DNA from: Pleurotus djamor
Lineage: Eukaryota; Basidiomycota; Agaricomycetes; Agaricales; Pleurotaceae
DNA: 64,000 nt
Direction: 5' to 3'
Assembly (NCBI GenBank): GCA_029747585.1
Contig: JAPEVF010000087.1
Coordinates: 52,971 to 116,970, forward strand
How positions within the stretch are numbered: position 1 is the stretch's first letter; each line of letters opens with the position of its first letter. Positions 1-64,000 of this stretch are shown here, in pieces. The notes beneath the pieces are model-generated. The model was not told where the DNA came from and made no database searches. It saw only the letters and a program-made list of their open reading frames with translations. Both the position numbers and the translations under genes were made by a program.

Positions 1-138
1 GTGACCGCGACGACGATCCCGAGTCCCTTTGGCAACGTCATGGATGCTCCTGACTGGCCTCCTGACGCGGTGGAGAGGACTCAGACGAGGCTGACATCCA
101 CGTCTCGAGCCTTCAACCTTGCTTTCGTCCTCCCCCTC

Positions 139-146
139 ATATATAG
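139..146 (+). promoter_or_regulatory. Possible TATA box upstream of the first gene
   Basis: The run CATATATAG lies about 75 nt before the ATG at 218, a plausible TATA spacing for a fungal promoter. This is a sequence-only call with no other support. Confidence 0.35.
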
Positions 147-217
147 CTAAGAAAGACACCCAAGGGCTGGTCCCATAATCGCCCCATCTCCCCAACCACA
201 CAATCCTAGCATCCACG

Positions 218-909
218 ATGAAAGTCACTCATTTGGCACGACAGGAGGAGAGGGACACACTTGCCATTTTAGGAGTTGCTTCTCCGTCACACAACCTACA
301 TGGTACTGACATCGCTCTGATATGTGAGTCTCCGCATATTCGCCGTGGTATTGTCGCTGAACCTTGGTGTTGTTTGTCTTTTGTTCAGGTGTCTTCGCCG
401 TTCTCCTGTGCTTCACCTTCTCGTACCTCGTGTTCTGGAAGGATCCGAAGACCCACAGGAGGTCCCGTGTGTTCCACTACTTCCAAGATATCTTTGCACC
501 CCGGAGAAGCAACCTCAGCACCACTCGCCCAACAAGGTCTAGTGGATATTGGAGGAAGGACGCCGAATCCACACTGGGGTCAGGTGAGCCATCCTTTTCT
601 AGNAAAAACCTTNGCATATTTCGTTGACGTCCATGCGTCCTTCATCAAGATGCTCATCTATCTGATATAAGTGACGTTGAGAAGAAAGCACTCGAGTGGC
701 GACAATCGACTTACAAACCTAATCTCAAAGATGGAAGGTGGCATCGGCTGATGAAGTGGCCCTCTCGGAGAGCAGCCTCGGAAGCGAAAACCATTATCCT
801 GCCGATAGCAGACAATAGAGGAGCCAGCGCCCTTAATGTTTCGCCCTCGAAGAAGTCACAGTCGCCAACTCCAATCCAACCCCTTCCCCCTGTATACTTT
901 CGGTCATGA
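218..909 (+). CDS. Hypothetical single-pass membrane protein, 3 exons
   Basis: Not recognised as a named family. The splice model is 218-323, 389-583, 650-909; introns have GTGAGT/CAG and GTGAGC/AAG borders, phases close exactly, and the product is 186 aa. A hydrophobic segment (about residues 36-50, VFAVLLCFTFSYLVF) is followed at once by basic residues (WKDPKTHRRSR), suggesting one transmembrane helix with a cytosolic basic C-terminal region. There is no signal peptide at the N-terminus. The second intron contains two N bases, so its acceptor (AAG at 647-649) was chosen because it is the one that keeps the third exon (SDISDVEKKALEWRQS...) open to the TGA at 907. The C-terminal third is rich in Pro and Ser. 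Function unknown. Confidence 0.55.
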
Positions 910-1427
910 GGCGTCGTGGGGAGGAAGAACAAGGCACTGGGGCATGTCGGTTTAGGGAATGGGTTATTTATAGATCGTCGCGTGAAGAACGTTCGTTGTT
1001 GTTGTTCCCATGCCATCGCCGCTTTTGCGATGACCGGGCGTCAGCGTTTGCGCAGGGGGGTGCACACTCGCCCATTATTAGAGATCATGTTCCCGCGTTG
1101 TTTGTGAACGGCTTGTTATTGTGCACGAACTGAAAATCATTTTTCATCATACTCTGCGGGGATCCATCAACATTCTCCGTGCCAGAATAGNAAAGTGAAA
1201 AAAAAACTTCCCGCACGCACATCAAGGTTGACAGAGTGCGGTTGGGTGACACGGAAAGATCAATGGAGGTAGACAGTCGGTTTACCCAATCAGTTCTGGT
1301 GTCCACACCGCACATGCTCCGTTCTCATGGCTGCAGATAGATGAAGGCAGAGCCGCGCCAAGTCGAAATGATAACATCAATTGAAAGAAGGCTGGTTCAG
1401 CGTTGAACGCGAGCAAGACGTAAATCA

Positions 1428-1751
1428 ACAGGTCGTCGTGGTTCCATTTACATTCCATGTGGAAACCATGCTCTGGAGGCAAATTAAGGGGTAGAGGTTG
1501 TGATGAAGACAGTGAGAAGCGTCTAAGGCGTCTTCTTGCCTATCGTCCGTCCATGACAGTATAGGCAATTGAGCACTGTGCTCAAGAGCGATTGCGTCGG
1601 AAAGGAGCGATGCGACGCTTCCATGGGGTGGCTGACTGGCAGAATCGGATTGATGGGAAGGAAATGGACTTTCTACCTCAACGTCAGAGAATAGCTGTGA
1701 GAAGGCGATGGATGATCTCAGCGAGCTATTTCCAGGTCCCAACATTGCCAT
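1428..1751 (-). CDS. Possible small Ser-rich ORF, divergent from the peptide precursor gene
   Basis: An open frame of 108 codons begins with two nearby Met codons (MAMLGPGNSS) and is rich in Ser, Gln and Pro. It has no recognisable domain. A second open frame lies just downstream on the same strand (about 1282-1482), and a CCTCCAG acceptor-like site near 1475 could join them, but I found no convincing donor. It could be the 5' part of a real minus-strand gene facing away from 1935, or chance coding potential. Confidence 0.25.
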
Positions 1752-1870
1752 GGACTCTCAATCTGCGCATAGGGAAAAATTCTCATGAAGCTCCGATTGG
1801 ATGGTAAAACGGAGGGGGAGCCCAAATCGATGGTAGCTCGGCCTAGGTCCCGAGGAACATTTGTGAGAGC

Positions 1871-1878
1871 ATAAATAG
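1871..1878 (+). promoter_or_regulatory. TATA-like box of the repeat-peptide gene
   Basis: The sequence ATAAATAG lies about 60 nt before the ATG at 1935 and is followed by a pyrimidine-rich stretch (CTTTCCTCCCCTCCCCCC) typical of transcription starts in highly expressed fungal genes. Confidence 0.45.
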
Positions 1879-1934
1879 GTTCGCAGAGGGAAACGTACCA
1901 CGCTTTCCTCCCCTCCCCCCGTTTACCTCACACC

Positions 1935-2713
1935 ATGAAGTTCACTCTCATCTTCGCGAGCCTGGCATTCGCATCGATAACTCTAGCTGCCCCAGTGGTG
2001 AGTCGGCAGACATTTGAAGATAGCTGGGTCCTGACCGTACCGTCATAACAGGAACCGAGATTCCCGGTATGCATGCCATACTAGTTTTGTCGACAGGCGT
2101 ATTGATCGAGGTCTCTTATCTGGCTAGTCTGAGAGACGCGAGGCGCTCTCAGGAGTGGTGAGTACACCTAGTGACCCTGACCGAGACGCAATTGAATATT
2201 GACGACGAATATTGCAGGCAGCCGACTGGAGGCGTGAGCCCATGTCCGGTGTTGTACGCCCATCTCCATGAAACGTGGTGCACTTGCTCATCGACATCTG
2301 TCAATAGGCTGCTGACTGGAGACGGGAGCAAGATACGTCAGATCTTGTAAGTTGGCCATCATCTGATGGAATGCCCCATACAATACTGATTAACCAACTT
2401 TGACTAGACCAAGCGCGAAGCTATGTCCGGAGTGGTCGGTTTCCCATAATCATCATCATCATGGGAGTTGACGACTGATGGGTTGTTCTTCGGTATAGGC
2501 TGCGGACTGGAGGCGTGAAGCTTTGACTGGCGTGGTGCGTTGACCTTCCACAGCCCGTATGGAGCGGTCCAGCTGAGTTAAGTGTTATCAGACTGCCGAT
2601 TGGAGACGGGAAGCTCTTTCAGGCGTGGTTAGTAGATGGCTTTTAAAGTTAACTCCGCAGCGAGCTTACCTGGTTCCTCGTCGCAGGCCGCCGATTGGAG
2701 GCGTGAAGAATGA
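1935..2713 (+). CDS. Secreted multi-repeat peptide precursor (Kex2-processed type), one repeat per exon
   Basis: Nine phase-0 exons, each a multiple of three, read out cleanly: 1935-1997, 2052-2066, 2128-2157, 2218-2253, 2308-2346, 2408-2434, 2499-2534, 2592-2627, 2687-2713; product about 102 aa. Exon 1 is a signal peptide (MKFTLIFASLAFASITLA). Exons 3-9 each carry one unit of a repeat, consensus A-A-D-W-R-R-E-A-L-S-G-V, with variants in the middle (EPMSGV, EQDTSDL, KREAMSGV, EALTGV). Every unit has one dibasic site (RR or KR), mostly followed by E-A. The pattern resembles yeast alpha-factor-like precursors (KR-EA spacer) and fungal KEP proteins: Kex2 would cut after RR/KR, a Kex1-like carboxypeptidase would remove basic ends, and a Ste13-like peptidase could remove EA, leaving peptides of the form LSGVAADW. 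There is no C-terminal CaaX, so it is not a lipidated basidiomycete mating pheromone. Exon structure is seen directly; processing is inferred. Confidence 0.8.
2128..2713 (+). repeat. Exon-borne tandem repeat ADWRRE(A)xSGV, 7 units
   Basis: Seven short exons spaced every 75-95 bp encode degenerate copies of one 9-13 residue unit. Exon sequences (for example GCCGATTGGAGGCGTGAA) are much better conserved than the introns between them, which differ in length and sequence. This suggests selection on the peptide after old exon duplication. Confidence 0.8.
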
Positions 2714-3737
2714 ACGCCCCACGACCCGACCGCAAAAGCACATTCATCCATCGATACTAGCCTGTGGCCATGCAGCCCAGGCGAAGCACACTGCAACTCT
2801 CCTTGATTTGGACTTTAGTACTCGAATAGTTGGCATGCTAGTTATGCTTTTCTTACCGTCATTCCTTTTGGGCACAAGATTCTCTTTGCTTTATCCTTAT
2901 GTTTCTTCTTTGTACTGCGTTCAATGTAGTCAGTGTCGTTCCTTCGTTCAATCAATCGCAATTTCCCGACTACGACTGCGCACTATTCCAGAGGAAAATT
3001 TCTCGCCTGGGGTGAGATCCAACGCTAATCGGGTCCAAACAATCCCGAACAGTCCCACAACGGTGGACGCCAAAGCGGATATCAGTGGCTGCAGTGTGCC
3101 ACTGTGAGATTCTAGTCAGTTGGGCAGGCACCTAAAACGGGAGTCGTACCTTGTCCACGGAAATAAGCCGCGTTGGCTTTAGAAATCGCCGGCGGACTGT
3201 AAAGTCCTGTCCTATCCATACCGCATGGGCCATTCCAAATGACCGACAAAGTCGCATAACGTAAGAGTGACGCGGTTTACTGCAAGTTCGAGATGCTCCA
3301 AACTTTATGGATTGGTCCTTTTTCCAAGGTTATGGTCGAGGTCAAGGGCTTTAGCTCCATCAGCTTCGCATTTCCCTTGAGTACCTGCGTTAATTGTCAT
3401 CGTGGGATGCTAGCAAGAGAGACTGAGGTACCTCTCCCGTGCCCCCTTCTGCCGAGGTGGCGAGGATCTGTCCGGGATTCGGGAGAGTCATGTTTAGCAC
3501 GACATTATCGCAAAGTTAAGCCCTAGGGCGTCGGGACGATTTTGCAAACGATGCTTCCATCGACAGCCACAATGTTTTACGTCATAGATGAACGGCCTAT
3601 GTCGCGTAGATGATATCTACGGAGCACGAGATAATCAGTGTATCTTTGGAAAGCTTCAACGCACCAGTCATGAGGCATTCGGAATGTCGAGCTATAAATA
3701 AGTATCATTGAAGTGAAGGGCTCTACATGGAAGCTAC
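2714..3737. other. Intergenic region, no supported gene
   Basis: About 1 kb between the peptide precursor and the convergent carboxypeptidase gene. Open frames here (for example 3293-3526, +) show no recognisable motif or splice-supported extension. It probably holds the two 3' ends. Confidence 0.5.
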
Positions 3738-5718
3738 CTAGAATGAGGTAGTCGCATTAACACTTATTGGGACGTCAAGTATCCACCGGTTAATTAAATC
3801 CTATGCTGCATGTCAGACAGTATTCCCAGAGGATGTGCTATTATAACTCACAAATGCTGCGTCGGCTTGATCGTATGGAACCATATGTCTATAAATGAGA
3901 CGGGTGACATGAGTAGGGAAATAGCCATTTAGATAGTGACGGGGTACTCACCCCGCATCATAAACGTTAACGAAGGTGACATTCCCTGCAGAGAAACCGG
4001 CGCCACCAGCGCTCCGAACCTCTCCTGCGATTCGGCCAGAGGAGGCAGTAAGCCAAGGGATAGCTTTCGCCTTGTTGAACTCCTCGCGGAATTGACTATC
4101 CAACAGTTCAACCCAACGCTCGTTTCCCTGTAAAGTAGAGCGTTTAGCTTGTCAACGGCGTGGGTGGACACTCCGATGACTCACAATGTAGTTACACATG
4201 GCATCTAGCCGTCCAAGTTGAGTATACAGGGTTGAAAGAGCATGTGTAGTAACTCACCAGCGTTGCCAGCATAAACGAGGAGCCGAACACCGTCGTTTAC
4301 AAGCTCAGGAAGAAGCAGCGCGCTGTTATGCATACCATCACCTTGGCCGGTGAATGCTCTGTTGACTTCCATATTGCATGATTCGAAGTCCATGGATGGA
4401 TTTACGCCAAGCTCTGCCTTGTGTGACGGGTCATTCATCCAGGTTTCGATCCACCCCATTTGCTTGTAGCACAACTCGCCGTCCTTGGATCGGTCACATT
4501 TTACGCGAACGTCGTAAGGATTCAGACCAGATTCTGTCACAGCAGATACGTGAGCATAGGTAGGGAAGAGGGGAACGAGTGGCACTTACGGAGGAGAGGG
4601 GAGAATAGTTGTGTGTTGCAGTAGATGATAGCGGGCATGCAGGTAAACCGAGAGTTGAACTTATAGCAACTGTTGATTAGCCGTTGGCATGTTGGGATCT
4701 TTGTGCGAAGAGAGGCGCATTGAGGGCCGTCGGTGTCGAAAACCGGGAATGGGCCGTCACAGAGGTAGTCAGCGATGGATCCCATTTGGGTATATGGGTC
4801 AGTAAGGCCGTTGGCCAATATGACAGACGCAAGGTTGATGCGCCGAAGTCCAGGAGTGGGCGCCACGCTAAGTTGCTTATTCTGCTTGTGGATGAGGTTG
4901 GCAAAGTTGGGGGCGTACGTGCCGCCGTAGCTTTCTGCAGCGATGTGGAATGGGACATCGGCGTACTCTGGGAAACGGTTGAGGAAGAGTTCGAGGAAAG
5001 CGTACACATCGATGGCTGCCGCAGGAGTATTGTTCACGGTAGAGCCGTCGTCGGAGTAGGAGTAGCCGACATTGACAGGTTGGTCGAGGAAGATGATATT
5101 GGCATTGGTGTTCCAGCTGTTAGGGTTGAACTTGGTGCCTTGCCCATTGTCTGCGATAGCGCAAGGACCAAGCTCGAATAGCAAGCCAGTGGTTGAGCTA
5201 CAGCCTGGGCCCCCATTGAGCCACAAAATCAGCGGGGCAGTTTCGGGTGAATTGCGAGCCTCAAAGAACCTTATGGAAATGACTGATTAGGTTGAGACTG
5301 CTTCAAAGACAGGAGCCGACTAACCAGAAGAACAGATGTTTCGAGTCTGAGCCATCAAGATAGCCCGAGTACTGCTTGACAGAGGGATCACATAACTTTG
5401 GCTTCGAAAAGCGCAACTGATAATCATGGAAGTGAGGGTGTGAAACCAATTCATCTACGAGCCACCGTGTCAGTTTCGCGCCAAGTAAGCATAATATGAT
5501 GGACGCGTACAAAGAAGGCCATTCTGCTTGATGTACTCCTTCCCTGAGTGGAACCATGTCTCCAACTCCTGCTTTCCAGATAGGATGGCCTGTGCAGTCG
5601 CGTCCACAAGGCTTCCAGGATTACTGAGGGTCGACGCGCTGAATACAGCTTGTTCTTGAGTGGGGAAAGCGGCAGCAAGCTGCAATGCAAGCAAAAGGAA
5701 ACTGAGGATGGCTTTCAT
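3738..5718 (-). CDS. Secreted serine carboxypeptidase, peptidase family S10
   Basis: Eight exons close in phase: 5511-5718, 5325-5454, 4590-5269, 4258-4533, 4185-4204, 3952-4127, 3852-3888, 3738-3800; product about 529 aa, normal for the family. A signal peptide (MKAILSFLLLALQLAAAF) is followed by a pro-like region. S10 hallmarks are present: LCDPSVKQYSGYLD, the oxyanion-region motif WLNGGPGCSS, the nucleophile motif AESYGG, the acid region VYAGNADAMCNYIGNERW and the His motif GHMVPYDQ. The acid region reads AGNAD where carboxypeptidase Y has AGDKD. Such enzymes remove C-terminal residues in the vacuole, secretory route or outside the cell. It lies between two peptide precursor genes with KR/RR sites, so C-terminal trimming of those peptides is an attractive but unproven role. 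It resembles CPY-type enzymes more than Kex1, since no C-terminal membrane anchor is visible. A 20-nt micro-exon carries DAMCNYI. Confidence 0.92.
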
Positions 5719-5947
5719 GATGGTGGTTCGCAACGATGCGGACAGTCCCAGCGGCAAGTACCTCAACGATCGGTGCCCGTTTTGGAAATCTCTTATCTCA
5801 CGCCTCTCGGGGTCGTCGGTGACTGAGCAGAAACTACCCGGATGTTGGGGTAAGTTGGAGGACACCAAACCAAGTTTCAGAGTAGTCCGAAGTGATATAC
5901 AGCCCTACTGATCTATGGTCTAACTACAGCGATCACTCATCACTAGC

Positions 5948-7109
5948 TCAAACGCGGGGACGGGGCTTCTGCTGACGCGGAGGAGAAGGGGGAGGAGTGG
6001 GAAGACCTCTGGCCATGCAGTTTTCGACACATTGCTGCCATCCGGCTTGAGTTAATTGACCAGCAAGCACGAGCATAGTACAAGCTCCTTCACATTCAGC
6101 GCGCTGTAGAATTCTATGAGCATGTCGGACACCACAGTCGTTAGTAGAAAAACGACTCACGGTGGCACGTTTGGAGAGCGCTTCCTCGCCAACGGAGCGC
6201 CTGGCTTTCTTTCCAGCCTTCTGACGGGGAGGAGAAGGGGGAGGGGTGGGAAGTCCACGGGCCATACAGTTCTCAACGCAGTTTTGCCATCCGGCTTGAG
6301 TGAGTTGACCAGCGAGGACGAGCATCGTGCAGGCACCCTCACACTCAGCTCTCTGTAGGCATGGGTCGGATGAGTCATACGGAGTGATTGGCAGGAAGTT
6401 TCGAGTAACTGACGTTAGCACGCTTCGACAGAGAACCTTCCTCCTGTGAGTCAAGAGAGCGACCGCCCTTTCGTCCGGTACGTGGTGGAGAAGGAGGAGG
6501 AGTCGGGAGACCACGAGCCATACAGTTTTCAACGCATCCTTGCCATCCGGCTTGAGTTAATTGACCAGCGAGCACAAGCATGGTACAAGCGCCTTCGCAC
6601 TCAGCGCGCTGCGAGTGTGGATGAGTATGAGCTTGTGGAACGGAAGCAGAGACATGACTGACGGTAGCACGCTTCTCTACGGAACGAACTTTCTTCTTGC
6701 CTCCCTTTTGACGTGGAGGAGAGGGAGGAGGCGTAGGGAGGCCACGAGCCATGCAGTTCTCAACGCAGCCTTGCCATTGAGCCTGAGTGATGGAACCAGC
6801 GAAGACAAGCATAGTACAAGCTCCTTCGCACTCCGCTCGCTAGAGGATAGTCAATACACTGAACAAGGTGGAGAGGATGTGGATACGCACCGTAGCACGT
6901 TTTTCGACGGAGCGAACTCCTTTCTTCCCACCATTTTTCGTTGGCCTCTGTCCGTTTTGTTGAGGGAGGGGAGCGGGCGCAGGAGGCGGAGTCGGTGGGG
7001 GCGTAGGCAGTCCGCGAGCCATACAGTTCTCGACACAGCCTTGCCATTGAGCTTGCGTGATTGAACCAGCGAGGACGAGCATTGTACAAGCTCCCTCGCA
7101 CTCGGCACG
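5948..7109 (-). repeat. Five tandem exon-encoded cysteine modules
   Basis: The five repeat exons are 219, 177, 195, 192 and 156 nt. The core from AEC to PPP is almost invariant. Modules 1-2 share SITQAQWQG, while modules 3-5 share QLTQAGWQ(G/N/Q), so the array has two subfamilies and grew by exon duplication. The tails (Pro-rich and basic) vary most. Confidence 0.85.
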
Positions 7110-7336
7110 CTGGAGTTGGGTATTAGATGAGAAGATGTCTGAATGTCAAACGGGCTACGTACAGTAGCGCGTTTCGCCAGACTACTAGTATAGTCGGCTT
7201 CCTCAGCACTGTTGAAATCAATGAATGAGTTCGTCATCGGGACCATTCACAAGATGGATACGCACATTGGTGAGGCAAAGACGTCAGAGACCTGCACAAG
7301 GACTGCGAGGACAATGAATTTCATCGAAATTTGCAT
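5948..7336 (-). CDS. Secreted precursor with five CX3C-X16-CX3C cysteine modules, one per exon
   Basis: Seven exons: 7266-7336, 7163-7208, 6891-7109, 6663-6839, 6414-6608, 6161-6352, 5948-6103; product 351 aa. Exon 1 is a signal peptide (start Met1, or Met5 MKFIVLAVL). Exon 2 is a short leader ending SSLAKRAT. Exons 3-7 each encode one module with the same order: RAECEGACTMLV, a variable helix, WQxCVENCMARGLPTPPPSPP, then a basic Gly/Lys/Arg linker ending VEKRAT or LSKRAT. Each module has four Cys in the pattern CX3C-X16-CX3C, as in helical hairpin (alpha-hairpinin-like) peptides with two disulfides. A KR sits at the end of the leader and of modules 1-4, so Kex2 cleavage would release five ~50-70 residue peptides starting ATRAEC or ANRAEC; further KK and RR sites in the linkers suggest more trimming. 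Introns between modules fall at the same phase-0 point after the KRAT/KRAN codons. Function unknown. Confidence 0.85.
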
Positions 7337-7427
7337 GGTGGTGGGTTTAGTAAAGCTCTGCTTTGGTGGTAGATGTTCTTGAGAAGTGACCAGCACTACT
7401 GAAGAACCAACAGAGTGAGTGAGGCAG

Positions 7428-7437
7428 CTTTTATAGC
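7428..7437 (-). promoter_or_regulatory. TATA box of the cysteine-module gene
   Basis: On the minus strand the sequence reads GCTATAAAAG, about 95 nt upstream of the ATG at 7336. It is a near-consensus TATA element, fitting a strongly or inducibly expressed secreted-peptide gene. Confidence 0.5.
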
Positions 7438-8068
7438 ATTTTTCGTTGCCCTATGTCACGACGGACGCCCAGTCGACATGGATGAGTCCTCCGGGCGAGT
7501 CCGCGTCGAAACAGCTCCCTGGAGTTGACATGGTTTTGTTTTCATCAGGTCTGTGTCGTGTAGTAGTGATGATGGCCGATCGTCAACCCTCTGATGAGGG
7601 TCTATGCCACGGAGCCCAACGTCGAAACGCCGATTCTAACACCGCGGCACCATCCATCACTGATGCTCCTGTGCACTTTGCTTACTTGACTTGAACCGAG
7701 AGCCGAAGAGCTCAACCGTCCTTCGGGGTGGATGAAACGACCGCGACCATCGGTGCGCGTCTGGCTATTTGTTGCATGGAGGACACCAGGGTAACTCAGG
7801 GATTCGCGGACAGATGAGTGCTGCATCGGGTGTCATGATTCATAATCAAGGGATTATGTTCGCTCGGAAACTCCGGGATGAAGAGTACCGACGTTGGGCT
7901 GAATGGACAGCGTTTCTGCCAGGTAGCGTGCTCGACCAATGACCCTGCATCAGAGCAGTGTAACACTACAATAGAAATTCAGTAAGAAGTCTGACGACCC
8001 TTGACGTTCAGCACTGTTGTACGGGAGAAAGAAGGGACAGAGTGCAACAGGGGTATAAAGAATCGACA

Positions 8069-10156
8069 CTACACATCCGCGACCTCAGTATCACTATCCC
8101 GCTTGTCTTCCTTGATATGCCACTGCTCGTCGGTCTGCGTACTCAAAGGAAGCCCCTTCATCAAGAAACTACTCAAAAGTCCCAACCCAGCAATCCCAAT
8201 AAGCACCTGCCAAAACACCCGTAGACTATCTGCGAATGCGAATCGAACGGTATCTCGCAGGTCAGACGGTAGATGGGGTATAACGGGAATGATCGAGTAT
8301 GCGTAGGATCCTCCCTGTGTAGAGCCCGGGAGTTGCGAAGCTAGCAGAGAAAGACGTTTCTTCAGCTCATTTTGCAGGACTGTGCTGCCGATGGTAACAC
8401 CCCAAACCTGTCGTTGGAAAATATATGGTAAGAATGAAGAGTTCCCAATACCATCCACGCATTGCTTACCGTTGCAAAAGAGCGGACAAATAACAAGAAG
8501 GCGAGCGAAGGCGCATTGAGTGTCACAGGTAGTGGGGCTTGAACAGGGAAAACCGTCGTAGAGTATTCCAAACTACATACAGCTTGGGTTGGGGTTACCA
8601 GGAAAAGAGGGAGCTGAGATACTTACCCAATTCCTACTCCTAAGAGGACGGTGAAGCCGACAGCTTTGCCCTTGGTGCTATCCGCATCCAGTGTGGTCAG
8701 TAGTCCCAGTCCGACCATCATAAAGCACCATCCGATGTACATTTGCGGTCTGTATCGCAGCGTGCGCTTAACGGAGATACCGGCGAGCACGAACGCAGGA
8801 GCAAGCGTGGACAATCCTAGAAGGAGGACACCGGACGCAACCGGTGAACGTCCTTTACATGCCTGGTAAAACACAGGGATGAAATCTAGATGTAGGTGTT
8901 TAGCCTGGAATCGCACACAAGAAGCTCAAATTCAAAAAGCGCGTACAAACCGAGCCAAGGGCTATGATGGCCACAAAGAACGTCTGGAGATATCTAGACA
9001 ACGGAAGCGATATTCAGTCTTCAATATATCCATATCCAACGCAAAAAGCCGACTTGCCCACTAGCACTAGTGCGATTGGACATGACGGCCCAGGGTATCT
9101 GTTTGACGGAAGTCAGACGACGAGGGGGCTAAGAAACTTCCAATCCATACCAAAGGGAATTCTGCCCATTTCGCTTCGTAGAAAACGAAGAGAGCCAGAC
9201 CGAAAAGGCCAAGCACCAATGGTACTAGTACGCGGGCCGAATCCCATGGTGCGACGACTCCACCCCATGTCAAGGCAATGGTGCAAGATGTGGTACTGGC
9301 GACAATCAGGAAATTGCCACTAACGACGGTTCATTTTGGATGAGAATGGAGAAGAGACGCCTAAATACTTACATCCAATCCAAGCGTCGAATCTTGGACG
9401 AAAATGAACCAGGAGGCGTGGGCAGATTCATGAACACCAAGACGAAGGTGGCAGCAAGGCCGCAGATGGGGAGATTGAGATCTAACCAGGCGAGCTATGA
9501 GACGGGTAGAGGGTCTGGATGAAGAGGCGTACAGAAAAGCCATCGCCAATTCCCTTGGGAAGCTAGAGAGCCACCAACGACTGGCCCAATGAAACACGCA
9601 GTGCAGAAAGTTCTAGTAGAATTCCAAGTCAACAATAAGTAGACGCAGAAATAAGATGGATACGAAGCACGAACATGCCAAATATTCCGGTGTAAACGCC
9701 ACGCTCTTCCAAGGACACTAGATCCGCGAGAACTATATACGCCAGCGCTTGGATACCTCCCCCTCCGAGTCCCTGAACTGTTCGCCCTGCAATCATCATG
9801 TTCATGTTTGACGCAGCTCCGCAGATTGCGCTGCCAATAGAGAAAAACAAGATGCAGAGTAGAAGGGTCGGGCGGCGTCCAAACGTCTGTGCAAGACCAC
9901 CACTCATGGGGAGAATCGCAGTCGACGACAGGGCGTACGCGGAGCCTACCCAGATAAACTCTGTTGCATGGAGCGCCAGAGCGATTGTTGGCAGCGCAGT
10001 GGATACGGCCGTGAGTTCCAAAGCGTAGAGAAAGAGGGTAATGCACAGAGACAGCATTATCAGCCAGAAGCCCAGCCCCTTCTCCGGCGCATTCGATTGT
10101 GGCTCCTTTTCGGGCTCAACAGACGGAGGCTCAGAGTCGGGGGTTGGGCTGGACAT
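8069..10156 (-). CDS. MFS drug:H+ antiporter, DHA2 (14-TMS) type
   Basis: Nine exons close in phase: 9675-10156, 9533-9612, 9373-9481, 9151-9319, 9058-9098, 8947-8993, 8627-8885, 8470-8572, 8069-8407; product 542 aa. The N-terminus is a cytosolic Pro/Glu-rich tail, then TM1 (LELTAVSTALPTIALAL), the loop motif GRRPTLLL, motif C-like AGRTVQGLGGGGIQAL, and IGPVVGGSLASQGNWRWLFYLNLPICG, all typical of DHA2 exporters. The product would be a plasma-membrane proton-coupled exporter of small toxic compounds or metabolites. The intron between exons 5 and 6 starts with GC (GCAAGT), and the first intron has an unusual GTTCGT donor; both are required by the conserved frame. It is upstream of, and in the same orientation as, the cysteine-module gene, so it may be a resistance or export gene of that locus, but the substrate is unknown. 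Confidence 0.9.
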
Positions 10157-10890
10157 GGTCAAGGGTTAGAAAAATGAAGAGACTTGCAATTTTTGCGAGT
10201 TCAAGAGGGCCACAGGTTGGGCCACAGCTATGATGCATGATGTATTGATGCCTCGAAGTTCTGTGCACACATTTGTGACCCAAAGCTACGGATCCTAAAA
10301 ATAGCTACAGCTGAGGCTACTTACAGCGTGGGTGTGGGTGACAGTCAGTGATTTAGGCGGCGTAGAAATTTGTATTCATGTAGCTACCATGCTTCTGAGG
10401 GCGTCGCTTAGCTGTGCCCTGATGGACTGATGAGGGTGAATACCCATGAGTACCCTTGTTTTCCTGAAACCGAACTGAGTCAAGCTCAAGCGAGTGGGTG
10501 CATTGATGAAAGAGTTGCAATCCGGAAACGTGAATGTTGGTGGTTCATTTCAAAGTTGACAAGCATTGGGCGCCAAAGCTTTCCGAATATCCCACGTGGT
10601 GAAGACCTCCGCGGAATGAACCCGTAGGGGCAGATAGGGGCGAATTTACTTATGCGAACCGCGAAGCGTAGGCTCCAGCCCCGAGCCAGCAGCTCTTAAC
10701 CAGAAATCATCAGCAAAGCTGTTCTAGCACAAGCTTACTTATCACTTTCGACACCGATCCATCGGACACTGTCCTTTCGAATAGACAAGTTCCAATCTAA
10801 TATTGATGTTCTCGGAGAAACAGGATCAATGTAACTATAACCGATTATACCAACAGAAGATTGATCGCATCACAGCCAACTTATCAGTTA
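10157..10890. other. Intergenic region, no supported gene
   Basis: It contains the MFS promoter side and the 3' flank of the next minus-strand gene. The open frame at 10430-10627 has no motif or good start context. Confidence 0.45.
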
Positions 10891-12928
10891 TCACACCTGA
10901 TCTTCATTATACTTCCCACCTGGGCTGGAAGACCCGAACTGCTCGATGTTCTTCGAGATAAGAATTGGAACGGTGTGCTGGAAGACATTCGGTGAGAAAG
11001 TACGAAAGGCAAATGCATGGAACTCACTGTTCCATCACCATTGCTCGTGGTGCGTGGGTGCATTGGCATGGTCGTACCCAAAGTACTTGTGAAAGCCCTC
11101 TCGCGGTCGCTTCGGAGGATACTGCGAGCGTTCAAGCTATCACGGAGACATTAATAGGCAGCCCTCGGACAAGTTGGCTTCCCACCTAGCCAGGACGGAG
11201 TTCACATAGACTGTGAAAAGAGTATCAGCCCGGTATGCTTGACCAGTAATGACAAGGGTAACTCACGCTTCGAAATGATTTGGTGCACTGGCTGCCAGTA
11301 AACATGTTGAGGGAACGCCGTGAACTGTGGGACGACTCATCAAGCAGCACAAAGTTGCCACGGTTAAAGGAAGGAACGCACAACGATGAAGTAGATGATT
11401 TGTGCAAACCTAGACGATCACATTTCCTAGTTACAGCGAAATTCAAGCGAAGTGATGGGGGAAGACACTCACGCAGCGAGAGAACCACGACTGGCGGCAT
11501 ACATGACCAGCTTATCGAGAATATGTTCCGTCCTGAACGTGTGGTATCAGAAGTCGAATTACGGTCAATGAAGTTAGGAAACCCACTGTGGAACACCCGT
11601 TCGCTTTGTGCGGAAATAAAAAATCAATCCGCCGGCCATGAGGATGTCTGCCAACGCAGCCAGACCCTTTATCGTGCCACGAATGATCTTGAAAGAGGTC
11701 AACGAAGCGTCCGCATGAGCAGGATAGCGAGCAGGCGTACATTATCAGTCTTCCTGTCAAGGGCCTGGAGATTATTGTTTTCGTATCTACAAGACCGTGA
11801 AAGGACTCGGTAAACGGGAATAAGTTGGAATCTTACATCGTATTGGTGTCCACTGAGGGGATAAATTTCGAGGAATTGAGTGTGGTCAGACTAGTATGAG
11901 ACAAGGCTGCGATACTGCTTCGTACCTATTCCTAGAACTAATGAACAAGCGCGATCAGTGACGTAGCGCGCGGTAGCAGAATATTTGAGGTGATTTACCG
12001 AAGGCCGCAATTGATAGAACCACCTAAGACTGGAATTAGGGTAGCGGAACAAAACGAAGGAGGAAACTCACGATGACTCCGGTCAGGCTCTTATTGCGAG
12101 AAACTTGAACAACTATCAGTACGACCCAGAAAGGAGAACAACTCTCCTCGCACCTATCCAGATTTGATAGGCAAAGAAGCTTCACAAACGCGACGACATT
12201 GAACTTTGCGGTGGCACGAGTGACAAGTCCGAATCGTTTCTTACCTCTGGGTGATGAAGATGATGCCCGTCTAATATGTATCGCCAGGTTAGCGCAACAG
12301 CTGATTGAGCAACAATGACATCCTCACCATGACACCGTTCTCCGCCTGACGTTGAAAATGGTCAATCGACTATCGCGGGTTCATGGATTTCCATGAAGAC
12401 CAATACTCACAGCGAAAGACCTGCAGGGCGCGAGTCAGGATTGTTCACACTCGGGGACAAGCGGGGAAGAACCTTGGAATAACATCAATTGCAAAGACGG
12501 GCTTCCCGAAGTCTTTGACAAGGTAGGAGTACAATGAATATGAGACTAAGGCCGTCGCAGACGTGTCCAGCGCCCTGAAAAAGCCTTTGAATTCGAGAGG
12601 AAACGATATAAGTTGGTGTAAATTCACCATAAAAGAACGACCTGGAGAGATCGAATCGTCACAGACGTTTAGAGGAGAAATCCAAGAAGGGAAAACTCTT
12701 ACGATTAGCTTGATTCCGATGTGGTCCTTAGCGTAATTCCTGAAGTATAGGAACGTTTGTGTTACGGTGATTCCATAGAGCCTAAAGTGAGAATTCAAGG
12801 TTAATAACGGAGGAAAATAACGCCGTAGCTAAAACATATCCAATCAGGACGGTGAGGAACACCTCTTTCACCGCCGCCGTCAAAGCCACGATGACTTCAG
12901 GGGGTATAGGGGCTTGAGGGTCAGCCAT
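10891..12928 (-). CDS. DUF6534-like fungal seven-TM protein, many micro-exons
   Basis: The start MADPQAPIPPEVIVALTAAV is supported by the exons 12822-12928, 12703-12781, 12628-12641 (14 nt), 12473-12574, 12411-12420 (10 nt), 12328-12345, 12245-12270, 12154-12179, 12072-12112 and 11999-12023. These join to read ...ATALYGITVTQTFLYF, KLIVVLLWALDTSATALVSY and QSFFAYQIWI, which match the DUF6534 pattern. Later exons encode GLAALADILMAGGLIFYFRT, ILDKLVMYAASRGSLAA, LYVNSVLASLNARSIL and a soluble tail ending KYNEDQV with a stop at 10891-10893. The stretch about 11700-11998 could not be spliced with a closed frame, so an exon there is uncertain. The family is greatly expanded in agaricomycetes and has no established function; N-out seven-helix membrane topology is inferred from hydrophobicity. 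Confidence 0.75.
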
Positions 12929-14102
12929 TTCAGATGTGGTGGATGTCGCTAGTACACAGGGTAGAGCCAAGTAAGATGGCGAGGCCGGCAGATGGCATAG
13001 GGATATTTTATCAGCTCCCAGAGATGAGGAAGGCTGGCTTCGTCCGCGTGCGAATTCCTCTAACAATCCCCATACGTGTGGTCTGGTTGAACTGGAACAG
13101 GGAAGCTCGTGTAGACGTTGAGGATCCACCCATGGAGATTGATCTCTGAGCTGGTTCTCGTGAGACCTATTTTCGGTTCTTAATGCCCCTTAAGAGTGTG
13201 ATCATCACAATTGATCATCAACACATCATTGACATTGACACTTACCACTTGGAATACTGATTGCGTCGCTTCGAGGAGCACACGCTGCTTAGTGCATTAG
13301 TATCCCACAGTCAGAGTATCATTGAATAGCCTAGAAGTTCCGAGTTTGCTCCATGACCATCGTGAAGGACGACCATGTGTAACCCATTGGTTTCCCCACA
13401 CCCAAAAATCTGTCATATGGGTGCTTTCTAAACGGCCTGGTTCGCAATTTGAGCCAAACTCAAGCCCATAGTGACAAGATTACTTCTATCAAACAGCTCC
13501 TGTCTTGCAATTGCTTCGTAGTCGGTGATGATGCTTCCCGTGAGCTCCGATCCAAGAGAAGTGAAGAGTGAAGAACCGATCCAGTGCGTAGGCAAGTCCG
13601 AAGACATCGAAGAAGCACTGAGTGTTTCATGCGTGTGCTGCTGGATGATACAGGGCCGTTGGCATCGCGGGACTGTCATAGAAATAAGAAGACAAAGTGA
13701 GTGGGAGTCTCAACTGCGATAACAGAGAAAGCATACGCACCGGTAACTCGATGCACTACCCATGCAGCCGAGATCTCGGAGGAAAGTCAGTGTAGGTGTG
13801 GACAACCACGCCATGCCGGTCATGCATATTCATACGAGATAGCACAAACAAGACGATAAGTTGGTGGGTGCAAATGAAAGACATAACTCTATTGCGACCG
13901 GCTCAATTGAGTGACCTCGGCATACAAGCCCTAATGGACGCAACGAATACTCAACACNAAAAAAACGGAGAAAGAAAGCGATGAGAATGGGGCGGTGACC
14001 GTACACAGGTGTGATTGTCTGGAAGTGATAATGAGTACCCGAGTGGTAATTAACCAGACCTGAAGAAAATGACTTGAGTTGAGGAGGGAAGAAAACAGAA
14101 CA
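12929..14102. other. Intergenic region with one weak minus-strand ORF
   Basis: An open frame at 13428-13679 (-) encodes a Ser/Thr-rich 83-residue peptide without recognisable motifs, and I could not extend it by splicing. A single N sits before an A-run at 13958. No gene is claimed. Confidence 0.35.
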
Positions 14103-15043
14103 TCAACCCACATTATACCACGCATAAGACGTCTTATCCGCAGCGACAGAGCGCAGTTGGTAGAAGCGCATGCCAACGAACACCCCGAGCGCAACGACAA
14201 CCAGGGTGATTGGAATATGTGTATCGACAAGGAAAGAAAGAGCAATCGACCAAAGCGACAACGCGACGGGCATTGAAACTCGGCCAATAGTGGGAGCGAC
14301 AATGGGTATTGTTCGCCGCCCTTCAATCCGATCGCCTGCTTCATCGCGGAAATCTTGGGCATGGATAGTGGTGAAAATGATGAATGAGTTAAGTATCCCC
14401 CAGAAAACAATTCTCGAGGTAAACTCTGGGCTGCGTTCTGGGGCCAAAAGTGGTTTGTCTAGGTGGATGAGAAACTGAGAAGCAAGCTTACCTTCTCCAC
14501 AAGCTATCAACGCGGCGCCGATATCAAAGAGGGCGTACGCAAAAGCATTGAGTAAATTCCGAGTAAACCAATGGGAATCGAAGCCGAATTCATTGTGCAA
14601 AGCGATGCAGATTGATAACATGCTGCTGAGAGTGGAGGTGCCGTAAGAGGCGGATATGACGACGCAGACGGGGACTAGAAACCATCGAAATATAGCTGCT
14701 GCACGGCTGGTAAGTCTGCCCGCAGGGATAGGGCGCCATGGTTTATTGATGGCGTCTTCTTCTGGGGCGATGATTTGGTTTGACACGCAAAACTGCAGGA
14801 GATGTAGCCATGTCCAAAACACCGTATGAAGAATGTTTGTGACCGAAAGGGTTTTGGCCGCGAGCAACGCCGATATGGTCTAGTATTTTCAAGTGAGTGT
14901 AAGTTCACAGACCAAGATAGAACCTTAGAAGTACAGACAATAGGAGCAAGAATTGTCTTGACGTCGGATTTGATAAAAAGGTAGATGGTGTACGAGTGAC
15001 GAATAACGGCGGGAGTCCATGGTCGATCATCAAGCGTTAGCAT
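14103..15043 (-). CDS. UbiA-family membrane prenyltransferase / terpene cyclase-like protein
   Basis: Three exons (14939-15043, 14492-14879, 14103-14437) give 275 aa. After FIKSDVKTILAPI come several hydrophobic segments, the first Asp-rich region SNQIIAPEEDAINKPWRP (an NQxxxxEEDxxNKPWRP pattern) and the second region TTIHAQDFRDEAGD (DxxxxxD type). This combination is found in the fungal UbiA-type membrane terpene cyclases, such as the bergamotene synthase of fumagillin biosynthesis, and in related prenyltransferases. The substrate is likely a prenyl diphosphate, with cyclisation or transfer in an internal membrane. The 54-nt intron 2 is in frame and lacks a stop, so it can be misread as coding (KLASQFLIHLD...). 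A divergent P450 and an aldo-keto reductase follow within 5 kb, supporting a small terpenoid pathway. The exact product cannot be told from sequence. Confidence 0.82.
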
Positions 15044-15550
15044 CGCGAACGCCAGGACTGTCCAGAAGCACGTAGACAGCGATAGACATGGTATCTGAGC
15101 TATAAGAGGTCTTCATCTCGAGCGAATCGGATCTGATTTTGTGTCAAAGAGCGCACTGGCACCTTGGTTATCAGAAACCTAAAAGAAGCGCAGCAAGCGC
15201 AAACATACCGTGGACACAGAGTGCACAAACTTGTCAGATAATACTATCTTTCCATCTAAGTCCGTATAGACTGTGTGCGTGATCCATTCTGCAGTGCGAC
15301 TCAAGACGGGAGACTGCAGTGAAAGTCGAAGATTCTGAAACCAAGCAAGGACAAACAACACCTGACGCCCACACAAAGTGATCAATGAAGCTTTTGGAAG
15401 TCGCAACCTCCATTGATCAATGATGCTCGGTTCACGCTGCTCGGTTTCCCATCAGTTCAGTGGAAGTCAGGAAGTGGTTGGGAAGTGGCGGCCTATATAA
15501 TGGACTTTATAACCCCCAGCCGATCGCCTCGGCCAACTAGTATCCCGTAG

Positions 15551-17722
15551 ATGTCGAGCAACACTTGGAACAGTCTTCTCGTGCTCGTATGCGCGCCAGC
15601 TCTCGCGACGGTTGTCGCGTCCGCAGTGTGGAATAGATACAGACGAGGAGGCTTTCAAACGCCACCCGGTCCAGTCAGTTTGCCAGTTTTAGGCAATATT
15701 CTTGGACTCCTGCGCAAAGAAAAATGGGAGTTGCTCAGCCAGTACAAGCAGGTTTATGGTAAGACTTTCGTTGTTCACCGAACCCTCTCTGTTCTAAACA
15801 ATCTATCACTTATATCTCAGGCGATATAGTGTATCTTCATGGCCTGGGCAACAGCATCGTCGTATTGAACACAATGCAAGCCATTGAGGATCTCTTGGGC
15901 AAACGGGCTGCCAAGTACTCCCAACGTCCCGTTCTGACGGTGGTTGGGGAGCTTATGGGGCTTGACCAGGTATTTTCTTGACCTATTCTGGCTTCTCCGA
16001 TACCAATCGTTTAACGTCACACAATAGAGCACCGTTTTACGCCAGAACGATGCTGAATGGCGGCTTCATCGCCGGTTTGCGCATTCCGTCCTGAGTTTGA
16101 CTGCCGTCAAGCAATATCACCATGTACAAGAAGATCTTGCGCGAAGACTTTGTGTCTCTCTGCTTGGCCAACCAGAAGGGTTCAATGCAGCGATTAGACT
16201 GTGAGTCCTTGATATATCACTCGTTTATCAAGATCGATAAAATTTTGGCACAGCTTCTCCGGTCGCGTTGTTGTTGGCGTTACCTATGGTCTCTCTGTGG
16301 AGGCTGCTGACAGTCGGGTGCGTCAACTGTACTCCTTCAATAAACAGCCTCCGATTTCATTGGGAATGCCAGTACATCAAGCACGCCGATGCAACCATGG
16401 ACTTAGTTTGTCGAGCAAGCGTTCCTGGAGCATACCTGTGTGACCTTGTTCCATTTCGTACGTCCTTCGAACCTAAACATGAAGTCTTCACTGAAAATTT
16501 ATTTCAAGTGAAGTACCTCCCGTCTTGGATGCCGTTTCAAAAGGAGGCTGCAGTTGGTAAGGAAATGATTGAGAAACTAGTCACCATGCCTTTCGAGCAT
16601 GTCAAGAAGGACATGGTGAGAGCTTGTCTATGTCGTTTTGTCAGTGGCGCTAACGCGATTCTGTCTAGAGCAATGGACTGGCGGCTCCATCGCTTACGCA
16701 GAATCTACTGTCAATGGATAGGGACGGGATCCCCGATTTCGAGCATGCCGTCAAATGGACGACTGGTTCGATGTACGGTGGTATGTATTCAGCATTGTCA
16801 GCATCATCTACCTACTTATGTACTAACACCCTCAAAGCTGGTGGAGAATCAGTTCAGTCACTCAAATTCAAACTTCACCTATGTATCCCACTGATGTTCG
16901 CCCGCTCAGACATACGCGACCGTGCTTATCTTCGTTCTAGCCATGGCCTTAAACCCGGAAGTTCAAGCTCGAGCCCAAGCAGAAATCGATCGAGTGGTTG
17001 GTTCTCAGCGCATGCCAGTTATCGCGGACAAATCTGAGCTCCCATATGTCAATGCCGTCATCAAAGAAACCATGAGGTGGCGTCCCATCGTACCTCTGAG
17101 TGCGTCTCGTCTTCGCGAGCCGTCTCTTCGGGACTCAACCACTCTTGAACAGCTTTAGGCAGGCGTTCGGCTGATGATGATCTGTACCGAGGGTTCTTCA
17201 TTCCTCGTGGTGCAATGGTCGTTCCGAACGTGTGGTATGTGATCAGTCTCTCTCCTTGTCCCACTTCTCATATTTCCTACAGGGCGGTCGCTTTCGAGGA
17301 GAACACCAAATACAATCCTCGGCACTTCATACCTGAGAGATTCCTCGACCCAACGCAAAACGTCGTTGATCCGGCTTCTTGGGCCTTTGGATTCGGCAAG
17401 AGGTAAATCCACATTCATTTTCCCGCCGTTTCCTGAACCTCAAACTAACGAATCGTGTAGAGTCTGTCCCGGAAAAGCGCTCGGGGAAAATTCAGTGTTT
17501 ATCGCCATCACTTCCATCCTATGGGCATTCAAGATCTCCCCGCCTGACAACGGTATCTTGAACCCCCGGTTCACACACAAGCTCATAAGGTGCGTTTTCG
17601 TTGCAATCAGTACATAGAGTAGCACCTGACTGTTTCATTATAGTTTACCGGAGCCTTTTGAGTGCAAGATTGAACCGAGGTGTGACGAGCGATCCAGTTT
17701 ACTTCTACAGCAGCTTGTATGA
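15551..17722 (+). CDS. Cytochrome P450 monooxygenase
   Basis: Thirteen exons close exactly: 15551-15758, 15821-15969, 16028-16200, 16254-16317, 16373-16457, 16509-16615, 16669-16780, 16838-16851 (14 nt), 16910-17099, 17159-17234, 17283-17402, 17461-17589, 17644-17722; product 501 aa. An N-terminal membrane anchor is followed by the hinge [14 protein letters not shown]-helix region [13 protein letters not shown], ExxR in KETMRW, the PERF-like PERFLD and the heme-binding loop [13 protein letters not shown] with the ligand Cys are all visible. The I helix reads AGGES-T where AG(D/E)T is usual, a common OrdA-like basidiomycete variant. It is an ER-bound NADPH-P450 reductase-dependent oxidase, probably acting on the product of the UbiA enzyme transcribed divergently about 500 bp away; the substrate is inferred only from context. 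Confidence 0.93.
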
Positions 17723-18180
17723 GCACAATTTGCTTGTCGCCTCGTCAAGTTTGTAGTGAATTAAATCATGCATACGTTGTGCGAAGAACCCTGCGCCCTA
17801 CTCGTAAGCCTCACTCGTGACTCAGCGCGGTGCCAATGACTTGGAGGACGAGTACCATACCGCGATGCCCCTTATCAACATCAATTACGCACGGCCGAAA
17901 CTGAGTTACGATCTGAGGGTCAAGACGACAGACACGAACTCCGCGGGGAGCCTCGCTAGTCCTTTGTCGTGATACGGCTGAGGAGCTGCGAAGTGATATC
18001 CTGAGTGCAAGGAGGTGATTTCATGGAAAGACGGGGTAAAAGTGACATTGCTTAGAGGTGAGCACGTCTTGGGGTTCGTTGAGGTCTCCATCACTATGGG
18101 TTACAAGAACCGGGTTCAAGATGTTGACTCTACGTGAGGATTAATCACTGCATCTGACACTAGAGTAGAGTTCGCGGAGA

Positions 18181-19857
<1,677 letters not shown>

Positions 19858-21145
19858 AGGTGATGGTTTGAGGGCCGGTGTTAAAGTCTTGAAGGGCCAG
19901 CTACAGCCGGGCCTTTATGTGGTGATACACATTGCGGGTCCAAGTTGTGGCATTGCCACTAAGATTGGCTTCTCTTGCGAGACGTACAAGTCCTGATAAA
20001 AAGCATAAGGTACTTTGATGACGACAAAAATAATTTCCCACTGACCCACATAATAGCCACCTGGTTGTGCGCATCGATCTCAAGCCGGTTCATCAATGTG
20101 ATGTCACTTCGTTTTTAGTCCGTCTTATAGACGTGCGGACAGCCTGCTTTTCCTTAGATAGTCGCGGCTCGCGGCACCCCTCATGTGAAAAGACTCGGAG
20201 CTGAAGGAGTTCTAACTTCTAAGGGTAGTTGCGCCGGCCTCTTAAACTCGATGGGTAGGGATGGTGTTGTAGTATGTGATTCGAGTCGATGCTGGAAAGG
20301 AAGAGAAACCATGCGTCGTTAGCGAAAGGCGAAGGGCATGAGAGAGTCAAGCCTGTGAGTGCGCACCATAAGGACCTCCATGTAGACATACACACGTACA
20401 CATACACCTTCAAAGGACCCTCAGATAGTCTGAAGCATTTCGCAACTTCGCATGGCTCAGGAAGCGTTGACTCAGACTTCGCAACGATGCCCGTTCGACA
20501 TGTAGACAAGGATCACTCAATCTTTGAGGGGTATAAGTGTCGCTGGAAAACCTTTCAGATGGGTTGTAAGATCTGAGTACTGAGTTGTGCAGGACGAGTG
20601 GCGGTCGAGCGTCGATGATGGTGGTGGGCACTGAGTACTGAGTACTGAGTACTGAGATTTCAGAGTCGGACAGGGGAGAACGCGGTCGCGTGACTGACGT
20701 CCATGTTGTCACACGGGATCACTGGTCACGTTAACCATCGGGAAACGGCTGCTCCGAATGGGCTACGAAGGTCTCAGACCCAAACGCGATTCCTCGTCAT
20801 TGACTACGGCGTGCATGTGCATCTAAGTGTGCATCAACAGTCCCAGTGGTAAGTGAAAGCCTTGTTTTGTTCCTTAATGACACAGACTCACGTTTGTGAT
20901 GTTGCTAGATTGGACTCTCTGGAGGATCTGATACTTTGACGTCGGGGGGACGATGTTTTCGAGGTTCGCAGGAATTGATGGCGACTTGACGCCTTAGAGT
21001 CCCAGTTCGCCCCGCTTCCATATGCCAAGTGACACAGACCGTATCGATCCACCACGGTATCAGTATAGGAAAACATGCCTTCAGCATGCGTTTGGTATGT
21101 ACCATAGTACTAAAGGGTCAACGATTCGTCTATCTTACACTAACC
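19858..21145. other. Intergenic region, no supported gene
   Basis: It contains the upstream regions of the aldo-keto reductase (-) and the HET gene (+). The only distinct feature is the short tandem repeat at 20631-20656. Confidence 0.45.
20631..20656. repeat. Short tandem repeat (CTGAGTA)n
   Basis: Nearly four copies of CTGAGTA lie head to tail, each with an AGTACT palindrome across the unit border. Another isolated copy begins near 20573. Confidence 0.8.
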
Positions 21146-22957
21146 ATGGCCGTCTACTCCAGACTACCCTCCTCGCGGAGCACTCGCATCTTAACATTCG
21201 CCCCAACTCCCCCCTATGCTCGCGATGAAGCCGTCTACTGCTCAATGTCCATCATCCCTTCCATCGACGATCCAGAACCCTACTACGCCCTCTCCTACGT
21301 CTGGGGCGACGCAACCACCAAGCAACACGATCTCATCTGCAACGGCCGTCTGATGAAGATCACATACAACCTGTGGATGGCTTTGAAAGCGATACGGGCC
21401 AAGGCTCCGTCGGTTAGGCTATGGGTGGATGCGATATGCATCAATCAAGAGGATGTTCCAGAGAAGAACAAACAGGTCGCGATGATGGGTAGCATTTACT
21501 CTGGTGCGGATCGTGTTATTGTTTGGGTGGGGGAGGCTACGGAGAGGACCAGCGACTTCTTCAAGGCGGTCGATATCGTTGCTTCGGGGCATCAGCTTAC
21601 TCTGAACAACTGTCCGCGTCCTGGACGTGGATCACGATGGGGGTATGACGATCAACGTAGTATCACGTCATACCTACTTGATTGCGGCGACGATATTGCT
21701 GAACGACCATGGTTTGAGCGTGTGTGGACATTCCAAGAAATTCGCCTGGCGAAGAATGCTATCCTCCATTGTGGTCCTTACACAGCCAATATGTCGGATG
21801 TCGTCCGCACCGCTCATCAAATCAATCTATGCAGTCAAGGCCTAGACGTTTGCGGAGCGCGAACTGTCGACGTCAAAATGTTCGCCCCAGAGAACATGTT
21901 CAGCTCCCTATTTCGTTTACTCGCCCTCACTCAGAATCGCAAAGCCACGGACCCGAGAGATAAATTCTTCTCCCTTCTCGGCATGCTCCCTCCCCATCTT
22001 TACCAGTTCATCAAGCCTGACTACAATCTGACGAAGGAGCAGGTGTTCGCGTATGCGTGTCGGATTTGCCTCGAGCTGGATAACGACACGAATATCTTGG
22101 CTGCTGCTGGGTTGGATGATTTGCCCATTGAATCACGGTCTCCTCGAACACGTCCTCGGAGGAGCAGGGATCTACCATCGTGGGCCGTTGACTTTAGTGT
22201 CTTCAACGATGAGATTTATAGTCTTCAGAATCTGTCGAGACATCTGGATATCACCGACAGGAATGAACTGAAAGCCCGGTATAACCATGGGAAGCGCCTG
22301 GACCCACACAGCAAGACGATCGGAATTACTGGTGTTGCTGGGGGACGGTTCACGGTCGATGCGAGGGATCGGGTCATCTACCTTTCAGAGTATCCGGCAT
22401 GCACTTTGGCGTCACAGTCTGACTCGGAGACTCTAGATCTTGGGATTCGCATTTCGGAGGATGGGCTATTCGACTTGTGGGAGGACTTACGGATGCACGA
22501 TGAGGGGCGGTGTGATTGCTTCGCACAGGCTTCTACGTTGGCGTATGAGTGGTCTGGCGTGCCTTCGAGTATCCAAACGGGTGATTGGCTTTGGACGACG
22601 AGACGCATGGACGCGGTTCCGCCGCCTGATCGCTCACGGGGAGAAGATGGTCGGATACGAGTGCGTAAAGGCGACGATCCATTAGCTGCATCATCTGGGT
22701 ACGCGATGTACGATCCCGAGGTGTATGACCTCGTTGACGACGATGAGTATGATGCGGAGGAACTCGAACGTGGGGAAGAGGACGAGACGCCGGATTATTG
22801 GTATGTCATTCGGCCGGTGCATGGAGAGGAGCCGTGTTTCCAGCTTGTTGGGAAGGTGAACAATAGGTATGCTGGGATTGGATCTCAGCGTAGGGTTGTT
22901 GGGGACACGACGTGGAGTCCGTTCATGCAGATCCAGGCGACGTTTACTTTTGTGTGA
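21146..22957 (+). CDS. HET-domain (heterokaryon incompatibility) protein
   Basis: A single uninterrupted frame. I chose the Met at 21146 (MAVYSRLPSSRSTRIL); an in-frame ATG at 21029 would add 39 non-conserved residues. The three HET blocks are clear: YYALSYVWGDA, LWVDAICINQEDVPEKNKQV and the WFERVWTFQEIRLAKNAILHCG segment. Downstream is a non-conserved region with DPRDKFFSLLGML, also typical of HET proteins, and an acidic C-terminal stretch (residues around DLVDDDEYDAEELERGEEDE). HET domains trigger cell death on non-self fusion in ascomycetes; in basidiomycetes their role is less clear. It is one gene away from a NACHT-WD40 protein in the same orientation, a pairing that fits allorecognition or defence. 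Confidence 0.9.
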   Translation: MAVYSRLPSSRSTRILTFAPTPPYARDEAVYCSMSIIPSIDDPEPYYALSYVWGDATTKQHDLICNGRLMKITYNLWMALKAIRAKAPSVRLWVDAICINQEDVPEKNKQVAMMGSIYSGADRVIVWVGEATERTSDFFKAVDIVASGHQLTLNNCPRPGRGSRWGYDDQRSITSYLLDCGDDIAERPWFERVWTFQEIRLAKNAILHCGPYTANMSDVVRTAHQINLCSQGLDVCGARTVDVKMFAPENMFSSLFRLLALTQNRKATDPRDKFFSLLGMLPPHLYQFIKPDYNLTKEQVFAYACRICLELDNDTNILAAAGLDDLPIESRSPRTRPRRSRDLPSWAVDFSVFNDEIYSLQNLSRHLDITDRNELKARYNHGKRLDPHSKTIGITGVAGGRFTVDARDRVIYLSEYPACTLASQSDSETLDLGIRISEDGLFDLWEDLRMHDEGRCDCFAQASTLAYEWSGVPSSIQTGDWLWTTRRMDAVPPPDRSRGEDGRIRVRKGDDPLAASSGYAMYDPEVYDLVDDDEYDAEELERGEEDETPDYWYVIRPVHGEEPCFQLVGKVNNRYAGIGSQRRVVGDTTWSPFMQIQATFTFV

Positions 22958-24844
22958 TTTGTAGCATTTAGTCGTCGAATTTGTCTGAATACAATGCTTG
23001 CAATGGTTATGTGTTTGAATTCAGCCTGTCGCAGTTGCCATTGGTTCTGAGGAGGAGTGGGTGAGTTGATGAGAAGGTGGGAGCCACGTTTTTGCCATCA
23101 CCCCGACCCTGGCGACCCCATCCGTGGATCTCGATCACTCAACTCATCCTCTCTCATCCTTTCCATATCACTGCGCTTCCACATACCATCTATCTTCCCC
23201 AGAGATTGATTTTCTTTTCGCTTGGACGACATTGATCTCGACGGTCTAGCTTCAAAACGGTCAACAGCGAAGTCATCAAGAAGTTGTTCGGTTTCATCCA
23301 GGTTTTATCTTCTGGAGGTCTGAAGAGTCGTGTCCAACACCGCACGGTCTCCTCGCTTGCTCTTTTCTACGCAACAGGAAATTCATACATCCAAAGGCTC
23401 ACCGAAATCCTCGACGCTTTTAGCGATTACCGGCTCGAACCGTTCAATTTCTAATTGATACCCCTACGCGTCGAAATCGAGCATTTTGCGCCGCGTTTAG
23501 GCTAGAACGGCTGATTCCATGAAAGAGGAGTTTTGGTTTGCGTAGGAAGCGTAGACAATGAAGCACTCAGAACTTGTTGAGATGGACATCAATGTCGTCT
23601 TCCGTGGTACCAGAGGTGCGTTTCCATGTCCCAGTCCTTATGCAGTGCTTTGAACCAGTCTTCTTCTACTGTACGTAGTAGGCATCCTCTACGCCATCTC
23701 TTCAGTACATCGCTCCCGTAGCCCCCACTCGAACCGTAATGGTGGTAACGACACGAAACACGAGCCAAACTCTCTCAGTCGTGTTCCGGGATGAGAGGCA
23801 TGGTGGCGGAACGCCGCATTGAAGCTCAAGGTCGAAGAGATAATCATCTCTCCGACTCTCTGATCCTCTCACCCTCCCCATTCGAAATGTTGAAAGTACC
23901 ACCGACTGCTGCGCCTTCAAGCTTCCTCGATGGGTCCCACCACGAACCATGAAGTCAGCGAAGAGCTCCCGACTTGGATGGCCCACTAGTTAGACTCTTC
24001 GAGTCGAACTGTACTCGTCGTGCGCTGCGATAAAAACGGCCTTGCGTTGCGGAAGAAATCTACGGCCACAACGACCAAGAGGAGTTAAGGAGGAAGAAGA
24101 AGAAGGCTCTAGGCTACATGTTGAGCGTGTGGCAGCCAAATGCTATCAGAGGATAGAAAGGAGATAGAATTGGTTCAGACGACCTAAAGTACTCAGCACT
24201 CAACCGAGCGGCCTGCGACAACTACACGGTGGAACGCCTTCAGCGACTTGGCACGCATCGAGTGTACCAAAGACGATCCGGAGGCCCAAGAGTGTAGAGA
24301 GCTGTGTCAATGAATGGTGTTGGAATGAATAGGCTAAGAGGGTAGCGATTTCGTTGCAAGCAAAAGTCACGGTGGGGCTGGATGTCAATGAGACGAGTCT
24401 CCATCCACACATACTCTTTCGTGAAGAGCACGCTCCAATGAACCGCGACGATAACAGCCACGTCATCCATTTGCATCACGACTAGATTGTTTCTTGACAT
24501 CAATAACCCTGCTCATTGGCCCGAGGCCGTTGCTGAAGCTATTGCCTACTTCGGTATGCAGACGATCCCGCAACGATCCCGACCACTATCGCCTCCTCTA
24601 GATGCACGTACTACAGGCCTTGGTCATTCTATGCGTTACCGCCAATTCCCCGCGTCTTGAATCGATACTCAAAGGCATATTCCTGACGATCGCCAGACAT
24701 ACGTGGGAGTAGCTAGCTACTTGCACCATGAATTGCCTCCGCTCTTCTGCCACGCTGTTGATAGCTGTTGATGGACGCCCACAAAGCTGCATGCATTGTT
24801 CAGCACCGAGTCTTTGCTAACTATTGTAATCACCTTGACCGCAA
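22958..24844. other. Intergenic region, 1.9 kb, no supported gene
   Basis: Open frames on both strands (for example 23702-23986, - and 24200-24503, -) have no motifs and poor splice signals. It may contain a degraded sequence. It holds the promoter of the NLR gene. Confidence 0.45.
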
Positions 24845-27800
24845 ATGGCTCGCTCTCAGCAGAGAAGAAAACGTATCGACGATCTGCTCTGCGCTTCTGT
24901 GACTATTCTAAGCCAGGCCGAAGGGCCTCTGACTCTTGCGCCGATTCCGGGATTATCAGTGGCAGCAGGTGCTTTGCTGCAGTTAGTAGAGATGGTCCAG
25001 GTGCGTGCGGTTTCAGGTGTCCTGTTCTCATAACGTGCCACTCACTTCGTGGAAGAGAACCAGGAGTAATAAAGAGGAATTCCTCCATCTTGCACAGAGT
25101 CTGAAATCGCTCGCGACCTTCCTGGAGTCCACAACAGCCAATCTCCAGTCGCAGATAAGATGCGACCCAAACGCTCAAATCACCATTGCAAGCTTACAAC
25201 GATCTCAAGATCTCTTGGGTCGCGTCAAGCAACTATCTGAGTATGTGGCTCTCAGATTTAGCCGTGCATAATGATGACACCGAGATCCGACCAGTGATAT
25301 TGTTACTATACTTAGAAAGGGACAAGAGGTGCTTGAGGGAGGTATAGTAGCACGCTTCTTTCGAAGCAACAGCGATGCAGCAACCCTTCAGTCATTAGAC
25401 AAAGACATTCAACAAGCACAGTCACGTTTTAAGGTATGTGTAACTATGTATCTACAGGCTATCTAACGTACATATTGCTGTTTAGCTCCAAGGAACTGTT
25501 ACCATCGAAATGATGGTGAATGAACTCATCGCAACCACGCAAACAACAGAGCTGGAGCGCCAGCTTGGTAAGCTTCATACGGTTGATGCTGGGTACAGAG
25601 CACCTGTCAATGCTCGGAAGAGTCGCTGGGTGGACGGGACAAGGACACAACTACTGCATGATATCGTAGAGTGGTCGCGAGGTCACGGAACGGACGAGGC
25701 TCGTGCAAACGCAAAGATCTTTGTCTTGACTGGAGGAGCGGGAACTGGGAAGTCGACGATCGCTGTTCAAGTCGCAAAGATGTTTGATGAAGCAGGAGTA
25801 CTCGGTGGATCTTTCTTTTTTGAACACGGCGTTGAAGAAATTTCATCTACCAGATACGTCTTTCCTACCCTCGCCGTTCAGCTAGCTCGCTTGCACAAGT
25901 ATCTGGCGCCATCCATCATCAAGGGGATTGCGAAGCATCAAGAAAAAGGGAATACTCAGAATTTAACCTACGCTCTAGATGAATTAATTGTCGAGCCTTT
26001 GTCAGAGATTCCCGAGAATCAACGTCCGTCACGACCACTTGTCTTCGTTCTCGATGCCCTCGATGAATGCAATGAACAGGATCAAGTCCCAGGCTTACTT
26101 TATCTCCTCCTCAAGCGCATGCGATCCCTCCGTTTCCCCCTTCGCCTGTTCCTCACCTCTCGACCCGAATATCACATCCAGGATGCTTTCGAATCGGTTG
26201 AATGGGAATCCGAGCCCAAGCCATTTCAGTTAATGTCCATTGCCACAAACATCGTACGCGACGATATAAGACATTTCTTCAACTCTCGGTTGACGGAAGT
26301 GGGCATCGCCGAGAAGCTACTCACAGTCAGAGATGATGCTGTCGAGAGGCTTGTTGATGCTGCCGGGGGTCTTTTCGTATACGCATCCACTACGATCGAG
26401 TTTCTCGCTCGTTACAAGGACGATTTGGGCGAAACGCTGAAACTTGTCATGGAGTACCCGCTGAATGATAGCAGTCTAGACGCACTCTACGGCATCGTCC
26501 TTCGCAAGGCTTTCTCCGAAAATGATTTCCGCCATCGTGACCTGGGTCCGTTGATACCCACAATTCTTGGCACCCTCGCCGTGCTTCAAGATCAACTTCC
26601 TCCCGAACCCCTTTGTAATCTCTTACAGATTAGACTTCCATTACTCATTGGTGTACTCCGTCGTCTTCAATCGGTATTGATCTTTGGTTTCAACCAACCA
26701 ATCCGTTTACTCCACGCCAGTTTCCCTCAATACCTGGTGGATCCAAGGCGGTGCCACCTTCCCAATATCAGTGACCATCCCTCCTTTCGCGGAAACGATC
26801 CACTCGCAATTCGATGCCTGGATATTTTGCTCGATGTTGGTTCCCTGAAGAAGAACATATGCAACCTTGAGGACCCGCTTGTCTTTCGAATGGAGATTCC
26901 GGATTTGAATGAACGTCTAACACGTTCGATTCCACCTCATGTTCAATACTCATGCCTTTACTGGGCCTCCCACCTGTGCAAATCCACATCATCACCCGAG
27001 TTGACAAGCCTGTTAGGGAAATTCACGGAGACAAAAATGCTGCCTTGGATGGAGGCTCTAGGGATGCTCGGCCGGATCGACGCTGCTGTCTCCATGCTCT
27101 CCAGGACCTTACATTGGTACAAGGTAGATCAATGTCTTCATCACTGCGACCTTGTCTCAACCTTCACATCATTAGATGGATGACAAAACAAGATTGCTTC
27201 TCAATGATGGCTATCGCTTCATTCTGACTTTTCTGGACGCCATCAAGTCATGCCCGTATCAAACCTATGTTTCCGGACTTGCCTTTTCCCCTACGAGATC
27301 CCTTCTTCGGGTAGTGTATGCACATCATCTTTCTATTGTCGATGCACTGGCTGGTCCAGATGAAGGTTGGGGAGCATGCTTGCGGGAAATGGAACATCAT
27401 AGGCATGATGCAAGAAGTGTCATGTTCTCTTACAACGGCCAATGGATTGCTTCTGCCGGTGTGGGTGGGGATGTTAACATCTGGGATTCTGCCAGCGGAC
27501 TCCTTGTCCGGACACTTTCTGGCCATACAGATAAGGTTCATGCCGCCGTATTCTCTTCCGATGACAAGACTATCGTCTCTGGATCTAAGGATAGGTCAAT
27601 CAGGATCTGGAATACTGCTTCTGGAGCGCCTTTGAAGGTCATTAGCTTGGATGCGCAAGTTATGCACATCACTTTATTGCCCGCAGCACCGAAGTTGGCC
27701 CAGAAGATTGTTGTAGTCCTTAGCACACTCTTGGATCCTGGACACCTACGCCCGGGTTCTAAAACTATGTTCTTGGATTCTAAAAGTGTATTCTCAACCC

Positions 27801-29113
27801 ATGTTCTTGACATTGATGGCCACCTCCTCAGGACACTCTCCCAAGGACTCGATGTCATCCACCCACCCAGGCCCGATTGTTCGATAGACAGCAAGTACCT
27901 CGCCGTCCCTGAAAGGGGAGGTATCACCATCTACAATGCAAGTACATATTCTGTCTGGAAGGAACTTGTTGGCCATGAATCTCACGTTTACGACGTCAAA
28001 TTTTTATATCGCTCTGAATCAAACGGTGAACCAGACCTCCTTGTGTCAGGTTCCTTGGATACTACAATACGACTCTGGCAAATACAAACACAGACGTGCA
28101 TACATGTCTTCGAGGGACACTCTGGAAGCGTGGAAACTATTGCGATTAACCCTCTGAAAGGTCTCATCGCCTCAGCTGCAGATGATAAGGAGCTACGTCT
28201 TTGGTCATATAAGGAAAAGACCTGCGTTTCCACCCACTGGACATCCCGCAGTATCACGAGCCTGTCTTTCTCACCCAACGGTGAGTATCTGGCATCTGCC
28301 AGCGATTCGCGTTTGCTCCACATTTGGGACACCAATGATCGATCTTTCCCAGAGGTGCCAGTGAACTGGTTTACTTCACCAGGTTCCATCTTACCCATGC
28401 CAGCAGACTGGATCATCTCGCCGGATGGTCGATTCATGGTCGCAATGGTTTCAATGACAGAAGCAGAACTATGGTCTACCCGAGATGGCCGACTTGTGAC
28501 CAGTGTCCACATCGCGGCATACAGTCTACATCAAGATTCATTGGCGACACCCAGCGGAGATGATCCTTGGGTGGTCCTGTTTGCAGCGCATTCATCCGCC
28601 TTTCTGATCAATATCATGACCCTGGAGACATCTTATCAACGAAAGGTCAATCCTCTGCTTCGCAACGCAGTCAGGCGAGGTTTTTCTTCGGACGGGCAAC
28701 TTATCTACCTCCTCGGCGACACGTTCGAAGATGGTGCTCGAGTCAGACACTGGTATCGCCTTGACTGGAATTCTCAGGAAATTGCACGTGTAGAAGAAAA
28801 GGATGTCCCGCCAGAGTCTTGCAGCCTTAGGCGTCCTCAACACCGATATGTAGAAGAGGAGGGCTGGTTGGTGGATCAATGGGAAAACAAGCGTTTATGT
28901 TGGATTCCGCCTGTGGTCCGAGACAATTCGGGGTATCGGAGCGGGTCCTGTTGCTTATACGATGGCTCTCCTACAGCGAAGTATTTCTCCATCAACAAAC
29001 GTCAGAACTTCATGGTTTTAGCCTTGGAACATAAAGGGAAGGGGCCAGAAACGGATGAGTGGCGTAGAGTTTCTGATTGTATACAAAGGGTGCTTGGACG
29101 ATGCCAGAGATAG
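24845..29113 (+). CDS. STAND NTPase with NACHT and WD40 repeats (NLR-like)
   Basis: Five exons (24845-25000, 25056-25240, 25316-25433, 25486-27123, 27176-29113) give 1344 aa. The first ~180 residues are helical, with a GLSVAAGALLQLVEMVQ segment common at the start of agaricomycete NLRs. The NACHT domain has Walker A GGAGTGKST and Walker B LVFVLDALDECNE followed by FLTSRPEYHIQ. The C-terminal half has WD40 repeats (GHTDKVHAAVFSSDDKTIVS, LLVSGSLDTTIRLW, FEGHSGSVETIAINP, SFSPNGEYLASASD), not highly identical, so this is not one of the fast-evolving high-identity arrays. The intron at 27124-27175 separates two long frames that otherwise look like two genes; splicing joins HWYK to MDDKTRLLLNDGYRF in phase 0. 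Likely an intracellular sensor of non-self signals. Confidence 0.92.
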
Positions 29114-29218
29114 TCGCACATTCTGTGTGGAGCATGTAGAGTATAGGTCTAGAGTGGTTTGGTGGTTACAATGGTGGTTACCACGATTGCTTCACGAGTT
29201 GTACATAGCGGCGAAAGC

Positions 29219-29638
29219 TTAGTAGACAACCAACTTGAAAAGTATAGGATGAACGAATGAATAATCTACATCAATGCATTGTAAGATACTAGAACCCGCA
29301 TCCACAAAGTAAGAAAAAAAAGGAAAAGGCACACGACATACACAAGTGTGCAGTACCTCCCGACAAACGATGCTTTCCTTGTGTGGCAGGCGTACCAACC
29401 TGCCTTCTTCTTCATCTTCCTGGGCGGTAGCGTGGTCGTCTCCACCATCCGCGCCTTCATCCTCATCGCCCGCCGCGACGTGCATCTGCACATCCTGTAC
29501 CGATGGGATTGACAAGTCATCAATACCTTCACCGTCGAACATGCCCGTTATCATCTTCGAAAGATAACTCGGAGATGAGGGTCGATTGGCAGTCAACGTG
29601 ACCATTAGCCGGTACAAGCAGCGTAAGTGATTGGGCAA
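29219..29638 (-). CDS. Possible acidic protein fragment
   Basis: An open frame contains a strongly acidic segment (AAGDEDEGADGGDDHATAQ then EDEEEG) and a short SLSIPS-like region. Another minus-strand frame (29529-29777) overlaps it upstream, and I could not find a splice joining them. No family recognised. Confidence 0.25.
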   Translation of the reverse strand: MPNHLRCLYRLMVTLTANRPSSPSYLSKMITGMFDGEGIDDLSIPSVQDVQMHVAAGDEDEGADGGDDHATAQEDEEEGRLVRLPHKESIVCREVLHTCVCRVPFPFFSYFVDAGSSILQCIDVDYSFVHPILFKLVVY

Positions 29639-30513
29639 TCGAAGCTTGACGAAGGATAGGGTCTAGACGAAGGATAGGTGGCGCTGGAGCAATTCTCGAG
29701 GAACTCTCATTCGGCCGTGGACAATTGAGCTCGTAATGTGAAAAAAGCGATATCATGGAACCAATGGATATGGACACGAAGCTACGCTTATCGCCGAATC
29801 GTTGTTCTATCGGAGAGGGTTCAAGGAAATTATAGCAACGCGATAAGTAGACATGGAATCATTCGGACAATTCGCGAAGTCGAAGGAGTGGAGACGACCA
29901 GTGGCAACGATAAGGATAAGACTGAGCCAGTTGTGAGTGGACAGAGATACGCAGTCCAGACTGGTGTTATCGACGAAAAGTTTGAGGTTGAGCACAAAAG
30001 ACGGGGGTAAAGCCCTCGAATGCAGATGTTTCCCAGCCAGCGAGGATGATACTGATTCCTTTGTTGGCCCTGTGTAACGCGTTGGCCTGCGAAAGGTTTG
30101 AAGGATTCACGAGGGGGCCAAAAACACCGATTCGCCAGTTGAGTGTGGGTGTGAGAGGACGTGGTGGTGGTGGACTTGAAGGGGAAAGGCAAACGTTTGT
30201 TGGAGATGAATCCACGTTCGTGGTTNGGGGAAGCCCAAGGAAACATCCGAAGCTCCGGGGCACGGGATCCGGGATGNTGGAGTTTGCTCCGAGGAATATT
30301 CCCACAGTCATTGGNATTCTTTCCCCCTCCAATTGTGCTCTTCCNGTCGTGTAGTTATTCGTCCAGCGTGTCACGTCGGTGTGGCTGGAGGGAATCTCCC
30401 CCCTCTTCCCCCCTCTGACTGCGATTGCCGCAGCTAAAAACAGCCTTTGATCAGCACACCCATATTAGAGCTCTAGAGCTGGTCCCACTATCACCACCGC
30501 GGCCGGCGAAACG

Positions 30514-30966
30514 ATGTCATCTTTATCATTCTCGCTCCCTAATCACCTACGACAAAGCACCTCGTCCCTTTCATCCGGAGCTTCAGACTTCTCGGACTCT
30601 GCGTTGGCTTACTCAAGAATTGCTGCCGTTCCTTCGCCCTCGGTTTCTCCTCCTCCTCCCACTCATCATACCCACCACCACCACCATCATCATCATAGAG
30701 AGCACTCGACAGAGGACAACGACGACGGAATGCTGACGAGGACGACGTCATCAAAGACGCATGCATTCTTTGCCTCCCCCTTTACTTCCCCGCCCCCGCT
30801 CCCCGATGACGCAGCTGTAGCACATCCATCCCCAAAACGCCCGCTCACTGCGTCATTCTTCGCGACAAAACACCTTCCCCGCCCGCCTTCTCCCGCCCAA
30901 ACGCGATCGAAAGGATGGACGCGCTATCCCCTATCGCAAGCACCACGAAAAAGGCAATGCCCCTAA
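30514..30966 (+). CDS. Possible low-complexity protein with a His tract
   Basis: A 150-codon frame begins MSSLSFSLPNHLRQSTSSLS and has Ser/Pro-rich segments and about eight consecutive His in a CAC/CAT run (about 30674-30697). The other two frames continue open beyond its stop (reading KTPSPPAFSRPNAIERMD or HHEKGNAPKHSHHRKG), so a missed intron or a frame error near 30900 is possible. Several N bases lie just upstream at 30226-30345. No domain recognised. Confidence 0.35.
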   Translation: MSSLSFSLPNHLRQSTSSLSSGASDFSDSALAYSRIAAVPSPSVSPPPPTHHTHHHHHHHHREHSTEDNDDGMLTRTTSSKTHAFFASPFTSPPPLPDDAAVAHPSPKRPLTASFFATKHLPRPPSPAQTRSKGWTRYPLSQAPRKRQCP

Positions 30967-31029
30967 GCACTCCCACCACCGCAAGGGGCCTCGCGCTTCT
31001 TCCTCCAAAAAGTCCGGCTCCATGAACGT

Positions 31030-33200
31030 GGACGCTTAGCTCTTTCTTTTCGAGTAGGATCTACTCGAGGAGGGCGTATGTGGCGAACATACCTTAGCGC
31101 TCGCCCAGCGCCCATTACTTAATCCACCCAAAAGGAGGTCTTCTCCTCCACTGTGTTTCCTCGACCCTCTTACTCTGGCCCCGGCTCTTACTTCCCCGTA
31201 TTCACCCTCTGATAATTCCTACATATGTTCACCACAATCATAGTAGTAGCTACCTTCCTTTTACTTACCTTTCCCCATGCCCATAGTCCATATAAGTATA
31301 TGCCCCCTATGCCCCCTTTGTCTCGACTCCTCTCGACCAAGTCCCTCCTTATGGCCCAACTTACATATGCCCCTCCTTCTTTACTCGTACCTACTCGTCT
31401 CTACTCGTCCCCGTAGGTATTTAAGACAGCCTGTACAGTCCTAGTCGAGGCAGAGTCCTCTGAAATAACGGTTTACAACTGTCATCGAAGAATTGACTCT
31501 AAGTTTTCTTATCTCTCATCTAATCTCATCTCGTGTCGCGCGCTTGATTAGTCAGCTAACGCGACACTGCGTGCCTACGCTGTCAGTGTCGAGTGTCGAA
31601 CTCCCTCTCCCTCACTCATCTTGACGTTCGTTGGTTGTCTTTTCCCTTTTATCCCAGATCTTCCTTTCCTCTCGCTTCCGTTGCTCGTACTTGATCCTAT
31701 CCCTTCGTCTCCACATGCTCATGCTCAGCAAATTCTCCACCTGGTACCCACGTCATGACTCGTACTGGCGTTGACGTTGAATATTCAATATTCAATATGA
31801 ATCGATGGACCTGCCCGACCTGTCCCATTCGTCCGTCCCAAGGAATGTGCTTTCAAATTTTGCGCCTTACATCTTTCGCTCTTTCCACTCCGACTGCACC
31901 TTTAGTAATTCGAACGCTCCCTTGTCCTTGATGTTCTTTTCCTCCGTCCCTGATCCTACCCCCTCGTTATGTGTCCTCTAAGATCCATCCGTGTGCACAG
32001 TTGACAGTGTACAACGTGGACACCGCCGCGCCGTCGAACCAAACTTTTCACCCTTTCACCCACCCTCCCCTCGCTTCCACTCTCATGGCACCGGCGCCGT
32101 CTCAGTTTTAGCCTCTTCGATCTAGCTGCAAGCGTTCCTTACACTTTATGAAATTCGGACGTTCCGGTGTTCTCTCTTCTCCCCTCTCCCCTCTCCACCC
32201 TTCTCATTCTACTTCGTCTTCTCCCTTCAGCTTCAGTTTCCTACCTTCACTCATGCACCTCCCTCCGTGACACGCACGCCGCGCTCTTCCCCTCCCTTTT
32301 CCTTTTCTCCTTCGAGCCTCTTAGCATGATTTACCATTTTCCTGAACCATGATGCCGCTAAGTTTGAGTAGGCCGCGGATATGCAGCGTCTGGATTGACT
32401 CAGGCTCAGAATCTGGGTATCTAATATCTATTGGTTATCCTCTAATATATGGAGTTCGAACGCTCCCTCTTTCTTGATCAGTGACTCGGCCTGCTCATAA
32501 TTTAGTTACTTTCTCCCTCCTGCATCCGTCTTCTCCGCTCTTCCTCTGCCTACCACAAATCTCTCGTTCATGCTCTTGAATGTCACTATCGACTCTCCTC
32601 ACCGTCTCCATCACCGGCCCCAATCGGCTCTGAGTTTATTCTTCCTTTTGTGTCTTCCGATACTTTATGTGAATTCCGAACCCCCCTCTTCCTCCATCCC
32701 TCCCTCATATCCCTCTCGCGTCTTCTTCCCCCTTCTCTCTTTTCGTCTACCTACCATAAATCTGGTGCTTATACTCTTCAATATGATGTCCCCATCATCG
32801 GCTCCTCACCGACACAAAACACCTCTGAATTTCTGTTCTTTCTTCCCCTTGTGTCTTCTACTCGAGCACCGCCGTATCGAGGCACATACATGGATCAACT
32901 TCAACTTCAACTTTTCCTTTTCTGTAGGATACCAGTGATATCCTGCTGCCTAGTCGACTCCCCCCCCCTCACGTCTTTTCCGCATCTGTCGTATCTACTT
33001 CTACCTCTCCGTCTTCGTAAACTGAAATTGCTCCTATGTACAACTTGAGCTCTCTTGCTTCACCATGCACATACTTGGAATCTGCCGCCCACATCCTGAC
33101 ATTAGAGAGTACGGAGGATAGAAATGAATGATTGGTGTTAATTAAATGAAATAGCATACAGACACCCAGAGGTGAATGATACTTACTCGCCTACTTGATC
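31030..33200. other. Long pyrimidine-rich non-coding region
   Basis: About 2.2 kb is strongly biased to C and T on the plus strand (runs such as CTCTTCTCCCCTCTCCCCTC) with no convincing reading frame. Such CT-rich tracts are common upstream of, or in the 5' leader of, strongly transcribed fungal genes, but no clear plus-strand gene follows. It could also be a degraded repeat. See findings. Confidence 0.55.
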
Positions 33201-33202
33201 TT

Positions 33203-33236
33203 TGCTCTTGCTCTTGCTCTTGCTCTTGCTCTTGCT
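33203..33236. repeat. Hexanucleotide microsatellite (GCTCTT)n
   Basis: Five to six copies of GCTCTT in a row. In one frame it gives a poly-Leu run, which makes a spurious ORF. Confidence 0.9.
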
Positions 33237-33807
33237 AGGCTGGCTGCATCTGAGTAACGCGCTCTACTCGGTTGCATCGTCCTTGCCTTCCTTGGCCTCC
33301 GTATACCTCCTTCCTCGTCTTTTTGCGTCCCTGAATACTGGATGCGCGTATATTTGGGATGATCGAGGTGCCGGTGGTATCCTCAAGTTCCTCTCCCCAT
33401 ACCTCTTCGCCTTCGCGCGTCTGTCCCACACAGAATCCGGAACTGGTCATTGCATGTTCCCTTCCGCCCGGAACGGAATGGCTCGACTTTTGAATTTGAT
33501 CGAGGCTTCGATCATCGATCATGGAGATGGATCTCAAGATCTTGAGATCTACTTATACGAACGTTTAAAACCAAACGCTAATCCTTCCCACTTCCGCAGG
33601 TTACGTCCGAGGCAGATAGTAACCACCCGTATCGGCGTGGTTTCCGTCCTCTTACGCTTGCCACCGCTCTGCACTGTGCGGCCACCCATCCGTTGTAACT
33701 GTGTACCCCTCAGATCGGACTAGAAGGAACCTGTAAGTGACGAGGGATGATGGGATTGCAAATGACGCAAAGTTTCCAAGTTACGCCGTACTACAGATAA
33801 AAGGTGG

Positions 33808-35457
33808 TTAAATGCAGTGTCCTGTTGGAGCAGTAGATCAACATAAAAAAAACCTGATCAAATTCAACAAAGGATGTACTTACTTTTCTCGTTGGACATG
33901 TCGGGTGTATCCATATCCTCCGCGGGTCGCTTCTTCCGTATAGAATTTGTTGTAGTTAGATATCGTGCCTCGACGGGTGGACCGGTTGGAGGAGCTGTAT
34001 TCGTTACAACCGCGAGTACACCTTCCCTTGTCTCACTCGCACGCCAATCCATCATCGTCCGATCCATGCCCACGACACGCCCACCCCTACCACCAGCTCT
34101 ACCACCCAGACTCACATCCTGTCCTTCCTCCCGGAACCGCCACACATACTTAACTAAAATCCTCTGCATCGCCTCATGTAAATGACATACACTCGGTTCT
34201 GGAGTGAGCAACGCATATTCCGGACGTACTTGGGCGGTCAACTCCTTAACGACGGAAGCGACAAACGATAGGTCGTGATGGAGGATTTTAGCCCAGGGAA
34301 GGGGGGTGAATATCGGGAGTGTGGGATCGAGCAGCATGTCATCATCTTCATCGTTGATGGTACTGGTGACTTGGTGCGTATCAAGCAATTTCCAGATCTT
34401 CTCGAACCGACCATAATTCACATCCTCCTTCTCTTTCTCCACCGTATCCTTATGCTGAGGAACTGCTTGGAGGAGCGCCACGAGGAGACACCAGAAAACC
34501 GATTCGGCAGCATATCGAGGGTGGTGTTTGACGTTTTCGAAGTCCTCCGAGGCGATACGTACGCGTGAGCCCTCATTTTCATCTGCGCAGTACGCTTCGT
34601 GTTTCTCGTAATCGAAGAACGTTCCATGACGTTGTGTGGTTCCTGGGAGGTCGTTTAGAGTGCGTAAGGGATCGTTGGGGAGTTGGTGTTGGTAGGCGGA
34701 GAGGTAAGTAATACGGAGGTGGTCTGGGAGGTTGGGCATGTGTGGGGGGTGGGTGTTTTCGAAGAGGATGCGGCGGAGGGTGAGTCCGCGTGCAGTGTAT
34801 CTGGGTGTTCCCTACATGAAGGAACAGATTCAAGTTAGCGAGTGGGGAAGGGGGAATCGACGACTAGTGCCATGAGGACGGGGGATGGGGCGCACCATTC
34901 GTTCGTGGATTTGTGCCGAGCCATTTGTGGCGATGTCAAGGTCGTTGATAAGTGTGAGTGTATCGTAGTCGGTGGGATTGGTTCTGTGCGGCCACAATTC
35001 AGTGGAGAGTTCAAATATAACTCGAAGCCAGAGGCGTACCCAGAAAGAACTTCTCCGATATATTTTGGACGATCGTCACCAATGAGCTCGTAAGGCTGCC
35101 TTTTGCAAGCGTAATCGGGGTCTGAGTCGATCAAGACGCTTCGGGTACTGATATCCCGATGAAGTAGGTGTGTCTTTCTAACAGAGCATCGATGAGCTGA
35201 TCCAACGAGGGAGAAGTCAGCGAGACGGAAGAAATCTAGAAAGAAAGAACAAGGTTCTGACCTTCCAAGACGTCGTACATAACCTCAAACAAAGTAACCA
35301 CGGTAGGGCATTTGTACAGAGGGTCGCTGGACAGTGATTGCACGACGCGTGACCTTGGTCGGATATCGACATAAGGTGGTGCGGCGAGATGAGCATCAAG
35401 GGTCGTTGACAGCTCCTTCAGCACGCCGGGCCCAAGTTCCTCAGGTTTGCACTCCAT
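33808..35457 (-). CDS. FunK1-like fungal protein kinase
   Basis: Exons read by frame and splice sites: first exon down from the ATG at 35457 (MECKPEELGPGVLKELSTTL) to DVLEG; then HRCSVRKTHLLHRDISTRSVLID to GEVLSG; then TNPTDYDTLTLINDLDIATNG; then GTPRYTARGL through HHPRYAAESVFWCLLVALL, 33884 being the end of this long exon; last exon 33808-33821, giving RHCI-stop. The HRD catalytic loop (HRDIS), the DLD metal-binding motif (INDLDIA) and the GTPRYTA activation-segment end are typical of FunK1 kinases, a family expanded in basidiomycetes. The residue usually Asn in HRDIS-xx-N is Ser (TRS), so full catalytic activity is uncertain. An upstream minus-strand frame (about 35603-35866) may be a further 5' exon, but I could not close its phase. 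Confidence 0.8.
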
Positions 35458-38214
35458 TTCTTGAATCTTGAATATTCAAATTTCACGCGTTACGACTGAG
35501 GGAAACCAAGGGCTCTCCGCGACTTAGTGGGTTAGAGGATTTAACTGGGACTTGCTTAGCGCTGATGACTCCAATTTCAGGTAGGGTGGGAGCTGATAAA
35601 ACTCACCGATGTGGCTTGTGGTCGTAGTGCACTGAATGTCTGGATTGCGTCTGGACCGATTTGAAGTCCGCCACCGCGCTTTGACAGGTCAGGTGATCGT
35701 GTTGCTCCGGTAATCCTGAAAGCCCGCGGAGCGCCGAAAGCTCTCTTTTCCTCGGATCGAACCACTTCTTGTTCGTTGTCTCTCGCATTTCTTCCTTCAA
35801 ATTGCATCGTTTTTGTTTAACGCGCTCTACTACATCAATAGTGCACATGAACAGCTTGGGCTTCAAGTTCTAGCGCAAACAATCCTCCTCAAGCGCTTCA
35901 CCGCTTCGTCGCTTCAACAGGCTTTCAGCTTCTAGTTTCTTTGGCTCGAAGGTGACCTCTATCGCTACTATGCGCACCTACGGAACGGCTGGACGGTGCA
36001 ATCACCATCGCCGCTGGCTATGGCACTTAGTTCCTTGGAACATACTAATGTCAGGCGGGCGTTCAGTTGGATTGAGATTATGATGGATGGTGTCGAGTCT
36101 TAGGGCCGGTATCCTGGTTCAGGTCAGCCCCATTTTCGTTTCCACGGGCCCCTCGTCTATCTGTATCCGTTTCCTTTGCTTATATCTCTTTGCTCTCCTG
36201 TTAGACTGTCAGATCAAGACATGGAAATCAGAACCGTCTTCCGGCGGCGCATCAACGTCCTTCGACTTTGGAAACGAAGGAAAGGAAAGCTCTGGCCAAT
36301 TCTATATGTGATGGTATAGGAAGTACTAGGTCAGTTCGCTTGCCTTTGTGTCTGTCATCATAGCCCAATTGTCTTTCTTAGCATGGGCATTATATAGCCC
36401 AGAGTTCTGAAGGCTGTCGAACAAGCAAGCGTCTGGATTCTGTTGGATCTGTTGCCGAATGACGGTAGAAACGACCCGCTGCCTCAGAGGTCATAGGGTA
36501 CTCTAGGCTACTCTCCTTCGGTCACCGCACAACTTCTTCGCGCCATCTTCAACTTCGATTTCCATCTAACACTCTCGGCGCTCCCCCAACTCCTCGCCCT
36601 CCCCGCCCTTCAAACCCCCAACGTTCAAGTTTCACAATTTTAACCCATCTCACAAGTCTCGCCGCCCAATGCTACCTTCTCCCTCAGACGCAATGACGCT
36701 GTAGCCCCACACTCCCACGTACTCCTCCACTGGCGGCCATACGCCCCAGATGCTTTTCTCGCATCAAGGTTGCCGAGGGACGGAAGCATGGAGATGATGT
36801 CGAATAGGGATTAGGGAATCGCAGGGCGAACTGGTCTGCCGGGACATCCTAGCGAAGTGTGGATGTCCGCTCCATGCGGAGAGGAGAAAGGTTGTATCCT
36901 ACGACGCCGGGATGGCGGACTTGGATGGGCTGGTTTGGGACCATGGGGAGAGGGTGGGTGACCGGACCATCGGTCGTCTCCATCCTGAACGTTCCATCGT
37001 GGCCTGCTCTGCATGTCCGGCTATGTGCTCCCTCGAGTCTTCGAGGATTACCACCGCCCCTCCGTTGCTGCCTCTCTGTACAACGCATCGACTCTTGAGC
37101 TTGCGCTTGGGTTTCCCGGGTCCTTTGCGCATCGGAACTAAGGCCTTAAGGAGCCATCGAATGTCATCCACATGACGCGCTTTCATGACATCCATGGCAC
37201 CTCCTCCGCCCTCTTTCTTTCTCTTTCTTTCCCCTCCTTCACATCTCCTTGCTCCTTGCCATCGGGTAGCCCTTCGAAATCGCCATCCGTACGGCGTAAC
37301 GCGAAACCCCCATTGCGCTATAGAGGTCGGAGGACTTCTTCAGCCCGAAGACGCAAGAAAAGGAGGACCAGGACAAGCTAGGATGGCGTGGAAGTAAGAC
37401 TTATGGATAGACGGCTGTGTGTGTGGTGAGGAAACAGGATACTCTAGAGGAAGAGTTGTCGAATGCGGTCGTGGGTGCTGATAAATGTCGACGCATGTTG
37501 GATGGTGGCCAACGAAGACTCGGGACACAAACTTTCAAGCGACGGATTCTCCAGCACGCATACACTCTCTAGAGTCTATGCTCGTATATCCTCCGCGACC
37601 CCTCGCGTCGATGTTGAAACCGATCAGTGATTTGATCACAGACGTTGCAGACGTCGCGCGTATGTTCAATGTCGATGATCATCCCGTTCAATGAGTTTAT
37701 TCGCTCGCTTGTCATAGCAGAGCCAATCGGCCAAGTATGTGCGCACACAGCCAAGCTCCCGCTGAACCCAGCCAAGTTAGACTCAACGACGACGGGATTT
37801 CGATCGTTGCAAGGACATTCTCTGAAGAACGGCTCCATGCGTTGTCCCTCCATTAACCCGAACACCCTGGAATTGCCCTGGAAGGTTGTAGGCGTGGGGT
37901 GGTTAATTGGTAAAAACAAAGCTAAACCTGAGGTACATCATCATGGTTCTCGACTTGGTTTCCCCTTATTGATCCCCTCCATCTTTTGCGCAGATTTCCG
38001 GACTTTCAACATTACCAGTCATAATTGACCTTGGTGTATCTTTATTCAACTTTGCGAAGCTAAGGATGCCTTTAACTAGAGAGATCTTGCAGAGAGAGAG
38101 TTCGATCAACGATAATGGCGGTGGTAGTGGTCTGAGAGACGGTATCTCCTATTTGAACCAGAGTCACTCCTGCGCTCCTAATCGCGCCATGCGCACAGTA
38201 TAAATTTTAATCAG
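35458..38214. other. Gene-poor region with diverged repeat fragments
   Basis: About 2.7 kb with only short overlapping frames. A stretch near 36900-37070 resembles the sequences around 39100-39200 and 48210-48320 (shared words TGGATGG.CTGGTTTxGG and CGTGGxCTGC), suggesting another decayed copy of the same repeat. Confidence 0.4.
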
Positions 38215-39440
38215 CGCCACCTCATCTCTTTCCTCCAGATCATCATGATCGCCACTCGACTTCGACGTCCTGCCCCAAGACACGGTGGCCCCTTACCTGG
38301 CTGCCGTCGAGGGAATCGTTGTCAGTAGTGGTTCTCACATCGTGGATAGAAGGGTTTCATCGGGTGCGTTTTTCATTGGGTTTCTTGTTTTCCCTTCCAT
38401 CTCGTCTTTGTTCACTATGGCGCGGCACTTTACTTCGGTGGTGTCAGAGCAAGTTCTTCGTGAGCTTGCTCGATGCGCTAGGGCTTCATTCGCTCGATAT
38501 AACAGCCCAAGAAGGCGACCAAAGCAACGCGCATCGTATGCTGCTTGACGGGAGGGTTACCTTCATGGAACCCAGCGCTCTATCCTCCGGTACTGCTGAT
38601 GATGCCAGTTTGTTGAAACTCGAGTACCGGTATCTGGACACTGGATCCTACTTTAATGGCCAAAACATGACGATCGCGGCGAGACCCTACGAACGGTCTT
38701 TTTCTTTGTGGATGGAAACGATGTTAGCGTACAAACACGAGCCGTATGCAGGATACGGTCCTGGTGACTAGCGACGCGCCGTCGACTCAGCACGCCCCCC
38801 CCCATCATCACTGACTGAGGATACTGCTCAAACTTACGAGAAAATCCTTTGATGACCCATGGTCACGGTCGGCCGCCACAACGAGTTTGGGCGAAAGAAA
38901 GCACGCAGCTTTGGTGACGAAAGAACACCTTGTGGGGGGGCTCATACTTAGGATACTCACACGCGATCAGCGTATACGCACATATTCACCACCACCACCA
39001 CACATACACGACGCACGACGCAGCCGCTATCGAGGATGATATTCCTCTACGATCAATGCCAAATATGCGAAACACTCACAACAATAGGATAGCGAGCTTG
39101 GATGGACTGGTTTTGGGTGATGGAGAGGTGGCTCAGAGGTGGCCGACTCTCCGGTTGGTCATCGATGATGTTCGTACCTCTCCGTCGTGGTCTGCATGCC
39201 CCGCTCATCTCTGATGGGTGCGGCCGTGTGTATTCCGCCCTTCACCTCACTCCTCCTTGACTCGAAGAAGCGCTCCTCCGTTTCCGGACAACCCGCTGGG
39301 AGAAGCGTTGAAGCCCTTTCATGGTGGAGGAGACTCGAGTTGACTGGGGATCCATGGGATCCGTTGTCTTTCGCGTCGGTGTTACCCTTTCACGACCCAC
39401 GATGTGGTATAATTTTTTCCATCCCCTCTCGTTCGCCGAG
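38215..39440. repeat. Diverged direct repeat, copy A
   Basis: Clearly homologous to 47362-48515 in the same orientation. Shared segments include CCTCATCTCT.TTTCCTCCAGATCATCATGAT, CCATCTCGTCTTTGTTCA, GACGATCGCGGC and the end TAATTTTTTCCATCCCCT. Reading frames in both copies are broken, so it is not an intact gene here. Confidence 0.75.
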
Positions 39441-40678
39441 ATCTACCTCACTTATTATCCTTGCGAATGATGTATCTTCTGTACCACAATGCAAGTTCTC
39501 ATTTTGGTTTGAGAGTGTCTTCTTCAATTGCTGTATCATCGACCCGATTTGTTAGCAGCCTTAAACAAGCCTTGTTCGGTGAACGTGAACCTGTACCGCG
39601 CCTCAAGGCCTCAAGCTCAAGCTCAAGGCTCAAGCGCTCAAGCTTCAAGACACAGGCAAGGGGTTGTTTCTCATGGATGAATATTGAATCGTTGGTGCGT
39701 GAAGTATGCTGTTATTTTGTGAAACTGAAATTCAAAGGTTTCTGATAGGTCCGTAGCGCTCATCCCCTTTTCATTGGCTGTCTTCGGGGTCATAGCGGGT
39801 AGCCCGGCCTGCTTCGTCTCTCAGTACCAGAGTGCCACCGTTCTACTGGACCCTCAATGAATTCCGTCCTCTATAATACACATCGAGGGTCTGTCTCTAT
39901 CTTGGGCTACTGCTACGCGGGTGCGCCAAACGCTAGCACTATTTGCGCTCTTACATGACTCCACCAACCATTCCTTCGGCATAGCTCAGTCTCAGGCCTT
40001 CGGGCTTACCAAGGTCCAACTATCTACCTTGCGTTTTGCCTCATGTTGGGACTGATTTGGCACATCTCCATCCACGCTACCCGAGTCCTCAAAGCGTCCT
40101 CGAGTTGTTTTTGGCTAATATCGCTTCAAAAGGAGGCGCTCCTTATCGTAAGGCATAGATTCTTTTTCAATCACCTCCGATGGGTAGATGCAATTACGAC
40201 TGATTCCTATGCGGTGATCGCCACAGTTCGCTGACATTCTCGTTACTGCGCTTTGGCTTGTTGATAATCCAATATGGTTTAATCTGGACTCTCGGTTCTC
40301 CCATATTCACCCTTGATTCCCCCGAATCTCCACCTTCGATGAGGACCAGTTTGTTTTCAATTGCATTGCGAGGAGCTACGCACTAGACGGCCAATCAATC
40401 TTGGAAGTTCTACTGAATCCACAGAACCATAACGTGAACGTCTGATGCCGCAGCCGATCAATATTTTGGTGCCTCACAGCTTTCTTTCTGTTTCTATTGA
40501 CTTCGTGAATCTCCGTCTACCCCTTCCGCAACAGTCACACTGTCCGGTCAGCTGAGGCAGAAGGTTCCAACTCAAATGGAAGCACCTAATACGGCGCTTC
40601 TGTTCATTGGTATTTACTTATATTCATTAGCATCCAGGCTTCTCTCCCAAAAGTTCTCCTCAATAGTGTCCTTCAGCA
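39441..40678. other. Intergenic region upstream of the first avidin gene
   Basis: No frame with a recognisable motif. A short tract CAAGCTCAAGCTCAAGGCTCAAG occurs near 39610-39635. Confidence 0.45.
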
Positions 40679-41211
40679 ATGAGTACCCAAGGTTAGTCAA
40701 TCGCTACCCACACCAAAGCCATTGACATCTACTCACATCCATGCACACAGTGAAATCTCCCCTTGCCGGGACCTGGTACAACGAGCTCGGCTCGACGATG
40801 GTGTTGGAGGTCCACGACGATGGATCCCTAACTGGGACTTACCATTCCAACGTCGGCGAGGTTCCTCCCACTTTCCCCCTCTCTGGGCGCTACAACCTCT
40901 CGCCCCCTTCGGGACAAGGCATTGCCCTCGGATGGGTGGTGTCCTGGGAGAACCCCGGCTCAAACGTTCATTCTGCTACGGCATGGAGCGGACAGTACTT
41001 TCCTGCCTCTGGATCGGTCGCCTCCTCCGAAGCAATCCTCACCCAATGGATTCTTTCCCGAAGCACCGAACGTGCAGATCTATGGGAATCGTCCATTGTA
41101 GGGCATGATGAGTTTGGGAGGACGAAGCCTAGTCAAGAGCAAATAGCCCGAGCCAAACTTCTTCGTCGCGGCTTGGATTGTGGACTTGACTTGGCCAAGT
41201 CTCGTGCCTAA
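40679..41211 (+). CDS. Tamavidin-like biotin-binding protein (avidin family), copy 1
   Basis: Two exons (40679-40691, 40751-41211) give 157 aa, beginning MSTQVKSPLAGTWYNELGS. It is an avidin/streptavidin-family beta-barrel: GTWYNELGSTM (strand 1), DGSLTGTYHSNVG, LSGRYNL, GIALGWVVSW, HSATAWSGQYF, ILTQWILSRS and GHDEF are all present, with the biotin-pocket Asn, Tyr, Trp and Asp positions conserved. The family is known from Pleurotus tamavidins, soluble tetramers with high biotin affinity thought to defend fruiting bodies by starving consumers of biotin. No signal peptide is seen, as in tamavidins. The C-terminal tail (LLRRGLDCGLDLAKSRA) is about 15 residues longer than copy 2 and contains a Cys. 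Biotin binding is inferred from conserved residues. Confidence 0.95.
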
Positions 41212-42512
41212 GGAGACCTTCCGAGTTCGTCGCAGTCTCTGATCATCTATGATATCAACTAAACCTTGCTTCGTGCCGCCCTCAGGTCTAGTTGCTCAAT
41301 ACCAAGATTTGTACCCTTCAAGTATCCCAGCTTGTCAGCCTGTAGTATTGTGTACCGTCTGAAATAAACCTTGTTGTCCATGTTCATATCCTCGTGAGAT
41401 ATACCTAACCTTTTACCCTCGGTAACACGACTGGAGCACCCTGGATGATGGAGAGCAGTCCCTGTTCGCGCCCCTAAATCGGGAGCGAATCCATGGGAGC
41501 GGAGCTCTATTTTTACTTCTTTTGCATCCGCCGCGCGGTGTGTGGTTTACGTCGTGGAACAGTTCCTCATCAAACACAATTCCTGATAAGCATGTCTGTC
41601 GCTCCAACTGGTCAGGAATGCCATGCAAGAGTCACCCGAATCAGATAATCAGGCTGAAGTTCAAGGAATGGATAGAACACGAAGTCGGATGTGTTTCCGT
41701 AAGCCACATCTCCTCAAATTTCAATGCTCATGATATGCCGACGAACGTGGACTCATCATCACCCCGTTCCTTTGAGTAGTCCCTCGGTGCAAACTAATAG
41801 TTGGACATCTAACTGAAAATTCCAGACTCTTCGGTGAGAAGGCCTTCATTACTACTCGGGTACTCGTCTTCTGATTCTCTCTTCAGGACCTGGCGGAAAT
41901 TGGTCGAAGCATCTCCAATACATTTCCCATTCAATTGAAATCTTGCCTTTCTTCAAAGTAAGGCCCAAGGTGCCATCATCCCGTTGTTCGTTGATCGTCT
42001 CCGACCCGAGTATTGGCGGCGTATGACCGGTCTTAACTCTACCCATGGCCTATTCAACAAACTAAGAGTTGAGAAGGATGGCTGACGGCAGAGCTCTCTG
42101 CAAAGTCATTAGTATTCGGAACAACACTTCGCCGGGTTCAACAGATGAACACATGCCGAAAGTAACCATTGATCGGGAACCGGCTAGCAGTGCTCATAGG
42201 GCCACATGACTTGTCAATGGGACCTTGCAATTCATTGAATACCACTCTCTCATCACAAACGCTCAACGCCGACATCCTCAATGAATACGACTACTCGGCA
42301 TACCGGCCATCTTACGTCCTCACCAGGATTGGTGGTTTACGGGCGTCCTCAGTGGAGATCATGGAATGGAAGCTATATCGGTAGGCATTCCTGTCCGACA
42401 TGCATTGGACAATAATGTACATTCGGGGAAGATGTCAACAAGTCACGACGATTCGACTGTTTGGTTATAAGCTCCCCTTCTGTGGACTTGGAGTACAGAA
42501 AAATCCCCCACT
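41212..42512. other. Spacer between the two avidin genes
   Basis: 1.3 kb with only short unsupported frames on both strands. It contains the first gene's 3' end and the second gene's promoter. Confidence 0.45.
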
Positions 42513-42992
42513 ATGTCGAGCGGTTTGTCAAACAGATCATCATCCTTCTTGATGGCTCAACTAATGCGCTTGATGATAGCTCTTATCTCCGGTACCTGGT
42601 ACAACGAACTCGGTTCTCGCATGGAACTCACTGCGAACACCGATGGATCACTGACCGGGAGCTACTTCTCAGCTGTCGGTGGTGTTCCTAAAGCATATCC
42701 ACTTTCTGGACGCTACAATCTCAAGGTCCCCTCTGGACAAGGCGTCGCCATTGGATGGGCAGTGTCCTACGAGGTTGAAGAGAAAGGCATCCACTCCGTT
42801 GCTACATGGAGTGGGCAGTTCTTTGCTTCGCCTGAGCCTGTCATTCTCACACAGTGGTTGTTGTCGAGCAGCACTCAGCCCAAGGATTTATGGCAGTCGA
42901 CCAATCTAGGTCATGATGAGTTTACCAAGGCCCCACCAACCCAGCAAATGATTGAACGAGCCCACCTTATGAGTCGTGCGATGAAACTCTGA
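42513..42992 (+). CDS. Tamavidin-like biotin-binding protein (avidin family), copy 2
   Basis: Two exons (42513-42522, 42580-42992) give 140 aa starting MSSALISGTWYNELGS, the usual tamavidin length. The same motifs are present: GTWYNELGSRM, DGSLTGSYFSAVG, LSGRYNLKVPSGQG, AIGWAVSY, HSVATWSGQFF, ILTQWLLSSS, GHDEF. The intron is at the same place and phase as in copy 1, so the genes are tandem duplicates; the protein loops and tails have diverged considerably. The 57-nt intron is a multiple of three with no stop, so retention would add 19 residues, and an internal Met just before ISGTWYN could also start a barrel. Confidence 0.95.
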   Translation: MSSGLSNRSSSFLMAQLMRLMIALISGTWYNELGSRMELTANTDGSLTGSYFSAVGGVPKAYPLSGRYNLKVPSGQGVAIGWAVSYEVEEKGIHSVATWSGQFFASPEPVILTQWLLSSSTQPKDLWQSTNLGHDEFTKAPPTQQMIERAHLMSRAMKL

Positions 42993-44282
42993 GGTGACAA
43001 TGGGGACTCAGTGGTATGTACCTCCGTCTTCTCTAACAGTGCTGCCGCGCGTTTACTCAAAGTCATCTCCTTTTCTTCAACATGGGATTAACCAGTAACG
43101 TACCCGATCCCTTGGTAGCTCACGACCTTTACCATGTGGATTACTGTGTCTGTTTCCAACGTAGAAAGAATATTTCAGTCGGTTCCCTCTTCGAAGTTCG
43201 CGCTGGCGAAGCCGTCCTCAACTACGACATCCACCTTTCTCGATCAACCGAGGATGCGTTCCTCGGCTCTGCATCAAAGGATAAACTTCCCTATAAAGTA
43301 CAAACATGAGTCATGAGTGGAAAGGCTCAAAATCAAGACCAGCGGCGTAGGATGCCATGGGTTCTGGTTATCTTATCTTGATAGACGCTCAACGCGTCTA
43401 GGGCCTAGCTCCGTCTTGAGCGCTTCGGCCCGGGCGACCCCTTCCTAACTTGTTTCTAACTTCGAAGACCTGTTCCAACTTTCTACACGCAGCGCTGTTG
43501 TCCTTCTTGGAAATTGAGGTCGTACTTCAAATAGAACGCTGAACGTTCCCCTACTTACCTGTATCTCCGTGAGTATGGCACTCCAATTTCCTTCTCGACC
43601 TCGAAGGCTTTTCATGCTCAACGACTCAATTCAGTAGGCGATATAAGCTTGCATCATCTGTAGAGAAGCACAAGTTAATGGCTCAGAAAGCGGTCGCGAA
43701 TAATGCTTGGGATGCGCTCTGCATCCCGTTACATTTGATGAATGCATTGACATCGACGGGTGATTGACTTCGTCGCCAACATGACTTGAAGGGTGTGTCA
43801 GTTGAACACTGTGTGACTGTACGGGATGTACTGCACAACAATCACCCGACATCTGGTCGCAACCAGGAGCAATCTCCCCCCCCCCCCCCCCTCACATTCG
43901 ATGTAAGCCTTATAATGTCTCATTCCCACCCATGTGTAGTGACACCTCGTCTCCAGTCCGGCCTGCCCCATGAGACCCGTTGCTGCGAATGTCATGTGTC
44001 ATGATGAACATTTCCCGCAAGACATCATTCTCAGTCTTATCTCTCTTGCACAAGTCCGAGTCGTTTTGACGAACGGCGATCCCGTCGATATTACCCGTCC
44101 CATCAAGAAGTTCAATGTTTCCGAACGTCTTCATCATCTATCTGCTTCCCCTGCCTATTCCAATTAACCAAAATCCGTGAACTTATAAGCCGCCTATGTG
44201 TAAAGTATGACCCCGCTTTCCCTATTTACCTACCTTCTCGAATCTCCAACCCTTTCCATTACCCTACAGGCAGACTCTACAC
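42993..44282. other. Region without a supported gene
   Basis: A frame at 43082-43309 (+), reading MGLTSNVPDPLVAHDLYHVD, is open but has no recognisable motif. The rest has only short frames and a C16 homopolymer. Confidence 0.4.
43876..43891. repeat. C16 homopolymer
   Basis: Sixteen consecutive C. Length is probably unreliable in the assembly. Confidence 0.9.
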
Positions 44283-45373
44283 ATGCAACACACAGACGTG
44301 GCTTTCAATAAACTTCAATTGAGCACGGTACGCCTATCTCGTCTTCATGCGACGTCCCTGATCTCCCAACTAATTTATTCTAGTGTTTTCATGGTATGCT
44401 CGAGCTCGCCTGGCTCCCTTGATTCAGACCAATGACGTACTCACAGTCTCCGCGATCGCGCTCTTCGTAAGTGACTTTGCTCTTATCCGCTTGAACCTGA
44501 CTTACCGGCCACTGCGCTGAGAGATATACGAGTACCTCCTGACCGTTGGCGACGAACTCAGCTACGTGTGGCATCGTCCTATTCGCTTGGGACGCGTATT
44601 ATATGTCCTCAATCGGTACTCCGCATCCGTTGGGCTGATATTCAGTCTACGGAGTAGGTTCCTTCTCCTTCATTCTGTGGAATAGACTAGCTTCCTTTTA
44701 CTCACAGACTGCCTGGTTCACAGTTCGGATGATGATAGGGCCCGTGAAGCGTCAATGCGAACTCTTCGTTAATTCCACGACAGGTGGGTTCCTCCCTGTC
44801 GGTATGGTTAACTTCGTTGTCACCCGTACTTCTGTCCGTTTTTCACAGGACTGTTTTTCTTTGGATACGTCGTCGCAGAACGTATGTTCCATTCTCCCTG
44901 TCCTGGCCGTGGACGTCCTGACCTCCTTATTACAGTTCTCATGCTTCTTCGTGTCTGGGCGTTTTGGGGACGCACGAAGTTTGTGACAATATTGCTCTCC
45001 GTTCTCTGCGTAGTCTGGGTTACTGTTGCAGCGGTCATCTTCGCTGAGGTCCATGGCCCGCTCAGCCAAGGCAAGTGGTCCATCCCTTGTGTCTGTAACC
45101 GCGAATGGAGNCCCCCCACTTTCAGGCTTAGCTGGCGTACTAAACGACCCCTTCGTCCCGGGCTGTCCGCTCATCTCTGACCCGAAAATGGAACTGATCC
45201 AGTATGCCATGGTCTGCGCGCTCGAGACATGTATGTCCAGTCCCACTCCCCAAGTTAGCCTTGATGTCTCATCGTCATTTTCCTTTGCGTCTTCAGTGAT
45301 ACTGGTGCTGATCTTGGCTCAGTGCATGGGTCACGCCCAGCGAAACCGCTCGACCCTGTTTGCGTCGTTTTAG
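44283..45373 (+). CDS. DUF6533-like fungal membrane protein
   Basis: Exons 44283-44327, 44384-44393 (10 nt), 44447-44466 and one from 44524 read MQHTDVAFNKLQLSTCFHVS then AIALFIYEYLLTVGDELSYVW, the characteristic DUF6533 start (YxYLLTxGxExxYxW), followed by RPIRLGRVLYVLNRYSAS. Later exons give ELLMLLRVWAFWGRT, a hydrophobic VVWVTVAAVIFAE segment, GCPLISDPKMELIQYAMVCA and ILVLILAQC. The join between the NRYSAS exon and TAWFTVRMMIG is unresolved (phases do not close), and the last exons are uncertain: a TAG at 45371 ends this model, but GVFYFLAVLG at about 45440 is a conserved end that suggests more exons. One intron (donor GCAAGT after LSQ) appears to be GC-AG and contains an N. Function of the family is unknown. 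Confidence 0.7.
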
Positions 45374-46098
45374 GGTGTGACTTGGGGCTCCCATGTCTCA
45401 CATCTTTGAGTGCTCACACCTCATGTGGTGTGTTATAGGTGTATTCTACTTCCTCGCCGTGCTCGGTCAGCCTTTCATCCTTTCATTCTCTTTCGACGTT
45501 ATTGAAGCTGTGTCCGTTCCACAGCTGTTTCGGTTACGAACGTTGGCATGATATTGACCAAATTTGTTCGTGCCAATCTTTTCGGTCTCTTCCTACTGAG
45601 GTTTTGCACTTACTGAGACTTTTCATCAAAGGATGATGGCTTGGATATGATAACGTCGCAAGTCTTCTTTCCTTTACTTGACGCATTCGAGTTCTTACAT
45701 CACATTTCTTAGGCTGCAGAGGGAATTACAGGCGATCCTGGTCGGGCGGATGTTTCTCCAGCTTCGTAAAGGAAACAGCGTCGTCGGGAGACCTTCATCT
45801 TGCGCGCAAATGCAACAATTGTCTCGCACAGCAATGTCACCCGTTCGATTTAGGCATTCTTTACGAACGCCTGAGCACATAGGCACTGCCACTACTGATA
45901 TGCCTTGACTAGAGTCAAGAACCAATGGTCCCATGACTTTCTCGCTACCATTAGATGATACTGCGCGTCTGTTTTTAGGCAAACCCACCACAATGAACAG
46001 CCCTTGCACTGCGAGCACTGCGTCATCGCCTTGCTCACTCTTATAAAGGACAGTGATTTTAGTGCTATCAGACTCACCTTTCATCGGGGATGTCTACC

Positions 46099-47153
46099 AT
46101 GGCGTCTAACACTCATCCCAATGTTTACGAGAACAAACTTACCCCTCCTGTCGGTACCAATTTTTGGCGCCAGTAAGTCCGAGTCTTTTGAAACATCAAG
46201 TTGTTGGCTCAATTCATTCCTCTTAGCGCAACCGAGAAGGTCTTCACCAAGGAGTTCCTCATCTGGCGCGGAGGTGGCGGAACGGCATGGCCTGCAGGAC
46301 AAGCCACCTTGGTCACTGATGTCTACACGTACGTCACCGGCGCTGATCCAAGGCAGCCTGACGACTTCCAAGATAACAACGGAATGGTGTATATCGTGCT
46401 TGTACACTCCGGGAAGACTGAGCCCAACGAAGAAATCCTTTCTGAGAATATATGGTACCGTAATGCCGTCACCGGACCTGAGGCCGCGCTCCCAGTCTTA
46501 CAGCTTCCTGAAACTGGAAGCGGAGAATTGCAGCCTGACCAGACTACAAATAAATGTATGTTTCATTGCTTATACTCAGTACTGGCACATATCCTGATCT
46601 TGAGGATAGACATCGTCAGCTTCAACCAAACTATGGCTATGTTTGCAAACGGAGGAAACGACCCCGTCTCGTTCGACGCGAAATATGTCAAGGACTTGCT
46701 TCGGCCCATATCTAGACAAAATGGCGCTTCAGACGTCTCCGAATCTCAAGTGGAGTTCGGGGTTAGCTTCACTGACACAGTGCGCACGCCCATCCTTTCG
46801 CTATTTTCATTCACGAGACAACTTCCCTCACTACCTTTCAGCCGCAAGACTTGCCAGATCTTCCGATCATGGCCCTATCTGTTTTCCAATGCAACGAGCT
46901 CTCAGCCTTTCCGATGACATTCCGTATGCGTCACCCCTAGTTCGTCGTCATACTTCGTGACGAACTGACTCTGTCACCTAGGATTTGAGACAGGGATCGG
47001 TGAATATGATGATTTAGGATACGTAAGTGCTCTATCTATAAGTGCCCCTCTCAACTATATATTTCAAGCTGGCTAAGGCCATGTCTCATTCAGTGGCACT
47101 CGAACGATGCACACAGTCGAGATATAGTCGTCAATATCAAGACGGATGTATGA
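46099..47153 (+). CDS. Unrecognised 251-residue protein, six exons
   Basis: Six exons close exactly in phase: 46099-46172, 46227-46555, 46610-46779, 46842-46923, 46982-47022, 47094-47153. The protein starts MASNTHPNVYENKLTPPVG, has no signal peptide and no transmembrane segment, and alternates polar and hydrophobic residues in a way suggesting mostly beta strands (QATLVTDVYTYVTGA, NNGMVYIVLVHSGK, QVEFGVSFTD). It contains IWRGGGGTAWPAGQ and ends DAHSRDIVVNIKTDV. I do not recognise the family. Clean splicing and closed frame argue it is a real expressed gene. It lies in the same repeat-flanked block as the two avidin genes; whether it shares a defensive role is unknown. Confidence 0.75.
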
Positions 47154-47361
47154 TTCACCAACGTAAAGCTCAATATATCCGCCTTCTGGGGTCTCATGAT
47201 CCCATCAACTATAAAGGGATACAAGGAAGTATTCTTGACCACCTTCAGGCCAACGAGAACAGCATTCGCTTCTGGTCAACTTCTTGGATTAGCCTGAGTC
47301 TGCGCTCGAAAAAGGGGGATCACATGCTCGGTAGTTTCCATATAAAATCTGGATTTACGCC
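47154..47361. other. Short spacer before repeat copy B
   Basis: Contains the 3' flank of the 251-residue protein gene. No other feature seen. Confidence 0.4.
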
Positions 47362-48515
47362 ACCTCATCTCTCTTTCCTCCAGATCATCATGATTGCCAC
47401 TCGACTTCGATACTCAACCCAAAGACACGGCGGCTCCCTGGCTACCGTCGAGGGCATCGTCGTCACCTTCTAGTGGCTTTTACATTGTGGCGGAAGGGTT
47501 TCATTGGTGCGTCTTTGAATGGATTCCTCGTCTAAGTTCCCTTTCATCTCGTCTTTGTTCATCATGGCGTGACACCTTCTTCGTGTGTCCGGGCAGGCTC
47601 TTCGTGAGCTTGCTCGATGCGCTGGGATTCTTCACCTTTCAATCCACAGCCTGCTGGCGACAAAAGCATCCAGACAGAATATGCTCAACGGGAGGGTTTC
47701 CTTTGTGTCACCCTGCGCTCTATCCTCAGGTACTGATGATGATCGATGAAAGTTTTGCCGAACCACAGCGTACACTGCAACTCTAAAAATGGACTCAAAC
47801 TACTTACCGGCCGACACACGATGATCGCGGCCAAGGCCTGTCATGGTCTTTATGGCTGGAAACACCGCCCACCAGCCGTATGCGGGATAAGCCATCCCGG
47901 TGCAAACTGACGCATCGTCGTCGAGCACGCCCCCCCTACCACTGACCAAAGATGCTCGCACGCATCGGTACCACGCACAGCCCATGTGGCTTGCGAGGAT
48001 GGTCAATGGCGCCTGAACACTGCCAGGCCAAAGCATGCCGCTATATATGACGAAGCAACGTCATCGGGGGGTCATACTTACATACTTGAACGCCAATATG
48101 CGCTCAACGTATACGCGTACCACTGTCCACGACGACAAACATCGACTGGGACAAACACCTTCTAATGATCAACGCCGATGTTTGGGGACCTCGCAGAAGC
48201 ACTCCACGGCGATAGGATAGCGAGCTTGGTAGGACTGGCTTCGTGGTGGTGGGAGGTAGATCAGAGGTGATTGGCCTGTTGGTCGATTGCTTTTGATTGT
48301 ATCTTTTCACCTTGGGCTACGTGCCCTCCGTTTGCCTCACTCCTCCTCGCATCGACGCAGCGTTCCTCCGTTCTAGGATAACCCGTTGTCGAAGACGTGT
48401 AGAACTCCTTTCATGGTGAAGGGACTTGACAAGGGATTGATGGAGTTCGTTGACTTTCGCGCTGGTGTAACCCTTTCACAAGCCACGTTGTGACCTAATT
48501 TTTTCCATCCCCTTC
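47362..48515. repeat. Diverged direct repeat, copy B
   Basis: Same orientation and order of blocks as 38215-39440: the TCCTCCAGATCATCATGATTGCCACTC block, the CATCTCGTCTTTGTTCATCATGG block, the ATGATCGCGGCC block, AGCACGCCCCCCC, the GCCTCACTCCTCCTC block and TAATTTTTTCCATCCCC. Point differences and small indels are frequent, so the duplication is old. Confidence 0.75.
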
Positions 48516-48970
48516 TCGTTTGTCGAGATCGTCGTACTATAATCATATCCTCTGTAGTCTCATTGAATACTGGAATGATTTCTTGTATTCAGCTCTCCCA
48601 CTGGTATCTGTACCTACCGATCAAACACAGTCGAGTCCACTTTACTTGTCGTTTGGTGTGCTGTGTCAGTGTAACCATTACCTCAACGATTTCGCATACG
48701 AGACTAAGCAAACGAGAGCATCAAGAAACATCAAAATGCAACTCAAACATCGGTGCACTCTACGGCACTTGCGCCTGCGTGCCTTTGCTGGGAACGACGC
48801 AGCGAACCATGAGGACTGGGTCGGATAGCCTGGCGACCAAGGTATGCGTAGGCTGAGGACTTGGATTAACCGATGTCAGGTAGTCAATTGTTGAACGTTG
48901 AAGTGGTACAAGTCTATTGAATACAGATTGGCCTTCGGATAGATACAACCCTGATATCCTCATAGGTAAT

Positions 48971-51476
48971 TTACTTGTTTCCTTTGATGATATCTGCTGC
49001 CTATATGACAAATGAACGATGTATCGGGAAACGAGACTTGGTCAACCTTACCTTCTCAGCGAGAGCATAGACCGTGGCCTGGATGTGGGAAGAAATCTGG
49101 ATAGGAAGCACCGACGCATCGACCTAGAAGCAAAAAGATCAGCCAGAAACGTGCCAAATATACGTGAACCATACGCACGATGCGGAGGTTCTCCGTCCCA
49201 TAGACGATCAAGTCAGGACCGACGACACCGTCGTCTTCCTTCGGAAGCATGGCAGCCGTGCCAAGTGGGTGGAACGTGCTCCCGACGGTCGCCCTCACAA
49301 ACGCCTTCAATCCATCCCTGTCACTAACTTGCTCTCCCGGAGCAATTTCCTTAGCAATGAACCCTTTGAGCGGTTCCGTCTTAATGAGCTTCCGAGCAAA
49401 TAGAAGCGCTTCCGCGATGATATCGACATCGACATCGTTCTCTAGCCAACGCGGATCGATGATAGGTGCTTGCTTCGGATCTTTGGAGGCAATGTGGACC
49501 GTACCCCGAGTGAGGGGGTGTAGGAGGATGATGGACATTGAGCAATAAGTTTTGCCTGGTTCAGGTGTAGGTACGGTCGTCGGGAAGAATCGATCAACTT
49601 GGGCCATCCTACGCCGCCATGTAAGACGTGAGTATGTTTCAAATATCAAGGGGGAAGAGACTTACTCGATCCATGAAACCTTATCATTGTTCACAGCCCA
49701 ATCTTTTTGGAGTTCGAACGTCTTGCGCATACCGGGTGTGGTTTCGGGTAGATGATCGATGTTGAGATTGTTGATGCGGGCCTTGAGCTCGGCGTGCTTG
49801 TCGGTCAACAAATGTCCAGGTAGGAAAGCAAACGACGTTGTTACGGTGGACAACATCCCTTTCTTGGCCTCTTTACTGGAAAGAAATCAAGGTTAGCATC
49901 ACGCCAAGGTAGGAGATAAAGGCCATCATTTACTAGAGTTCCAGTTCGGCGGCTAGGCGGGGTGGGTCGGACAAGATCTCAAAGGATGGAACGCCAGGGA
50001 CCAGCTCGGTCACGTAGGAGCAATTATAATGGTCTTGCAAGTTCCGCCCAACACCGACTGACTCGACAACAATGGGGATGTCGTGGGCTTTCAAGATATC
50101 CGGATCTCCGACACCTACGAAAGTTGAAGGACGATCACAATTGTACACTTGGAAGCGGCCACGTACCAGAGAGCTCGAGAAGTTGGGGAGTCTGGTATGT
50201 CCCAGCAGCCAAGATGACTTCTTTCGCCGCATTGATCACTTGGGTTTGGTCACCACGAAGAATTTCTACGCCAGTCGCTTTGACACAGGTGGTCCCTTTT
50301 GCAAAAAGGACACGAGTTGCCAAAGCGTTCAAGACCACTGTCAAGTTCTTGCGTTCACCTTTGACCGGATTGTAATAGCACTAACGGAATGGTATCAAGC
50401 AGTAAGTGATGCGAGCCCAGTGAAGGATTGGATTCAGGAAATGCCTTACCGAAACAGAGCTGCTGCGGGTGACTTGAGGATCTATCGCAAATGTATTGGT
50501 CCACACGCCAACGTTGTCACCGGAACTCTAGATGATAAATCAGCGGCTGGGAAGGGGGACAGTTACGGGCAACGTACACTATCCGGGTTGAGAGGAACGC
50601 CGTTGGCGATGGCAGCGTCCATCCATGGGTGGTTTGCAGGATTGACCTGGGTCGGTAGGGTCTTCTGAAGCGGACCTGAAGTCCCATGAACAGAGGGATC
50701 GATCGTCATTCGTAGTGCCTTGGCTTCTTCGGGGGTGTATGTAAACGTTTCGGACTACAATGAAGATAATGAGGACACGACCTCGAGAAAGACGTGCTTG
50801 AATTCACACCTTGCGTAGATAATGGAGGAAAGAGTCCCAATTCCATCCTTTGCAGCCTAACTTCTCAAAGTCTGATACGAATTCACCCCAACATAAGCTG
50901 GATGTTCGGAACGAAGAGATATTCATACGCACCATCATATTCCTTGCTTGTTGATCTACCCAATTGCATGAAATTAATCTGAGGGACAGGTGAGTTAGCG
51001 GCATAAGGGATTATGGTACGAAACTCTAAGCATGCTTACAGCCGAAGAGCCTCCAAGACCTTTTCCGCTGGAGGAGATGAGTAAGCGGAACGATACGCGT
51101 ATACAGTCACAACATACCGAGCTGAATAAATTGGTCGATTTCCGCAGTGCTCTTGCGGTACGGTCATAAACATCCAGTCCTTTTCCGGTTTGAAGAGGTT
51201 GTTAACAAGCAATCCTACGAACTTGCTGTTAGCGCTCTTGATCCATGAGCTCAGACACAGAGATCCTCACCTGGAACTGTCGTGTCCTCGTCGCCCGAGT
51301 AATCACCCCCCGCTTCAATGACGCAAACAGAGACATTCGGGTCCTCAGACAGCCTGGTAGCAACGACTAAACCGCAGAGGCCTCCACCAACAATCTAGTC
51401 AGGTCAAGGTGTCAGACTCGGACAACGATCTGCGAGCTCAGGTACATACCACGTAGTCAAAAGTATGTGAAGCCAT
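48971..51476 (-). CDS. GMC oxidoreductase (FAD-dependent), no visible signal peptide
   Basis: A multi-exon gene starting MASHTFDYV, then IVGGGLCGLVVATRLSEDP with the GxGxxG dinucleotide-binding motif and the following acidic residue (VIEAGGD). Later exons carry [27 protein letters not shown] (GMC signature 2), SVGVGRNLQDHYNCSYV and YCSMSIILLHPLTRGTVHI. The catalytic His is in STFHPLGTAAMLP and the second His in QISSHIQATVYALAE. The last exon reads AADIIKGNK-stop at 48971. The enzyme would oxidise an alcohol or sugar with FAD and make H2O2, as aryl-alcohol oxidases and glucose oxidases do. Unlike its neighbour it starts directly with the FAD domain, so it may be cytosolic or peroxisomal, unless a 5' exon was missed. 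Substrate unknown. Internal exon borders were only partly checked. Confidence 0.88.
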
Positions 51477-52128
51477 CCTAGGAGTCCAGTTCACGCGAAA
51501 GGAACGCTAGATACATGCTCTCAGCCTTTTCAGTCCAGTTAAGCCGTTCTGGCCATGGCCGAGAAGTTGATGTGATGCATCGGCAGAAGCAAGAATAAAA
51601 CAGCAAATGGGTCCAGTTTTGCACTGGGTCCGTTCCATCAACATTTCTGATACGAAAGCCTAAAAAAAAGGCGGTGTGCGATTTTCGTTCCCGGGTCCAC
51701 AAGCCATATTCGCTTCCTAAGTACCACAAGGGGACTCAACCGTCCAATGCCCTATGGTCAGTAGGGTGTACTGATAGGCCGGAGCTCCACTAAGTCTGAT
51801 AGGAAATGAGAAGTTCGCGAGGTAGTGAACACACAAAGTGACCCACTCTGAGATCTGAGTGCGAATTGGTGGTGGGTTTGAATTTTGAAATTGGTGTGGG
51901 GTACGAATTGGTGTGGGGTACGACTTCGTTCTGACAATTTGACCGTGGAAATCATAATTCTCACGGTCTAAGCAAATATATTGATCAATCTTGCAACGAG
52001 CGACGATGAATGAAAATTAGGTGACCGAAAGTTATTAGTCTTGGATAAATTAGGGTATCAAAGATTTTAAAAAGAGTGTGTTTGTAATGTACTCGTAGCA
52101 GCACGGTCATAAACGCGTTTCAGCCTCG
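51477..52128. other. Spacer between tandem GMC genes
   Basis: AT-rich sequence with no gene seen. A 14-bp segment (GGTGTGGGGTACGA) is repeated in tandem near 51892-51921. Confidence 0.5.
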
Positions 52129-55100
52129 TCAAGCAAGGGAAGTCGAGCCTTTTATCAGATCGGCCGCCTTGAACCAAAAGATGAGTTACGGTTGATGTGA
52201 ACAAGGCCAGATATTACTCACCCGTTCAGCCAGAGCGTATACCGTAGATTGGGTATGCGCTGCGAACAGCATCGGGAAAACACTGTAACCCAAGGGGTTA
52301 GTCAAATCATATGGCGAGCACAATCGGTTCCCACCTGGCATCAACGATTCTCAGATTAGATGTTCCATATACACGCAAGTTTGCATCAACAACGCCTCCA
52401 CACTCAAGGGGAGCCATCGCCGCAGTACCAATTCCGTGGAAAGATGTCTAGTAAACTGTAAATGCCTGCATTATCATATAACAAGTGGGTAAACTCACCG
52501 TCGCAGTTTGGCTTACAAACCTATGGTCATGGAAAGAACGCAAGTCAGCATCACTGATCATAATGACGGAGGGGCACACCCACGTTTTGAAATCGGCTGC
52601 GGACTGAACTTTACTTGAGGGTGTTGATGGACCTTCAATCAACTCGGCAAGCGGTGATGTTTGAGCAAGCCGCCGTGCTGCCTTCGTCGCTTCTTCTAGA
52701 ACTCTGGAATCTATAACGGGCAGATACGGCAATTCAGTTATATACATCTCAAGTTCGTCACGAAGGTTACTTACCAAAGTCGAAGTCGAAGTAATTCGGG
52801 TTGATGATGGGTGCGTCTTTGAAATTAGTCGTGTTGATGTGCTAAACGTGTTATCAGCAAAGAGGCCTCCATCATCAGCATCGTTCTATTTCTTACCGAC
52901 GAACCACGGCTCAAGGGGCGCTGCGAACCAAGGTTTCAGCCGGATCAGGCCAACCAAAGGAGACAAGAATCTTGCTTACGGAGTGGAAGGAAGATACCGA
53001 CATGTAACTTCGGTTAGCGAGTGGTGGAATAGTCACACCGTTACCTATAAACACAAGGATAAAGATTTTCATTGACGCCCGCGCGATAGGGTGGAACGGC
53101 AAACGTACCAGGGAAAAGAACTATTTCCATCTGCCCGACCTGGCCCTCATCGATTAACCGTCTCTGGATCCCATATTGAACCTTCTGGAAATACGTCAGG
53201 GACTTTGACTTTGCCGCGATTTCTTTGTCTAGAGCTTTGACGATGGAAGAAGCGGTTTCCTTGTCCAAGAGAGTTTGGAGGGGTTCGAAGGAGACGATGG
53301 CATTGGACGCCGAAAAGTATCCGTCATGCGTTTGCGCGCTAAATCAATCGACTAAGTCAACGCAGAGGACACGATCATGAGGAGAGGGGCGTGTGCTTAC
53401 TATTGTTGTTGAGCCTCTTGCATTTTCGATGGGTCATTGCGGAATTGATCTGGAAGTTTGGTATTTCAGAGGGCGGCGGACATGATATAGCCTAAGAAAA
53501 GAACAGACCATAGGTTGCAACGCCGTTCGACTGCTCCTTGAGGAGGAAGTCCGAGTTGACGAGCAAGTGATCCTAGGCGTCGGTCCGAATCAGCAGAGCC
53601 TGGCTGAGATATTCCGAGTCTACGAACCTGGAGATTCTCGCCCACCGAAGGGAGATCCACGAGGACGGGGATCTTGAGCGATTTCAACAGCGCTGAGTTA
53701 CCTATCCCCGAAAGCTCCAATAGTTGAGGGGTTTTGAAAGCACCTAACAAACAACAACGCTCAGAAATGGTAATCTAGGGTTACATGATACCATGAATTG
53801 ACTCACCAGCAGATAGAATGAGTTCTCGGGTGGGTTTTACGGTGAACGACGCGCCATTGGCTTGGAAGGTGCAGCCTAAAGCTTGTTGAACCTTTCCTGA
53901 CTTGGCAAAGTTGATCCGAGAAACCTAGAGGGAGCACAAGGGTTAGATCACTGTGCATCTTACAAAACCGAAGCTCGAAACTTACTTCAGCGCCGGTCAA
54001 GATCTTCAGGGTGCCGCTGTGAGTGGTGGCGTTGATGTAAGAAACCGCGTAGGCGCGCTTGCCCGTGGCTGTGTCAACGGAACGGGACGTTTGGAACACC
54101 CCTGTGGCGTTACCAGAATCCTTTCAAGTTCAACCAACGTCAATTTCAGCTCCCAAAATCGATAGAGCAAGTCCACGTACGGGATTTGCGTTCGCCTTTG
54201 AACCAAGATTCTGCATTGCCTGCGCAAATGGGGCGAAGAGACCGCTGAGGAAATCATTCTTGGTATTGTAACTGATTTGCAGAGGCCCAGCTTTGCCTTG
54301 GAATTTCGTGAAGGTCCCAGGTGCTTCTGACGCCCCAGGGAATATGCCAGAGTCACCATCACTTTGTGTTGCTGATTTCTTGAAGTACGGCAGGAAATTG
54401 TCCCAGTTCCAGCCCGTGTTCCCCAGCTCTTCCCATGTATCGTACTCGGGTTTCGAGCCACGGCCGTATATCAAGAAGTTCAGAGCGCTCGAACCTCCGA
54501 GCACTTTTCCTCTACGAACGAACATATCAGGATCACAACTCGGATCGAAACCAAAGCAAGTCTTACCTGTTTGCTGGGATCGGTCGGTTGTTAAGCTTGG
54601 GCTGTGGAGTCGTAAGGAATCCCCAATCAAACGTCGTGTTTCCCAATGTCCCCCCGACGAATACTACTCTTGGATGTTAGGTGTGTGGATGTGGCGCTTA
54701 AAGGGATGAAACCTCACGCGGAACGTCAATCAAAGGTTCATCTGGATGGAAGGTACCCGCTTCAATCACCCCAACGTCATGCGATTCAGCAAGTCTAGCA
54801 TGTCAACGACGCATCAGCACCCTTCAAAGTTAAATGCTAAAATCGGGCTCGACCTTGTCGCAAGTGTCAAACCAGCGGTTCCACCGCCTGTGAATATGGT
54901 GAGTTGACTTATTCCTGCCAAATGGGCTGGTCCATACCTATTATGATAAAGTCATAGGTGTCCTTGACGAATTCGTTTGGATCTGATATGAGGACTGTAC
55001 GAAAAAAGAAGTCACTTGTGAGAAATCTGGCAGCCCCATTTCGATATAGCGTTCTATTCAAACTAACCTTGGGCTGATCCAGCCTTGATGAACCCTAGTG

Positions 55101-55134
55101 CGGAAAGGAGACAAGCGACTGCTACAGGATACAT
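52129..55134 (-). CDS. Secreted GMC oxidoreductase, aryl-alcohol-oxidase-like
   Basis: Starts with a signal peptide ([22 protein letters not shown]), then [19 protein letters not shown] (FAD-binding GxGxxG) and [13 protein letters not shown]. Further blocks: [32 protein letters not shown] (GMC signature 1), [31 protein letters not shown] and [19 protein letters not shown] (signature 2), [26 protein letters not shown] with the active-site His, and [14 protein letters not shown] with the second His. It ends [16 protein letters not shown] at 52129. Many short exons. The usual HPxGTAAM reads FHGIGTAAM. In white-rot fungi such secreted enzymes supply H2O2 to peroxidases during wood decay. It is a tandem, same-strand relative of the previous gene, but clearly diverged. 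Confidence 0.92.
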
Positions 55135-55855
55135 CGTAAGAGATGAACGAACAATGGTTCTTCCTTCTCTCAACCTTCCCCGAACTTATACGTGAGTAAG
55201 CTTCCAGGGCCGTGGGCTAGAGTGATCTGTATAAGGGGTATCGGTCCCCGAACTTGGTTTGGCGTGCGTTACTACGCCCCCCATCATGCTCATGTCACCC
55301 ACGGCAATGGAGTTGTGGGTGAATACGAGTGGCGATTCCTGGCAAGCTCGCGTGCGTCTCCTGATCTAACCAAGGTACACAACCCTGCCGACAAACGTGC
55401 TAAGCGTCGGCTGCTGGAGCCAAGGAACGGATTCAGATTGTCCAATCTCCTTTTGCTACCGCTAAGTTTAGCTTTTGATGCAGATGCTGATGCGTTCTCA
55501 GGATGCCTCTCCACATGGAACACCGTGTCAACGTTCATACAAAGTTCGTCTTTTCTCACCAACAATAATATGGGAAGCCGTCTGATGTGGATGATTTCTA
55601 CAGAACACACGNAAAAAAGCTTACTGACTGATGGTCTGGTTCTCATCTCCAGAGTCGGCAGATCGTCCGTGGATCATTGTATCGAATGGCTTGCAAATTT
55701 TGGGTCCGATGAGTGGGATTTTGATCCATGATGCATTGATGGATCACAGCTTTCTCAGCGCACGGGGCACGCGGAGACCGTATAAGTAGTTGTTCACCGA
55801 AAAGGCTACACCACTCTCTACGTGTCCTTCGCGTGCTCTCTCTCAAGGACTGAAA
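55135..55855. other. Divergent promoter region
   Basis: About 0.7 kb between the divergent GMC oxidoreductase and DUF6534-like genes. A frame at 55192-55731 (+) is open but lacks any motif and contains an N at 55612. Confidence 0.45.
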
Positions 55856-57605
55856 ATGGCGGTTTTCGAAGGGTTAGACTTCAACGTTCTGTGAGTCTCG
55901 TTTATTTGCTACCATGATGGATATCGGCTAATACTCTGTTGCTATGAAGGATTGGCCCTTTGGTATGTGAATGATTTGGTGGCGTGGACCAACAATGACC
56001 GACCCCGTTTCACTAGTTCATCGGAATCATTCTCAATTGGTTCCTTTTGGGAATTTTGGTGATCCAGTTCTGTAAGTTGTGTGTTCAGACCAGCGATCGT
56101 GAATCGTAGCAATGACCACCGACTCTAGACAACTACTTTAAGGACGGGTACAATGACAACATCGTCATCAAACTCATGGGTAAGATCACATTCTGCATTC
56201 CTTCGTACAGTAGGCTGAACGGTCTTCCAACAGTCGTCGTCGTCATGATCCTCGATACGCTTCAAACTGTCTTTACTACACATTTATGCTGGGCGCTGCT
56301 GGTGGAAAGCTGGGGACACCCNGGAAGCCGTGTTTTCTCCTCCTTGGTCGGCTGCTACTTTGCCCATTATGAGTGGCCTTAGTGAGTCTTACATGCCATT
56401 CCTCTTGAAGCGACTGACATTTTACAAAGTATCCGGCATCGTTCAATTCTTCTTTGCGTGGTAAGAATAATCTTCGCGTACGCACACTGTCGAACTCTTT
56501 TCGAATGAGTACTGTTTCTAGGAGGATCTTGCGCTTGAAGAGCAACTGGATTACCCGAGGGATTGTTGCGCTGATCTGCCTGGTAGGGAGCCCTCTAAAC
56601 CCCATGTCGATCCCTGACTCAGCTACCCCATCCCAGGTCGCCCTCATGCAAGCGATCGCCGCTATCGTCGGCTCCGTGAAGGTAACTCCCTCCTCTTCGC
56701 ATCGGCCCAATCGGACTGACTGATATCAATCCTCCCACTTAGGTTGCCATTTCTGGAAACCTCGCTAGTCCCTCCGAGTTATTTTCATACTTCACCGTAA
56801 GTCGCTTCACACCCGCCTCAGTCAACTCTCATTCAAACCCCATTGTAACTTCGTAGATTTGGCTGGTTGGAAGCTTTGTGGATGATTTCATCATCGCAAT
56901 CACCATGTACACAATTGTAAGTTCATCCTGTAGTGCTTCAATCGGAGAGGCTCAAGTGTCATCAATGCAGCTGGCTTTCGCCGTTCGTAGCACAATATCA
57001 AAGGAAACAGGCTCCCATGTTCAACGAATAATGTACCTCACTGTGCAAACGGGTGCCATCACGGCAGCCGCCGCGCTTGTGGAACTGATTCTCTTCTTAC
57101 ACTTCAAAAACAACAATCTTCACAACGTTCCGTAAGTCTTCTTAAGAATTTACCCTCTCCTACACACTTGCCAACACTATCTTCTCAGCGCGTTACTCTT
57201 GGGCAAATTGTACGATCACCCCTCTCCCCTGTATCTCCTTATTCCCCTGACTGACTTGAACGCAGGTACTCGAACGTCATGCTTGCCTCGCTCAACTCTC
57301 GTCGCTCCACCTCAGGGACTTCAACATCGGAAAACAGCAACAGCTTCTCTTTGGGCAACATTCGAAGTCGTCGGACCGCAGCTCTCGGTGTTGACTCCAC
57401 TCGATCGAATGCCCATGGGATAATGACAACCACAGAGCAAGCTATCGTCTACAGTCCGGGAACATACGCCGATATGAAGTATGGTGCCACCCAGGTCAGT
57501 TCTTCCGTAGGTTTCATTACTGTCTTGGATGTTCAAAAGCTGATATCTGCTCGCCAGGAGGACGACTACACTCGTTCTTCGGATAAGACTACCGCGATCG
57601 TTTGA
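55856..57605 (+). CDS. DUF6534-like seven-TM protein
   Basis: The start MAVFEGLDFNVLIGPLFIGI comes from joined short exons (55856-55891 with a GTGAGT donor, then GATTGGCCCTTTG, then TTCATCGGA...). Next blocks are NWFLLGILVIQFYNYFKDGY, MVVVVMILDTLQTVFTTHLC, VSGIVQFFFAWRILRL, FTIWLVGSFVDDFIIAITMYT, TGAITAAAALVELILFLHF and YSNVMLASLNSRRST, the DUF6534 order ending in the conserved N-x-x-LASLN-x-R motif. A Ser/Thr-rich cytosolic tail follows with a stop at 57603. One N lies at 56322 within a coding stretch. It is the second clear DUF6534 gene in the window and is not close in sequence to the one at 10.9-12.9 kb. Function unknown. Confidence 0.82.
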
Positions 57606-58266
57606 CGGAACCTATCAAAGCTGGATAGATAATTTATTTGGGTTCCTATGGGCTTCTTGGTTCTAGTGTACATGTTTCCTGTGCTATTTACGATGGTCAA
57701 TGTATGTAGCTCCTAAGCAACAAAGCGGATGTGAATCTCAGACTGATGACCGTCAGCGGTCAATTTTTCACCGTTGCAAGTCCGATCGCCGATTCCTCAG
57801 TTGTACGCTTGAACGTCCGGAGTGTTCTCATGTGCGTGTCTCTTGGAAGATCAGCAGCACGAGGCTCACAGTTTCGGGGAAAAATTCATACCTCCGAGTT
57901 CGTCATGAGTCCCGATGCGATCAAGGTGGAACTGATGGAAAACTGTAAACCCCGCATCAAGTGCGATACTGTTGCTTAACCCTACTGGGACTTGGCCCGG
58001 GGCTCCAGAATCTTGGGTGTGGCTTTGACACAATTTATCATCTACAATTCGGCACCGCGCGACTGGCGAAACTCAGGAACGGTAGAGGTGACCTTAGCTG
58101 CACAAGGTATACGGCCATGGATGTACCAGGTACATTCTAACAGGTTACGATATCTCGTTTGCCGGAGCGGGGTCCCAGTGCGATCGAAAAAGGTGTGACG
58201 TGATCACTGATACGAAAGATCATGGTAATTCGAAGTGTGAACATAGAGTACCGACTGCTCCCATGA
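57606..58266. other. Intergenic region, no supported gene
   Basis: Contains the convergent 3' ends of the DUF6534-like gene and the P450. Open frames here show no motifs. Confidence 0.45.
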
Positions 58267-60508
58267 CTACTCCTCTGCTGCCACACGTTTGAATGATAAG
58301 GTTGCGCTGGGATTGACATGACATCTCCAGCCGCGGCATTCATCAACTGGGCGAGAAGCATCTTGAAGCTTGACATCAAAGTGAAGTATGATGTACGCAA
58401 GGATTGTCTTCATCTGTAACGCGGCGAAGAACCTAAGCGATAATCATAGCGCACCATGCATCAGGTTAGGCGTTCAGGAACGGGAGAGAGGCAGAAGGGG
58501 AAGAGAAGGGAGGGGATAGAACGTACCTCCCCGGACATGCGTGTCTGCCATGACCCCAAGTTAGGAACTCCTGTGATGGAACGGCTAATTGGAGATTGGG
58601 AGGGGTATCGAGGTGTTTATTCTTGGATTCGGATGACACAAAGCGGAAACCGTCAAAAGTTGCAGCGTCCGCATAACCGCTGTACTCTGTTGGACAAGGT
58701 GTCGTTTAGGATGAAGAAAACGAATGATTGAGATGCGAGGGGCGAGCCGGCTAACCTTCGTCGCGATGTATCTGCTTCACGGGAACAGCGGCGAGCGTGC
58801 CATACGGCAACACAGTTCCATCAGAGAAACGGAAGCCTTCGGGGTTGATAACCTTTCGAACCATGGTGACTAGATATCAAAGTGCGTGTGTCAGGACGTT
58901 TTGTCAGCATGGGCATGTAATAGAAAGCGCGCTTACGGGCTAAACTGCTATTCAAGCGAAGTGTTTCCCGAAGAAAACTGTCCACATGAACCATCTTGTC
59001 GATCGCTTCTTTGGTCCAGCCAAAGGTGCGCACGGTGTGCTGGACTTCATCACGCAACTTCTGCATGTGCTGAGGATAAGCGGCTATGTTGAATAAAGCC
59101 TGCGTGAGGTTCTACATCAAAACGTTCGGTTAGTGAGCTTCTCGCTTAGGGTACGCGTAGAGATGCTGATGGTACCTGCGATGTCGTATGAATCGAAGCG
59201 AAGTTGATCATGAGTATACGGAGGGTTAGGTATTCTGGATCTAACTGATAGGGTTCTTCAATCCCGTCCAACAACCAAGAGATCATGTCATTCTGGTGAG
59301 GCAATCAAATCAGAATCGAAGGGAAACAAAAGAAGGAGGTGACAGACAGGTCTACCGAACCGATCTTTGCCTAGTTCTTCGTCTTCGCGGATGCGTTGAG
59401 CGATAAGCGGAGTTAGGTGTTTCTGCGCTTTTGCATAGGCTGAAGGTAAGGGCGACACGCGCTGTCCGACGAAACTAACATGGGGTATGGAGGATTAACC
59501 TCTTAAGAGCAGATTAAGAAGGACAGATACGCACCGTTGTAAGAAGGAAGGAAGCCGGTTGATGATGCTGGCAGCTACCACCACGTTCCGTGCAAACTCG
59601 ATGTTGAGCGACATGTAATCTTCGTTCCAACCTTGAGGTATAAGGTGAGATGGATACGAGGACTCTGGTGAGCGTTCCTACAGAGGGGGTCTCCGACGAG
59701 TATTCTCCCGCTCACTCTGGAAACGATGCCGAGTACTGTCTGATGAGCAGGGACGGATTTCCAATCTGGGACCGTCCGAACCAGCGATTAGATATGGATA
59801 TGAAGTGTATCGGGCAAAGGTGAGAGCTCACCAAGCGCGTCCCCTACCGCCCTTTCAACCGTTGTAGATACTTCTTCGTGCAAATCGGAGAAGCGAACGC
59901 TCAGGTTTCTTGCCATCGTCGTAAGGAGGACCTTAACGTGAAAGCTGTTTGCCATGATGGTCGGTCCCATCGTATGCCGAATTTGGAGTTGCTGCGCCGA
60001 TGATGGGGTCAATGTCGACTTCAAGGTGATCATGAGGAGACAGCGTACATCGTCAATCGCCTCCGTGAAGGAGATATCGTCGTCACTCGCTCTCCATAGA
60101 TCACTCACGAGTCGGGGTGAGCAAACGACGACCATCCACTTGTCGGGTCGAGGCAATTTGAACATATATTTTCGGTTCTATGGATTTAATTGATGAGTAC
60201 ACCATCAGTTCTATCAGTGGAGCGATAGAACCTGCGAGTAGGCTTGCTGTAGCATGCTATACCCTTCTTGAGTTTCAAACCGGTAAGAAGTAAGATACGA
60301 CCAGATTCCGGATGGTCCCATTGTCGGGATGTGTTCTAGCTATGGTTTGTGGACATGATCGGCGAGAAGTACGATGTCCGTAGACCATATTCAGACTCAC
60401 AGCATATTTTCTCCGCAGGTGCCTACCCAGAAACGCGATAGCGAAGATGAGGCCAGTAGTAAAGACGATAACTCCTAGCATGTCGAGGGGGACCGAAGGA
60501 AGAAACAT
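58267..60508 (-). CDS. Cytochrome P450, GA4-desaturase/ent-kaurene-oxidase-like type
   Basis: The N-terminal anchor is MFLPSVPLDMLGVIVFTTGLIF. Middle exons carry FKLPRPDKWMVVVCSPRLVS, SGRILVGDP, PLIAQRIREDEEL and NDMISWLLDGIEEP. The I helix reads INFASIHTTS (the HTTS variant of this group instead of AGxDT). Then YPQHMQKLRDEV, ExxR in LRETLRL, RKVINPEGFRFSDGTVLPYG and a heme loop FLTWGHGRHACPGRFFA with the Cys ligand split by an intron just after PGR. The C-terminus (FKRVAAEE) ends at 58267. It is a membrane-bound monooxygenase. It lies beside an NRPS-like reductase gene transcribed the other way, so a joint pathway is possible. Several internal exon borders were not fully resolved. Confidence 0.88.
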
Positions 60509-61258
60509 AGAGCTCAGAACCTCGTCTCAATTTGAGCGGCGAATGCACCTATATTCCTGAGTATTCGCCTGTTCAAGCAGTACACCGAATTCCACGTAGA
60601 AGTCCAACTTCATATTTTGACGAAACGGTTAAGGCAAGAAACCATTCAATAAGGTGGGTACAGTCCACCAACCCAGTCCGAGCTTTAGAAGTTCGGATGC
60701 AATACGATGCTAGTGCGATGAACAAGGAACTTTGGGAAGTGTAGGAGAAATGATCTCCGGAGAAGCTTCCAGGATCACAGAACAGCCTACCCCAGGTCTA
60801 TTCTGAGTGATAAATCCTTCTTCCGCAAGTAAACCATCATTGTCTCTGAGCGAATTACTGAGGAAAAATGGGTGTTGGGCACCTTGGTAAATCTTGTCCT
60901 AATGGGAGACAAGTTGAGGTCGGATAGCACATTGTCCGGCATGGAACACAAGATCGAGCGAAGTTGAAACGTCCAGCGTGGATAAACTTGGAGGCAGTCA
61001 CACGAACTTGTCACGTCACATCCTACGCGTCACGTTGAGAGTGTTGTCACAGTTGTGGTGCTTCGACCATGCAATCTTCTATTCGGATAACCCATTTCTC
61101 ACAGAACATCAATCCACATACGGTTATGGGCATCTGCCCGTCGCCCGCCTTGAACCTTGAGCTTGATACTCGCCTTGAAGAGCCCTACAGTTCCTTCTAC
61201 GCGACCTTGAGCAGGCCTTGAGACTTGAAGAATTCCCAAAGAATTGGCCACTTCCGAT
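60509..61258. other. Divergent promoter region
   Basis: Between the P450 and the NRPS-like gene. Open frames at 60532-60744 (+) and 60787-61014 (-) have no motif. Confidence 0.45.
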
Positions 61259-63687
61259 ATGACAACGTCAATGTTCTGTAGGCCACCGCCGCTCGACACA
61301 TCTAGTCTCACAATAACTGGACTCTACGAATTCCATGCGGCGAACTCGCCCGACCATCCTCTGTTTACATATTCACTGAATGATACCCAACATAACCTCA
61401 CTTTTAGCCGTGTATGGAAGGCGATACGGCTTGTTGCTCAAAATGTCGCGTTGGAGGTACCAGAGACGTTGAAAGGAAAGCAGCCTTTGACGGTAGGGGT
61501 TCTCGCCGTCGCAGGTAAGCCGCTACCAACCTCGTCGAAAGTACTGAAGCGAGGCCACTTTTCAAGACTCAATTACCAGCGCAACAGTCATGCTGGGGCT
61601 CATTCAAGCTCGAGTAATCCCATTTCTAATCTCTCCAAGGAACTCTGTCGAGGCCATCAACCACTTGCTCAGCATCAGACGCGTCAGCTATATCTATTGT
61701 AGCTCAGACCAGCCCACCCTAGACAAGGCAATGTCCTCGATCGCAACGCTAGCGAACCCCGTAAAGGTTCTGAGCCTGCCTACTTTTGAGGACCTGTATC
61801 AATCGGATACTAGTCTTCTTCGACTTCCAGTAACGCCAGAACCCGACCTCCATTCAACTTGTTTGATTCTGCATTCGTCTGGTGGGTCCCTTGATTCGCT
61901 TTAGCGAGTGTTCGAACTCATTCATTCCCCAAGGTACTACCACCTACCCCAAGCCCATCCCGATCACACACTCTGGCGTCCTCGCTCATGCGCGAGTTCA
62001 GTGTCAGTTTTCCCCCCTTGTTTGCCAATGTAGACGTCGCTAACTTCGCGAATCAGACAACGGCGCATACGGTGAGCCGGGCCATATCGATGCCATCCAC
62101 TGGGCTCCTATGTTTCGTGAGTGAAGCTGTTGGTTCGTCGCCTATTCGCTCACCAAGAACGTCATGATCAGATCTCCTGGGCATCAGCCACCTAGCTCGC
62201 GCTGTGCGTACTTCTCGGTTCCGTCCAGTCGTCTTCGTTGCTAACTCTCCCCTAGCTCACCACTCCAGTCACGTTGGCTACATTCCCTCCCATGTCTCCT
62301 CCACAAGTTCCCTTCCCGGACAAAGTGATTGAAGCGGTCGTCAAAGATAAATGTACTACAATGCTTGCTGTACCAAGCTTGGTTGAGGTGATAATTAGCC
62401 TCCCTGTACCAATATATCTAACTTTGGTTCTAGCAATGGGCTAACGACCCTGGCGCCGTGCGCGTGCTTGCACAACTGAAGGTTCTGGTAAGCTGATTAC
62501 GCGCTATTAGATCAAACTTCTTCCTCACGGATCGTGGATTGTGGGGCTTAGATCATCGCTGGAGGTCCGCTCTCTGAGGCAGTTGGGGAGGAGTTGATCG
62601 CTGAGGGCGTTCAGCTTACGGTTGCCTACGGCGCGTACGGAACGCTCTTCGTGCAGTTGCTTTTCATTGACATATACCCAGAACTGAAATCGGGACCATC
62701 TCATCTGCAGTGTCTCCAACAGCGGGAACGAAGGATTGGATATACTTTCCTTTGTCATCCTTAGCCGACGTCAAGCTTATCCAACAAGAGGACACTGGTT
62801 TGTTCGAGGTTTACCTTCTGGTGGGTGTTCCATCCCCAGTTTCGCATCCGTCCTCTGACAGTCTATTTAGGAAACCCCTCACCCTAGACNAAACGCCCGC
62901 GGTCTACAACACGAAGATCTCGGGAATAAACGCCTTGAATCTCCACGATCTTTTGCGGAGACATCCTGATAATCCGGATTTGTGGCGCATCGTTGGACGC
63001 TCGGACGACCAGATTATCCTGTCGAACGGAGAGAAAGTATGGTAGCCATATCATTTACACTTTGGGTGACTGACGAGCTCGGAACTTCTTGACAGACGAA
63101 TCCTGGACCATTGGGTGTGTACTAACGTACTGATCTTGTCTTGTTATACGTAGCCTAATTCCTCCTTCCGTGCATGCAGAGGCGATGCTTCTGAAAGACC
63201 TGCGAATCCAGTATGCGATCATGTTCGGGCGCGAACGACCTCATAATGGGGTCATCCTCCAATTGACCCCTCAAGCTCAGTTTGACCATAAAGATGAATC
63301 TAAGCTCGAAGCTTTTCGGATGTCGCTGGAGTATGTTCTATCACTACTGCTGTTTTCTTCCTTGCACTCAGACGCGTTAAAACTAGGCCCTTATTGAAGG
63401 CGTTGAACGAATTCGCTCCAACTCACTCGCATCTTTACAAAGAGGTGGGCTTTTGCCTCAAATCGATATTCTTGCTTACCACAGCAATATAGATGATCAT
63501 CATCGCGGATGCTGGGAGACCGTTTCCCATTACGTTGAAAGGTGCTCCTCGACGGAGCGATGTTCTTGCATCATACGAAGTCGACATTGAACGTGCATAC
63601 CAAGAATTCGGCCAGGCTGATACGTCGGCGGAGCAGATATTGTCATCCCCTCTGCCTTGTGTCGGAAAAATGAAGAAAGGGTTTTAA
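61259..63687 (+). CDS. NRPS-like adenylate-forming (A-domain) protein, truncated
   Basis: Thirteen exons close in phase: 61259-61514, 61567-61881, 61934-62002, 62057-62116, 62172-62203, 62256-62387, 62434-62487, 62552-62634, 62682-63036, 63096-63114, 63180-63330, 63372-63444, 63493-63687; about 597 aa. A-domain hallmarks: ILHSSGTTTYPKPIPITHSG (A3 core), FHLLGISHLARA, YGATEIGT (A5), LWRIVGRSDDQIILSNGEK (A8) and TNPGPLEAMLLKDLRIQYA. This order is that of fungal adenylate-forming reductases, normally followed by a carrier (T) domain and a reductase (R) domain. Here the frame ends VGKMKKGF-stop shortly after the A domain, where the DNA changes to a palindromic repeat-dense sequence. The gene is therefore probably interrupted, or the rest lies past an unrecognised intron or beyond the window. 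One N at 62890 lies in the coding sequence. Substrate unknown. Confidence 0.82.
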
Positions 63688-64000
63688 GCGCTTAAAATCC
63701 CATTTTAAGAAAAAACTGGGAAAATCGTTGTAAGGGGGTTTTAAGGGAGGCGTCGACTTGTAAGATCGGGGGAGACCCTTATAATCTTTGGCCCAACCGT
63801 AAAAGGTTCGACAACCCCCGTAAGGGTAATCAACCTATTTAAGGCAGGAGTCCCTTACAAGCGCTTGCAAGGACGCCTGGACATCTAAGAAAAAGATCAG
63901 GCGTTTTAAGCCGAGGATCGGATTATACGCCCGAAGGGAGATTGCAATCTAATCAATGATGCTGTAAGGTCTTCAAGTATCTTATCTTATCTGAATCTTA
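63676..64000. mobile_element. Possible end of an inserted repetitive element
   Basis: From about 63676 the sequence is filled with short repeats of TTTTAAG, TTGTAAG and TAAGGG and their complements, and a second palindrome (CAAGCGCTTG) near 63860. It has no coding potential and differs from the upstream exon in composition. It looks like the terminus of a transposable element, but its far end is outside the window, and no target-site duplication can be tested. Confidence 0.45.
63682..63697. repeat. Perfect 16-bp palindrome TTTTAAGCGCTTAAAA
   Basis: A perfect inverted repeat at the point where the NRPS-like frame stops (the TAA is inside it). Confidence 0.9.

Follow-up and report, generated by a model that had tools for sequence, protein, structure and literature searches.

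A probable alpha-pheromone-like KEX2-processed repeat protein gene in Pleurotus djamor, divided over nine phase-0 exons

A gene on the + strand at positions 1935-2713 of the window (the whole stretch of Pleurotus djamor DNA that was analysed, 64,000 nucleotides in length) very probably encodes a KEX2-processed repeat protein (KEP) that is alpha-pheromone-like, belongs to a type already known from oyster mushrooms, probably corresponds to P. ostreatus KEP 1091723, and gives rise to linear secreted peptides that are used outside the cell. The gene itself is real and well formed; its expression and processing in P. djamor, the peptide LTGVTADW, and a biological role are what we infer from it. The finding extends a peptide family already detected in edible mushrooms by a member of the P. 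djamor type, provides exact masses to look for (computed [M+H]+ values of 818.404 for LSGVAADW, 836.361 for MSGVAADW, 862.431 for LTGVTADW and 705.320 for SGVAADW), and shows that a KEP gene can be spread over very small exons behind a leader exon. New here are that member itself, the prediction of LTGVTADW, and the exon layout, the like of which was not found in the main texts of the open-access papers searched; the word 'exon' is absent from the main texts of Vogt 2022, Umemura 2020 and Le Marquer 2019, and 'intron' occurs in them 1, 0 and 0 times, respectively.

Exact string matching of nine phase-0 exons, joined across eight introns, yields a protein of 102 amino acids that reads MKFTLIFASLAFASITLAAPV-EPRFP-SERR-EALSGVAADWRR-EPMSGVAADWRR-EQDTSDLTKR-EAMSGVAADWRR-EALTGVTADWRR-EALSGVAADWRR-EE. 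The lengths of all nine exons are multiples of three, the spliced frame is open over the full 102 residues, and all eight introns (54-64 nt in length) run from GT to AG and contain a branch-point-like motif. The exons behind the leader exon carry 15-39 coding bases, and the leader exon and an EPRFP exon are followed by seven small ones (exons 3-9), in keeping with an earlier note on the same DNA that had described seven tiny phase-0 exons. The parts of the gene are as follows.

Exon 1, 1935..1997, + strand: start codon and secretory leader MKFTLIFASLAFASITLAAPV (leader judged by eye)
Exon 2, 2052..2066, + strand: EPRFP, 15 nt
Exon 3, 2128..2157, + strand: SERR, then EALSGV (core 1, first half)
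Exon 4, 2218..2253, + strand: AADWRR (core 1, second half), then EPMSGV (core 2, first half)
Exon 5, 2308..2346, + strand: AADWRR (core 2, second half), then spacer EQDTSDL
Exon 6, 2408..2434, + strand: spacer TKR, then EAMSGV (core 3, first half)
Exon 7, 2499..2534, + strand: AADWRR (core 3, second half), then EALTGV (core 4, first half)
Exon 8, 2592..2627, + strand: TADWRR (core 4, second half), then EALSGV (core 5, first half)
Exon 9, 2687..2713, + strand: AADWRR (core 5, second half), EE, stop TGA
Eight introns, 1998-2051, 2067-2127, 2158-2217, 2254-2307, 2347-2407, 2435-2498, 2535-2591 and 2628-2686, + strand: GT..AG

The spliced precursor contains five AADW/TADW cores and one spacer unit, EQDTSDLTKR; the description of its units as variants of one core therefore holds for the former and fails for the latter. 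Seven dibasic sites (six RR and one KR) divide the protein and are followed mostly by EA, as had been claimed (EA four times; EP, EQ and EE once each). EA or EP precedes each of the five cores, corresponding to the XA/XP signature of Ste13 action after a Kex2 site, and similar units repeated and parted by KR, RR or KK, by which a KEP is recognized, make up the array. The N-terminus bears a hydrophobic stretch, MKFTLIFASLAFASITLA, read by eye as a candidate secretion signal. The C-terminus is RREE, without the CaaX box that characterizes a-type pheromones, just as the earlier note had stated.

According to the proposed mechanism, the nine-exon transcript would be spliced and the leader would take the precursor into the secretory pathway; a Kex2-type protease would cut after the RR and KR pairs, the basic residues would then be trimmed by a Kex1-type carboxypeptidase, and EA or EP would be taken off by a Ste13-type dipeptidyl aminopeptidase. 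The predicted products are LSGVAADW and MSGVAADW (two copies each), a single LTGVTADW, and possibly a peptide from the spacer. Such peptides would most likely be linear and secreted, and would act outside the cell, as signals or in encounters with other organisms, and not in mating. Elsewhere in the genome, a DPP IV N-terminal domain marks a DPP IV-type gene on contig C480, and a convertase P-domain match adjoins a subtilase frame on contig C222, where one frame of the convertase gene had no PDB match; that P-domain match is the one found in the genome, as against the three KEX2 genes of agaricomycetes (Vogt et al. 2022, PMC9769878).

The peptide core is not new, because the same peptides have been published from two oyster mushrooms, and a novel core family was thereby ruled out. 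In fruiting bodies of P. ostreatus, LSGVAADW, MSGVAADW and SGVAADW from KEP 1091723 were identified by LC-MS/MS, and in those of P. eryngii MSGVAADW and SGVAADW from KEP 1439342, with synthetic standards matched in both cases (Vogt et al. 2022, PMC9769878). The authors of that study pointed out the Ste13 signature and the common -AADW end, and regarded their finding as the first sign that STE13 is active in a basidiomycete (PMC9769878); a 2023 review restates the Pleurotus peptide finding (PMC10417677). The prediction of LSGVAADW-type peptides and of a layout of the Kex2/Kex1/Ste13 type thus finds support in published precursors and peptides (PMC9769878). The judgement that the precursor was 'new-looking' and belonged to no named family does not stand: PleosPC15_2|1091723 is already listed as one of six basidiomycete alpha-pheromone-like precursors in Umemura 2020 (PMC7329392), citing the earlier survey of Le Marquer et al. 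2019 (PMC6339444), in whose main text Pleurotus does not appear, so that the link to 1091723 runs through Umemura 2020. Both LSGVAADW and MSGVAADW, as reported from KEP 1091723, are encoded by the window gene, and the suggested orthology rests on these identical core peptides. As regards function, six KEPs of C. cinerea have been knocked out with no apparent phenotype (PMC9769878).

Several rival explanations were weighed, which are not mutually exclusive with this one. It is quite improbable that the repeats function while still part of the secreted protein, whether intact or only partly processed, as in a surface material like Rep1 of U. maydis, with free peptides as by-products; Rep1, itself a KEP, yields peptides that assemble into amyloid-like fibrils (PMC9769878), but free seven- and eight-residue peptides have been quantified in related species (PMC9769878).

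A cyclised RiPP precursor of the dikaritin/ustiloxin type, in which UstYa-family modification would follow Kex2 cutting, is very improbable. The layout of a leader plus dibasic repeats is held in common with dikaritin precursors, the genome contains at least 37 exon-level UstYa matches, and a DUF3328 gene has been reported near 103 of 1680 basidiomycete KEPs (6.1%) and near 17 of 76 (22%) homologues of six alpha-pheromone-like basidiomycete KEPs (Umemura 2020, PMC7329392). Linear peptides are nevertheless favoured for the present gene because none of the UstYa/DUF3328 matches (at least 37) lies on the window's own contig, C1273 (117 kb); in addition, its cores contain no Tyr, and the P. ostreatus and P. 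eryngii peptides, which match synthetic standards, are described as linear (PMC9769878). Linearity is not a rule of alpha-pheromone-like KEPs as a whole, given the 17 of 76 homologues with DUF3328 nearby (PMC7329392). As a separate observation, UstYa (DUF3328) matches occur on other contigs, including C47, C340, C453, C612 and C685, with several per contig on some, and may represent RiPP-type clusters.

That the gene encodes a true alpha-type mating pheromone, acting via a Ste2-like receptor, would be compatible with its status as a KEP, and its architecture, with EA or EP ahead of every one of the five cores, is that of ascomycete alpha-factor precursors. This role is nonetheless most improbable, since the mating pheromones of basidiomycetes are a-type (Le Marquer 2019, PMC6339444; Vogt 2022, PMC9769878) and a Pfam scan of the precursor at E <= 1 produced no pheromone family, its sole match being YABBY at 12.3 bits, below the cut-off of 28.6. 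A search for STE2 gave 0 matches in the genome, as it did in all 14 control genomes, so that this absence is unproven; STE3, searched for in the same way, had 41 exon-level matches.

Of 4064 candidates in a protein search with the spliced precursor, two were listed at E <= 10, namely P. pulmonarius AB1N83_008212 (P0001; E 1.5e-12, 54% identity over 99% of the query) and an ENA protein, P0002 (E 4e-4). The P. pulmonarius protein is a homologue, which resembles the product of the window gene in its similar leader, its EA/EP signatures and its three SGVAADW units (RR comes after two of them, RG after the third), and differs in its length of 105 residues, in the extra units ahead of its cores, and in that single core followed by RG. 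This homologue also supports the splice joints of the window gene. Its tail (residues 95-105) could accommodate one more LSGVAADWRR if read in another frame; tails compatible with SGVAADWRR arose so seldom by chance (2 in 20000 shuffled tails, 0 in 20000 random ones) that the public P. pulmonarius model AB1N83_008212 probably carries a frame error. An interpretation of the same tail as the sign of a missing core-splitting intron in P. pulmonarius was dropped, since introns have already been spliced out of the P0001 model. In P0002, six ADW units stand in a single run after what seems to be an unspliced first intron following API, and this protein hints that core-splitting introns may not be universal.

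A profile built from the precursor and those two relatives listed 10 of 7997 scored candidates, of which two were its own members. Among the rest are proteins that contain (A)DW(K/R)R or comparable units, from Amanita thiersii, Ramaria rubella, Collybiopsis luxurians and Leucocoprinus. The lower end of this list is weak (E up to 7.8), and scores of this kind can be inflated by repeat composition. No P. djamor-named protein for the precursor was among the matches listed in either search (2 of 4064 and 10 of 7997, respectively); the neighbouring carboxypeptidase of P. djamor (ONZ45_g18075) is present in the same protein collection. KEP surveys conducted on predicted proteomes may undercount, because no P. 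djamor-named precursor was listed and because the P. pulmonarius model shows an apparent frame error.

At the level of DNA, the repeats of the precursor are visible in a repeat search as two families, D1 and D2; Tandem Repeats Finder does not report them as one array, as is to be expected when introns stand between them. An ADWRRE-like codon pattern is matched exactly at 11 places in the 55.9 Mb genome, as compared with 1 for a reversed control, and 10 of the 11 fall in two copies of the precursor gene; the eleventh reads ADWRSE because the degenerate pattern admitted AGY. A narrow pattern of DWKR plus acidic residues gave 0 matches genome-wide, and other KEPs may still occur. No RNA families were found in the window at gathering thresholds.

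The second copy of the gene lies inverted at the start of contig C1273, which matches itself, in inverted orientation and in three pieces, over 1-22489 versus 56726-33453 at 95.6, 94.6 and 84.5% identity; in bins of 500 bases, identity is 96-99.8% at C1273:48,001-56,500 and an uneven 84-97% at 43,501-48,000. Between the two copies, the exons differ at 1 of 309 positions, silently (2504 G/T, in exon 7), and encode an identical protein, and the introns differ at 14 of 470 (Fisher p = 0.007 for exon versus intron), with all eight GT/AG splice ends kept. In the flanks, 23 of 1934 bases upstream and 8 of 1043 downstream differ over window positions 1-3756, and three indels come in addition; because the flanks are themselves fairly conserved, the contrast that speaks for constraint is between exons and introns only. 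The inverted near-copy may have arisen because both haplotypes of a dikaryon were folded into a single contig: a genome search gave at least two copies of the gene and just these two were found, and contig C635 starts with a 99% match to window 6882-7246, past the copy break at window 3756. Against folded haplotypes, the assembly offers nothing nearly identical to window 33864-35284 beyond that stretch itself, the only match being one of 79% on contig C365; the near-copy may instead be a true inverted duplication.

Chance or a decayed pseudogene, to which the very small exons and a donor at 2435 (GTCGGT) that deviates from the usual GTRNGT might point, is a negligible prospect given the near confinement of the ADWRRE-like pattern to this gene in 55.9 Mb, the same protein and intact splice ends in both copies, and the homologue in P. 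pulmonarius.

The organization of the exons departs in one respect from what had been claimed for it, namely that each repeat occupies its own exon. The seven small exons exist, but every core is built from two of them: five introns (2158-2217, 2254-2307, 2435-2498, 2535-2591 and 2628-2686) cut the cores at SGV^AADW or TGV^TADW, a sixth (2347-2407) splits the spacer at EQDTSDL^TKR, and the first two precede the array. Since the introns sit inside the peptide cores, no exon encodes one whole peptide; since all exons are in phase 0, each of exons 2-8 could be dropped singly without a frameshift. By computation, skipping exon 4 removes one unit cleanly while a complete LSGVAADW core remains, and skipping exon 7 or exon 8 would create the hybrid cores MSGVTADW (computed [M+H]+ 866.371) and LTGVAADW (832.420), respectively; skipping exon 5 or 6 would fuse a core to the spacer, and skipping exon 3 would lose the first half of core 1. 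Retention of an intron was computed to introduce an in-frame stop in seven of the eight cases, intron 8 being open but frame-shifting. It is conceivable, although quite doubtful, that the phase-0 core-cutting introns form a splicing cassette, by which regulated splicing could determine how much peptide is made and which peptides these are, including peptides encoded by no single repeat. As a matter of arithmetic the layout leaves room for splicing to alter the peptide mix, as the earlier note had suggested; its use by the fungus is unsupported. Growth of the array by recent duplication of an exon plus its intron was also considered and found unconvincing (28 intron pairs, best z 2.33 against shuffles).

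The gene that faces the precursor is convergent with it and ends approximately 1 kb away; it is not part of the precursor.

3738..5718, - strand: carboxypeptidase Y-type serine carboxypeptidase (Peptidase_S10), 8 exons, 529 amino acids by hand splicing

Its identification as Kex1 was rejected after PDB comparison (354 bits for CPY versus 130 bits for Kex1), and its main exon had no NCBIfam match; it is considered an ordinary neighbour unless synteny proves conserved. The product differs from P. djamor ONZ45_g18075 (P0070) at 1 of the first 350 residues and is approximately 72% identical to P. ostreatus P0013, which places the genome in P. djamor or a species very near to it. From residue 351, ONZ45_g18075 follows another frame and ends early, through either a model error or a real difference. 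Further frames and repeats observed in the window are the following.

5948-7246: diverged copies (69-91%) on contig C819, both strands, a multi-copy family; its frame 5948-6556 had no Pfam match
14103-14879, - strand: UbiA-type prenyltransferase frame
20990-22957, + strand: HET-domain frame
25486-27183, + strand: NPHP3_N/NACHT frame, adjacent to the next
27176-29113, + strand: WD40 repeats, which together with the preceding frame we take to be NLR-like

Among known systems, the closest to the window gene are P. ostreatus KEP 1091723 and P. eryngii KEP 1439342, from the same genus as judged by the neighbouring gene, with like dibasic sites and XA/XP signatures; a TGV/TADW core, the EQDTSDLTKR spacer and the exon layout seen here are not mentioned for them in the abstract, the sections on shiitake and oyster mushrooms and on heterologous expression, the discussion or the expression methods of Vogt et al. 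2022 (PMC9769878). KEP 2599 of Lentinula edodes, whose peptide SGTGEASAADW has been detected in fruiting bodies, has a core that likewise ends in -AADW but differs in its N-terminal part (PMC9769878). Dikaritin (ustiloxin-type) precursors share the arrangement of a leader and Kex2-separated repeats, and are set apart from the present gene by its lack of a UstYa match on the contig and of Tyr in the cores. The alpha-factor precursors of ascomycetes likewise combine a leader, Kex2 sites, Ste13 dipeptides and repeated cores, an architecture that the P. djamor precursor, with its putative leader, resembles without a match to a Pfam pheromone family at E <= 1.
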